Below are positions 1-64,000 of a stretch of 64,000 nucleotides of DNA, one piece after another. Position numbers and translations under genes: made by a program. The notes beneath the pieces were generated by a model that was given only the letters and a program-made list of their open reading frames with translations, had not been told where the DNA came from and did not search any database. Each line of letters begins with the position of its first letter. The first letter of the stretch is position 1. The stretch comes from Bolinopsis microptera (taxonomy: Eukaryota > Ctenophora > Tentaculata > Lobata > Bolinopsidae), in contig NC_087072.1 of assembly GCF_026151205.1 (NCBI RefSeq), positions 6,992,084-7,056,083 of the forward strand, read 5' to 3'.

Positions 1-13
1 GTAGTTCCAATAA

Positions 14-3000
14 ATGACCATGAGTAATAAAATGGTTCAGGGAGTACAGAATGAATTAGAACTGTTAACAAGAAACAGGTCTGTAGGGAACCTCCTGAAC
101 ACCCGGTTTAGAACACTCCTAGAAAACTCTCTCCGAGCTCCTCCCCAGCCAACTACAAGAAGCACGGTAAGTTAAATCACTAAATGTTAGATTTTGCATC
201 GCTTAGAGTCTCTATTCTTGTATAGATCGATGAAGTTCATACTCGGTATAAATTTCTAACTTGATAACTTCCAGCCTAGTACCAGAACGGGCCCACTCCC
301 ACCCCCACCACCACCTGGGGCACCTAGAGTACCTCCAGCTCCACCAGTTCCTGGAGCTCTCCCTCCAAACGAATCTACTGCTGCCCGACTAGAGAGGGAA
401 ACTGTAGCCGCTCATATGAGCCAAGCCGCTCTACAAGCCGCCGAACAATATGAGCCGCCAGACTTTGCAAATAGTAAGTAAATTGTGTTATGCAGTTGTT
501 AAAGTGTTTTCAGGCAAGAAATACGAGTAGTGTACGAGTAGTATATAAATTTTGTCAGTACATTAAAAATAAAACATTGAACATTTGAAATTTATCAAAG
601 CTAAAGTTTATGTAACATAACAAAATGGCCTTCACCTACAAGGTGTTATATCAGGAGAAGGCAGATTTGTTAATAGATACCGTCCAAAACGAGTTTGATA
701 AAAATTGTTGTTACATTCAATCATATAGTTGAAAATATAGTTCTATATATCTTGGTGGATCAGAACTCGTCGTGAATAGCTCTTATGACAGGGTTATTTT
801 TATGGTGCTGGAAATGAAGATAGTTCTCCTTTATTTCCTTCAAACTAAGCTTATTGTCATTGTTAGTGTCAGCTTCATGCATCATGTGTCTCGCTTCGTT
901 CGTAACAAAGTTCACACCTCTTGGATTGAGATATTCTTTAATTTCACCTAGATCGAGGTCTCCATCGTCGTTCTTGTCCATCGACGCTCTAAACTCTGTT
1001 CTCCTCAACTTATCAATCTCTTTATCATCCTTGTCACCATCTCTAGAAGCCTCGTGGTGAACAAACTCGGACATAGAAACCTTTCCATCTTTACCTTTAT
1101 CAAAATCCTCCAGCAGTTCTTGAGCTATCCTAGTCAGCACGTAGTCGGTCGTCATGGGATTCTTGAAAGCAATGTACTCGATCTGGTTGAGAACCCCATC
1201 CCCGTTCTCATCAGCTGTCCTAAACTTGTGTTTCTGCTCCTTGTCCGAGTAGACCACGTGATCGGGGTCCCCCTCCCCGAGGTTCTGCATCATTATCCGG
1301 TACTCCTCCCAGGTCACTATCTTATCCCTGTTATTGTCGACTGTTCGGAACTCGTCCTTGGCAGCAGGGACGTTCTCCTTGATGTGAACGTCCACCATCT
1401 TACGGACCCACTTAGGAACTTCATCCTTGTCCAGTTGTCCGTTCTTATCTTCGTCCGCTTGTGTGAAGTATTTGTTGATTTGCGGTTCATCCAGCTCCAC
1501 TTTTGCTGCGTCTCCTGATTGTCCTAGAGTGGCATCAACCTGAAAACCAGACGGTTATTCAAAACAAGGCAGCACAGTTAATGATAGCTCATAGTGGGCA
1601 CAAAAGCGCAATTTCTATGAGGAATAGAATAGTGAGGTGAAGTAAAAAAACAACAATTGGGAAAATACTTACAAGAAGAAGAGATAAGATGACCACCAGT
1701 AACTTCATATCGGAATAGTACACAAAACTGAGGAGAGAACTGACACGTTAACAAGCGTCCCTACACTACACTAGCTACCTTGTACATCTTGGTAGCTCTC
1801 CACATGGCCATGTGCACGTTCCTCATGTTGATGACGATTGCAGTACGGCGTGTGTTACGTGTTTACTGTACAACTGCGAGATTTAACACTCTGAAGAGAG
1901 GCTGATCTGGATTGTATTCTGGACACTCGTTTTCATGATGGACAAATCGAGAATGATTAACATATCATCCACCAATCATTCGTGATCAACCCTATGAGTC
2001 ATGAGTTATTATGCCGGTTTATGGCTCGAAGAGAATGTATCAGATTCCAGAAAGGTTGTACAGTTTGTGAGATTGTATAAACTTGTTAATTCTTTCAGGA
2101 CAGTTTGATTACGCTATCTCGGACGTAGAGGAGCTTTTCCAGCGACGACTTGTATCCGATGTTCTTCATAGCACTTTTAGAAATGTTCTCGAACTTCACA
2201 TAGAGGTAAGCATTTGATATATCAAGTAGTCAGGAGATAATATTTATTATCTAACAATGATTTATTGTATATATGTGTCTTCATTGGTTGATTAAAAGAT
2301 TGGTTGAATAGGTTAACAACGAATAAAAAATACCATAATCGGTTGATACAACTTGTGAATTCTCTCATTCGCTTTAACAAATACTTAAAAAGTTGACCTA
2401 GAAGTACTACGTAGCAATAGAAAAAAAACCAAATATGGTATTGATCAATCGAATTGATAAAGACGCATACACATTAATTAATCTTTAGGTTTTTGATCAA
2501 TACTTTCATATTGTCACAAATATATTGTTAAAATGTACTGCAAAAAACAACCTTATATGGATTGTTTAAAAGTTGGCACTATCCCTCGTCTCATGCGCCA
2601 CGGTCATTGTTATTAACCAAAATCATGAATGTTGAAGGACACGGATGTAAGACGGGTAATCGACCACAAGACGAAGTATGCTGATATTAGACACGAAACT
2701 AACGGTCCCTGTACATCATAGCGTGCAGGGACCCTGGGTGATAGATAGTATGTTTAGCTTGCTATCAAACCGCTGATATCTGCTCATCAATATGCTGAGT
2801 AGAAAATGTGTCGCTATCAGTGCTCATGGCTAATGCTATAAGCTCCGATTCAAATGATATGATCAGTGGCGTAACAAAGGGCCTGATTTTTTGATCTGAG
2901 AAGGGGTGGTGATGGTTACGTTACGCCACTGGGTATGATAGTCAGTATTGGAGAGTACCATTAACATGATTAAGGACTATGGGATCAGGCTAAAGGTCTG

Positions 3001-4894
3001 AAGACCAGGTTGATAAGCTCATCAGCTATTCCACGGCTCCGGCAGTTTATACGCTTAAAACAAGCGCTTCGATAAAAACTCTCTTAATGCAAGCTAATGA
3101 ATAATGACCAGTACACTTTGTTTAAAAATTGACATTACAATGGAATCGTCCAAGGCTATTGCTTGGGTGTTCTACATTTTATGCCATTTTGGGTCAAAAT
3201 CACACTTACAGAAAATTGAGGTTATTATTAGAATTGATCATCGAGATCGCTAGCAACTTTTCTTACATTTTGTTTGTACTATATTTGATGTTTCCGGTCA
3301 GTAAGTGGTAAGTAGTCGCATGGCTCTTGAGTAAACTACGTCAAAACTATACTTATCCATTATTAACGTCAAAATTTTATGTCATATCAAATAAGGGCTG
3401 TTATATGTTGGACTATCTTAGTCGCACCACACTAAACTGAACCCCTCTCCTAACAGCGGAGATTAGTGAGAGCTGGAGTAGAGCCCCGACCCAGAGGCAG
3501 AGCTCAGGCAGCACCACAACCTCAACCTCAACCCGGAGCCTCTGGACAACAAGCTCAGCCGGCTATAAACCCGTTCACGGGCACACCTCATGTGAGACCC
3601 CTTGTCGAACCTTCATCTTCTAGAAGAATCCCTGAAATCGAGAGACAGGTTAGTGAATACTAATTATTACTCTTTTACCGTCATGATATTGATTATATTG
3701 TCTCACTGTTAACGTGTTACATTTTGTTATTAGTAAACTTCTAATATTCAATATTGTTCACACATTTGGTTGGATATACTTACGAGGCTTAGAAAATGGA
3801 ATTAACACTTCAAAAGCAATTATGTTCTTAAATACTGAACAGTCTTGTCCACGAAGGATTTAATGGTTGATATGGTTTTAACTAAACAAAAGATTTTACC
3901 ACAGATCCACGTCATGTCAATAGAGATGAAGGAGATGAAGGGCATGTTAAAACTGCTGGTCGACACACAGTTGGAAATGCAGCGAGCTGTCAGACAAGAA
4001 GTTAGCGCCATGATGAGAAGTTCCACAGGTGAAATTTGTCTACATAAGTATTCAGTTGAATGTGACTTCTGTGATGAGATATTCCAATTATATAGGTGTC
4101 AAGTTTCACAAATGTTACTGACGTTTAAGTTAAATATTACTGACCCTAATTAGTTCATATTCCCACTCACTACACCCAAAATCTTTCAATCTGTGAATAT
4201 GATTCAAAAAGAGGTGGAGGCGGGATTCGAACCCGCGCCTACATAGTAGACTACGACCTGAACGTAGCGCCTTAGACCACTCGGCCACCCCACCACTGGA
4301 TGAAATGTGCTTGCGATTACACAAACCGTATTTGAATATTGTCACACAAATAAATCTTTCAAACTGTGAATGTTATTAAAAAAGAGGTGGAGGCGGGATT
4401 CGAACCCGCGCCTACATAGTAGACTACGACCTGAACGTAGCGCCTTAGACCACTCGGCCACCCCACCACTGGCGGAAATGTGCTTCCGATTACACAAACC
4501 GTATTTCAATATTGTCACACAAATAAATCTTTCAAGCTGTCAATGTTATTCAAAAAGCAGGTGGAGGCGGGATTCGAACCCGCGCCTACATAGTAGACTA
4601 CGACCTGAACGTAGCGCCTTAGACCACTCGGCCACCCCACCGCTATAAAATTTTCGTTTCAAAGAATGTAATCGATATTTTCTAATTTCAGTTGAGCCGG
4701 CAAAACCAACCAAGCAAGTGAAAGAAGGTACATGTGTAGTCTGTCTGGAATACCCATGTGATACTGTCCTCTACCGCTGTGGACATCTGTGTTGCTGTTT
4801 CAGCTGTGCCAGAGCCCTAAAAGTGGCCGGCCATCATTGTCCAGTTTGTCGGGCTGAGGTCTCTGACATTCTTCGTATCTATCGTTCAACATAA
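14..4894 (+). CDS. RING-type E3 ubiquitin ligase of the VRQEV-motif family, six exons
   Basis: Six exons join in one continuous frame of 978 nt (325 aa): 14-166, 275-473, 2099-2205, 3457-3648, 3905-4028 and 4692-4894. Every junction is GT-AG and phase-consistent. The protein has two similar helical motifs (ELLTRNRSVGNLLNTRFRT in exon 1, LFQRRLVSDVLHSTFR in exon 3), a Pro-rich linker, the motif DTQLEMQRAVRQEVSA in exon 5, and a C-terminal C3HC4 RING (CVVCLEYP, CGHLC, CP.CR) ending near the stop. I recall the same order (LERRxVSDFLxSxFR repeats, MDMQLELQRSVRQEV, terminal RING) from plant and invertebrate RING proteins, so the inferred role is E2-dependent ubiquitin transfer on unknown substrates. 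The first ATG follows an in-frame TAA at 11-13, but an acceptor AG at 23-24 means an upstream exon outside the window cannot be excluded. Intron 2 contains calumenin (-), intron 3 a MITE, and intron 5 three tRNA genes (-). Confidence 0.85.
760..1708 (-). CDS. CALU: Calumenin / CREC-family ER calcium-binding protein, two exons
   Basis: Exon 1 is 1708-1673 (MKLLVVILSLLL, signal-peptide core) and exon 2 is 1539-760. The donor is GTAAGT and the acceptor TTTTCAG, phase 0, for 271 aa in total. Six EF-hand loops are visible, for example DEDKNGQLDKDE, DENGDGVLNQIE, DKGKDGKVSMSE and DKNDDGDLDLGE; the second (DNNRDKIVTWEE) and sixth (DTNNDNKLSLKE) lack the central Gly. The protein ends in HDEF, the ER-retention tail typical of calumenin, whereas reticulocalbins usually end HDEL. 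Signal peptide, six EF-hands and HDEF together define the CREC family, so the inferred role is a low-affinity Ca2+ buffer or chaperone partner in the secretory pathway. The whole gene lies antisense within intron 2 of the RING E3 gene. The Met that begins the long exon-2 frame is internal; the true start is in exon 1. Confidence 0.93.
2864..2931. mobile_element. 68-bp hAT-type MITE with CAGTGGCGTAAC ends
   Basis: The element begins CAGTGGCGTAAC and ends with its exact reverse complement GTTACGCCACTG. It is flanked by GATATGAT (2856-2863) and GGTATGAT (2932-2939), a 7/8 match to an 8-bp target duplication, as expected for hAT. Larger relatives lie at 29855-30053 and 31237-31556. It sits in intron 3 of the RING gene. 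Confidence 0.8.
4212..4294 (-). tRNA. tRNA-Leu (anticodon CAG), copy 1
   Basis: On the minus strand the 83-nt sequence starts GGTGGGGTGGCCGAG. It carries the A-box, a TTCAGGT anticodon loop (anticodon CAG), a long class II variable arm, and a T-arm GCGGGTTCGAATCCCGC followed by CTCCACC, which pairs with the 5' GGTGGGG (one G-U). Class II structure plus CAG identifies leucine. A CTTTTT run follows as a Pol III terminator. The predicted discriminator base is T rather than the A usual for tRNA-Leu. It lies in the last intron of the RING gene, antisense to it. Confidence 0.9.
4385..4467 (-). tRNA. tRNA-Leu (anticodon CAG), copy 2
   Basis: Identical in the tRNA body to copy 1, offset by exactly 173 bp, and followed on the minus strand by CTCTTTTTT. 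Spacer sequence is also shared, so the cassette was duplicated together with its flanks. Confidence 0.9.
4559..4641 (-). tRNA. tRNA-Leu (anticodon CAG), copy 3
   Basis: Third cassette, 174 bp from copy 2, with the same tRNA body. It is followed on the minus strand by GCTTTTTGAAT. It is the first of the three in its own transcription direction and lies about 50 bp upstream of the acceptor of the last RING exon. Confidence 0.9.
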
Positions 4895-6837
4895 ATATTC
4901 TAACATTTGATTTTGAACAGTTCATCGACCACTAGTGGGGATTCGGTGATTAATGCAGTGTAATAATTATAATTTGATACCATACTTTTGTTAATTACGT
5001 AATTTATAACGTTAGATGTTAGTGGTTTGATCGCTATATTTTCATCGTCGTAAGACTTTGATAGCATACTATATCAGTTTAGTTTTAATCAAGAGACATT
5101 GACATACGATGATTTATCATTTGTTCATAGAATTTTAGCTATTTAAAATTCATGTTTCGAATTTATAGTGTTTCGATTATTGCAGAATGGCTGCATAACC
5201 TGTAGTTGTGGACTGTTATAGTAACCAATAATCTAATGCATAAATGATAAAAAATCAGCCATTTGATCGGTGGTCTGATTTGTCATGTTATTCTGCCAAT
5301 GATAAAGCATAAATTTGACTGTTATGAGTTTAGAGTTATGAATTGTCTGGGATAGGTATTACATAATAACCTGGATCCCCATCTTGTCTTTGATTTTTGG
5401 TTTGGTTTTGTATCGCCGAAGACACAACTTGTCGCATAGCTCGACCGGAGGTCAATACAATGTTGTGATGTGGGATAAGCTCAATGTGCTATTAAATATC
5501 CGATACAATTCATACTTCATACTCTTGAGACATCAAAATTATTTGTCAATATCTTCTAAATAAGTTAATTTTCGGATCAAGCGCGCGGCACGCATAAACA
5601 CACGTGTATGCGCTGTGTCCAACACACACAATGACACCGCGTGGGCACGTATGTAAAAGATTTAATATTATTGGGTTCCTTTCATAGCAACTACTGCAAT
5701 CATTATTTACCAAACACCGAACCACTCTAAAACGGTCAGATATAGATGGGGGCCAGCGTGCCATAAATATTGAGAATAAATTGCCTCTATTAATAGATTA
5801 TATTTCAAGGTCTGGGCATTCGCATTTCGCATCCATTCCAACTCCTGTCGGAATTTCTCCAAAATTGAATTAGTGAAAGGTGAACGTGTCTTATCTATAT
5901 CTGATTGCGAGTAAACCAGTAATTTTGCAAATGCTTACCCCATTTGCACTGACTGCACTAGAATCTAATTCTCGTAAAACTGATGACACGAGCCAAGATC
6001 AATTACCAAGGATATCAGTCGCGTAATTAGAATTCAGGATAATCTTTCGCTGGGAAAATCACATGTATTTAAAATTTCAACGTGTCTAATGTCTATTCGA
6101 TCTAAGTAACGACAAAGCCAACGGAATTCAGACAATTCAGCAATGTTTGTAAAATGCACTCTAAGACCTTAACTTTATGGTTGAAGGGATCGCACCAAAG
6201 TCTAGACATTTTCTCTTACGTTTCATTATCATGTTTAGAGTGGCTCACTAATTACATGTATACATTAACCATGTTGAAACTGTTGGAGATGTGCGCACCC
6301 AGTATTACTTCTTTAGCCTTGATTCGCATAATAATAGGTATGGTACGTTTGACGTGAAGAATGTTTACAGTAAAAGACCAAGAGTAAATAAAATAACCAA
6401 AAGTCAAAACTTGCTTACCGAGGAGAGATGAAAGTACACGTGATTCTAAAAGTAACTGTACTGTACAGATGGTTGAACTTATTGATTACACGTTGACTGT
6501 TGACTGGGGTTTGTTTTGCAATATCTTAAGCCGCTATCATAATATGTCTGGGCAGTATATTGGGACACAATATTTAAAGTAAACCGGTGGTCTATATTTC
6601 TATTCAATAATTCACGTTAATAAATATGTATGTAAACCGGCGGTTATTAATGAAAGTATTCATGAAGGATATGCTAATTGCTAGCATGTTTACCAAACTA
6701 TTTTGATGAGCATTGTAAACATCCGCTTATAATTAATCCCTAATTTACATTACTAGCAAACTGCAGTATTGCTAAATGTTATTGAGGGGTCGGGTATCTA
6801 CTACACAACCTAATTGAGGGGTGCCTGCTGACACTGT
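4895..6837. other. Intergenic, no gene seen
   Basis: AT-rich sequence downstream of the RING gene. Short open frames here have no signal, domain or splice context. No repeat structure stands out. Confidence 0.6.
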
Positions 6838-7068
6838 CTACTCTACGAGTGGGGCGGCTACAGCTGCACTCCACACTTCTCCAGGAGGTAGCACTCTGTC
6901 ATACTCCACCAGGTGTTGTGCGTGCTGTTCTCTCTGATAATAACAACAGATCACTGCTAATCACTCAATTATACTCATTTCACGGTGTTTTAATACCTGG
7001 AATGTTGAGCTGTACTTGTACTTAGCTTGTGTGACCACTCCCTTCTCAAAACTTTTAGTGTTACTCAT
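6838..7068 (-). CDS. Putative small two-exon protein, 55 aa
   Basis: Exon 1 (7068-6997) encodes MSNTKSFEKGVVTQAKYKYS and four more residues and ends at CAG|GTATTA. Exon 2 (6933-6838) follows ATTATCAG and encodes REQHAQHLVEYDRVLPP and further residues to TAG, ending APLVE. Phase is 0 and the short intron is 63 bp. The composition looks coding and the splice signals are good, but I do not recognise the family. The size and basic N-terminus would fit a small structural or ciliary protein, which is a guess only. Confidence 0.4.
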
Positions 7069-7735
7069 TACTACAAAACCTGGAGTGCGATCACACTCGA
7101 GTAGAAGAGGAAATCAGACATGTCTGATAAAACAGGAGTACAGATAGAAGACCTGTGAAGTAACCAGAAACCTATCTGTTGCTGAAACCTACCACATGTG
7201 ACCGGTGAACTAAAGCACAGCTCCTGTGTACCAAGTAAGATAGTGAGAGTACATCTCGAGTGTCAACAGGGTTATTATAGGGAGACAAACACTCAAACAG
7301 ATCCTTTAATAACATAATTACTTTGATTAGTACACTTAGTTAATACACCTAGCTACTTTAATTAGTGTCACATGATCAATAATCACAGACATGAGATTGT
7401 GTTGAATTAGTGCACACTCACATGCGAGGCTACTGGGACTTAATTTAGACCTTATTAGCGTTTGCTTTTGAAAGTTCAGGCTGATTTGAGAATTCTAAAA
7501 CTTTTTGAATGAAGTGGATAGTACGAGTATTGAATGAAATAGAGCCCATTGGACGATGGACAAACTAGTGAAGAAGACAGAATACGCATGCAGATTAACT
7601 TTTTCGGTTGATTACGATGAAAATTATTGGTGGGTTTTGTACTTGTAATTATAACTACATTTAACCTTTATTCTAAATAACTGCTTTTATTGTCTGTGAA
7701 GTGTTCAACACAGTTGTGTTTCCCCGGAACTCACT

Positions 7736-7898
7736 AGTCACTATTGTTCTTGTCCGAACAGTTAGTGTTGAAATAGGTTACACACATACTTTCACTATTG
7801 TTCTTGTCCGAACAGTTAGTTGTGAAATAGGTTACACACATACTTTCACTATTGTTCTTGTCCGAACAGTTAGTTGTGAAATAGGTTACACAAATACT
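7736..7898. repeat. 53-bp tandem repeat, three copies
   Basis: Three consecutive copies of a 53-bp unit containing ATTGTTCTTGTCCGAACAGT and ending in GGTTACACACATACTTTCAC. Copies 2 and 3 are almost identical. The open frame through it simply repeats with the array. Confidence 0.85.
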
Positions 7899-8255
7899 TT
7901 AAGAGTCAAAACCAATGAGATGCGCTGCTTTACAATGTGATGAAAAGGTATTGATTATTGAAGCTAGATAGCTATGTCCAATACAATGTGACAATGTTGT
8001 ATAGTCATTTTGGCAGTTGCCAAAATGACATTTTCGGTCATAGTCTAACACTTTATTACAACAATGAATCGGTGGACACAGTAAAGATAGACGCCTGATA
8101 AGAAAGGACCGTGAAGAAGGACGGAGAAGAATACGAAGGGAAGACGGAGCAACAGATGAGCAGAGGAGATCGCGAGAAGTGGAGCCCTAATGGCAATAGA
8201 CTTGAAACTGTTTATATTCTGATCTTGATTAACGTTGGTTTCTATATTTTAAGTT

Positions 8256-8335
8256 GAGGGGTCGTTCACATATTACGTAATCAGCTGAGGGGGGGGGGGG
8301 GGGGACCGGGGGTTCCGAATTATTACGCTAGTGTA
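8256..8335. repeat. GTCGTTCACATATTACG terminal motif next to a poly-G run
   Basis: AGGGGTCGTTCACATATTACG at 8258 resembles the terminal inverted repeat of the MITE at 60015-60435 (AGGGACCGTTCACATAATG). An 18-nt G run follows at about 8287. No matching right end was found, so this is probably a truncated copy. Confidence 0.5.
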
Positions 8336-9427
8336 ATTTTTACACAATAGCTATGTGTAAAACTGATTACACCCAAACACCTCTGTTTTGGGGAGCAGAG
8401 AGTTCATTTTAACATCTCTGTTTTGATTATCAGAGGGTTCATTTTAACACCTCTGTTTTGGTTACATACAAGGAGGATAGTTTAGGAATTGTTTAGAGAT
8501 TGCTAGAGAGAGTGGGAAATTGTTTATACTATATGGGGATACTTAGGAGTGGGCCTATTGGATGGCAGGTTACCCTTTTTGGTTTTAGTACAGCAGGAGT
8601 TTATAGTTGGAGAACTAGGAAATCTAAATTTATGGGAGATTATATAGAGGAACATTGAGACATTGTAATTGCAATTCTTAATCACGTATTCAATTTGAAG
8701 TACTTTCCCTTGCCACCTTCCTGAACCAAATTGTAAGGAAAAGACCGTTTTTATCAACAATAAAGTATTGAAGCTGTAGCCTGTATCGTGCTCCAATACA
8801 ATGATATGATAACGTACATTTAAACCTGGAGCAAAGTTCAATCTGAATGATGAGACCTGGAAGAGATGGTAATTTCACATTGAGAGGAGTGTCTGACTAA
8901 TGAGGGGGGAGCACGTGTTTACTGTCATGTTGTACACGCACTGACTGCTCTGTGAGGCTCGTTAACAGCTCTGTGAGGCTCGCTAAAGGGACATGAGGGA
9001 CGAGCTTATAATGGGGGCTAATGTTCGTGAAAATAATGACACGATGCAGTCCGAATACAAGGTGTATATAGTTGGTGTATTACACTTGGTCGCAGTGGAG
9101 TTGTGAGCAGCAGAAACTGTAAATGCATCTCTTTCTCGGGCATTAATCTAGACATTATTGGACACTGAACAAATTTTCTATGCCGAACATTGGGGTCAAG
9201 TTTAGAGCAAAGATGCCGGCAACGTTCCGGTATTCTAAACCACCAGGAAATGGACTTTACCCCCACATACCAATAATAATGGGATAACGATAGTACAGGA
9301 TGGTATCAATACCGTGTACAAATGTAATTACAGTGTACAAATGTAATTACATTGTACTCTAATTACACTGTAATAACTTAATTGCACTGTATTCTCTTAT
9401 TAGACCCAGGGGAGGGAGCAGTTTCTA

Positions 9428-9690
9428 CAATACACATTGTATACCCTGGAGTATACCCTGAAGTATACCCTGGAGTATACACATTGTATACCCTGGAGTA
9501 TAGGAGTGCGTAGAGAGTATACACATTGTATACCCTGGAGTATAGGGAGTATACCCTGGAGTATAGGAGTGTGTAGAGAGTATACACATTGTATACCCTG
9601 GAGTATAGGGAGTATACCCTGGAGTATAGGAGTATACCCTGGAGTATACACATTGTATACCCTGGAGTATAGGAGTGTGTAGAGAGTGTT
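9428..9690. repeat. GTATACCCTGGAGTATA minisatellite
   Basis: About ten copies of GTATACCCTGGAGTATA, some separated by GGAGTGTGTAGAGA or CACATT spacers, giving a higher-order pattern. The core is nearly self-complementary at its ends (TATAC/GTATA). Long frames are open on both strands only because of the periodicity. Confidence 0.9.
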
Positions 9691-9907
9691 CCTGCTGTGT
9701 TCCCGCACTTTAAACAAAGTATGAACATGGTACGTTATCATTACTCCTTGTTTGGTGGTTTGTAGCGAAGAAAGCAGCAGGTTTGTTCTGTTTGCTAATG
9801 AGAATTGAGATGTTGTTTAAAAGTGTATAAGTTTCCTAAAATTTTCTAATTTTACACCCTTACAGTATATTATTTATTAGTTAGCGGATAGAGGACTGAG
9901 GTGTCCG

Positions 9908-10035
9908 GAGTCTCACACTCTAGAGTCTCACACCCTAGAGTCTCACACCCTAGAGTCTCACACCCTAGAGTCTCACACCCTAGAGTCTCACACTCTAGAG
10001 TCCCACACCCTAAAGTCTCACGCATTAGAATCTCA
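9908..10035. repeat. 15-bp TCTCACACCCTAGAG minisatellite
   Basis: About eight tandem copies of TCTCACACCCTAGAG, decaying toward the right end (TCTCACGCATTAGAA, TCTCACGCCCAAAAG). The minus-strand frame through it is a repeating ETLGC peptide and is not considered a gene. Confidence 0.9.
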
Positions 10036-10039
10036 CGCC

Positions 10040-13000
10040 CAAAAGACCCGGACCCTGTGTATGAGTAAGGCGATAAGGATGGATCGCAATCACCATCGAC
10101 CGTCCTCTTTTGCAAGGATTCTTTCGTAATATGTCTTTTCTTACAATAACCACGGTTTAAATTTTAACAACTAGAATCATTTACTGTTCCACACACTCTT
10201 ACTATCACAAGAATATGCCCTTACAGGAATGTGATTTACCCTTTCCCACGATCTTTATGACAGATTAAGAATCATTATTTTATATCAGCTACGATCTCAT
10301 TCGCCTGCATTAGAGCATTAAGAATTTAGGAACCATTAAGGATTTAGTGATGACGTGTGTGTATTGTATAAGTACTTTTAGTTACTATTGTTCTAGCTCG
10401 TCGTACACAATTTTAGTGTTGCACAATAGAACTATAAAATTTAGAAGCATGTCCAGCCTCTGAGTTAAAACGTGTACAGGAGTATTATTATAGCACAGGG
10501 CTATCCTAATAGCTAGATGATAATATTGGGTGGTCAACTTTACCACAGCACAAATTCGGTAATTACAGTAATTATAAAGCTATTAAGCTATAATTATCAT
10601 CCAGATTGTTCCTGTGTGAGAGAAGTATGACGCATGTTATGTGAGGGTGGGGCAGGGCTATTACAGTTAGGGTATAGTAGATTCTGGACCAAATACCTGT
10701 GTGTATATTGAGTATATAGTACACTAATACAGATCTCTTTAAGGCATAAAGGGAATGATTTCAGTTTTTCGGATTGCATCATATAGCAATGAGGATGTAA
10801 TATGTTTCGCAACTGAGGCTGAGAGGCATTTTATTTTGGGTAATATTACTGCATCTCATGCTGTGTAAGACAGTTTACCTCAGTCTAAGACAATATAATA
10901 GACAATATAATTGATTATGATAAGCTTTATGTCCGTTTATGTAAAGAGAAACCTCATGATAGTATGACGTACCAACTAGACTTCCAAAGGGACAACGCCT
11001 CTGGCCTCATGAAAGAGCGTTCTTTTATAGGAATAATGTTTAACATATCCTTTTACACTCTCTTCTAATATTATATACACGATAAATTTATTCATAAGAA
11101 AGGAAATAGAGATACTTACCAGTTTTCTTAATCGCAACACGACGGTGAACCAATTGTAATAAACCTGGAGATTATGCAATCTTATCTTTTTAAAGTGCAT
11201 ATTTTAGGTGATCGTCTTTATCGTCCTTTATCTACTTACCGATTATAATTTAGACAACGTAATCACTGATCGAAAAAAGGCGAAACTTATCTCTACGACC
11301 TACGTTTTCTGTCAAATTTACAGCCAATATCGGCGGTAAGATTTACTGATACTGATACTGTTTACTGATACTGTGATTTGTGGCAAATTTTTCATCTCAC
11401 TGAGCTGACATAAGTGAGTTGTATGGTTAGAAAATAATACAATCAGTTAACAATGATTAAAACAATTTACAATTAGATCTTTGTGTACAATCACTCTTGA
11501 ACAAAATCACTATATTGTAATACAATTTCAAAAATTTATTATACAAAAAATAATAATCAGCAATTTATCTTATCTTTGAAAAATTAACGTAACACCTAGC
11601 TTATCGACACTCAGCAACATATTGAAAACATAATTATAATTAAACATTATTATGTATTTACCAACAGTGTTACCAACAGTGTTACCAACAGTGTTACCAA
11701 CTCTTTAATCACGGTTAAACAAATCCTGTCCTCCAATAAATCATGTTGTTCTCCGTTTACCCACTGCACTTTAAATTTTCATTATTACAAAACATACGGA
11801 TAAACGAAATAATAAATTACTAGATCATATTTTCAATTACAAAGTACCTGCTACTATATCCGTAACCAACAAACAACATGATTGTAGCGAGTAACGCTGT
11901 ATTTCATTCAGTCCATTCATTTCCAATCGAATTCGTCTACTAGGCATTAACTAATTGTACAGTGTACATGTTATATTTAAGTAATTTGCCCTCACCAAAA
12001 TGTGCTTGATTACACAAGAGTATTAATCAATGTTCAGAAACCAGAAATTCTAAAAACTACCACCGAATAATAACCATCAAACCTCAAATCATTAAGTTAA
12101 AGACTCATTAATCATTGTACACACACTTGAATAACTGTAACCCTCACACACAGATAGACTACAAAGATCATTAATCTAGTTCTCGTTATGGCAGGGGCGT
12201 GGGTGGGGTCAGTAGAGCCCTCTTAAAACACAGATAAAGACTTTAAGAGCTCTTTTACTCTCAATTCTATTTATAGCTCACAAAGCAGCGCCAGATCTGC
12301 AGTGCAGGGCAGATCTGTAAACCTTACAATGTGGTATGTTAGAGATAAACAGTCACGTGGTCTGTTGAAGCTCTTCACACATTGGCTTGCATGGTTTTAC
12401 TGCAGCGAGGGAAGTGCTACTTCTCAAATGTGGTTAACTTGGGTTACCAACTCTTGTGTATTGTGGTGAGGTTATGGAACTGCGGTATCATGTACTGAAT
12501 TTTGGTGAAGGTTTTTCGTTATATATCGCATAATAGAGTCTAGAGCCTCTCTAGGGAGACTTTTCATGGTGAAAATGTTCAGGCTCGCTCCTAAAGTGTG
12601 ATGTATAATTATCATTAATCAGTGTACTAATACATTTAACCGAACATTATTATAATAAAAGTCTCCTGCTTTTCTCATTTCTCCCAGCTCTACACCACTA
12701 GAACAGTATGCCATAATGCAAAACCAGCTGACCACCAACACCTACTACTTGATCTGAGGTGTGAAAATTAACACATTTTTCAAGTCTAATAAAGAGCGGC
12801 CAGAGTTCTCAACTATCAGGTTTACAATGTAAGCCTTATAGAATATAAACTCCACTGTGGAATATAGAATTTAATCTCACAAGATTGTGTGAGGGCTGGC
12901 GCACAATGACACTGTAACTTCTAAAACACCTGGAGTATTCTATTGTTCGTTGATTGGAAAAGTTGTGGAGATTCAACTCAGGAGTCACGATACAATGGGG

Positions 13001-14783
13001 AACAATCTAGAACTTTACCGGACTGATATGACATCTGATTGCATTGGATTTTGTTTGTTTAGCAAGACGAAATCTGCCGATATAATGAAGGTGGCTCTAA
13101 TCGCACCTGTTTTATCATCATACCGTCAGACGTGTGGTTGAGCTAATAAAATCTAATCTGTGGTTACTGGTTTACAACATGATCGAGTGCACTAGAACAG
13201 CTCTTAAAGATACTAGAGTTTCAGTTTCATCTAGCATGTGGCTTGTTATTCAAATGGGAGTTTGGAAAACTAATATTCTAGGTCGTGATTGAGAGTATTA
13301 AGTGTATTGCGAAGGTGTCCTATGACCTTAGATTCTACAAATGACTACAAGATTAGGGTCTGTGTTAGATCTACTAATCTGGAAAACTTAACTTCAGAAA
13401 CAAATCATCCACTGTTTTATCACTGCAACATAATAATATCCTTGAATATTAATAACAATTTAACTTGGAAATAAACAGCTGTCCCGATAGATCCGTCTGT
13501 GATATCATACAGATAGTTGACTGCTGCTATAGCTGGTGGTATCGTTATTTTCCGCTTTGCGTTGACGAAGATGTTTCATCCCAGGTCCGTGACAGGGTGT
13601 TCCTTATCTCATCGCCAGCTTATTAGCTGATAACTTTCAAATATTCTGAAACTCTTCTCGTTCTTCTGAGACCTGTAGAATTTCAGGTTTTAAATCTATA
13701 GAACAAATCGTTAGTAGACAGCAATTGTATTTGACTACAAGGCTTATAGATTTTCCATGCGGGCATAATAAGTAATACATAGATACATAATACATTGCCT
13801 TAATTGTAATGTTGAATAAGTTGATTGTAAAACTGTTTGTTTACTCTTTCCGCGAAAAATTTATTGTTTTCATTATTGCATGTTACAGCCAATGTTAGAT
13901 CCGGCCGGATATTAATAACTTAGACACAATTCGCAGGGCAGTGCAGATTTAATTGGTTTATAGAACAGTAAATAAGTTTGACAGTATACGTTGTCAGGTA
14001 CCACGGTGGTAGTACCTGACAATATACGTTGTCAGGTAGCACGGTGGTAGTAGCACCACCATGCGACAGCACATAAACTTTTTGGGCTTTTTATATCATG
14101 CATAAAAAGAATTGCACGATGTAGCTCATCAAGGGTGGGATGAACTTGATATATTATATTATGTTCTGAACCTGGATTGATTTTAAAGACCTTCAAAAAT
14201 GTGGTTGAAGCTCTTATAATATCAAACGCAAATGTTTTTAAAATATTGGACATTTTAACTATCTCAACCACCCATTTTACAATTCTGAAAGATCAACGAC
14301 GGTATCAAGACTTCCCAGACATAATTTGATAGATTTTTCGAGTTATATCTTTAAACTTTAAGGTCAGAAGGCATGAATCGAATTATGGAGCACAATTTTT
14401 TGATGGTTGTAAGGTCTCGACTTTCGATGGTAAATCATAATTAGCAACAAAAATCGTTTAAATACATAACGCATACCATGTCCACGAAGGGAGATTTAAA
14501 ATAAACTAGAAAGATTTCGAACCAAAAACGTATTTAACTCAGCTTACAAATTTCGATCCTTTGCCAAATTTCAAAGACTAGCAATGATTATAATTCTAGT
14601 CAGTAGTCATACGAGAGATTTTATTTGATGTCCCGAATACTGTACAGAACTCAAAGTAACGATCGAACTAATAATTTAACTTTCGGCTGCCACAAGGCAA
14701 TTTACAGTGCCTGTGCCTAGTGTTCATGATGTTAAAACCACAACTTTAAAAAATCGACGAACCTGGGCCACATGATCATCTCC
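10040..14783. other. Intergenic, no convincing gene
   Basis: Nearly 5 kb of AT-rich sequence without an exon I can support. It holds a 12-bp repeat ACCAACAGTGTT (3.5 copies, 11659-11700) and a 38-bp tandem duplication containing TACGTTGTCAGGTA at 13982-14057. Short frames between 10.6 and 14.3 kb have no recognisable features. Confidence 0.5.
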
Positions 14784-17700
14784 TCACAAACTAGACTCAT
14801 CACAGTCCCGCTCATCACTCAGCTTTCCTCCCTCCACGTCACTGTGCCACTGGTTAGTCAGGTCCTGCATCTTCGTATACGCGTCTTTTATCTCCTGCTT
14901 CGTAAACCTGCACAATTAAAAGATGTAAAATATGATGAAGGACAAATAAACATAAAAAAGGACGAATAAAAGACACACTCATTAGTCATTACTGTGTAGT
15001 GTGTACACAAAGTAGTCCTCAGATTTGTCTATATTATATCCTAGACATTCCACGAATATAAAAAGACTAAGTTTTTGTTCTCTAGGTTAGGCTTATTGTG
15101 TAGGTAGAGAATAGAGACCCGTTATTAAGGAAACCACACGGGGAGCTCCTGTGGAGGAGGCGGGGAGGTGCTGTGGAGGAGGCTACCTTCTTGGTGGTGA
15201 TATTTAGTTTAATTATTACCTCTTTATACTATACTTAGAGTAATTAAACTCGCCGAGGGTTAGTGATCTTCATGATTCTCAGGGCAATCATCTCACAATA
15301 AATTAATAACTCCTTCTAATCAGTAATAATGAGCAACTTTATTGTGGTTTCAGCCTCTTGAGTGGTTCTTATTGGATTTATCTTATAATAAACAGTAAGG
15401 TCAGATTGTCAAGTTGTCTGTGGGAAGGAGAGAGAGAGGGAAGACAGTAAAGTGACATCTAGTTAAACATTTAACAAAGGCTGACCTGAGCAACTTGTAT
15501 GGTAGTTTGATTACCACACTCTTTATACATAGTACATACACATTAATCAGTTAACAAAGGATTGCCACATTTTGGGTCTTATAACCATATAACCCTCATT
15601 TATTTAGCTAATTTGAAGATAAATATTGTGTTCACTCACTTTTTCCGGAAGAAAGGTATGAAGTATTTGTTGTCCAGGACAGTGAAGCCCTTGGTTCCGT
15701 GCCAGATATCCTCACTCTCTCCTGGGATCTGGCTAGCCTCCATACTCCGGCCCATCTCCATTGTTTTAGACAGGGGGTACTCCTCGTCCGCCTCGCTGTC
15801 CTCCTGAAGAGAAACAGTCAGGCATAGCTATAGGGTGGTTTTACAGTTCTTTGATGTTATGTGCTAATATTGAGAGGTACAGACATCATTAAAACATTAG
15901 CTGGCATGCTTGGCAGATATCTGTTTAAGTTGTTTTAAAGTATTAAGTCGCAATAAAAGCGCTTAGCTTCAAATTTGTTAGTGTAACTTATTACACTGGG
16001 TATTAGATACCCAGGATAATGTATCTACAGTGAATTAACGGACTGCTTTGTGCTGGACTTCGATCGTGTACCGAAATATTTGCATATTTTCGATAGGTTT
16101 GAATATAAAAGTAATATTACACCTGGAATGAGCACTGATATTTTCAGGAATTTAGGTTAATACTTAATAAGATGTATTGGGGGTTTGCAAACTGCACGCT
16201 CCAGCAATGATAAGCGAATTATCTATACTATAAGTTATAAAAACTTAAAGGATATACACACTGTCGTGAACATTCCATTGCATTGTAATCTAATCTTGAG
16301 TCACAAGATAATCAAATAACACGTACGGCTAACATATAAGATACAACACTCCGTTTAGCGATAATAAATCGAATATGTCATAGCTTCATTACTAAAACTC
16401 AAAGTTTTAAAATCACTATTTAGTTGTATGAATTTTGATAACAAATAATCAGTTTGCTCTGAAAGAATTTCGTGTTAAAACCAGATGCAAAGGCTGATCA
16501 CAGTATACAGTGCAAGTCGACTGCTAGATAAGAAATATATGCACTTTTCACACGATATAATACTGCAGATGTTGCACATACACTTTACATTTTGCTGTTT
16601 TTTATGATCCACTCAGTATTCAGGAGCCTCACACAGCACTCTTCTCAAAGGCAGAGAATTAGAATTTGCAACAAGAATCAAGCGGAACACAAGCAAGGGG
16701 AGCAGATAAGAGGTACTAAAGCTACACTGCTTACATGAGTCGAAAAACTCGTAAAGCGTGCCTTGCGCTGTTTATCCTGCGTCTGGGTTATGGAATGTCA
16801 ATTTTCATCTTCAAAACTTTAAACTTTGACAATCGAATATATTATGGTGAAGTTTATTGTCTCATTTAACACCTAGATAGTTGATACACTATTCAATTTA
16901 ATACAGTTCGTCTTATAAACTTACAATATCTTCATCACTATCATCATCACTTTGAGGAAGCTTCTTGTGTTTAGTGGGAATTTTATCATCAGAATCAACG
17001 TTTTGGAGCAGCTTCATAAGTGGCATTGTACTACCTCCAAAAAATAGAATGCTAAACAGAACTATCACCTGAAAATGAACATTGTATGACCAAAATTTAA
17101 AAATGAAACTCTGGAAAATAAGTCAACCAACAAATAGAGTAAGAAGGTATTTAATGTTTTTCAATGATTGAAAAAATGAGTAAACGTTTTCTTACCAGTG
17201 TAGTGCTGACTATAACTCTCCGTTTCTCGTTGGGGAACGGAAGATGGAGTGCAAGCGAGAATGCAATGGCCCCTCTGAGACCGGAGAACCACATAATAAA
17301 CTGCTTCTTAAAGTCTATCTGATGCTCACGAAATTTGTTCACAATAACACTGATAGGGAAAATGTTTATAGCTCGTCCAACAAGGCACAATATGAGAGTC
17401 CAGATAACAAACGCTGGCTTGAAACTGTGGGAAAAACTGAAAATAGCCATCCCAAGATATGCAAAGACCATAGACTCAGCTAGGAAGGCAAATGTCCTGA
17501 AGGTTTGTTGAACAGTGATCTGAGTTACGGGGGATAGGTTGAAATGAGCATAGTGGGACATGACTATGCCACTTGCTAATATTGCCATGATACCTGAATA
17601 GTTAAGTCCGTCTGCAAGGAAATAAGGTCCGTATGCAAACAATCCAACTGTGCAGAATTCTAAGGATGGTACTTTGTTGAGGTGCACATATTTCAGAATA

Positions 17701-18587
17701 AGTGCCAGAGCTAGTGCAAAGATTACACCAACCAGAGAGGAAACTGTGAACTTCATCAAGAAGCTTCCAACACCAAGTGTTACGGCCCAAGCGGTACTGG
17801 TAGAATCGTCAAAGTTTATCACAGAGTCACACATTACGATTGAAACTGCATCATTTAGCACTGATTCTCCAAACACCAACATGTATAATGTTGGGTGCAC
17901 ATCAATTGATTGAAATATAGCCAGGGTTGCGACTGGATCCACAGCAGAAATGAGAGCTCCAAAACTTAAGCTTTCTTTAAGTGTGAATGGATAGACGACA
18001 TCAGCCATTCCCAGCACAAATAGTCCACTTCCAATTGTGATGGCAGAAACAGATGTTCCTAGCACGGCATAGGTGAAAATGGAGCCAAAGTTGGCAAAGA
18101 AGTTCCCTTTGTGTAATGAGTAACCACTTTCAAAAATAATTGGTGGTAACATAATCAGGAAAAAGATAGTGGGACTCATCATCTCTTCTTCTTTAAAATC
18201 AGCCAGTTCGAAGTAGTTGAGGACCTGGAACAAAGCACCAATAATAGCTCCAAGGAATACAATCCCAATGCTTTCAGGTAGGTAGTGGAAATGAAATTTG
18301 ATGAGTAGGTATACCAACAGTATAGAGAAAAACAGTACACACAAAATAAAGAAGATTGCGAAACTATTTTGCTTTTCAATTAATGCCCCTGATAAAGGTT
18401 CTTTAGTGGCAGGAACATCAGGAACATCAGGAACTGATTGTTTTACAGGCTCAAGTAATGTTGTATTTTCACTGTCAACAATTAAAACGACTTGATTTTC
18501 CGTTGCTACTGACACATCACCCTCCACTTTGAAAACCCAGACAGTACAAAGTGCAATCAAAAAGAGTACAGCAGTAATTTTTTTCAT
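14784..18587 (-). CDS. SLC9A8: Na+/H+ exchanger NHE8-like, four exons, complete
   Basis: Exons (minus) 18587-17196, 17068-16925, 15803-15640 and 14907-14784 join to 1824 nt (607 aa) with consistent phases and GT-AG ends. The N-terminus MKKITAVLFLIALCTVW is a signal-like segment, followed by about 12 hydrophobic segments. NHE motifs are visible: FESGYSLHKGNFF, ISAVDPVATLAIF, the ion-site FGESVLNDA (~residue 237) and SGLRGAIAFSLAL (~residue 439), then VLFSILFFGGSTMPL in exon 2. The tail has GFTVLDNKYFIPFFRKKF and YTKMQDLTNQW, matching in order the NHE8 tail as I know it (GF.WLD.KY..PFFTRR, then LT.KW). NHE8 is an electroneutral Na+(K+)/H+ antiporter of Golgi, endosomes and apical membranes. The length is close to vertebrate NHE8. 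The long exon 1 covers most of the membrane domain. Confidence 0.93.
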
Positions 18588-20104
18588 ATTTCTGATGAGG
18601 AGAGACGTCTCACTCTGCTGATTGGAAGCAATAATGTAGCCAAAGCGATGAGATGTGTTGATGTATTCTGTAACTACTGTCTTGCAGTATTATAATCCAA
18701 TGTTCCCAGCCACCTTTATAAGTAGTCTGACATGGGTTAACTGGCTGAAAATTTGTTTATAATATTAATACAGTTGGATGTCCTCCCTTACATTAACAGA
18801 ATTCAGATAAATAAGCATAGTCGATGTGTGTTTTAAAAATCAACATCAAAACACTTCAGATGTTTGACTTATCCCTCGTTGCTGGTTTGTTCATGACCCC
18901 AAATTAATCAGAACCCAACGAAATTGATCTATTTGTATATCATTACATCTCTAAATCATTCCGAATTATTTATAAATTATTCGGAATTCTATTTAATCAA
19001 CTTTCAAAATTATCCTCAGGATTACGACTATCGTTGAATACTATAAAAAAAGTTGTATCCTATTCAAAGTGTAAAACAAAATGGTACATTCAGGATACAT
19101 TCAATCAAATCGAGTGATGCAATTGACACCGGAAACAGAAATGGTCCATTGCTTCCAGGATTAATTTGAAATCTTTATAATATGTTCATCTATTTTGATT
19201 GAAATAAATTTTCGTGCACATACAGAATGAATGGTTAATAATTTAATATATATGTAGACCAAGCTCTGTGCACGGGATGCTTCCTGGAAGAATCCAGTTC
19301 TTTTAGCGGGGCACCCTACCTAAAGCCAAATTGAGATATAATAATCATATTCCTAGAGAAATAATCAGAAATCGAATACCAATCAAATAATATGATATAT
19401 ATGAGTAGTAACCATATTTACTATGCAAAATGCCCCAACCACATAGTGTAAATTTATATAGAATTCAAATTCCATATCATCATTAAACCTCAATACCTAG
19501 TCAATATAATAGCCCAAGCAAAATTAAATAACTTCTTATATACCTTACTGTCATACTACAAATTAATTAAACATTTGAAATCTGTTGACCAGAGAATAAA
19601 TTTCTAAGCCTAATGCAAGTGAAATAATTTAGATGCAATAATGAATGCCTAATGTGAGTATCATTTGTCAACGTCCTTGAAAAAAGTCTGTACAAGAGAT
19701 ATGAGTAACTAATATAGAAGAAAAGAAAAAACAGGAAGTTGTCGTCTGTTGTAAAATAAATAAAATATCTAGAATATAAATTAGAATATAAAATAACATT
19801 CAGTCAATGTGTCGTCAATAAACTGTACAATTATCAAATGTTAAAACTGGGTGATACAGTCACCAAAAAAAATACTAAGTATGATAAGTTAATAAATTAA
19901 ATGTGGTCTATAAAACTACCACTAAGTATAATAGGTCAATAAATTAAAAGTGGTTTATAAAACTACCACTGTGGGAACCCCTTCTCCAGTTAAAACATGT
20001 CAGTCATGTGCAAAATCAATCAGAATGGTAAGGTGGTAAAAAAGGGAATATCTTTTCGATACATCAATTATATATGCCTCAGATTTAAAAGAATTAGAAG
20101 TTAC
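18588..20104. other. NHE8 upstream region, no gene seen
   Basis: AT-rich sequence between the NHE8 start and the LINE. It should contain the NHE8 promoter and the 3' UTR of the LINE, but I cannot place either precisely. A near-duplicate pair (ACTAAGTATRATARGTYAAT followed by a GTGGTYTATAAAACTACCAC segment) occurs at 19875-19970. Confidence 0.5.
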
Positions 20105-22375
20105 TTAGTTATCAGCGACTATGATTGCAGTGTAAAATTTGTCATATGAATTGTCGACGGTATAATTAGGGTCTGTTGTTATAGATGATAGTAGCTGTTT
20201 CTTATACGAATCACTAAAGCTTTTAACATCGGGCAGATTTCGTAGATCTGTTGGAACATTATTCCAACATTTTGCCCCCAAGTATTGAAAGTTTTTATGT
20301 GATGTTGATCTATTGACATAAAGGTTGCAGCTTTCGCCGCTCCTACTACCTCCTGATGTGTAACTAAATTTGTTCATAAAGTTTGTAGGACAATTGTCAT
20401 GGATGATTCTAAACATATAATTTGACAGATGAAGTTGTCGTCTAAGATGGAGTGGTAACCATTTCATGTCTCTATAAACATTAAGGCTGCTCTCTGTTTT
20501 TGGAACGTTGAGAGCTATTTTGGCTACCTTTTTGTACAGAGTGTCAAGTTCAGCAAGTTTTGTCTTGCCAGCTCTACAATAGATCGTGTCTAAATAATCG
20601 AATTGTGGCAACATGAGTGCATTGGCAAACATTTTCCTATATTTAATGGGTAGCAGTGCTTTACTTCTATACATGGCACCAATTCTCTTCATGACCTTCC
20701 TAATAATATAATCTACATGGCTTTTGAAGTTTAATTTACTATCTAGAATGAGGCCAAGATATTTTGTCTCTTTGCACTCCTTGATTGTGAAAGTTACCTC
20801 ATTACAATCAATCGTTATTTCATCATGTTGGTCAACAGAATCAAACAATAGGAATTCAGTCTTCTTTTCATTGAGTGATAATTTATTAACACTGAGCCAT
20901 TTAAAGATTGTCATAAGTTCTATTTTCATGTTTATAAATGTGCTTCTGCAGGTTTGATCAAAGAATAGTGCACCATCATCTGCAAATAGAAAGGGCTTAG
21001 ATAGGTTACAGGCATAAATGATGTCATTTATGAAGATACTAAATAATATAGGCCCAATGATGCTTCCTTGTGGTACACCACTCAGAACTTCTAAAAATGA
21101 GCTTAGATTGCCATTGATCCTAGTGCATTGATATCTACAAGATAAGAAGTTCTTAAACCAGGTTAAAGCAATGCCACCAATTCCATAATATGCCAATTTT
21201 TGAAGCAATATTTCATGATTCACTGTGTCAAAGGCCTTCTTAAGATCAAGAAAGATGATTCCTGGTTTATAAGACTTAGATTTACTCATATATATTTCGT
21301 CCATCAGATCGTACATCAGATAAGTTGTGGAGTGATTTTTCCGAAAGCCATATTGATGCCGGATGAAAAGTTTGTTCTCTTCCATGTAATCAGTGAGTTG
21401 CTTGCCGACAAAGTATTCTATAAGTTTTCCTACAAGTGGAAGGATGGATATTGGCCTGTAATTATTAGGATCATCTTTCATTCCTGCCTTATGGATGGGA
21501 GTTACTCTAGCTTTTTTACAAAGGGTTGGTACAACACCTGTATTAAGGCTCAGATTGACAATGTGGGTCAGTGGCTCAACTATGTGTGGTACAGCTTGCT
21601 TAAGTAAAAATAGAGGCACATTGTCATATGAGGCCTTGTCATTCTTGAGCGTTTCGACATACATTAGGATATCAGTTTCATTTATTTCTTGGAATCTATC
21701 AAATGAGATATTAGAAGTTCTAGGAGGTAAAAAATCAGTAAAACTAACTCTTTCAATATTGGGGGCCTGATTTTGTAATCTTGATCCAACATTTGCAAAA
21801 TGAAAGTTAAATAGCTCAGGATCATTCTCATTGATAGTTTGACAATTAGTTGTACCAGGGGTCATATTTGATGCCAGTTTGATAGTTTTCCATATCCCTT
21901 TAAGATCATTCTTGGCACTTTTAACTTGTAGATCATCGATTACATTAGCCTTTTTGCAGGTTTTAGCTAATTTATTTCTAATATTTCTCTGAATCTTGTA
22001 GCAATCCCAGGCCTCATTACACTTTATACATTTGCTACATGTACCACATTTATTGCAATTTCCATTGTCTCTCTTATCCTTCTTTTTACGGAATTTTTTT
22101 AGAAGAAAATGTGTATGATTAATGGCATTTAAAAGTTCAGTAGAAGGTTTATGTATGAACTTTTCATGCTTTTCTATGGTCTTGCAAGGGAAGAAGGTTG
22201 CATATGCCTGTTCAATATGATGACAAAGGCCAGCAGTGATAGCTTCAACATCTGTACTTTCCAATAGTGGACTGTAATCAGAACAGGTATCTAGATAGTC
22301 TAAGAATTGTTTAACATTACGTTTACAATAATTTCTAATTTCAACCTTCTCAAATTTAGGAGCTATAGGCACTGT
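20105..22375 (-). CDS. LINE reverse transcriptase, C-terminal part of ORF2
   Basis: The open frame runs to 22480, but its first ~35 codons lie in the inserted foreign sequence. Native sequence starts near VPIAPKFEKVEI. A compact Cys cluster CNKCGTCSKCIKC lies at about residue 140. RT motifs follow: NNYRPISILPL, HQYGFRKNHST, FLDLKKAFDTVNHE, SGVPQGSIIGP (~470) and the catalytic FADDGALFF (~500), with F in place of the usual Y. The thumb and C-terminal region end with NLYVNRSTSHKNF and KCWNNVP, typical of CR1/jockey-like ORF2 tails. No stop or frameshift is seen in the RT, so this part may be recent. The function would be target-primed reverse transcription, but the ORF2 protein is broken by the insertion. 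Confidence 0.9.
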   Translation of the reverse strand, partial: TVPIAPKFEKVEIRNYCKRNVKQFLDYLDTCSDYSPLLESTDVEAITAGLCHHIEQAYATFFPCKTIEKHEKFIHKPSTELLNAINHTHFLLKKFRKKKDKRDNGNCNKCGTCSKCIKCNEAWDCYKIQRNIRNKLAKTCKKANVIDDLQVKSAKNDLKGIWKTIKLASNMTPGTTNCQTINENDPELFNFHFANVGSRLQNQAPNIERVSFTDFLPPRTSNISFDRFQEINETDILMYVETLKNDKASYDNVPLFLLKQAVPHIVEPLTHIVNLSLNTGVVPTLCKKARVTPIHKAGMKDDPNNYRPISILPLVGKLIEYFVGKQLTDYMEENKLFIRHQYGFRKNHSTTYLMYDLMDEIYMSKSKSYKPGIIFLDLKKAFDTVNHEILLQKLAYYGIGGIALTWFKNFLSCRYQCTRINGNLSSFLEVLSGVPQGSIIGPILFSIFINDIIYACNLSKPFLFADDGALFFDQTCRSTFINMKIELMTIFKWLSVNKLSLNEKKTEFLLFDSVDQHDEITIDCNEVTFTIKECKETKYLGLILDSKLNFKSHVDYIIRKVMKRIGAMYRSKALLPIKYRKMFANALMLPQFDYLDTIYCRAGKTKLAELDTLYKKVAKIALNVPKTESSLNVYRDMKWLPLHLRRQLHLSNYMFRIIHDNCPTNFMNKFSYTSGGSRSGESCNLYVNRSTSHKNFQYLGAKCWNNVPTDLRNLPDVKSFSDSYKKQLLSSITTDPNYTVDNSYDKFYTAIIVADN

Positions 22376-22873
22376 GTACGGGTCCTCTTTGGTGACAAAG
22401 AGGCATACCTTAACAAGTTCCTTACATGTGCAAGAACAAGAGAGTTTGACAGCCAGGCACTTGACCATACATTCTTCCAACTAGAGCACTGTAAACCACT
22501 TTTCAAGCAACAAAACATCCTGGCTTTCAAAAATTTATATACATATCACACATTTATGGAAGTTTTTAAAATACTAAAACTAAGGTGCCCAGCATCACTG
22601 CAACAGCATTATCAGTCATCTTTTAGAAAGGAAACCACTATCATTTCACAACTCCCATCTAATGACTTTATATCAAGATCCACCAAAATTTGGAACACAA
22701 TTGCACCTAAACTTAAGCTCTTTGACTACTCCTACAAGATTAGCCTTGCTAAAAGTCGCCTGAAAAAGGCACTTCTAAAGCTGCAACATGCTTATAATGA
22801 TTCGGCATGGACCACAAGCGATTATGACATAATGCAGCTGTCATTTGAAAACAATCCCCTTCATCAAATTTAA
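22376..22873 (+). pseudogene. LINE ORF2 C-terminal fragment
   Basis: The frame carries RVLFGDKEAYLNKFLTCAR, LEHCKPLFKQQNIL, LYTYHTFMEVFKILKLR and SRSTKIWNTIAP. These are the conserved C-terminal blocks downstream of the RT thumb in one group of invertebrate LINEs. There is no RT core, so it is a 5'-truncated remnant. The Met at 22307 lies outside the element. Confidence 0.8.
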
Positions 22874-23590
22874 TCCAGTGATCTCGGCCCACAGGCTCCT
22901 CCTATTAAACAAATTTGATTTTGGTAAATGTGTGCTGACTCCACCACCTATGTATTTAACCTAATATTTAGTGTATTACAGGTAGAAATTGACTTAGGTA
23001 GGTATTTTTCTCTTAGGTAGATATTAAGAATTTGGTTAATTTCTTAATTGTATGACTATTTCCATTACTGAGACGTTTTTAATATTTAATTTAGGAGGGT
23101 TTTGAAATTTTTATAGGACTGGTTCACAGAGTGAACAGATTCCAGATTTATATATTTTTAAACTGATATTTAATAAATGATTAAAAGAACAAATTTTAAA
23201 GTTGCCATTAGATCCAAAAACACACCCATTATGCTCACTTAAACACAACTCTAAATCAGTAGGCTGTCACTCTATTAATGCACCACACCGATACCTCCAC
23301 TCCTTGTAGGTTATAAAATAAATTCCAAAATCCTAATTTTGTATCGTGATGGAGACCGGTGTTCATACAAAACATTTACTAGGTTGCCGTTTGGTGTGAG
23401 CAATAGCGAACAGCACGCACACTCCTTTGCCCCGTCAACCTATATCTAATCTATTTAAAGAGTGACAACCATACTGCCCATTGAATTAGGATTCTGTTAA
23501 ATATCAAATTGATTTATTGTAAACTTGTTTAATCTGTAATAAATGGCATAAAATTGAAATTTTTGTTTAACTGAAATTTTTGTTTAACTG
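22376..23590 (+). mobile_element. 3' end of a second LINE inserted in opposite orientation
   Basis: A 5'-truncated fragment carries the last ~165 codons of a LINE ORF2 and about 0.7 kb of 3' UTR. It ends in a duplicated GAAATTTTTGTTTAACT unit at 23552-23588. Its insertion separates endonuclease from RT of the host LINE. ACTG occurs at both junctions (22370 and 23587), but a target duplication is not clear. Confidence 0.75.
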
Positions 23591-24300
23591 ACTTTACAAT
23601 CTATCTCACACATAATAGCTTGATGATCTCCAATACGTTCATCAAGAACAGAAGATTGGACAAAATCTGCATAACAGTTAGTGAATATTACATCAATAGT
23701 AGTCTGGGTAACATTGTCTCCACGTTTAGCAACTCTAGTTATCCCTTGAATGGTTTGAACTAGATTGTAACATCTCAAGGTCATATCTAATTTTTTGTAC
23801 TGGGTGGATGAGATATTATTCTGGTCAATGTTTATATCCCCAATCCAGATAACCTTTTTCCCATTCAATTTTTTCATGCAAAAATGAATGTATTCAATAA
23901 AGTTATCAACACTGCAATAATTTCCAGAGCGATAGAAGCAGCAAACATTGATCTTGCTATTCTTAAGCTTCACCCATAATGCTTCAATGTTATCAAGCTT
24001 ACTATCCATAACTAATTCTGTGTAAGCTAGTTTTTTGTTTATCATTAAGCCACAACCACCCCTAGAACTGTTTGGCCTGTCGCATCGCATAAGGTTGAAG
24101 GAGGAAGGAATATTTATGGTGTCTGTGTCAATAGTATCATTAAGATTCATCTCATTTAGGGAAAGTATGTCTAATTTATGATCTCTAATAAGTTGAGAAA
24201 GTTCATTACTTTTAGCTAAATTGAGAAGCCCTCCTTGAATGTTACAATGACCAATGCAGAGGTTGTGAAACCTATCAGCTGCATTATTAAAATTTGTCAT
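23584..24300 (-). CDS. LINE AP-like endonuclease, N-terminal part of ORF2
   Basis: 238 codons with the exonuclease-endonuclease-phosphatase fold signature: N-terminal IGHCNIQGG, LDILSLNEMNL (catalytic Glu), GGCGLMINKK, VIWIGDINID (GDxN-type block), DVIFTN and the terminal ERIGDHQAIMCEI (xDH catalytic block). It stops within about ten bases of the junction with the inserted fragment, so the original ORF2 continued into the RT now at 22375. Confidence 0.9.
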   Translation of the reverse strand: MTNFNNAADRFHNLCIGHCNIQGGLLNLAKSNELSQLIRDHKLDILSLNEMNLNDTIDTDTINIPSSFNLMRCDRPNSSRGGCGLMINKKLAYTELVMDSKLDNIEALWVKLKNSKINVCCFYRSGNYCSVDNFIEYIHFCMKKLNGKKVIWIGDINIDQNNISSTQYKKLDMTLRCYNLVQTIQGITRVAKRGDNVTQTTIDVIFTNCYADFVQSSVLDERIGDHQAIMCEIDCKVS

Positions 24301-24455
24301 CTTGTGAATCTTATTAATTCACAATGGAATGAATAAAAGTTGTAAAGTTGTGTTTAAACTAAAAAACAGAATAAAAGCAGGTTGTATTTGTCTGGATGTC
24401 GTACTGTAAAAATAAAACTGATGGTAGGAGTGTTATGTCAGTATTCAGCAGTATT

Positions 24456-25883
24456 CTAATGGTGTGCATGATACTTCAAGTGCCTTGCTAATTTAACTAT
24501 GCCATAATCATTGAGATGGACATTATCCTCTCCATAACTACTAAAAAATGACGATTTTCTAAAGCCTTTCTTATCACTAAACAAGAAACGATTTGTCTCG
24601 GTTGAGAGCAGTTTTACATAGGTGTATTTTCTTTGCAGATTTGATATACACTCATTGATATCAGTTATAACCTTGTTTCTGGAGAAACTCTCCCGAGGTA
24701 ATAAGTTAACAATTTTAATATCAGCTCCAGGTGCCCACTTGTGAAGGAAAAGTACAAGTTTTTCAATACAATTGTTTGTAAAGTCAAGAGCTCTAGCATC
24801 ACAAGAAAAACTATCAGGGCACAGAAGTTTAGTCCTCATGTTGCGAGGGCTGTTCAGGATAGAGTCCACGTCATTTGTACCACACATAAGTACAATGCTT
24901 TTCACATTATTGGTATTAAGAGTGTCTTTTCTTACATCTGATTGAAACCGTTCATTGATTGCATTGGCTGTGGCACCAGGGTAGCTGAATACATGTGCCT
25001 CATGATGTTTGGACGATAGCTTTTCTCCCTCTAATTTGGAGAACATACTAGAGCTAATGTAGACACACAAAGATTTACCAGAATGTTCTATTGATCTAGT
25101 CTTAGGGGCCGAGGGTTCAGTGTTCTTAACTTGACTGGAAACATCAGACAGAGTAGATAAGGTTGCGCTGCCATCAATTAGGCGCAGAGTAATGCTTATT
25201 CTCATGGTTTCAGACTTGTCCTGGATGAGGCTGTGTTCAAAGCTGGTCTGGGATTGTCTGGTCATATTCATTATGTCACCATGGGAGAGGGTGAGGTCAG
25301 CAATATGAGCTCTAAGTTTGGATCTGAAGCTTAGGACTCTAGTAGCCCCTAAAGAGATGGTGGAGATCATGGAGCCTGGTGAAATTGACCTCTCGTCATC
25401 CGAGTGAAAGGGAATTCCTTGCTGACCATTTCTATACTTGGTAATCATAGCACTATTGAATTTCAATTTTGGGAACTGTGAGCGTAAGCGTTCTAAAATA
25501 GACTTTAGGTATGGATTGTCTGCTACTGGCCTTGTGTTATGAAAGCCTCCATTGTAAGCGTAGGGAAAGTCCCCGTAATATGCAACTGCCCTATTCTCAA
25601 ACTTATGAGTATAGTGGGTTTCTATATCTAACTTGGCAGTGTCAACAAACTGAAAAACTCCTCGACTCAAATCTTGGTATGGATTGATAGAGTTGGTCAC
25701 ATCATTGTCACCATTTACAGAGTGTTTGGGATTTTCCAAATTGATAATTTCTGCTGAATGTTCACTGTCTTCTGCTGATTTGGATAGCTCTTGGGTTAAC
25801 TCAGAAACAAGATGCGAGGATGACCTATTACTGAGGGGAACATTGATAGACTGTTCACAGTGATCAGGTACCTGGGGCAACAC
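24456..25883 (-). CDS. LINE ORF1: AlkB-like dioxygenase fused to SGNH esterase
   Basis: 475 codons from the first Met; the frame is open for about 35 more codons upstream. The N-terminal half is an AlkB-type 2OG-Fe(II) oxygenase: KYRNGQQGIPFHSDDERS (HxD, about residue 161), the distal His in SFEHSLIQD (about 218), and RISITLR (about 228), which matches the RxxxxxR 2-oxoglutarate-binding motif of AlkB. The C-terminal half is an SGNH/GDSL hydrolase: SerI block VYISSSMFSKL (about 275), LMCGTNDVD (about 336) and DNVHLNDYG (about 456, the Asp-His block). All key residues are present, so both activities are plausible. AlkB enzymes remove alkyl adducts from nucleic acids; SGNH esterase is known from CR1 ORF1. 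The role in the element is unknown. Confidence 0.85.
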   Translation of the reverse strand: MLPQVPDHCEQSINVPLSNRSSSHLVSELTQELSKSAEDSEHSAEIINLENPKHSVNGDNDVTNSINPYQDLSRGVFQFVDTAKLDIETHYTHKFENRAVAYYGDFPYAYNGGFHNTRPVADNPYLKSILERLRSQFPKLKFNSAMITKYRNGQQGIPFHSDDERSISPGSMISTISLGATRVLSFRSKLRAHIADLTLSHGDIMNMTRQSQTSFEHSLIQDKSETMRISITLRLIDGSATLSTLSDVSSQVKNTEPSAPKTRSIEHSGKSLCVYISSSMFSKLEGEKLSSKHHEAHVFSYPGATANAINERFQSDVRKDTLNTNNVKSIVLMCGTNDVDSILNSPRNMRTKLLCPDSFSCDARALDFTNNCIEKLVLFLHKWAPGADIKIVNLLPRESFSRNKVITDINECISNLQRKYTYVKLLSTETNRFLFSDKKGFRKSSFFSSYGEDNVHLNDYGIVKLARHLKYHAHH

Positions 25884-25990
25884 AGGGATAAGTGAACCAT
25901 TGCTGAGGGGAACTTTGAGTGCACTGTCACTTTCTGATAATTGTTTATAGAGAAAAGAAATTTGCCGACGAAGACTATCATGTGTCTCAA

Positions 25991-26155
25991 AACAAATATA
26001 AATAATAATAATAATTTCAATGAATGAAATGAGGTATTTATATCCCGCTCATATGATTAACCAACAACACAAGGAAGAGGTTAACCATGTCAGAGCGGCT
26101 GACATAAAGTTCAGGACACAATAAAACCTGAAACTTACTTACTTACTTACTAAAG
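25991..26155 (-). repeat. (ATT)n tail and 3' UTR remnant of another retroelement
   Basis: Read on the minus strand, the segment has TTTCAGGTTTTATTGTGTCC, then GCGGGATATAAATACCTC, then ATT repeats abutting ORF1. A short ACTT/AAGT run lies at 26138-26153. The order UTR then microsatellite is what the 3' tail of a LINE or SINE looks like. The source element is not present. Confidence 0.45.
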
Positions 26156-27099
26156 TGTATGCAATATCAAGTCAATAAAACAAATAATCAATATCAATAA
26201 AACAAATAATCAAAGTTTTAGCACATTTTACAGCATAAAATTTAAACAAATGAAAACATATAATGCTCTTAGTGGTAAATGGCCGTTTGTTCTGAGCTGT
26301 ATGGTTTTTTGACAATCAACTGGCGGGGCAAGGAATGTACTGGCTGGTAGCTTTTGTACACACCAGAACGCTAGTCTGGTTGATTAATGACCAAATTAGA
26401 GGCGTTGATAGATAGGCATTATAATTTGTGGATGTAAGAGGGAATATTTGGCATGCACTATTCTAGCAGCTATTTTGTAACAAATGGTCTTTACAATTAT
26501 TAAGGACGGTAAGTATTTTGGGTGTTCAATACTAAATCATGGCTAAATGTCTAAGTGGGGGCCGGGGGTTTAAATTTAGGGGAGGAAAAAAATGAATATT
26601 GGGTTATAATATTAATCATAGATGTCAACCCTGATATAACTATTGTACTAAAAATTTGATCATAATGCTTAGGGTCTTTATTAGAATTCAAATTTGATAC
26701 AAAAAAAAATAGGATCACTTTACACTACACTTACTCACTCACACAGATCACATTTAACTTTACAGAGGAATACACTGGCAGAGTAAGTCGATTTGGTCAT
26801 GAAATTTTGGAGGTCAGGTGAAATATATTGTATGTACTGTCTACTGTTTGATCCCTGCAGGAGCCTACGAAATTTTAAGGTTCAAGGTTACAAATATCAA
26901 GTGTTGCCAGAAATATCCAAGCAATGAATTATATGAAGGTACAGGTGTTATACCATTTACCAAGAATACTAATCATAGCTGAGCACACTTTTAGTTCTAA
27001 ATAACGTATCATCAAGAATAGCAGACAGTATTCATTTAATCTACGAATGAGAATCTTATAGGATTTCGGGAATGAAAGTTTGGAAAGTAGCCCCTCAAA

Positions 27100-27490
27100 A
27101 TCTTTGTATCACGTTGCGACCCCCACGGTCGTTTCACTGTATCGTCCTGACGATACAGGGGGAGCCGCGCACTTCGTGCGCGGCGGGTCATACAACGTAT
27201 GACAAAGCTCGGTGAGGCACAGTGGTGCATCTCGCCGATCTACCGAGAAGAATTATTTGATGCGCGGCGGGACCCAGTAGTGCATCGCGCTACAAGGTCC
27301 CCAGGTAAAGATTAGGCGGAATTTGACGGATGTTACTCGTCTAAATTTCTTCGAAGTATAAGCGCGCGCCGCTTTCTTCTCGAAATGGCCCGATGGCAAG
27401 TGCTACGAAGTAGAACGCGCCGGGCCTGATCATTAGCAGTGGTCAAGGCGGAATGACAGACTGAGTGCCGCCCAGTAAGACATAGCCCGA
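27100..27490. repeat. GC-rich palindromic repeat block A
   Basis: GC-rich sequence in an AT-rich setting. GCATCTCGCCGATCTACCGA and the following CCCAGTAGTGCATCGCGCTAC return as reverse complement at 29356-29480. TCTAAATTTCTTCGAAGTA through CGCGCCGGGCCTGATCAT (27339-27436) returns in the same orientation at 48938-49027. The block starts with three back-to-back hairpins (separate entry). Confidence 0.7.
27138..27203. repeat. Three consecutive perfect hairpins
   Basis: Hairpin 1 (27138-27157) has 9-bp arms TGTATCGTC/GACGATACA; hairpin 2 (27165-27183) has 8-bp arms CCGCGCAC/GTGCGCGG; hairpin 3 (27187-27203) has 7-bp arms GTCATAC/GTATGAC. Loops are 2-3 nt and spacers 3-7 nt. Confidence 0.85.
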
Positions 27491-27555
27491 GGCAAGTGCT
27501 ACGAAGTATTTATATTGCGCGCCGAATCAGTCCATTTGATTGACGATGTCAATCC

Positions 27556-27806
27556 GTCGAGATCGACGAAGCAAGAATGCTAGTTCGTGCGGCGCGTCGA
27601 AGCGGCAAAGTCCTCCAATTAGTCCATTAACAATGAACAAGCAAAACTTTAATGTAAGCTCTAACTATGCCACAAAATGGAATTTTATTGCCGTTCATCA
27701 TTTACGGGTGATACTCGTAAAGTTGAAAGTATTTACAATTTACTTTGTTTCAAAACCGTCGCGTCGACGAGTGATCCAACTCGGCGCGCGTCTTGGTAGG
27801 TTATGA
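27556..27806. repeat. Dispersed modules: GATCGACGAAGC and GGGTGATACTCG types
   Basis: GATCGACGAAGCAAGAATGC to AAAGTCCTCCAA (27557-27617) recurs at 48423-48479. TTTACGGGTGATACTCGTAAA (itself a hairpin) and the linked CAACTCGGCGCGCGTCTTGG (27700-27800) recur at 38528-38605, with the second half reversed at 28070-28110. Confidence 0.75.
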
Positions 27807-27846
27807 ACCTATAACGTTCATCAACCATCACACATCAACGCCAAAC

Positions 27847-27918
27847 TTACCTGAGGACCCCAGGCTATTATGTTCATTAACATTGGGCGGATTTGACAGG
27901 CTGAGCGCGGCCCAGTAA
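27847..27918. mobile_element. 72-bp MITE, TTAC(C)TGGG ends, 8-bp TSD
   Basis: The element reads TTACCTGAGGACC...GCGCGGCCCAGTAA. It is flanked on both sides by the perfect 8-bp duplication CGCCAAAC (27839-27846, 27919-27926). Same family as 49696-49776 and 43294-43369. Confidence 0.9.
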
Positions 27919-28146
27919 CGCCAAACATCAAACATTGATTGAATTAAAATAGTTGGAATGTGGCATGGAATTTATATAATGTAAAAATCCTCACAACGTA
28001 GAAATCAGTGTCACTAATGATATTATGGTTTTGTATCATGATTAAAACAATTGTCTGACTTGTAGGTTTACAAACTACCAGGACGCGCGCCGAGTTGGAC
28101 TCGTCGACGGTCAATTTCACATAGCCATGTGTATACGCGTACTGCG

Positions 28147-28258
28147 TGACGCGCTTGTTTCACAAGTAGAATGTACGCGCGCTACTGCAAGCGAGAGGGC
28201 GCTGGTTAGAGAGCCCTTTCGCTTGCAGTAGCGCGCGACCACCGAACAAGCGTGTCAC
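28147..28258. repeat. Long foldback element with nested stems
   Basis: Inner arms of 24 bp (28177-28200 and 28213-28236; GCGCGCTACTGCAAGCG...) differ at one base around a 12-nt loop. Outer arms GTGACGCGCTTGTT and GAACAAGCGTGTCAC enclose them. The left part, preceded by TTTCACATAGCCATGT, recurs at 48314-48375. Confidence 0.85.
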
Positions 28259-28543
28259 TAGTATATAAAAGAAAATCTTCAGATAATTGCAAACTGATTG
28301 ACAAACTAAACCATCCCTCATCAGAGTGGTAGTCATGACAGGACCATGTTACTTTGATATTAAGTAAAGCTAACATCTTTCGCTAGGGTCTTTAAACGAA
28401 GTAAATGTCGGGCAGCTAAATATAAACAAGTGTAGACAACTGGACGATTGTTAAAAAATGTCGTACGAGCAATCGAAAAGGTCATCAAAATATATTTTAA
28501 CTACAGGAACAACATAAACATGAAGGAGGTACCGATGTTACTG

Positions 28544-28812
28544 TGCATTTTATTTTATATATTTTGTATATTTTATATATTTTATATATTTTGTATATTT
28601 TATATATTTTGTATATTTTATATATTTTGTATATTTTATATATTTTGTATATTTTATATATTTTATATATTTTATATATTTTGTATATTTTATATATTTT
28701 GTATATTTTATATATTTTGTATATTTTATATATTTTATATATTTTCTATATTTTCTATATTTTATATATTTTCTATATTTTCTATATTTTCTATATTTTC
28801 TATATATTTCAT
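28544..28812. repeat. 9/18-bp TATATTTTG-TATATTTTA array
   Basis: About 30 nine-base units alternate TATATTTTG, TATATTTTA and, at the right end, TATATTTTC. Because nine is divisible by three, frames encoding Ile/Tyr/Phe/Leu/Cys repeats stay open; these are not genes. Confidence 0.95.
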
Positions 28813-29355
28813 ACTAAAAAATGTATATTTTTTCGAAAGTGCTATATTTTTTATTAGTGGCCCTCCTCGTACACCGTAATTGCCATGTTACAATGAATAA
28901 TAACATCATAATAAAAATAGTTAAACTTTAACATCCGATAATAAACTCGTGAAAATTAGATATGCGATGTAAAATACGTTTTTTACTTTATACCCGAAAA
29001 TTAATCTCAATCATAAATTTCTATATCAGCGCGGTGCTAGTCACGTATTGTTATGACGGCGCCGAACCTAAACTAATGAATTCGAAAATAATATAAAATT
29101 CTAAATCAGAAGTTAAAGTTATTCTACAAATATTTCATTACATTAACTTACTTGGATTAAAGACGGCTGGCAAAAGGAACCAGTTGCCTGTAAGAGCTTT
29201 ACTAGTACCCGAAATACCGTTTCTAAAGCACCACCCCAAGCCCGATATCAGCTGAGCACAAACGTATAAATTGTTTCAGGATTTTCACAACAAATCAGCT
29301 TGTTCATACTAATACTATTGAATATCGCTTATTAGGATGTAAAAGTTTTGATACA

Positions 29356-29480
29356 TAATTTGTAGCGCGATGCACTACTGGGTCGCGCGCGCGCATCCAA
29401 TAATGCTTCTCGCAACCACAGAGATCGTATGCAGATCGGCGAGATGCGAAGGATTGACATCGTGAATCAAATACATAATA
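29356..29480. repeat. Inverted copy of repeat block A
   Basis: Reverse-complement similarity to 27190-27295 over GTAGCGCGATGCACTACTGG, GCGCGCATCCAATAATGCTTC and CAGATCGGCGAGATGC. It has diverged at several positions. Confidence 0.7.
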
Positions 29481-29854
29481 TATAATATAATACACGTCAA
29501 AAGGTTAAGTGTCTAGTATTTGTGTTTGTTATTATTAAGTTCGATTGAAATATATGCTTAAAACACTACTACATGTTGTAAACAACAAAATATTTACAAA
29601 ACAAAACGACTGGGACACATAAAGGAGAAGAACAACACATCACACGGACGGAAACTGCTGCTGAGTTGACGAGTATCTGATTGTATTAATTAAGAGAGTT
29701 ATGTGAGGAGGGGTCCCACCAAAAGATCAAGAATCTTACCCTTCAGTACATTCCATGTTTTTGTCTCATTGAGTACATCTACATTGTAGTGTAGTGTAAA
29801 AATATAGTGCTATACTATAATATTATACTATAATATTATTATACTATACTATAA

Positions 29855-30053
29855 CAGTGGTGTAATGTTGCCTGTTATGTTGGCGCTCCTGCTGAAAAAG
29901 TGCCCCCTGTTGGCGCTCCCTCACTTTTGGCGCCCCTCCCTTAAATTGGACAAATTAGGTGATTTAGAGGATACGCAGGTAAAATCTCTAAAAAAGTGTG
30001 TCTCTAGAGCAAAATGCACAGCCGGGTCAGCGGGGCCCTTCGTTACGCCACTG
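29855..30053. mobile_element. hAT-type MITE, ~199 bp
   Basis: Starts CAGTGGTGTAATGTTGCC and ends GTTACGCCACTG. The interior (TTGGCGCCCCTCCC, AAATTGGACAAATTAGGTGA, CTCTAGAGCAAAA) matches the 31237-31556 copy. It sits in a TATAC microsatellite, so the target duplication cannot be read. Confidence 0.8.
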
Positions 30054-30334
30054 CTATACTATACTATACTATTACTACACTATACTCATTACTTCATTGC
30101 TGTAATCTGTGAAATTTCAAAAGTATTTGATAAAAACCAGGTTTTTTAATATAAATTTAAAAATGAAGAACCCGTATACCTAGAGTACTCACACACCAGC
30201 TAAGCTGGAGTACATCTCACTTGTAAATATCGAAAATAGGTTTGCTGTTTTGTGGTACAGTCCATAGCAAGCACATTCATTGATGAGGAGTTCACTAGAA
30301 GTGAACTCAGTACTAACGCCTTTTTTTAAAAATT

Positions 30335-30685
30335 TTTTTATCTACACACTTATTTTACTTCGGTGTATTCCAACAGCCACAATGTTACACAAGTGCAACC
30401 AGCCAATTACAGGAAGCCGAAGGATCTTTTTGGCCAGTGACGGTTAAGGTAGTGTGTACCATACTTTCTTCGTCCGAGACTTTGCTGCAATGTGCAGCTC
30501 CTCATTTAACCCTCACACCCGATTTCTCGAGTATTCGGCTGAGTAGACCGGGGGCTGCATAGACCACTCATGATCCTTAGCTGAACGTCGACGACGCTCA
30601 CCCCACGACCAGGCAGTCAGTGGGTTTCGAACTCGCAACCTAACGATTGTAAGACAGGCCTTCTAACCAACTGCGCTACCTGGCC
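30335..30685 (-). mobile_element. tRNA-derived SINE
   Basis: On the minus strand it starts GGCCAGGTAGCGCAGTTGG (A-box) and continues to TTGCGAGTTCGAAACCC (B-box, T-loop), a tRNA-like head of about 73 nt. An unrelated body of ~270 nt follows and ends in a T/A-rich tail. The head has no acceptor partner at its 3' side, so it is not a functional tRNA. Internal Pol III promoter elements are retained. Confidence 0.75.
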
Positions 30686-31236
30686 AAAAAATATTATTTA
30701 AAAAAAACACAAAGATGAGGTATGAAAATGGTAATATATTCTTTTTGGTAAGTTACAGTGTTAATATTCGGTCAGTGGATTTTTAAAAAATGCAGATAAT
30801 TCCTCATCAAACTATTTAGAAACAATGCAGAGTGAAAACCACACAGTTCTTTAACAATCATTTATACAATCATTTATACATCAATTTGAGATATATATAA
30901 TGAAGATTTATTTTTTCTTTTGATTCCTATAAATTTTACTAACAGTTACAACTACAGATTATAAGGCATGATTAACAAGGGGTGCTAGATACTATTCAAA
31001 ACGATGACCTTCTGGTGACGTGATAGTCATGCCTTTGAAAAACTCTAGGTAAGACTTTAATTAAGTTTATTTTTCAATATCGTCGAATAAAGAGTTTGAT
31101 ACTGAAATTTCTTGATTAATTGTACATTTGCATAGTCCCCTCAAAAGCATCTCTTCAACTCAAAGTCTAATAGAACATGGCAGTATTCAAATGATTCAAT
31201 TCTAAGTTGAGTGTATTTTGTTTGAAGTAACGGGTG

Positions 31237-31556
31237 CAGTGGCGTAACGTTGCCTGTTGGCGCCGCCCCCCGCTGTTGGCGCCCCCTCCCTTTTTTGGTG
31301 CCCCTCCCTAAAATTGGATAAATTAGATGATTTTAGAGGATATGCTTGTAAAATCTCTAAAAAACTGTGTTTCTAGAGCAAAACGTGCAGTTTTGCTAGT
31401 ACCGTAGTTAATTTTTTCCAAATTGTCCCATGTCCCACATTCAAACGACGATCAGAGCTGTTTTTCAAAATTGTCCCACATTCAAACGACGATTTGGCAC
31501 CCCCTAAGATGGCACCCCCGCACAGCGGGGTCGGCGGGCCCTTCTTTACGCCACTG
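31237..31556. mobile_element. 320-bp hAT-type MITE with perfect 8-bp TSD
   Basis: CAGTGGCGTAACG at the left and TTTACGCCACTG at the right are flanked by AACGGGTG on both sides (31229-31236, 31557-31564). An 8-bp duplication with CAGTGGCG-type ends fits hAT. The interior contains TTGGCGCC repeats. It has no coding capacity. Confidence 0.92.
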
Positions 31557-31740
31557 AACGGGTGGTAGGGAAAACACTGGGCAAAAGTAAAGTAAAGTAA
31601 AATTTATGACATCACATGATCACACATGTCTACAAAATATCATCACACTGTGTGAAAAAATATATAATAAATATTTCCCCACCAACATTAATTAATTATC
31701 AAATACAATATTTAAAAACAATTTCATCAAAAACATTATC

Positions 31741-33731
31741 CTATTTCAAAAACTTCCCAGTGGAATAAAGATTTATAAAACGCTTCTTTGCCACATAAGG
31801 ATGGAACCAAAGATAATTGTTATGTTTCTCTTTATTACTGACATAACTGGCTCCTTCAATTCTTACTAAAACTTCATTAGAAACATTCCAAAAAAAGCAA
31901 TCATTTGTAGTACTTTTAGAAATCATATCTTTCTTAAATCCTTCTAATTTAATTTTAAAACCTAAAACTGTCACAGAGTTCTTGACGTCCGGAGGGAGTT
32001 TGTTCCAATATGGAATAACTCGCTCCGGGAGAAAAGACTTCTGGATATTCTTGACCTTTGTCACACTTTTACTACATCTATTGGATGAAACCAGATTAGG
32101 ACCTGATCTGCTTGGTCTGAACAAGTCTGAACCATAATCAGTCATACCATTAATAACCTTAAAAGCTTCAATAAGGTCCCCACGTATTCGCCGCTCTGCC
32201 AGCGTTGTCAAATTGAGGATTTCCAGTCTACGGCTGTAAGGAAGAGTACCCACCTCATCAATCAGACGGGTAAACCGCCTCTGGACGCTCTCCAGCTCCA
32301 AAAAAATCCCCCAACTTCCATGAGCCGCAGGTTGATTCCACAATTGGACACAATACTCAAGATGAGGTCTTATTAAAGCTTTATATATAGCAATCATAAC
32401 AACCTTTTCTCTAATAACTAAATTCCTTACAATCCAACAAATCATACGATTTGCCTTAGTGATACATCCTTTGATCTGTTCATTCCAAAGCAGGGAGCTA
32501 TGGGTAATAACCCCCGAATCTTTTTCCTGTGCAGATACTTCAAGTTCTATACCATTTACATTATAATTTAAATTAGGATTGTTGTTAAAATTAATGTGCA
32601 CTACTTTGCACTTGGCAGGATTAAATTGTAATTTAGCCAAATACTTTCCCAAACTTCTAATTCTTCGATATCTTCAGCAACACTACCGTGGTTAGCTGCA
32701 TTACCAATTAATTTAAGATCATCAGCAAATAACTTTATCTTATTTTTTACAAGGTCAGGCAAATCATTAATATACAGAATGAATAGGAGAGGGCCCAGAA
32801 CTGACCCCTGAGGAACACCAGATAAAACATGTTTAACCTCGGACCATTGTCCTTCTACAGAAACCCTCATAGTCCTGTCTGTCAGAAAATCTTTAATAAC
32901 ATCTAAAACCTTTCCTTTGACACCAAAGCCTTCCAATTTAGACAGAAGTCTAAAGTGGGGGACTGTGTCGAACGCCTTACTAAAATCAAAGTATAGAAGA
33001 TCAACCGGGGCACCTTCATCTAAAATGTCAAGAATGTCATCAAATGTCTCTAAAAGATTAGATAAACACGATTTACCCTTAACAAATCCATGCTGATGCT
33101 TCGAAATTCGATGTTCTAGAAAATTTAATACATGTGCTCTCACCAACTTTTCATACACTTTGCACAAAATACAAGTTAATGAAACTGGTCTATAATTTAA
33201 GGGGTCCGATTTAATACCCTTTTTAAACAATGCTACAACAGATGCAGATTTCCACACTGCAGGTAAAGATCCTGTATCTGAACACTTTTGAAATAATTTA
33301 GTTACTGCTTCAACAAAATTGTTGTCATAAGCTAGCGATTTCAACAACTTCGGATGAACACCATCCGGACCAGAACTCTTAAAAATGTTAAGCTTTAAAA
33401 GTTGCTTTTTTATATCAGAACTGCTGACTTCCATATCATCAATATCATCAATACTCTCATTGTCAGGTCTTAAATTCTCAGTTTTAGGGAGAGGGCCAGG
33501 TGGTTCACGCACGAAAACAGGGCTAAAGGCACTTGCGAGTACCTCAGCTGACTCAGTCGAACTATCTGTGCGTGTACCATCTCCTCTATCTAAAGAAACC
33601 ACACTTGATTTAACTTGACGTTTATTTTGTAAATAAGAGTAAAAAGACTTACAATTATGCTTCAGATTAGATGTAATTTTCTTTTCATAGTTAACTTTAG
33701 CTTTAATTTCTGCTACTTCATAAGTGGGCAC
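31741..33731 (-). pseudogene. CR1-like LINE reverse transcriptase, frameshifted
   Basis: The upstream frame (33731 to about 32601) has SSGPDGVHPKLLK, LNYRPVSLTCILCKVYEK, HQHGFVKGKSCLSNLLE, YFDFSKAFDTVPH, SGVPQGSVLGPLLF and the catalytic FADDLKL. Near 32650 the frame changes, and a second frame (to 31741) continues with LQFNPAKCKVVHI, IRPHLEYCVQLWNQ and the CR1-type tail RVIPYWNKLPPDV. The joint lies just after ELEVW, where one or a few bases appear lost or gained. The endonuclease and ORF1 are missing (5' truncation at about 33731). The 3' UTR runs to about 31580 (ATTTATGACATCACATGATC). A second fragment of the same family is at 55757-56075. Confidence 0.9.
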
Positions 33732-33771
33732 TGGCTGCTAGATCTTCTGTCACACTTGTCTTTTCTTACAG

Positions 33772-33835
33772 CAAAGGAAAAAAGAAGAATGGTAAAGCCA
33801 AGAAGTCAAGAAAATCGAAGTCTTCTGCAAAACTT
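33772..33835 (+). other. Possible Lys-rich internal exon
   Basis: A 64-nt segment lies between TTTTCTTACAG and GTAAGTT, open in one phase and encoding KGKKKNGKAKKSRKSKSSAKL-like sequence (Lys/Ser-rich). Both splice signals are good. Its end phase does not match the next recognised plus-strand exon, so it cannot be assigned to a gene. Confidence 0.3.
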
Positions 33836-36800
33836 GTAAGTTATTGGTATAGTCATTAATTGATAATTGTGCTACTACTATCATGATTAGTAATTCTTAT
33901 CAAATTTGAAAATTCTCATAATCTAAACTGGCATCACAACAATTTGAGGTCATCTTAGTTTAACTATTTAATTTTCAAATGCCAATTACTAAATTGTTAT
34001 TTCCAATGTAGTCTTATAATTTTGTCCTCTCCGAGCTAAGCAGTATAAAAACGTATGATTAATTTTGGCTACTAGGTCTTCATTTCAAAAGTCTCTCACT
34101 GTTTTTGTCATAGGTCAAAGTATCATGAAAATCAATATGATTATTACTAGTCGATTTCACAAGATTTATGATCTCATGACTCATCGTTGCAATCATGCAG
34201 GTGATCTATCTTGTTAAAATGATGGTGTAAATTATGTTAAGTATACCATCAATTATATTGGATATAATAATACAAGGCTGTAGGATACATTAACTAAAAT
34301 TGAACGAATACTCAATGCATAAATTCTCAGATTATAAACGTCAAAGTACTGCTGCAGTACTTATGATGGAATCTCGGGTAACATGACCTACTATTTAGCA
34401 TTTTTCCTCAGCCACAGCTCTTTTAGGGGTTCTTTTCAATCGGTGCTCTGGCGGATACAAAGTATCTCCTAGTCAAATTACCTCTGAGAGGTGTGAACTT
34501 TACAACAAGAGCTACTCGAATATAATGTGTTTTCTGGGCAATCTTCATCTGCTACATCTCACTATCTTAAGATATCTACTTCAGTTACATACAATTGAGA
34601 GTGCAGTTATTTCTCTAACTCCTGAGGAGGAACCTGGTCCACCTTCAAGGGGGGTTTGCAATGACAGTGGTGCTCACTGTAGCTGTATACTCTCCATAGC
34701 GCATTCAACTTTGTTGGCAACGTATTCGTGAAGGAAGATCCAAATCTACTTCTTTAATCTTCATGCTCGTACCGTAGTTTTAAATTTTTACATCTACACT
34801 CACACTCTTTACAGCTTCATGGAGTTCCTATAATCTAGAATAAAGAAAAGAAGATTTATCATAAGAAACTTCACTCGCTAAATGTAAAATAAGTGTAAAT
34901 TGATTTCATATTTTGTTTTTCCATTAGTGGTTATATGGAGCTATTGAATGATTCTCAGCTGTGCCAATAATCCGGTCAATGCTGTATTGACAATATCATA
35001 GACAAAACGTGAAACAATGCTGCACGGCAAAATGTAAACAAGAGCAACTGTTTAAATATAAACGGTTTAAAATTTGATTGTTTGCTGCATGCTACTCTCA
35101 CAATACTTCTTCTCTTGAGGCGAGGTAATTTTAAAATCTCCCGGAGAGGGGGCTGTTTTCTCCAATCTCGTGGCTTGTAACTCAGGCTATGTCCAAGCAG
35201 TTGATCTACAGCCATGTGTGAAATTACGGTTGAACTGACCTATTGATTTTATCGGTGTCTTCAAATGAGTAAAGTAGCTTCACGGTGGTCCACTAGTCGT
35301 GTTAGCGTGTTTAAAAGTAATATTATTATATAACTCTAAAGTTTAATTCATTAGGTAAGTACAACAACAACACCGTAAGTAAGCATGTTGAAATTAATTA
35401 TCTTTATTATATAAGGGAGTGGTTTGTGTACTGTGTGGTATGGTTGGTGTTGACACTACACGTGGTTGTCATGGTAACAGCTCGCTCTCTTTGAAGCTTA
35501 ATGACATAACGCTAGTAACTGTGGTATTTAGTTAATACACTGAGGTACAAAAGTAAATGTATTGACCATGTATTGAATATTTAGAAATTTTATTTTGTAA
35601 AACGTTTATTTTGAAACTGTAGACTTTTGAAAATGTGGACTTAGTAAATCTAGAAAAAAGGATCAAGAAATATCATATCTGATATCGTCTCATTAGTCAA
35701 AAGTGAGCCCAAAATATTAATGTCAAGTATTCTCATCCATCATATTTTACAGTATTGACAATGTACATGTAGGCAATCGAGGCATTTTATTTTCTTCATA
35801 ATATTTTTCTAACATTTGTCGAATTTACACATGTCATGTGGCAAGCATTTCGCACGATTTCTTAGTATCATGCATAATTCCACGATGCTCTACATGATTT
35901 GTGTTTTACTGAACGCATGAATCTCTAAAGTATAGCTTGATTAGAGACTAGAGATTTTAAGCGTGTTTAAAATTCCTATTGGTCTGCCCCCGGATATATT
36001 ATTAAGTTATGTGACGTGATTTTAACTTTCATTATGTATGTGTTATTGGACAAATGTCATTAAAGTTTAAACTAATCGGGTGTTTATATTAGGGTGGTTT
36101 TTAAGTTAGCTTTTTATTCTTTTTGCTATTAAATTTAGGACACATTCAGATGTGATGTATTCCTACTACAGGCTACACGACTGATTTACTGTCAAGAGTA
36201 AAATAATAGTATTCAAAATTCATATCGAACCCCTGACGGATGACGATTGTAGTCCTTTTCAACTGGTACATGACGTTTTATGTGCCTTAGAATCGAACAC
36301 AATCTCAATGATCCGCTGACTTAAACGAAAACTAATAATATCTTCATTTGAGATTCAAAATTTATGGCTAAGAATCTAATAGTAGAAATATCTACATACC
36401 ACAATCCACATGGAGCATTGAGCATTCAATTGAATAGTTTCATTGGGATCGTTGGCACCTTTTACCACAGGTAGTTTAAGGCACCTGTGGTAACATTCGA
36501 AGTTGTCTCGTTTTGTGGAACTGTCGAAGAGGTGCTCTAGCAATTTTTGTTTAGAACATCTGCTGGAACTATCGTATGTTATGATCCGACGGAACGCGCG
36601 ATCGCCAAATTTCTCTTATAGATGTAAATTGAAAACAATCGACAATCACTGTACCTTAAATATGCGCGCGCGCCGCATATGTCCTTAATTGCGCGCCACC
36701 GGGCCAAGTACGCGCTGCATGCACCTCTGATCGCGGTTCATTCCATTCATCACAGCCCTTCGATTATTTGGCAACTAATAACTATCAATAGAAAAGTATA

Positions 36801-38780
36801 ACCTGCAGCCATTAGGAACTGATCATCCGTCGAAAACATTGCCCGATAAGGTGTCATCACTGCAGGGTCTTGCGAGTGAAGTGTGTAACACTGTAACAGC
36901 CTCGAAAATCATTCTATGTCGTTGATTTATTGTGAAAAAACATGGAGCACTGGTCAAATCTGGACCATATAATCGGGAACACCGGAAAACTTTCTAATAA
37001 CATGGTTAACATTAAAATGTTCGTTTGTGTTATTATTTGACCAATTTGTCTCCTTTTCATGTACGGTAATCTTTGATTGACATATTCAATATTTTGATAA
37101 CATGAACAATTAATGATGAGATTTAAAATAAAGAATTTCACAAATTATTGAGTCCTCGAAAAACGAAATCCGAAATGTCGAATGAAACAATGCGTCGAGT
37201 TATACTATAATTTGTACAATCATGTTTGATGTTATTCATATTGCCATTGGTTAGTTGTCTGGTACCGCCTGTCCATGATAGTAGTACGACTCTTAATTGC
37301 CATTCCACCGTATTGTCCACCCTTTCACTTTCAGAAAGTTTCGCTGTAATGTATTTTGTATCTTCCGCTAATGTTTGAAATACGAAGTGAAACTGTCGGT
37401 GTTAGAATCAAATAAGGAAAATAAATTTGCTAGAATATATGGTCGAATTTGATGAATAAAATTATTTGAATGGCATAATTTTCTCCGACTTTGAATCACG
37501 AACCAATGCAAGGCTGCAAACATGATAATATAATCAATGACTTACAGTTACACCTTGCATGATTATGAATGGAAGTTCCCCTATAAATGCATTTGAACAT
37601 GGAACCCCTGGCAGCATCCATCTCATGTCTGAAGATAGTGATAACTTATGTTCAATGTTCGTCACAAACACGAGTGTGCTAAATCACTCTAGAGTCGATC
37701 TTCGAGATTATTCTAAAAGGGCCTCCGACAGTTGAAACCAACTTCAATCGATGTATTTTCGGACGCTGATTCCGAATCACCCCCCATGACATAGGGTTAA
37801 AATGCTCCCCTGACGAGATATTGGCGAAAAACTGTCTCGATCACGTGATATGACCGTATAATAAGTTAGTCTAATTTCTCGTTAGACGGCCCCAACGTTA
37901 ATGTGGCTCTTGCTATGTGTTGGTTCAGCCGAATTAATTATTATGTAATCAAGTTTATTTTACTATTTTAGTTAGTTGTCATCCGGCCAAACATTAAGCA
38001 ACTTATATTGCAGTTCCATTTATCAATTAGTATATCAAAATATGTCATTGTAATTTTGCATGGCTGAAATGTAACGCTTGATTTATATATATAATAATTA
38101 ATTGAATTTTCAAATAAAAAAAAAGGGTTGGGGTTTCAGCATATGCTTTTGTTAAGGATTGGGTTAGGGTTAGGGTTGGGATCAGATTAGAGGGTTAGGG
38201 TTTCGAATCGTCGTTCAGGACCAGCTAGAGAACGGGTTGAAAAAGTCACGTGACAGTCGAGTGTAGAGTGATTAATCATCATCCTCACAAACACACACAC
38301 TCAAATTTTAATTGTCCTTAGTCATAGCTTTTCTGTAACTCCATACACCATATTATGTAATTCTCAGCAGCCCAACCTTACGAACTGAATTTATCAGTCT
38401 CTTCTCTACCTCATAGCCACAAAGGTTTAAATGTTTTACCCACCTTCAAATAGACCATAATTTTTGGTACGTACGTATTTTTGGGTACGTACGTACTAAT
38501 AAACTAACTGATACTTTATTGTTTATGTTTAACGGGTGATACTCGTAAAATATCTGTTCCAGGACCGTCGACGAGTCCAACTCGGCGCGCGTCCTGGTAG
38601 GTTGTAAAACTAAACCTACAATGTTTATGTTTAACTATAATGACAATCGAGAGCGAACAATTCATTGTGGCTTTTGCTACCTTTGAAAAATAAAAGTAAA
38701 AGTGATGGTGACTCCACAAAACCTCAAATTATTGGAAGCTAGGATAAATCTGCAATAATAACTGATTATAATATGTAAAT
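33836..38780. other. Intergenic, no gene seen
   Basis: About 5 kb without a supportable exon. A telomere-like stretch GGGTTAGGGTTAGGGTTGGG with AGGGTTAGGGTTTCG lies at 38156-38205. A copy of the GGGTGATACTCG / CAACTCGGCGCGCG repeat module lies at 38528-38605. Short GC-rich patches at 36580-36720 resemble decayed repeat modules. Confidence 0.5.
38156..38205 (+). repeat. Interstitial telomere-like TTAGGG repeats
   Basis: Several TTAGGG units, some perfect and some as TTGGGA or TTAGAG, within unique sequence. It is too short and degenerate to be a chromosome end. Confidence 0.75.
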
Positions 38781-39142
38781 ATGTCTCCAAACAGTAATAA
38801 CTATCGTGCTCTTCGAGCTCAACATGCTACTCGACAACTTAGTGTTTATACGCCCGAGCTGATTGGAAAAAATTCCAGTAGGATTCTGCAAAACAATAGG
38901 ATTTTGCATAAGATTATCTGTAAATCAGTGATTTGACAATAGTGTTTGTTTTTGCAGTTTTGAAGTTGCACGTTGAAATCACTCCCCTGCCTGAGCAATG
39001 TGAAAACGACCGAAATGAGAAATTTATGGAAAATTATCCGTTCCTCCTGTCACTGTCTGATAGCTGCGCCTTGAACGAGCAATATATCGAACTCTGCTCT
39101 AATATTGGTCACAGCACGTGTGCTCCATCCCCACAAATTTAA
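38781..39142 (+). CDS. Putative two-exon protein, 107 aa
   Basis: Exon 1 (38781-38919) starts MSPNSNNYRALRAQHATR and ends before GTAAAT. Exon 2 (38958-39142) follows TTTTTGCAG and encodes LKLHVEITPLPEQCENDR to TAA. The 38-bp intron is very short, the phases fit (139 + 185 = 324 nt), and without splicing the frame stops after about 51 codons. No family is recognised, and such a small intron is a reason for caution. Confidence 0.35.
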
Positions 39143-39621
39143 ACATGAACTCCAACGGTCATCAGCTCGCGAGAGATATTCTATAATCCTTGCTTACGAT
39201 TTCGAGAGGGTGCCGGGACCGTTCTAATTCTTGTACATGTCAATCTAACGAGCACACGAGATTGCTTTAGATGATAATGCTATTGCAAGTGCGGACGAGT
39301 TAGCAGGTGTTTTCAGCGAGTAGATGTAGCTTTTTTTCCGCGTCTTGTGGTTGGAAATTGTTGGCTTGATTTTGAAAAAGCTTGATTTTTACGTGCGATC
39401 GTTAACAGTTTTTGCTGGTCTGAGGTTTTGCATATTATGTCACGTGCGGTGTTTTTACTGGACCGTAATGAAAATTAGTGGTCCCAATCACTTAAACCAC
39501 CGTATTTGGAAACATTTTACAGTTGATGGCAATCACGAGTTCGTTACTACGCTTTATTAATCGTTGCTATAGGTGTTATGTTCGTAAATGATTTGGTTCC
39601 ACAAATATTCTGATCGTTAGC

Positions 39622-39689
39622 AGTTAGGTCATTCGAGTACTACTAGTACTGGACGACGTGTCGTCGAGTAGTACTCGAATGACCTAACT
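39622..39689. repeat. 68-bp perfect foldback hairpin
   Basis: 22-bp perfect arms (AGTTAGGTCATTCGAGTACT... and its complement) enclose TAGTACTG and a second small stem GACGAC-GT-GTCGTC. It resembles a foldback MITE. No target duplication is clear. Confidence 0.9.
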
Positions 39690-39924
39690 TAGAGCATTTG
39701 TATTAATTATCTATTTGGTAACGGATTTTACCATGATACAGGCATATTGGATTCCCAGTAATTGTTTAGTCATTACTTAATACTTTACTTATAGTAATAC
39801 TCTAGCATTCCTGTCTCGTTGCATTACATGAACTTTGTCTTTTACATATCCCCAGTCCTCACTTAGTTTCCACGCTAATCTTTTCGTTGTTTGACCTCTC
39901 TGCTTATTAGAGCTCACAAATGAG

Positions 39925-42079
39925 ATGACTCGTAGGCCGGTTATTAGGAAAGGGTTTGCTGGGGTTTCGGACTCGGATTTTGTTAGACGGAAACCTTCCA
40001 GGGTGAGTATTTGAAGGTGGGATTCGGTCCAACCTTTAACTTCTCATGAACTTGACGACTGTTATTGTTAGTTTACGTTGCCATGTCAGCCTAATTCATC
40101 ATTTACATTTTCTTTATGTTAGTCATTTCACTGACGGTTTGCTGGCTCTTGTTATCTTACTCTTAGTCAAATTAGTATCCATGTTATCTACAAGGCTGGA
40201 AATTGCGAAATTCATACACATTCCATCTACAGAATATTTTAAAATTGGTGAGGCAGTAAAATTTGGTAACAAATGTGAGGGAATAAATTACATCATGTGA
40301 ATAAAGCTTTCACAGTTTCACGGTAACGATTATTCAAAGCTCGGTAAAAGCCTTACTGATGCAGGCGATGTACCTCAGGGAGCGAGTGGAGACCATAATC
40401 CGACTCCGGAACAAAAACACAAACTCTTCCTTGAGAAGCTGAACAGTTGGCTTCGGGCAAACTGTGCTCAGCTTATTGACACCTTCGCCAGATATGACAG
40501 CAAAGGATGTGGTAAGCCACTATTATGCTTTTCACCCATTTTTGAAGCCTTGATACTGTGAATTTGAGTCTTAAAAACCCATGATTGCAACCTGTAGGAC
40601 TGTAGGTTCAAATAGTTTAACTCTATAAGAAGGGTATAGTATAAAATGTATACAATTGTTTTGATCTCGAAACAAATTTAGCTCATTGATTATCTAAACT
40701 TCTAAAATACTGAGCAGCTGCATTCCTAACGCCCCTAAACTTCAGGCATGGTATCAAAAGAAGAATTCTGCGAGAGTCTGCTGCTGATGAAGGCACCCCT
40801 TTCTAAGGATGAAACTCAGATGGTGCTAAAGTTTCTGTCCGAGAAACCGCCTCGTGCTAAAATCGATTACTTGCTGTTTGCGAGAGGCGTACAAATTCCA
40901 TTCCCAGTCCGGGATGATGTAATGTGTGAGGTATGCACTGACTGACCGATCAAATAATTGGCAAACTTATTGAAAGATGTTATCATGAAATGAACGAGCT
41001 CTTATAGCTGTCAAGCAGTAGCTTTTGCAGTACTTGTGATACCGAACTTACCGTTTACTGATTATAAAATCACGTTGCTCACATTTTTTCATTGCTGCTG
41101 AAATGAACAGTTAGTCAGTTGATAACGTTCCTAACTTCCAAGACCCAGGATATCAAGCTGACGGTACGAGACCTCTCACATCCGCAGTGTACCAAATGTA
41201 AACTCAAGTTCCCGCCCACTGAACGTCTTGAAGTGCGCCCCAGGTGAGACCACCGAACTTTTAAAAATAAGATGAACACCTTCTCATTTCTCAAGCACCT
41301 TAACAAAGTTGGGCATGATTTGAAGGTAGTTTTATACCAGGTGATCATAACACATCCTCACCCTCAGATACGTTGATCTGACCCTGGAGCTGCTCCAATT
41401 TCTGGATAAGGAGATACCATGCAACTTTACCGAGAGAGTCACCGCAACTCTGTCTATATTCGGAATTAAACAGCTTGTTCAGCACACTTTCGGGCATTCT
41501 CTACTTGATCTTAAGGTAGGAGTAAGAAGAAAAAACAATCCTGATCTCAATTAATTTTAAGCAAAAATGAATGTACATACAGAATAAATTAAATACTGCT
41601 TATACTACTAATACTATTATCACAAAATATTATTGTTTAATGTTTATTAACGAAGTATCTCTGTGCAGGTTTATCGGGAGAGGACAGGGGAAACTGAGCC
41701 ACTGAAGGACGATCTTACATTAGCAGAGATAGGATTTAAGGTCAGAAAAAGAGCTTCACTAAGTTTTGAACCCCAATAGGCAGACGTTTATCGAGTTTAT
41801 GATACCATACATCAGAACCTTTATAATATGTATTTCTCAATTGATTAAAAACCTTATCTCAGCCAATGGGGTAAACGCTAGCTCTAGATTAAATCCTCAC
41901 TCTAACAGGGAAACACCTCCGAGACACCGGAGTCAGTGACACTATTCTACGATGTACATGTGAACGTGCACGTCAACATCGAGGTTACCCACCCTTTCTA
42001 TGCCTGTCCTCTTCTCCTGACAGACCATTACTTTGCCAAACATGAGAATCCCCCTTCCGGTGCTACGTCTGTGTCGTGA
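39925..42079 (+). CDS. Degenerate EF-hand protein, seven exons, 314 aa
   Basis: Exons 39925-40002 (coding part of an exon starting 39911), 40316-40511, 40746-40930, 41149-41243, 41368-41515, 41669-41740 and 41909-42079 give 945 nt with matching phases and GT-AG ends. The start MTRRPVIRKGFAG is the first Met in the first exon; an upstream coding exon is possible because the frame is open to the acceptor. Residues about 70-125 form an EF-hand-like helix-loop-helix (LIDTFARYDSKGCGMVSKEE) in which positions 3 and 5 of the loop are Lys and Cys, so Ca2+ binding is doubtful. A paired helix region KAPLSKDETQMVLKFLSE follows. The middle has a CTKCKLKFPPTE segment and the end a beta-rich stretch (VNVHVNIEVTHPFYACPLLL). 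I do not recognise the orthologous family. Expression and role are unknown. Confidence 0.7.
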
Positions 42080-42689
42080 AGGAAAGGAGACACTGAAACA
42101 AGCTCAAGTTTTCCTCTGATCTTATCAAGTTTTATGTTCGATTTTCATGAGATTAGCAAGCGTTGACAGATCGACTATGATTATCGATCATTTTATTTGA
42201 AAATTCCACACCGATATTTTGAATATTGATTTTATTTTCAGTTAATATATTATTATCAGATATGAGTGCAGTGATTCAATTATTACTATGGGCTTAGAAC
42301 ACTTGACGATGTAATCAACGATCTTTAAATTACGTTCGTGGAAACACCTTTGGCTTTAGATAGTTCCAACTGGAATTGGGCCAATGATACAATCGACACT
42401 TTTGACTTAAATTTGATAGAAGTTGGGAAAATTAGTTGATTCCACAGAAACTGTAACAGTTTACACCAGTAATGTTTTATGTTAGAGCATGACAATGAAA
42501 CAACTTTCATTTTTTAACCAAAACCGAGTAACCTGGAAACTTGTTCTTGAATTTTCTAAATAGTAGTGATAGTAAGATGAATATACAAGTGGCAATACAA
42601 GTGATATAAGAAATTTATTTCAAAATGGTACAGAATACGTTGTGCGGTAAACACAGTCACCTTGGTGGCTTGGTCAGTCACTTTAACCT

Positions 42690-42962
42690 GGTCGATCAAA
42701 CACAGTCATGTCACTATAATCAGTCAAATACAGTCACTATGATCAGTCAAAAACAGTTACTATGATCAGTCAAATACAGTCACTATGGTCATTCAAATAC
42801 AGTTACTATGATCAGTCAAAAACAGCCACTATAATCAGTCAAATACAGTCACTATGGTCAGTCAAATACAGCCACTATGGTCATTCAAATACAGTCACTA
42901 TGGTCATTCAAATACAGTTACTATGATCAGTCAAAAACAGCCACTATGATCAGTTAAACACG
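42690..42962. repeat. 23-bp CAGTCACTATGATCAGTCAAA minisatellite
   Basis: About eleven units of the pattern ACAGTCACTATGATCAGTCAAAT, with variants GGTCATTC and CAGCCAC, lie between the EF-hand gene and the minus-strand gene at 43 kb. Confidence 0.9.
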
Positions 42963-43049
42963 ACAATTCATTTAGAAACGATTAAAGATCGTGAAATTGT
43001 CGAACGATAAAGTCAATGTCTTAGATAATATTATGTAGATATGTGGTAG

Positions 43050-44259
43050 TCATTGTATTTCTGAATCTGTGAAAGTCGCAATTTTCTGTCCATGACTCGT
43101 GGTTGTGTTTATAATGTCATTGTTAAAAAATGCTTCTACCCTGTCGCCTTGTATAACCATTCTGACCCCGAGCTCTTTTCGTCCTGCAGTAAAGATAAGA
43201 TTGGGAATTAAAAAGACTTGTAATATGATGATCTGATAGAGAAAAGAAAATTGATTGGATATTACAGTTTTAATCTGATACACCTATAATGTATTACTAA
43301 GCAGGCGCTCGCCGCTCAGCCTGTCGTTCCGCCGAACATGATAGCTTGGGCCCTGGGGTCCCCAGGTAAATACTGTACAATGAACAGCCCCATTATAATA
43401 ACTAGCAGGAACCCGTCTAACCCTAAAGTGGTGTCAAGACTGAGAGACTGAGAGACTAAAATAATTATTACCTATTTAATTCGCGTTTTTGACACCACTT
43501 GGGAGTCCAAATTTTGGGCACTTAAATTCTTATTCCTTGGCCAATTTTTTATTTTTTCATGCTGATTTGAAGGCCATTAAAGCATTTGACCCAGTTAAAA
43601 AAGTTTCAGTTGCATATCATTTACGGTTTATGCGGAAAGTCGCGTTAAAGTTGATGCCGTGGTGTCAGTAAAATGGCACGGATCCATATATCCATATATA
43701 TCGTCTCGCTTTATATATAGTAAGATATAACACAATTTCGAGCAAATAAAATATCAATACCGTAAAAGAGAGAGAAGTTTCCTTGGTGGGGAGACAGGCT
43801 AGTTTTGAGTCTCGTCAGATGTCTCAGGGAGTTAGAGGGAGGGGTGTTGGCACCTAGATAGGGGTACCATCTCTTCTCAACCTGAACAGTGTGACTGAGA
43901 AAGTATATTCAGGGTAGCTTGCGATCCAGCTAAATTATAAACTGGTCGGTACCATGGCCGTGTGTCGGTACCAGACTACTATGAAAGCTGTGACGGTTCA
44001 GTTAACAACAGCAACATCCTGAAAACTGAGCAAGTTTCATATTAGGAATCTGACTGTAGATAGTAAATATACTTTATTGTTTATAGAATGTACTCTGTAA
44101 ATAGTAGGTAATTAATATACCTTAAAGTAAACCAACAGGTAGGTCTGAGCACCTCATTCCATCCTCAGTAACTGACACCCAATACAAATTATCTTTCTTG
44201 ACCTCCTTTTCCCCCCGTTTAATCAACACTAGGACGTTGACCTTACCCTCACCCGACAT
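43050..44259 (-). CDS. Putative three-exon protein, unrecognised
   Basis: Exon A (43881-43761) follows ACTGTTCAG and encodes VEKRWYPYLGANTPPSNSLR and onward to FYG. Exon B (43183-43050) follows ACTGCAG and encodes RKELGVRMVIQGDRVEAFF through HGQKIATFTDSEIQ and a stop. The phases match (1 + 2 nt). A possible first exon, 44259-44137 (MSGEGKVNVLVLIKRGEKEV..., ending CCT|GTTGGT), also fits in phase and would give 125 aa, but that donor is weak. The A-B intron contains a MITE (43294-43369). No family is recognised. The two downstream exons are better supported than the first. Confidence 0.4.
43294..43369. mobile_element. 76-bp MITE of the TTAC(C)TGGG family
   Basis: TTACTAAGCAGGCG at the left and GGTCCCCAGGTAA at the right, with CTCAGCCTGTCGTTCCGCC inside, match the 49696-49776 copy in reverse orientation. 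Flanks ATAATGTA and ATACTGTA (7/8) are an aged 8-bp duplication. Confidence 0.8.
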
Positions 44260-44887
44260 TTAAGTCACATTTGAAAATTAGAGTTAAAATCGAGGAAGTA
44301 AAACCGAGGGACAAATATTTGTTGCAGCAGAAAAATGTCATCAATATTCAATATCAGTTAAATTGTTGTTATGATTTTAAACAACATTGCTATTGTACTG
44401 TGCAAGCCCATTTAGTAAACTAGACAAGAGAAGTGAATCATATTTTAGCAATATTCGATGTTAACTTCGTGCATTCTTGATTACAATATTTTCCGGGAAT
44501 TATTTCCCCGAAAAGTCGTGGACATGACTGGTAACCGATAAATTCCGGCAAGGGTTGCCAGAGTATTATGAGGACAGACTGCGAGTCACCTCAGACTGGC
44601 TGGCGGGAAGTTTCAAAACAAATACAAAATGACAGTTGCGCACTATATATTACACTATATTGTATCAGCGCACGTATCAAATTACACATTGTTTCATCCG
44701 GAAAAATTATAACAAATAACACCTTGGCTTAGTTATCGTGCCGGGCTGGCCCTCTGCTATAAAGCGTCGGGCATTATCGCCCGTAGGACTCAACAACCAA
44801 GGTATTATTGTATTATATACAGGCTGTCCCAAAAAAGACGCCCCAGTGAGAAACTCTCCTCAGTGAGAAACCAGAAACCTTCTAGTA

Positions 44888-47800
44888 CAGTCAAATCCGT
44901 CCTAATTTAAGCCTTTGTCGGACAAAATTCGCAACAAAGCGATTTTAACGGGATATGGTCGGGACAGGTCCCAGGAATCATTCCAGAGAGTTCCCAAAAA
45001 AAAAGACTTCAGGAAAATCCACAATTACCACTTTTCTACCACCTTTTTACCACTTTGGTTTTCCGCAAATAAGTCACGTTCTAGATATCCTAGAAGATTC
45101 TAGTTTAAAGCAGTGTGTTTAGAAAACAAAGAAGAACAACTTTCTCTTTAACAACTTTTTCAAAAATAAATTATTTAATTAATTAATTAAATAATTAAAA
45201 ATTTTTCAAATATTTCAAAAATATATTTTGTTAAAAATGTTCACAATTACATTCCACGTATAATGAACTAATTTTTATAAAACTTTTGAAAATTTTCACT
45301 TTCAATATTTTGGACTTGTAAAATTTTCGAAATTTGTAAAGAATAACCACTATTTACCACTTTTTACCACATTGAATCTCCGCTAATAAAACAACTTCTG
45401 AATCTTGTAGAAGGTTGAACCAGTGTGTTCAAAACATAAAAGAGAACATCTTTTTATCTGACAACCTTTGGATAAGATAATCAATTGATTAATTAATTAA
45501 ATATTAATTAAATTTTTAAAAATTTAAAAATATAATTTTTATCAAAAATATTTGCCGTGACGTGAAACGTAAAATGAATTTACTTGAATAACAGAACATA
45601 CATCGTCACATAGATTAGAATTAGATAACAGATAAAAAGAGATCCAGATAAATGGATTAAACGGTAAAATATCCAAATTTGTACGATACTATTATAGCTA
45701 ATAACTATTAAATATTAACACATCATATCTCTCGACTTAGTATTGTGCTTAACTATATTGTTAAAATGGTTGTTTAAACAAGACTTAGCAATTTTTCAAT
45801 CGCTAACTAGAGATCTTATCTCTGATTGTCAGTTTATCGTTTGGAAGTGTAAGCTTCAGCTTTTACTTTATGTTGACTTCTCTTCGTAAAAAAGTTAAAT
45901 ATGCTAAAAATCGAGGACTGAAATCACACCAAATAGTTGACATTTTGAAAACAGAAGAACACATCGTGTGCCTGATACTCTACGCGTGCAGATTCTATGT
46001 AAGTAGCTGTCAACTAATATACAATAATAGTAATATGTTTTTACCGTTTTACTTTTCAGTTTTATGTCAACCGAGACTCGAGAGCGCAACTAGAGGCATT
46101 CTCAACCAATACTATGTTTTAATTTACCAGGCAAACGAGGAGTTAATTCCGGTGAATAGGAGTTAAACCCCAGGTACTATTTTAACTATTTATCTTTTAA
46201 GTAAGTACACTAACTTTTAAACTATGCCCAGCAAGTTTGAAACGGATGGTTACAGTCCTATTCATTATCCTGAGGCCTCTCATACTCTGTATAAATAAAC
46301 AAACCATCGTAACACAGGTTGGATCAACATTCAACAACCCCTGGTCACTGAACGAAATTAAACGGCAGTACAACGGCCTGACTGATTCTGCTCAGAGTGA
46401 CGTCTATTGTGTGTTATTGCAGACAGTGATCATAGACCAGTTCCAAAGATTCATATCGGCCAATGAAGATGAGTCCGTTGTAACTGAGTCAGAACCATCT
46501 TTAGTTCACGAACACAGTTTAAACAAATATCCATTCTGTAACGTAGAGATCGCACCAAATGATGAATCCTCAAATCGGATTACAGACAGGGTAAGTTATT
46601 GTGTGGGGGAGGGGGGAGGTGGTATAGTACACATACGTTAGGCTCTTACTAATTCGCTCGCCCAAAAATTTCTCCGACGTGACTTTTATTATTATTATTT
46701 CTCCGTAGCTTAGTGCACTAGATTCCCACTATCGGAATCGTTCTGAATAGCCGATCCTTACCAACTCCGTGGATCCGACTGGTGGTGTCTGATCCAGTGA
46801 ATGAGTGGCATAGAAATCGTGCAGAAAGCCCAATTACGGTATCCTAACATCCTGTCACGTGATTATCGATTGGGTAATCATTGATAACCCAATCAGTTTC
46901 GCTAACGAGATAAACAAATTGCTTGATAACTTCGTCATTTTCAATCCGTTTCGCGCCATCTTTTCAGATCATATTCCGAATGTAATGGCCTATTGCAATA
47001 TGTTATAGTGCAGTTTACAGCATGTTCGCAAACACGAGTACATGTTGATTATAAGACTCAACGTATGTGTATTGACTCATGGCACCCCCACTCCCCCTAA
47101 ACGTAACTTGGAGGATATTTTGATTTCTAAGTGTTATTTAACGACCACGTTGCTGCTATAATACCGATTTGAAACATTACTTATACAGGGGGCAGCACTT
47201 ATCGTGTTTACCATCAGCTGCAGGCGTGGGATGAGAATGACCTTATAGATCCGATAAGCTGGGGAATGGGGATGGAAGATGAACAATGGGGCGCATGTTC
47301 CAGTGACCACTCTTATGAGTACAGCTCCGAAAAAGCTCATTCAAAACATCAGTTGCAACTGTTTTATGTTTAAAGTCAGGTTGTGGCAATGCTTGTTCAT
47401 GCAGAAAAGCAGGAATACATTGTGGATCAACCTGCCTCAAATGTCAGCACAATTGCACCAATGTGCCAGCTGAGGACTCATAAGTAAGACTCTTATCTAG
47501 TATATATGGTTATATAAAGTACTGCTTCGATTTTCCGATTAGTTTAATGAAAAGTTGTCAATTATTCGTGTTATGTAATTTTAAAATATTTTGATCGAAA
47601 ATAATTATTATAATTTTTGAATATTTGTTTAATAATCGATTAACTAATTAATTAATTATTTAATCCAAAGGTTATCAGATAAAAAGATGTTCTCTTTTAT
47701 GTTTTGAACACACTGGTTCAATCTAGAACCTTCTACGACATTCAGAAGTCGTTTTATTAGCGGAGATTCAATGTGGTAAAAAGTGGTAAATAGTGGTTGT

Positions 47801-48248
47801 AATTCTTTACAAATTTCGAAAATTTTACAAGTCCAAAATATTGAAAGTGAAAATTTTCAAAAGTTTTATAAAAATTAGTTCATTATACGTGGAATGTAAT
47901 TGTGAACATTTTTATCAAAATATATTTTTGAAATATTTGAAAATTTTTTAATTATTTAATTAATTAATTAAATAATTTATTTTTGAAAAAGTTGTTAAAG
48001 AGAAAGTTGTTCTTCTTTGTTTTCTAAACACACTGCTTTAAACTAAAATCTTCTAGGATATTCAGAACGTGACTTATTTGCGGAATACCAAAGTGGTAAA
48101 AAGGTGGTAGAAAAGTGGTAATTGTGGATTTTCCTGAAGTCTTTTTTTTTGGGAATTCTCTGGAATGATTCCTGGGACCTGTCCCGAAAATATCCCGTTA
48201 AAATCGCTTTGTTGCGAATTTTGTCCGACAAAAAGACGTATTTGACTG
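44888..48248. mobile_element. 3.36-kb DNA transposon-like element with ~617-bp inverted repeats
   Basis: The left arm (44888 to about 45505) and right arm (about 47632-48248) are near-identical reverse complements; for example CAGTCAAAT near both ends, GGGACAGGTCCCAGGAATCA inside and an AT-rich inner portion. TA flanks both ends (44886-44887, 48249-48250), consistent with a TA target duplication as in Tc1/mariner-like transposons. The same first 100 bp form the MITE at 57020-57240. The interior carries decayed coding sequence (45870-47487). I see no DDE catalytic region. Confidence 0.85.
45870..47487 (+). pseudogene. Decayed Cys-rich gene inside the inverted-repeat element
   Basis: Coding-like pieces include 46237-46590 (VGSTFNNPWSLNEIKRQYNG, TVIIDQFQRFISANEDE, then NRITDR before GTAAGTT) and 47190-47487. 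The latter follows TTATACAG and reads YRVYHQLQAWDENDLIDPIS. A shift of frame at about 47260 is then needed for WGWKMNNGAHVPVTTL, and a second at about 47370 leads to SGCGNACSCRKAGIHCGSTC and LKCQHNCTN, ending at a stop. The order YRVYHQ, WGW, PV, AP..L, CxC and a CxCRKxGxxC cluster is familiar from uncharacterised, transposon-associated proteins of invertebrates. At least two frameshifts make it non-functional as written. The upstream frame at 45870-46166 may be a separate piece. Confidence 0.5.
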
Positions 48249-48309
48249 TACTATTCCTCATTTCCTCAATTTTCCTTTAATGGTACTCATCACTTAGTAT
48301 GTTTACCTA

Positions 48310-49030
48310 GGGCCTTTCACATAGCCATGTCACATGTGCCTACGCGTACTGCGTGACGCGCTACTGCAAGCGAGAGGGCTCTGGTTAGAGCAACTAGGGC
48401 CTCAAGGGTTGGGAGATTTTTGATCGACGAAGCAAGAATGCTAGTTCGCGCGGCGCGTCGAAGCGGCAAAGTCCTCCAAGGAGATTTGTTTTCTGACGCT
48501 GACTTCTGAAAACTTAAGCATTAATTGCAAACTATTTTGAGTCCTCATTTTAAAAATGTCAAAATTTTTCGAAATAGTCCTCAAATTATGGGCTCGTCCA
48601 CCATCCGGAGCGCTGAGCAAAAAGGAAAAAACCTTTTGTCATGAATTTGATTGCAAACTGTTCATTTTTGTCTCATCTAACTCCTGAACACCTCAGTTGA
48701 TGCTTAAAGTCTCAAGAGGTGCACACAAATGGTCATTTTCCCAGCAGGCCTGAAACCCAAAAATGGACGATAAGTCAAATTTTCATAAATTATGCAATTT
48801 TTATATGTGAAAGTCGTTGATTTTCTAGTTTTAATGGTCCCACATATTCCTTGGTAAGTGTACTGACAGAGTAAGGTGGCCAAAAATTTGAAAGAATATT
48901 CATGATTATTATCTTTGACGGATGTTACTACATACTAGTCTAAATTTCTTCGAAGTAGCGCGCGCCGCTTTCTTCTCGAAATGGCCCGATGGCAAGTGCT
49001 ACGAAGTAGCGCGCGCCGGGCCTGATCATA
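48310..49030. repeat. Second cluster of the GC-rich repeat modules
   Basis: Contains copies of TTTCACATAGCCATGT plus TACGCGTACTGCGTGACGCG (48314-48365), the foldback arm CTACTGCAAGCGAGAGGG, the GATCGACGAAGC module (48423-48479) and the TCTTCGAAGTAGCGCGCGCC module (48938-49027). All are shared with 27.3-28.2 kb but in a different order. The open frame through 48922-49383 starts in repeat sequence and is not a supported gene. Confidence 0.7.
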
Positions 49031-49561
49031 TATTAACAATGGTCAATTATTATCTGATTGGTCACTGCAGTAAAAATTTCAGTCAAAACCGCCAAATTTC
49101 AGTCAAGGGGACGGCAAAAAAATATTCCAAAATTGAAAATCTCTTTTTGTATTCTGATGATTTTCCGTTTATTGAAGCTTTCTTTAGGAATAGAACTTTG
49201 AATACCTCAATCGTGTCTTGTGCTATCATCAGTGACCTTGTAAGATGGTCATTCAAGAAAAATTCAGTCAAAACAGCCAAGCCCAAATTGCGTCGCGGAG
49301 GGCTGAAATTCGAATATGTCCTTCCGGTAAGACAACTTCCTGGTTTTCCTGATCGAGTACGGACCCTGGTGCGTGATTGTTAAAATTGAAACGAAATAAA
49401 ATATGTTTCTTTAGAAAACTGTTATAATGAAAACATCACAGAACTGAATAATTTGAAATATTATTTCATTGAGTTTTAAGTACCATCGATCAGCAGTTTT
49501 TAAATGAAGTAATTAGTAACAATTGATACAATTGTGGTGAGATTCCATTGTACGTTGTAAC

Positions 49562-49617
49562 CCTTAATATAACTAATATAACTAATATAACTAAAATAAC
49601 TAATATAACTAAAATAT
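49562..49617. repeat. 9-bp CTAATATAA microsatellite-like repeat
   Basis: Six units of CTAATATAA or CTAAAATAA in tandem, just downstream (on the gene strand) of the RNF213-like stop. Confidence 0.85.
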
Positions 49618-49695
49618 CAAAATAAGGAATTCCGTGTTAAAAGTATAAATATAATACAATAAAAGTACCTGTTTATTATTTAAACTCGCAATACG

Positions 49696-49776
49696 TTACC
49701 TGGGGACCTCAGGCTATCATGTTCATTAACATATATAGAGATTCGGCGGAATGACAGGCTGAGCGCGGCCCAGTAA
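49696..49776. mobile_element. 81-bp MITE inside the last RNF213-like exon
   Basis: The element runs TTACCTGGGGACCTC...GCGCGGCCCAGTAA. GCAATACG flanks it on both sides (49688-49695, 49777-49784), a perfect 8-bp target duplication. It lies within the terminal coding exon of the RNF213-like gene and contains the present stop codon of that gene. Confidence 0.95.
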
Positions 49777-52700
49777 GCAATACGACATTCAGTAAATATC
49801 CCACATGGTCGACCTTAATCCCATCACTCACAAATTCAACCATCTGCGGGTCTCTGTTGTCGAACTGTTCCAGATACAACTCCAAAGCTTCACCCAAATC
49901 CCAACCCTCCAAATAGTCCGGCTTATCAATATCTAGATGTAGTATCTTCAGAGAAACATACTCCGCAAGAAGAGACAGGAGAACGTTGTGCTCCTCTTCA
50001 CTAAGTTCGGGAGTGGGACACGGCTTAGTGTAGAAACTCGAGGTGAAGAAGCTGGATAAAAGCTTGGAAAACACGGAATAATTTTCAGGTGAATCGTTGA
50101 AAAGTGTCGAACGGATACAAAGAAGATTTACGTGTTTGTACAAAGCAAACAGCTTATCTTTTCGTGACATGAGTGCCACTGTATCTGCAGCTATGTCGAG
50201 TGTACGTAAGAAATTTTCAAGAACAATATCACCGGATCCCAGCCCAGCCATTATTCCTGTTAGAGACTTATGTAAATTCCACAGATCACATCCCACCACA
50301 CCCTTAACAAGCTCCATTTCTAAACTTTCAAGATCCACGTGGTTTTCTAAACTATTGTAAAACTTAACAATGTTCTCAAAGTCCTGGCTGTCCTGATCGT
50401 AATACAGAACACGTGAACTCAAGGTTTGCAGGTACTCCTTGTGGTCAGTGGGGAGGCGGCTGATGGAGCTCAGTACGTGAGACTGGAGATAGTTTGATAG
50501 GTGAGTTTGGTCATTACAAAGGAATGGAAAAACAGTTTCAGGATTGTATTGCAGATACCGCAACTCTTCAATTGGGACATGACTTCTGCCTGACGTTTCA
50601 GGAGCAAACTTGTTTTGCAATAACGACAGATACTTGATCATGTTAAGAGTAACAGAACCAGATTCGCAGTTCGGAGGGAGATCAGTACCAGGACCTGACT
50701 GATAGCTTGTTGGAGCGATATCAAACAAAATCAGTTCATCCAGAGGTTTCATTTCTCTGACTGAGTAATTGAGTTGTGAGACTTCCCAAATTCCATTTAG
50801 CTCGCACCAGATATCGTACCATTTCTTGATATTAGCTCCAGCGATATGATCAGCTGCTGGTTCTAGTAGAGTTCTGGAGTCTACTTTATAGCTCAGTAGG
50901 TGTTGCAGGTCTCTCAGTAGCGTCAATAGGAAGGGTAAGTGTTGTATGAGATGAAGTTTGTGTTGTTCCTCTGTAAAAGTTCTGAGCAAATTGTTCTTCT
51001 TTTCGTCTTCTTTTGATAACCTGAAATATGGTTCTTTAATGGGTTGTTTTCTTTTAAGTAAACTTTTTTCGGAGATTTCTCTTATTTAAATAATGGGATT
51101 CACGTTGATAATGAGCTTATGTGACATGGCATAAATAAAAATATTAATGATTGTCCATTAGTTTTTCTTGTAACATTTCCAACTCGATTGATGATGTTAG
51201 AATGGCCCAAAACACACGGTTGTTCGTCTGTTAATAATCGAGATATCTTGAGCCCCAGGTGTTTAAAATCATAAAACTCCGTGCTTCCTTCTAACTTTTT
51301 GTTGAGTAGTTCCATATCACGAGAATTAATTAAATTTCACAATTCTAAGTTTCTGAGAATATTCCCTGGTCCCAGCTGACAAATATTTGATTGGCTGTTC
51401 ACAAGCAATATTTCCACCACGTTAATGTTATCACTAATTGACTTTCTTAAGAATAAGGAGCAGTTCTTGTGACGTAACTGACAAAAGGATATAAAATGAA
51501 AGTGACTTCAAAACTTGACCAGATTTTACACAATCGGTTATTGTGTAGTGCACGAGATAATCTGGCACATTATTGGTATTCAGTTGACAATTAATGTATA
51601 GTACTTTTTTGTTCATGAATTTGTATTTTTCATGTTTAAATCCTGAAATTTCCTGCCGATAGGTCACCCAGTAAGTCATCTAAGAATCGCTCAGCCGCTC
51701 AATTGAATGAATAACGTTTAATATTTAAACATAAGGGATATATTACTTAGGACCAGTTTTACTGCACCTGCCATCGTTCTCTTTTGCTAGACTCGCGTAC
51801 TTTGACGTGATTTATGAGCACACGGCCCTGATCTACACAGATAGTCGGTAAAAACATGCCTGTACTTATCTACTTGTAGCTAGATTACCTCGCTCTTATA
51901 TACTTGTAGAGAAAACCTCGTACTCACAATATTATAGTTCAGATACACCTTCTAGTACTGTGGGACGTGGGTGCAATTAATTAAAAAAGTTTTGTTATGA
52001 GGGTAATTAGATAACCGCGTTATCGTGGTCGAGTGGAGAGACCAATTTCAATCAATAACCACCACTTACTTAGAGTTCACTCTCAGGTGACAAAATTACT
52101 AAAATAGCTTAGTCTCTTATGAACTGCACTACACTATAGCATAAGCAGTATAGAGTATAGACTAACTCTCAAGTCTCCACTTAATTTCTCACCATGTTTC
52201 TTCATCCTACTGCCCATACTAAGCGCACTTAGTACAGATTTAGCACTGTTCGAGGTTGAAGAAAAGATTTATCCGCTAAGTCACCAGCTGCTCTAAAGGG
52301 CAGGTCTAGAAAAGAAGAGTTCTAATAACATAATCGTCCAGTCAGAATTCTGGTCGCTCCGTTAAGTAATCTTACCCTCTGCTATAATATACTGCAAATG
52401 ATCCACCTGTACTCACATTTCGGTTGTACGAGTTGATTTTCCGAGAAAAGGAACTTAATATACGGAAGAATATTTCTATCGGTGCTTCAATTGGAACTTT
52501 TTAGTTGTCAACCTCATCAGTTATCTCTTGAATGAGCTACATTCCCTACTACTCATGAAGCGGTTTAAGGCCTAAACATGTAACGGGAGATCAGTAAGTG
52601 CTCGAATATTGTTGCAGTACTAGATTTTGTTACAGCCTGTACCGTGTCCCGCTTGTCTTATTAGCAACTCTATCTATTTCATTCTTTGTTTTTACAAAAT

Positions 52701-55700
52701 GCTTATCATTTATAGTTTATTCAATGTTAGTATCCTTTAGAAATGCCTATTTTATTAGCCCACTGCAACCGCGCTGCATAATTTGTAAACAATGACCACA
52801 ATCGTGAACAAACGTGGTCCATCTCGAGCGAACGTTCCTTATGATCACAGTCACATACAGAATTCTAGTATATATTAATATTACATATTCATATTAGGAA
52901 AACAATGACCAATATTGCAATCCCTCGAAAGAAAAATGATAAATACAGATCTTCTATTAATTTACCGCATCTACCATAGATTTTACGTGACCAAACAATA
53001 TGTTACTATTAATAGGCCTCCATTGTGTAAAATACATATTTTACCTAGTTACATTGGTTTTATTCACACAAAAGTTGGCATCATTTATAAATTTAACTAC
53101 TCTGTCAAATAACCAGTATTTATTAGTTATTATCGGAAACACTAATATCATTGTCACATAGTCACAATGTTGATTTTCTGGAAGCTAATCCTGGAAGAGG
53201 ACCTCGAGCTTTACAAGCAGGACCCCACCACTAACGTCATCGCCCTGACGTCATCGCCCTGCAACGCGACATCATGTATTACGACACTGGACAGGACTAT
53301 CAATTACATAGTCGGCAGTTTCTTCATCCTCCCCTTCCTCAGCTCAACCCTCCTCAACCCTCTGCTATTCTGGTACTTTAACAGCAAGAAAAGTAAAGCT
53401 AACACTCTCTTCAAAATACTGGCGGTCAGTGATTTCTTCACCACGTTATTCACCCCGCTGACCTACACTGTGATTATGTTGGATAAGAAACTCTACGCCA
53501 GTTCTAATCCAGCTCTGAGACAGGCGAGACCATTCTGCTGTATATTTGGGTGTATATCTCAGGTTAGCCAATATTTTTTAATCACCAGCCAATATCGATA
53601 TATTCCATCACTTACGTTTTTGATAGTCAATATCAAAACGGATTCTATCAAAAAGAAGTCGTTGAACCTTGTGAACTTGCCACATAATCCAAATATCTGT
53701 GCATTCCAAATTCCCAATTACGTACATTTCAGGTGACAACATGTCTAATAGCCTTAACGAGGATGGTTCAAATAATCTTCCCTTTTCTCTACTTCCGACA
53801 AAAAGTAGTCCTCATCTACCTTTCAATCTACACCACGTACATGGTCATCAACAACACCACATACTACGTAGCTCTCGAGTTTTACACCCATCTCAGGACC
53901 GTCCAGAAGATTGGACTGGACATGTGCATCTGGCCAAACTTCGTGCACTGTCTGATTGGAATGACAGCATCAACCACCACTGTCATCTACCTGCTGCACA
54001 AGAAACGGAGTCCAGGCGACTGTAAACCACAGCGGAATATGCGGGGTTGTGTCACTATTCTCATGATGAATGTTCCTTACTTTGTAACAGTGGTAACGAT
54101 CCTGAATGTGAAGTTGCTGCTTCCCTCCCAAGTCAGCTTCAGGGAGATCCTGTTTGCTTGGCTACCCTTCTGCACCTCCGGTCTCAATCCTATCATGATA
54201 CTGATAAGAATGAAACAAGCCCGGTCCGCGGTCAAAGCCAAAGTAATGACCATTATAGGAAGAAGTGTTGATATAGCCACGATCACATCAACCGATCAAC
54301 TGGCGGTTGGATTCGTGGTCAATATGCAACACCAAGATTTGGAAAAATCAAAACACGGCCGAGATGGAGACAAATTTACTGAAGTTGTGCCAATGGCTTA
54401 TATTAAAAATGAGTTTACCAAAGAGTAAAGCTCAGATGATATTGATACCTTCGGGCATATATTTTTCCTACCAATTATTTTATTTTATTTTGTATTATTC
54501 TTTAAACTTGCCACAAAGTCATCTTTTGCAGACAAGCATGATTAAAAAACGGAGACAGGTTGAGAGTGATTACTGCAACTGATTAATCATAAATAATGAA
54601 ATACTCTGCAACTTACCGCGCTGCATCAGTGCGACGTTTGCTAAAAGGGTTCCTCACAATGTTCTCCGTGACCCAATAACATGCACTCTTGATAGCAGTG
54701 AGATCGGTCGAGCAGATTTTTGTATCTTTGCCTGAAATATTTGATCGTTTCCTTGATGTTTGAAGTTTGATGTACGAATTTTTGTTGAAATGTGTGAATT
54801 TTGATTTGTTGAGGACTTATATAATGATTCAATATTATGATGTAATAAGTGTTAGATACTTTGCAGATTTCATAAACACAGTTTTTCTTGTAGACAACCT
54901 CCCCACAACAATTAACAATCTCATCGATGATAATAAGAGTTGAAATTATGATTGCTTACCGACATAACTTTTCTGGTTAACTTTGGACAAACCACAGTCC
55001 GCCAAATTCCCTCTAAGCACCTCAGAATGTTCCCCAACACTTGTGACAACATCTGAAAATTCGCGTTCCCAGTGTCTTCTACAACTCTTGAGATCTTCCA
55101 GTTTTTGCATGATTAGAATGTCTTGTGGGGTTAACGAATCATAAACTATCTCTGATTTGTAGAGCAGAGTATCCATGGAGTATACACTGAGTGTCTCAAC
55201 AACATCCAGTAGGAACATAATCGCAGTATCAGGGGAAACTTCCAGTTTTTCTGATATTTCTTTGAATGCTAGGTCTAATCTATGTTTGTGATCCAAATCG
55301 GGATCGTTGGGCGGAACATAGCGGTTAGTTCTGAGAGACAATATAGCATGAGTCAGGTACCACAGGATTGTGGTAGAAAGTTGGGATAGCTCTCGGATGG
55401 TAGTCTTTCCTGGTCCGAATTCGTCGCGTTTCAAAGTGTACCCTGCAAATACAGCGTGCTATCCTTATTTCTTTAAATGCGCGCAAAATACGACCATTTC
55501 AGAATGGTGACAGATAACAACAACATTTTATGCGCGTTCCCAATATTAAAATTCCGATGCACCCCTGCCAGCCATCCGATAGTATACATCCATTTTTCGA
55601 ATAAGAAAACTTTTTTGTTTACCTACCTGTTTCAATCATAATCTTTTCGTGGTTGTCGTATTTAGAGTTCTGCTCTGCAACAACGTGGTCCCTACCACCT

Positions 55701-58700
55701 GAAATTCATAAAAAACTAAGAGTGAGTTTGTACTTGCAATGAGCAAAAGTATTAAAGTGTAGTAAAATAAAATGTATGACATCACAATATTATCACACAT
55801 CTTTACATAGTACCAATACCATTCCAGTACATGAAAAATTATACAAATATTTCCCCACCAACATTAATAATTTGTCAATAACAACTTTCCCTTAACACCA
55901 AAACCTTACAATTTGGACAGCAGTTTTAATTGGGGGACTTAGACTGTGTCGAAAGCTTTGCTAAAATCAAACTACCAAAGATCAACAGAGGCACTTTTAT
56001 AGTTTATCTGTCAAAAATATCATCGAATGCCTCTAAAAGATTAGATAGACACGATTTACCCTTAACAAGCAATGAGCTCAGAACATTCAACATTGATTCA
56101 TGATTTACAGTCATGACGTATGTGAAGAAGATGGAATTCGACGTAAAACGAAATAACTAACCTATGACTTCTTTGCACTCCGGACATCGTTCCTTCTGTA
56201 AAGGGTCACCACAGTTGTTAATACTGTACACATGTCCGTTACCGCACCTGTAGAATGTATACACCTTCTCCACTCCTGAACATAATGACGTTATAATTAT
56301 ATCATCAATTTCCATGCAATATTTTATACCACGAAATGGAATGTTCGGACAAATTCATTACAAAAGGTGGGCGTCCCATATATTGACCCGAGATTATCAA
56401 ATTGATGAACATTGCAGAACCTCGTGTTTAAGAACTGCTGAAACACGGGTGCTTGTTGAAAAATATTGACTTGTAATAATTACAGTATTGACAGCTTAGC
56501 TAGCCAAGCATGATGTATCTGACGATCAGTATTTCCTGAATATTAACAAACAAATACTTTATCCCACTAATGAGTTTCTTATATTTCAATTAGATATTAA
56601 TCCTGCATTTCAAGCTGCGTTTGTGTTTAGCGTTGTCTAGTGAGGAATAAGTGGGATCTGAAACTTCTGTATTTAATTGGTTTGTTGCTTAGTTTTCTGC
56701 TGAGTGGTGCTTTCGGAGGCTTCATTTCATTCGAAATATTATTGTGTATGAATAATTTGCGAAATACTTTATTAATCGTTTTTCTTAAATTCGGAATTGT
56801 ATTTTCTAACTGTATATATTTGAAAAGCTTACTGAATAAATAATATCTCTAGTTTATATCCTCTATGCAGGGACTAGTATAATATTCACTACTAGTTGGG
56901 CCTCACAACCCGAGTGCTTTTCATCCTTTTGTGAATTGGCGTTGTTACTATTTTCCATGGTTTAAAATTTTATTTTATTGGAGTTTTAACCCCATCTTAT
57001 CTTTATAGGTACTGTAGTACAGTCAAATACGTCTTTTTGTCGGAAAAAATTCGCAACAAAGCAACAACTCGATTTTAACGGGAAATGGTCGGGACAGGTC
57101 CCAGGAATCATTCCAGAGAGTTCAGAAATTTTGGGAACTCTCTGGAATGATTCCTGGGACCTGTCCCGACCATTTCCCGTTAAAATCGCTTTGTTGCGAA
57201 TTTTATCCGACAAAGGCTTAAATGAGGACGTATTTGACTGCACTACTGAGGATGGACGAAAATGTTTTACCGATGTCGTAAAGATCTTGTTGGACATTTT
57301 TGGAACTCATTCGTTGTTTGATTGCGGGAAACATTGATCTTGACATCTCTAATTTAATTGATAAACTACTGTTTGTTCTTAATTTCGGCATACATCATAA
57401 TATTTTATATCCATACAGGGCACAGGCATAAACTGATGATAGATAAACTTTTTACAGGCATGAAATGGGTAACAAAAGCTCAAAATCAGCAGGAACGCAA
57501 GAATTTCTAAAGACTAAGTTCCCATCAAAACCTACACAAAGCTACGATGTAGGGCCAACTTGTCGACAGTCAGGGTGGGCTTTATCAAAACGAGCGATAG
57601 AAAAAACAACAGGAGAAACATACATAGCTGAGTACTGTAACAGGGTTACTACTAACCAGGAGGAAGTAGTAGATTTGGGCAGACTTTACCAAATCTTTAA
57701 AACAGTGAACCACCCTAACATGGTTAAACTGCATCAAGTATTCAAGTTGAGCAAAGAAAAGTATGTGTTTGTGACGTGTAACTATCAAGACTCAGACTTG
57801 TTTGATTTTATTGTTGATAAGACTGAAAATTCAAAAATAACCGAAGAAGAAGCAGCTAACTACACCCATCAGCTTCTCCTAGCAGTACAACATCTGCACA
57901 AGCTCGACATAGTCCACAGGGATATAAAACCCGAGTGGGCGTATTTCCAGGACGATGACTTCACTAAAATTCTCCTGCACCCGGGACCTTTCTGTACTGA
58001 GCCAGGTAATTCCACCAACCTTACCAAACTCTGTGGTACCGTCACATACTTCGCTCCTGAGATAGCTAACGGAAAGGAGTACGGGAAAGCTGTTGATTGT
58101 TGGAGTTTGGGTGTGACTGTGTTCGTGATGTTGAGTGGGGGCATGCCCTTTAATTCAATGTCGGAGACTGAAACCCTGGAAATGGTGAAGAGAGCTGAGT
58201 ACGAGTTTAAACCTGAGTTTTGGAGTACAAGGTCGGAGGAAGCGAGGGATTTTGTGAGTGGATTAATGACTGTAGATCCTGATAAGCGAATGAACTGTGA
58301 GCAAGCTCTGCAGCACCCGTGGATAACCAGTAACCAAGCATGTTGAATGAATCATCTTTGGTCAACAAATTCGCACCCAAATTTTACGGATAGTACCAGA
58401 CCCCAGGGCCCATGGGTCTGTTATTCAAACAGAACTAAGCCATTTCTTTAAATTTTATCATATAACGATATTATGTTTCTGACGTTATTTTTGAATGCCA
58501 ATTTGAGATATAATGATCGTTACTCTTGCGTTAAACCATATTCGTGAATCGCTATCTAATATAAGAGCATTTGTAGTACGGAACTTATGAAAATATTTGA
58601 TGATTGTATTCGAACTTTACAAACCACCTTCTGGATTTCATTTAGCTAAATTAATCGTAAATCTTAGTTCCAAACTGAGAATAAACCTTACCAGCATATT

Positions 58701-59462
58701 TCTCGGAAGGTCTGACAGTGTTGATAATATCAAAGATATCGTCATGAGGCATGCCCATCCAATAGATATTATCCAGATCAGAGTGTGTTAGCAGATCCCG
58801 GAAGTACCTCATGAAGGAGTTCCCGTCCGGGGTGAGCTGGCTGGCCAGATACACAGATATCCGGCTGTGTATACCCATACTGAAACGTTGTGTTCGTTTC
58901 ACGGTCAAAAATATTTTGCGCTTTTATACAAAGTACAAACCCAAGCTATTAAGACATCAAAATTATCATTTCTCTTGACGTCTTAATGCTACGTAATACT
59001 CATAACATAAATTTGGACAGTTTACTTAGAGTCTTGACGTTACAGAATACTGTTGAAAACATAAGACTAACTTGCGACTGTTGATAATGCTGAAAACAGG
59101 TATCATGTGACCGGGAAGGGATGTGATAAGACAGTTACACTGCACAGTAGTACTTCTCTGTTGGGCCAGGTACAGAAGACATGCAGCCCCTTTATCCAAC
59201 CTGCCAACATGTAAGGAAATGTGAGATTCAGTGTGCTTGTCTCTTAACTTGTAAAACTAGTTATTGGATTTTCTGCGAGTTATTTTAACATGATAAAAAC
59301 CAGAAAATTTCAGAAGAAAGGAATTTTAAACAGACGGTTCTTAACTCACGGCTTGTAATTCCCATTATCACAACAGAGAGTACATATAGGGTAAACTTTA
59401 TCCTTCATATCTTTGTATCCAGATATCACTTCATTGAGGTCCACCATATCTTCACTACACAC
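49709..59462 (-). CDS. RNF213: RNF213-like E3 ubiquitin ligase, C-terminal 841 codons
   Basis: Eight exons (minus): 59462-59350, 59200-59072, 58879-58692, 56275-56162, 55698-55627, 55442-54960, 54731-54617 and 51020-49709. They join to 2526 nt with matching phases and GT-AG ends. Exons 1-3 include PICTLCCDNGNY, GIHSRISVYLASQLT and IYWMGMPHDDIFDII. Exon 4 has an RZ-type zinc finger, CGNGHVYSINNCGDP then ERCPEC, followed by GGRDH; this finger after an MPHDD block and before a long helical C-terminal domain is the RNF213 arrangement. The last exon ends with the family's C-terminal helices (LGEALELYLEQF, then VGYLLNVVL). RNF213 itself is a giant AAA+ E3 ligase acting in lipid-droplet and pathogen ubiquitylation; its AAA and RING parts would lie upstream and were not found up to 64 kb, so the gene may be partial or continue beyond. 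ZNFX1-type proteins share the finger but not the flanks. A MITE alters the C-terminus. A GPCR and a pseudokinase gene lie in introns, on the other strand. Confidence 0.8.
53167..54428 (+). CDS. Rhodopsin-like GPCR, two exons, 363 aa
   Basis: Exon 1 is 53167-53562 and exon 2 is 53733-54428, with CAG|GTTAGC and TTTCAG|GTGACA, phase 0. Hydrophobic segments in order include TM1 YIVGSFFILPFLSSTLLNP (Asn of the NP pair near the TM1 position), TM2 LFKILAVSDFFTTLFTP, TM3 to LTRMVQIIFP, TM4-TM5 VLIYLSIYTTYMVINNTTYY and LIGMTASTTTVIYLL, TM6 GCVTILMMNVPYFVTVVTIL and TM7 LFAWLPFCTSGLNPIMILIR with an NPxxx motif. The DRY box is replaced by LTRMV, keeping only the central Arg. A Cys in the TM3 region (PFCCIFGC) could form the usual loop disulphide. 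The tail is Ser/Thr/Lys-rich. The ligand cannot be told. The gene lies antisense in an intron of the RNF213-like gene. Confidence 0.75.
55757..56075 (-). mobile_element. Internally deleted CR1-like LINE fragment
   Basis: The left part (ATGTATGACATCACAATATT, ATATTTCCCCACCAACATTA) matches the 3' UTR of the LINE at 31.6 kb. The right part (TTAACACCAAAACCTTACAATTTGG, AGATTAGATAGACACGATTT) matches its RT at 32.92-33.08 kb. About 1.2 kb between them is missing. It lies in the intron between RNF213-like exons at 55698 and 56162. Confidence 0.85.
57020..57240. mobile_element. 221-bp near-perfect palindromic MITE
   Basis: Arms 57020-57124 and 57130-57240 are reverse complements apart from a few bases (the left arm has an extra ACAACT). 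Ends are CAGTCAAATACGTC, as in the 3.36-kb element at 44888-48248, of which this is a non-autonomous relative. TA precedes the left end, whereas CA follows the right, so one target base has probably mutated. It lies in an RNF213-like intron, about 220 bp upstream of the pseudokinase ATG. Confidence 0.9.
57465..58346 (+). CDS. CaMK-like pseudokinase with N-myristoylation signal, intronless
   Basis: 293 aa. The start MGNKSSKS fits an N-myristoylation motif (Gly2, Ser6), so membrane association is inferred. The kinase fold is clear: LHKLDIVHRDIKPEWAYF (about residues 142-159), GTVTYFAPEIANG, DCWSLGVTVFVMLSGGMPF and a C-lobe ending LMTVDPDKRMNCEQAL, QHPWI, all CaMK-like. Catalytic residues are lost. 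The glycine loop is absent (CRQSGWALSKRAIE), the VAIK Lys position reads IAEY, the catalytic-loop Asn is Trp (HRDIKPEW), and DFG is replaced around KILLHPGPF. The HRD Asp, APE and DxWSxG are kept. The preceding TTTTACAG suggests a 5' UTR intron. The frame is intact over 293 codons, so selection for a non-catalytic or scaffold role is likely. It is antisense within an RNF213-like intron. Confidence 0.9.
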   Translation: MGNKSSKSAGTQEFLKTKFPSKPTQSYDVGPTCRQSGWALSKRAIEKTTGETYIAEYCNRVTTNQEEVVDLGRLYQIFKTVNHPNMVKLHQVFKLSKEKYVFVTCNYQDSDLFDFIVDKTENSKITEEEAANYTHQLLLAVQHLHKLDIVHRDIKPEWAYFQDDDFTKILLHPGPFCTEPGNSTNLTKLCGTVTYFAPEIANGKEYGKAVDCWSLGVTVFVMLSGGMPFNSMSETETLEMVKRAEYEFKPEFWSTRSEEARDFVSGLMTVDPDKRMNCEQALQHPWITSNQAC

Positions 59463-60014
59463 CTGATGAGTAATCAGTTAAATTATGTAAATTTCAGAAA
59501 TACTTTTTAGTATGGAAACTTAATTCCATTTGGAAAGGTTTTGTACTTTCCAAGTTTTCATGCTCATGTAAATTAAACTTTTGTCTGCGCTCTTTCTGTT
59601 TTGTGCGGTTAGAAAGTATCTCGTCTCGCAAATCGTAACGTAAGCTAGATAAACATAAGGAACAATTGTTGAACAGCACATTGTCGGAGCATAGGCGGTT
59701 TATTATGTTATTAGTTTAAACCATCATGTAAACACCTAGCCCATTTCATCCAATCACAAATCACTACTTATTTATCCTCCTCGAGACCGTATCATATTTC
59801 TCATTTATATGCCTTGTTTCGTTTATCAATGTTGTTATACGACACATTCTAGTGAGATGGAACCGAATAATATGTAAGAGAGTAGACTCAATTCATTTGT
59901 TACATCGTACATCGTACATCGAAGAGAATTTCCTATTGTTGTAAAGTTGTTTAAGTTGGTTAGTCGTATTGTTACTCTATGAATGACCCTTCAAATTCTC
60001 GCTTGATCTTGATA

Positions 60015-60435
60015 AGGGACCGTTCACATAATGTTTGATATTACGAAAGTAAGCCCCATATTGGATGTGGAGGAAGGGGGTTTGGAAAAACTTACGGTTG
60101 CTAACACGTGGTCTAGGCCTGCTAACACGTGGTCTAGGCCTGCTAACACGTGGTCTAGGCCTGCTAACACGTGGTCTAGGCCTGCTAACACGTGGTCTAG
60201 GCCTGCTAAAGTGCTAACACGTGGTCTAGGCCTGCTAACACGTGGTCTAGGCCTGCTAACACGTGGTCTAGGCCTGCTAACACGTGGTCTAGGCCTGTCT
60301 TTCGTAAACAACAATTATATATTTCTATCCTATGCTGATAGGGGGGGGGGTCTCAAAACTTGCGGTGGCTTATGAGAAGGGGGACCTGGGTCCAGAAGAG
60401 CCAAAATATGGCTTATTATTATGTGAACGATCCCT
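60015..60435. mobile_element. 421-bp MITE with GGGACCGTTCACATAAT ends
   Basis: Left AGGGACCGTTCACATAATG and right TTATTATGTGAACGATCCCT are imperfect inverted repeats (about 17/19). The interior holds a minisatellite (60101-60297) and a poly-G run near 60341. A single-ended relative is at 8258. No target duplication is legible. Confidence 0.75.
60101..60297. repeat. 21-bp E-box minisatellite
   Basis: Nine copies of GCTAACACGTGGTCTAGGCCT, in two blocks separated by GCTAAAGT. Each unit contains the palindromes CACGTG (canonical E-box) and AGGCCT. Translated frames on both strands are artefacts of the period. Confidence 0.95.
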
Positions 60436-60739
60436 AAACTGAAAACGAAATATTAATATCGGACCGTCCGAAGGTTTATTTTGTTTCAGTTAATGTTAGA
60501 CTACAAATAAGTCATAATCAAGTGACAATAGTGTAGTTATCGACTACATAATTAAACTGTTCACTGTTATTTCTATCTGAAGAATTGGGGACATCTGACT
60601 GTAATTTGTTTAATAGTGTACAGGGTAATGAAATACATTTTTTTTTCAGTCCAAGATTATCAATAGCATACAAGATTTGAGCAAGTCTATCTTTTCTCTG
60701 TTCAGCAGTTGATAGAATAACAAATTTTCAAATTGCAGC

Positions 60740-61130
60740 ATGGAAGAAAGTGATATGATACATAGAATCCTGGAGGTAGGAGAGGAAATGTTAGAAAAGT
60801 ATTGTCCTGAAGAAGAAAGATCCTTGATGTTTCCTTTAGCACCACGTTCCAAATTTGTTGACAAATTTCCAGAAACGAACATGACTACAAAAGAACGGAA
60901 GGAATCTGATCAACAAATATAATATGAAAACGAGGTGAAGGTATACGATATTTTGGGGGACCTGTACGGTGGTTTGATAGTTTTCCACGGATTCAGCTAC
61001 ACTCACAAACAATATAGCCTTTTCGTAAGAGGTCATTCCGATGATTGCAAGATGAAAGATGACGAGGAGGAAGGCGAATGTGACTTCTTAGTGATCCATG
61101 ACATGTTTCTGGCTATTTTGGAGAGCCCCC
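60740..61130 (+). pseudogene. Broken NERD-like nuclease domain fragment
   Basis: After AATTGCAG the frame reads MEESDMIHRILEVGEEMLEK to ESDQQI, one TAA (60920-60922), then the same frame continues YENEVKVYDILGDLYGG, IVFHGFSYTHKQYSLFV, and EEGECDFLVIHDMFLAILES. A GExDFxVI-type strand followed by a hydrophobic strand resembles the NERD / PD-(D/E)xK nuclease core, where a Glu-x-Lys would come next. Here the similarity ends at ILES and repeat DNA begins. It has one nonsense codon plus a 3' truncation. Alternatively the segment is two exons of a diverged gene. Confidence 0.4.
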
Positions 61131-61139
61131 TCCCGGGTT

Positions 61140-61520
61140 GCAACATTGCCATGTTACGCAAATAATTGCCGCGCTAACGAAATATTTGCCATCTTAGCAA
61201 AATATGCGCCGTGTTATGATGTATTTGCCAGGCTGCGCGTGATGATGCAAATATTTCATAAGGAGGCGAATTTTACGTTAGGAAAATGCGCATTCTTAGC
61301 AAAATATTTGCCAAACGGTCTGACGCGCGTTGCACGCTCCTTTTTAGTTTGTTTACGCGAGAATGAAATCTTCGCATTGTTAGCAAAATATTCGCATCCT
61401 TATAATTTATTTGCGCGAGAGTTAAATCTACGCTTTCTTAGCAAAATATTCGCCACCTTGTAATTTATTTGCGGGAGAGTTAAATCTACGCTTTCTTAGC
61501 ATAATATTTGCCGCCTTATG
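61140..61520. repeat. Degenerate TTAGCAAAATATTTGCC repeats
   Basis: At least six copies of a CTTAGCAAAATATTYGCC core, spaced 20-60 bp and interleaved with GCGCGAGAGTTAAATCTACGC. A ~100-bp part (61315-61414) is repeated at 63883-63990. Confidence 0.8.
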
Positions 61521-63882
61521 TTTTACAAATACATGTCCTTATACTTATACTTATATTTAAACTACTCATGTTAACATATTGATTTAATATTTGTTAAACT
61601 GGAAGGCACGGTAATTGAACTTTAGCTCTTTATACACTGAAGTACACCAAGAAGCTACCTATCAGTCTTTAAGTTCAAAGTTGTTATATAGTGTTAGCAG
61701 TTAAAACTTCGAACTTCATCCCATTTCAAATTTCAAACTTCAGTACGAATTATTGCACTTATGCGCCGGACGCCGGTTATACTTATAATGAGGTCCAGAA
61801 CACACGCTTAAAGTTAATATGTGTTTCTTTACCAATTGAACTTTAGTTGATGTTAATTATAAATGTGTACGATTATAACGGTAACAGCTTCGATGTTTTT
61901 ACAAAACAGCATATTTCTAACTTAAGTGCGGTACCTATGACCTAGACTTTACTCCGCTAGAAACAATAAAATTCGAAGAATTGGACACTAGGGAAGCTAC
62001 CTAGCAGTAGCGAACTTTAGTGTTCGAAATAGAACTTAGAGTTTCAGTACGTCCGTATCGCGCGTTTCAAACCACAGCACGTGAATCAATCAGGTAATGC
62101 CGAATATAATGAGCTGGCACACACGTTGAATAATGTATGATTATATTCATTTACCCATTGTAGTATGTTCTCATGCACTAACAACTAAGTGCTGTGCATC
62201 GTGCGAACTGTAAGACCCGGCGGTCAGGTGGAAGACTACCGTAATCTACAAGGGTGGACCGAATCTGTACTTAGATAAACCTAGGGTGGAGTGCTTATTT
62301 TAGGCTCCACAAGAGCGCTCCTACAGCTCTTGAAACATGATTATGCCTGGCTAGCCGGAGTAACGAGTTCGACTTACCTACATCATGTCCTCCTTCAGGT
62401 CCACCAGGGTCCCGAGTTCGTAACGTCCCACTAATATAGTGGTACCCAACCACGGATACTTGGGAGTATTATTCTCGCAAGTGGCGGGAAGGAACTTAGT
62501 AATTTCAATCATAATTTATAGCTCAGGACCTTTCCTGGCTGGTGACTCATTAGTCACATACTTCAGTGTAGAGACTAGTAACATACGCCTAGTTAAGGGG
62601 GCCGGAATGGAACTTCCAACATCAAGGTAATTAGAAGTGAACATACAATAGTCTTCAATAGAATATTTAACACGTAACCTATTAGCCCGTCCTAGGAGTA
62701 CTCACCTCAGTATAGGAAAGGAGTTAGTTACAGGAAAGGAGTTCCGCTCATGGGTTGGACTCTAGATATGTGATGATCCCCGCTGTTCACGATGATACGT
62801 AGTCAGTGCTCCTCCAAGAGTAGTATTCCATCCTGTCGTAAGAGAGTCCGTTGTGGAGAGAACCCAGGTTGGTGAGGACTGGAGCAGAGAGAGCCACAAC
62901 TGAGCATTGTGCCGTATATTTATATTCCCCTCATTAGGAGGTCGTTAATGAGAATTGTGTTATCTTGATTACTTCTCGATTGACTACCCCGTTTACCGAC
63001 CGTGAAGGGTTCCTCAGAGCGCTATCTTAATTTAGCTTGAATAGTTATGATTGACTGCTCTCGCTTACAGCTCTGTGATTGCTCAAAAACGCTATCTTGG
63101 TTGTCACTTTTATCTTGGTCCCTCCTCTGACGTGGGTGCACCAATTATCGTTGGCTGGAGTCAATTAACTTCAACCCGATGTATAAGGAATTAATATCCA
63201 AGAGGTATTACACACTGGTAAACTGAACACACACACTGGTATGCTGAATACACACCGATATGCTGAACCATCGGAGGTTCTTACACGAACCACAACTTCG
63301 AAGTCTTTGCAGAACCTGAACATTACCGGAACTAAAGTTGACCAGAACTAAAGTCAACTACTGAACACGCACTGAAGTCCACCAGGGGAATATATTGAAA
63401 CATTTAATCTGACGAACTAAAGTCGTCCGATGAAGTCATTGTGCGATTCAGCTACCACAATTTATTATTATCACCTGGCCTCACATATTGGAATTATGCT
63501 AAAAACTAGTAAAAAGTGAAAGCGATCATGATGTGTAGGTACGACACCGACTTTACGTTTAATTTTAACACAATACATTGATCAATCAATATGATTGCAA
63601 CCAGGTACCGATCACATATTATATTATTAAGAGGTAGTAAGATTTAAATATTGACACAATTATATAACATCACAACATGGTGAAAATATGTCTATTTTGT
63701 TAAAGAAAAATTATTAGTATTACTCCTTGTGAATTAAGTTATGTTCATAAAATACCTAATTCATCTATGGATATGATGATCCAGTAACATTATGTCCTAA
63801 TTGAGTTACGTTTCTTTACAAACTTAAAACTTCGTGATATTTCAATCGATTTTTCTCGAATTCTTTAAAAATATTTGCCTAA
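61521..63882. other. Non-coding stretch between direct repeats
   Basis: No supportable gene. Short repeated motifs such as AACTAAAGT(T/C)GACCAGAACT and ACACTGGTATGCTGAATACACAC are present near 63.2-63.4 kb. The segment is bounded by ~100-bp direct repeats and could be a mobile unit without coding capacity. Confidence 0.4.
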
Positions 63883-64000
63883 TAACGGTCTGACGCGCGT
63901 TGCACGCTCCTAGTTTTAGTTTGTTTACGCGAGAATGAAATCTTCGCATTGTTAGCAAAATATTCGCCTCCTTATAATTTACTTGCGCGAGGATTGAATA
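63883..64000. repeat. Second copy of the CGGTCTGACGCGCGTTGC repeat
   Basis: Same orientation as 61315-61414, with GTTTACGCGAGAATGAAATC and CATTGTTAGCAAAATATTCGCC conserved and only a few differences. It runs off the window. Confidence 0.85.

Follow-up and report, generated by a model that had tools for sequence, protein, structure and literature searches.

AlkB-like dioxygenase and SGNH esterase domains paired in ORF1 of ctenophore LINEs and in a Helitron

Described systems and the present elements

The type IV ORF1 of CR1/L2-lineage LINEs is reportedly cited to Kapitonov and Jurka in 2003. It consists of a zinc finger/leucine zipper plus an esterase, according to Metcalfe and Casane 2014 (PMC4120745) and Schneider 2013 (PMC3905857). 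The latter also reports that in zebrafish the LINE ZfL2-1 encodes an esterase with SGNH hydrolase activity and phospholipid binding, and that esterases occur in CR1, RTEX and Penelope elements. The ORF1 analyzed here comes from a 64,000-nucleotide stretch of the Bolinopsis microptera genome (the window), and resembles type IV in its N-terminal Cys motif (recognized by eye), its long helix, its C-terminal SGNH esterase with Ser-Asp-His and oxyanion Asn, and the ORF2 encoding endonuclease and reverse transcriptase (EN-RT) that follows. Unlike type IV ORF1s, in which a zinc finger/leucine zipper and an esterase are the only parts, it has an AlkB domain between helix and esterase; the main text of PMC4120745 contains neither "AlkB" nor "dioxygenase".

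A retrotransposon carrying an AlkB with intact catalytic residues is described, in PMC9289625, from Phalaenopsis orchids; that Ty3/Gypsy element is of the LTR type and has a separate extra ORF encoding an ALKBH5-like m6A demethylase, whereas here the AlkB is fused into a non-LTR ORF1, is ALKBH2/3-like, is paired with SGNH and is found in several groups and a Helitron. The mobile RNA genomes of the plant Alpha-/Betaflexiviridae and Closteroviridae likewise encode an AlkB inside one of their proteins, with structural matches in BFVD, but those AlkBs belong to RNA virus replicases and share 15-20% identity over aligned columns (named plant-virus rows among the 50 listed). Human ALKBH2 and ALKBH3 and the host genes L021-L023 have the same fold and HxDDE...H...RxxxxxR signature; they are solo cellular genes, and the transposon AlkBs fall outside their clade with support that is not strong (89/80). 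The LINE layout and both enzyme families are thus already known, and what appears to be new is their combination.

No description of AlkB in a LINE ORF1 or a Helitron was found among the papers listed by full-text searches, a body to which subscription papers mostly do not belong. Reviews of AlkB evolution may mention transposon links. To our knowledge, no other type of LINE or Helitron has its own AlkB dealkylase, and the elements reported here would be the first LINE (and Helitron) of that kind, spread over several diverse families of a single genome, one of them young.

The window LINE and its ORF1

The window element lies on the minus strand. Intact copies have an ORF1 frame of 551 codons; the native part of the window ORF1 (24456..26006) lacks roughly 35 of these at its start, and the copy begins at ~26006 with its 5' UTR absent as well. 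The frame that is open from stop to stop (24456-26048, minus strand, 530 codons) takes its extra N-terminal codons from a SINE-like dispersed repeat on the plus strand (26019..26103; at least 40 genome matches, with 40 of 383 candidates scored) that adjoins the truncated 5' end; a TTAC-type simple repeat follows this repeat. Downstream of ORF1, on the same strand, are the 5' part of ORF2 with the AP endonuclease (23584..24318, native as far as 23591; PF03372 2.1e-8) and the 3' part with the reverse transcriptase (20105..22373; RVT_1 4.8e-36), which confirms an earlier note, made from the letters alone, that had placed an AlkB-SGNH ORF1 beside an AP endonuclease and RT. Pfam finds the same two enzymes in ORF2 of a related locus, L026. 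Between the two parts, a nested insert of 1217 bp (22374..23590) splits ORF2; it is 93% identical, in opposite orientation, to the LINE L029, in which the matching part is the 3' end of ORF2 plus the sequence following it. The donor is a PHD-AlkB-SGNH LINE (group B, see below), itself AlkB-bearing. The 3' UTR (19195..20104, minus strand) ends with TTTATTTCAATCAA at 19195 and has no poly(A) tail. This 3' end is common to the window copy, L044 and L045, and L043 matches up to TTTATTTCAAT; a poly(A)-free end is only suggestive of the CR1/L2 clade.

The window copy is 99.1-99.4% identical to L043 and L044 (99.4% to both in the RT part, 20105..22373). These two full-length copies from the same genome share a 5' start, have ORF1 and ORF2 frames of 551 and 997 codons and are 99.3% identical over 5987 aligned columns. 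ORF2 is full-length in L024, L026, L028, L043, L044 and L045, and intact ORF1-ORF2 copies sit on different contigs. A genome search with the SGNH half gave 30 rows, the window copy included, of 98-100% identity across all 214 residues; 29 are free of stops within the match, and 23 have open frames of 551-552 aa, one of the 23 being the row with the stop. Truncation at the 5' end (~26006) and scattered near-identical copies are as expected of a LINE, and judged by these identities the window family is young and numerous.

The AlkB-like 2OG-Fe(II) dioxygenase domain spans 25173..25688 (minus strand; PF13532 2.8e-19), with boundaries from a purpose-built HMM whose training set includes the window sequence. 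Pfam 2OG-FeII_Oxy_2 matches residues 151-277 of the 518-aa ORF1 piece with 70.5 bits against a curated cut-off of 31.2. Within the domain and on the same strand lie the iron-binding HxD (HSDDE, 25392..25406), the distal iron-binding His (25233..25235) and an RxxxxxR (RISITLR, 25182..25202) that we take to hold the 2-oxoglutarate-binding Arg; the HxD, distal His and RxxxxxR of the N-terminal half had been picked out in the earlier note, and the profile score upholds that assignment to the AlkB superfamily. Among solved structures, those nearest in sequence are human ALKBH2 (4.3e-13) and ALKBH3 (2.5e-11), a comparison of structures likewise matches the domain to ALKBH2/3, and its sequence is nearer to these two (1.3e-25 and 5e-23) than to the m6A eraser ALKBH5 (0.002). 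A chance ORF or coincidence of motifs is ruled out by the profile scores and structure matches. The dsDNA finger of ALKBH2 is a VFGKW-type motif; the pattern occurs in none of 78 aligned ORF1 rows, which does not fit an ALKBH2 orthologue, and a finger of this type is visible by eye in the host gene L021.

The SGNH esterase domain (24459..25076, minus strand) has its catalytic codons at 25047-25049 (Ser), 24873-24875 (Asn), 24525-24527 (Asp) and 24516-24518 (His). The earlier note had read an SGNH half from its motifs; Lipase_GDSL_2 does match there (residues 334-504 of the 518-aa piece), but at 22.7 bits the match stays under the 32.9-bit cut-off. In an AlphaFold2 model of the L044 ORF1 (pTM 0.48, relative domain placement uncertain), a long N-terminal helix is predicted at residues 35-64 of the intact frame, which map by alignment to 25920..26006 (minus strand) and may form a coiled coil. 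Pfam found neither RRM nor CCHC among the scanned ORF1s, and groups A and C (see below) have no recognized RNA-binding domain.

Conservation was assessed in an alignment of 78 ORF1s, comprising L044, L026, L034 and 75 sequences hand-picked from 120 listed proteins, with near-duplicates and fragments excluded. Although the relatives are 29-80% identical to the first row, the AlkB residues H236, D238, H293, R304 and R310 and the SGNH residues S355, G379, N413, D529 and H532 (alignment numbering) are identical in 78/78. The earlier note had allowed that the catalytic residues might vary among copies; in these hand-chosen rows they are invariant. The AlkB residues are also kept in a 16-row alignment that includes groups B and C. 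AlkB dN/dS (NG86) is 0.093 for L044/L045, 0.129 for L026/L034 and 0.047 and 0.052 for group C pairs, with dS in these group A and C pairs near saturation (1.05-1.6); it is 0.16-0.28 for four Helitron pairs and 0.20 for one group B pair (dS 2.7). By these ratios, AlkB is shown to be under purifying selection. The SGNH values are 0.13-0.15 in group C and 0.17-0.31 in the Helitron, synonymous sites being saturated in three pairs, and the linker of L044/L045 gives 0.42. The N-terminal segment of the window copy compared with L044 gives 1.07, probably because of its foreign first codons. L045 is 97% identical to L044 in ORF2 (aa), 83-84% in AlkB and 67% in SGNH; with ORF2 so close and ORF1 diverged, the two ORFs have different histories. 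This mosaic element (L045:1027-5748) is in line with the reticulate evolution of ORF1 in Jockey-superfamily LINEs reported in PMC4120745.

Protein database searches, each scoring about 8000 candidates, gave at least 150 relatives of the window ORF1 (E<=1e-3) and at least 42 of a group B ORF1. A loose AlkB motif is present in 118/120 listed window-ORF1 relatives and 41/42 group B relatives, and AlkB together with the SGNH D-x-x-H, a narrow pattern, in 110/120 and 25/42. The relatives with an organism name (P0061, P0154, P0155, P0162, P0165) are all from Mnemiopsis leidyi, with at least four M. leidyi proteins among the listed relatives of the window and group B ORF1s; the gene models P0154, P0155 and P0162 fuse AlkB with EN or RT domains. 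No relatives of the window protein were found in IMG/VR and GTDB contigs. That the AlkB half might occur in one copy only, as the earlier note had considered, is contradicted by the 30 near-identical rows and the database relatives, and an isolated chance fusion was rejected on the same grounds.

The pair in other LINE groups and in a Helitron

DNA was read around 27 AlkB loci: the window element, L021-L040 (20 of the best 34 PF13532 rows, from a genome search with at least 151 matches, 150 of 587 candidates being scored), L043-L045 (reached via SGNH matches) and L047-L049 (by ORF-size class). SGNH lies beside AlkB at 24 of the 27, the remaining three being solo genes. The two domains share one frame at 20 of these 24 loci, and in the broken copies L035, L037, L038 and L039 (partial in L039) SGNH is in a neighbouring frame. 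Twenty of the pair loci (L024-L040, L047-L049) had been picked without regard to SGNH; the SGNH and ORF2 models used for the survey were built from members of the same groups. Independent Pfam matches to SGNH come from group A (L026, 8.3e-6), group B (L040, 6.3e-6; L029, 0.0027), group D (L048, 9.1e-4) and the Helitron (L025, 1.2e-6; L033, 8.1e-6; L030, 5.2e-8, at 34.0 bits above the 32.9 cut-off), and in group C from L032 alone (0.0079). At the threshold used there were none in L031 and L036 (group C) or in L047 and L049, so that the SGNH call in group C, L047 and L049 rests on aligned S, N and D-x-x-H blocks.

Group A, to which the window element belongs, has the order Cys motif/helix-AlkB-SGNH. 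Group B is PHD-AlkB-SGNH, with a Pfam match to PHD that stays below cut-off in L029 and L040, a weak PHD-like match in L047 (0.038) and no PHD match within the stretch of L049 read. In group C (AlkB-long linker-SGNH), frames of 777-851 aa precede ORF2, whose RT shares 26% identity with the group A RT. Group D is L048 (AlkB-SGNH); the ~0.7 kb read past its ORF1 has no match to ORF2, and its classification as a LINE therefore goes by resemblance. At 19/19 loci of groups A, B and C, an ORF2-like match lies downstream in the same orientation (in L040, an 85-aa piece at the edge). The best solved structures are ALKBH3 for group C (1.6e-14) and ALKBH2 for group B (1.5e-4). At L040, two AlkB frames (222 aa and 742 aa; 1866-3674 and 6348-9235) stand head to head near a reprolysin/ADAM17-like gene.

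One frame at L033 encodes SGNH, a Pro/Ala-rich stretch (by eye), AlkB, DUF6570 and Helitron_like_N, and stays open in the adjoining L046, which carries Helitron_like_N and PIF1. With Rep (Helitron_like_N) and PIF1 helicase in one protein, reported as 3388 aa long, L033/L046 is a Helitron; unlike known Helitrons, it adds an N-terminal SGNH and AlkB in frame. Helitron_like_N has 41 matches in the genome (51/51 candidates scored), six of them in frame with AlkB (2225, 2459, 3226, 3321, 3366 and 3388 aa). The domain order, SGNH-AlkB, is the reverse of that in the LINEs, and the best solved structure for this AlkB is ALKBH3 (9.6e-13). The five iron- and cofactor-binding AlkB residues persist in groups B, C and D and in the Helitron. 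Two database proteins, P0165 (M. leidyi; weak GDSL match, 0.018) and P0166 (GDSL 2.8e-12), are each 59% identical to the Helitron AlkB region, and no Helitron domain was found in either protein model. Polyprotein coordinates are L033:3383-9901, L046:2-4501 and L025:3303-9899, and downstream of PIF1 there may be one more domain, perhaps a protease, to which no Pfam model gives a name. That further LINE groups and a Helitron have the pair too goes beyond the earlier note.

The three solo loci are host-like genes: L021 groups with human ALKBH2, and L022 and L023 are ALKBH3-like (2.5e-39 and 1.6e-27). Since these ALKBH2/3-like genes stand separately, we rejected a host gene adjoining a LINE as the source of the AlkB match. 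L022:1553-3067 and L023:2063-2950 fall together in the tree, an apparent duplication. In an AlkB tree of 30 hand-chosen rows, the transposon AlkBs, group C included, are recovered apart from human and host ALKBH2/3, with the support of 89/80 that is not strong. A further branch (97/93) places group C closer to the host side than the remaining transposon AlkBs (A, B, D and the Helitron), so that group C may be a separate capture. The best AlkB tree nests the Helitron AlkB in group B, the PHD-LINEs (92/86), but the AU test does not reject trees that lack it (p 0.152 and 0.117), and in the SGNH tree, which has long branches, the Helitron SGNH is not with group B. Domain order and trees suggest that the AlkB-SGNH pair was assembled more than once.

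Possible roles of the pair

A LINE copies its RNA by reverse transcription, a Helitron is thought to move via single-stranded DNA, and a methyl group at N1 of A or N3 of C blocks base pairing. AlkB removes such methyls from DNA and RNA, according to PMC7968990. One ALKBH2/3-type enzyme could serve both kinds of element; that a DNA transposon has it too speaks against a role confined to the element's RNA. The window element is a 5'-truncated copy of a young LINE family whose ORF1 protein combines helix/coiled coil, ALKBH2/3-type AlkB and SGNH ahead of the EN-RT ORF2. In the explanation that we favour, and to which we give about an even chance, this protein would coat the element RNA as an oligomer. 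By oxidation, its AlkB would clear the single-stranded template of N-alkyl lesions or marks of the m1A/m3C type, which sit on the Watson-Crick face, and so keep the RT from stalling; in the Helitron it would act likewise on the single-stranded DNA intermediate. SGNH would anchor the complex to a lipid or another acyl substrate, or license it there. The data suggest that removal of marks or damage from nucleic acid helps these elements spread. Domain identities, the predicted fold, invariant catalytic residues, purifying selection, near-identical intact copies and recurrence across element types are observed here, and support the earlier note's reading of a retrotransposon with a putative RNA/DNA demethylase; enzyme activity, its substrate, RNA coating and a benefit to transposition are inferences. 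A repair role leaves the repeated pairing with SGNH unexplained.

AlkB-fold enzymes also act on m6A or proteins, and because the fold spans several substrates it does not fix the one used here. A possible, though less probable, reading is that AlkB erases a host-placed mark identifying transposons (m6A in RNA, N6-methyladenine or another N-methyl in DNA) and so counters silencing. That LINEs and a Helitron alike carry AlkB fits a host defence aimed at both, and m6A demethylation in vitro is described for the AlkB of the orchid Ty3/Gypsy element in PMC9289625, whose authors propose that it counters host control at the RNA level. Against this reading, the AlkBs are nearer to ALKBH2/3 than to ALKBH5, and the present data hold no sign that the host marks its transposons.

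It is conceivable, but unlikely, that AlkB and SGNH form a reusable cassette removing a host-placed or damage modification, possibly of alkyl plus acyl groups, assembled more than once against an undiscovered nucleic-acid-based ctenophore defence. Rather improbable, too, is that AlkB is a captured fold kept for binding RNA or DNA, its catalysis being irrelevant: the lack of Pfam RRM or CCHC matches would leave AlkB as a candidate binder, but identity of the five iron/cofactor residues among relatives so divergent, and their persistence in the other groups and the Helitron, speak against it. An artefact, isolated chance fusion or contamination, which the broken window copy might bring to mind, is practically dismissed by intact ORF1-ORF2 copies on different contigs and by relatives from other sources, M. 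leidyi among them.

These elements make it a testable proposition that methylation on the Watson-Crick face, or else a methyl mark placed by the host, holds back transposition, and that unrelated kinds of transposons respond with the same pair of enzymes. The pairing might also shed light on the repeated presence in mobile elements of esterase domains, which have no settled role in ORF1.

Rfam at its gathering threshold gave no match within 19000-30000 of the window. Fragments of another LINE lie at 31741-33434, with RVT_1 (3.7e-27) at 32601-33434 on the minus strand. We noted by eye a tandem repeat of a TATATTTTGTATATTTTA-like unit (28550-28810) and an inverted repeat surrounding ctactgcaagcgagaggg (28170-28240).
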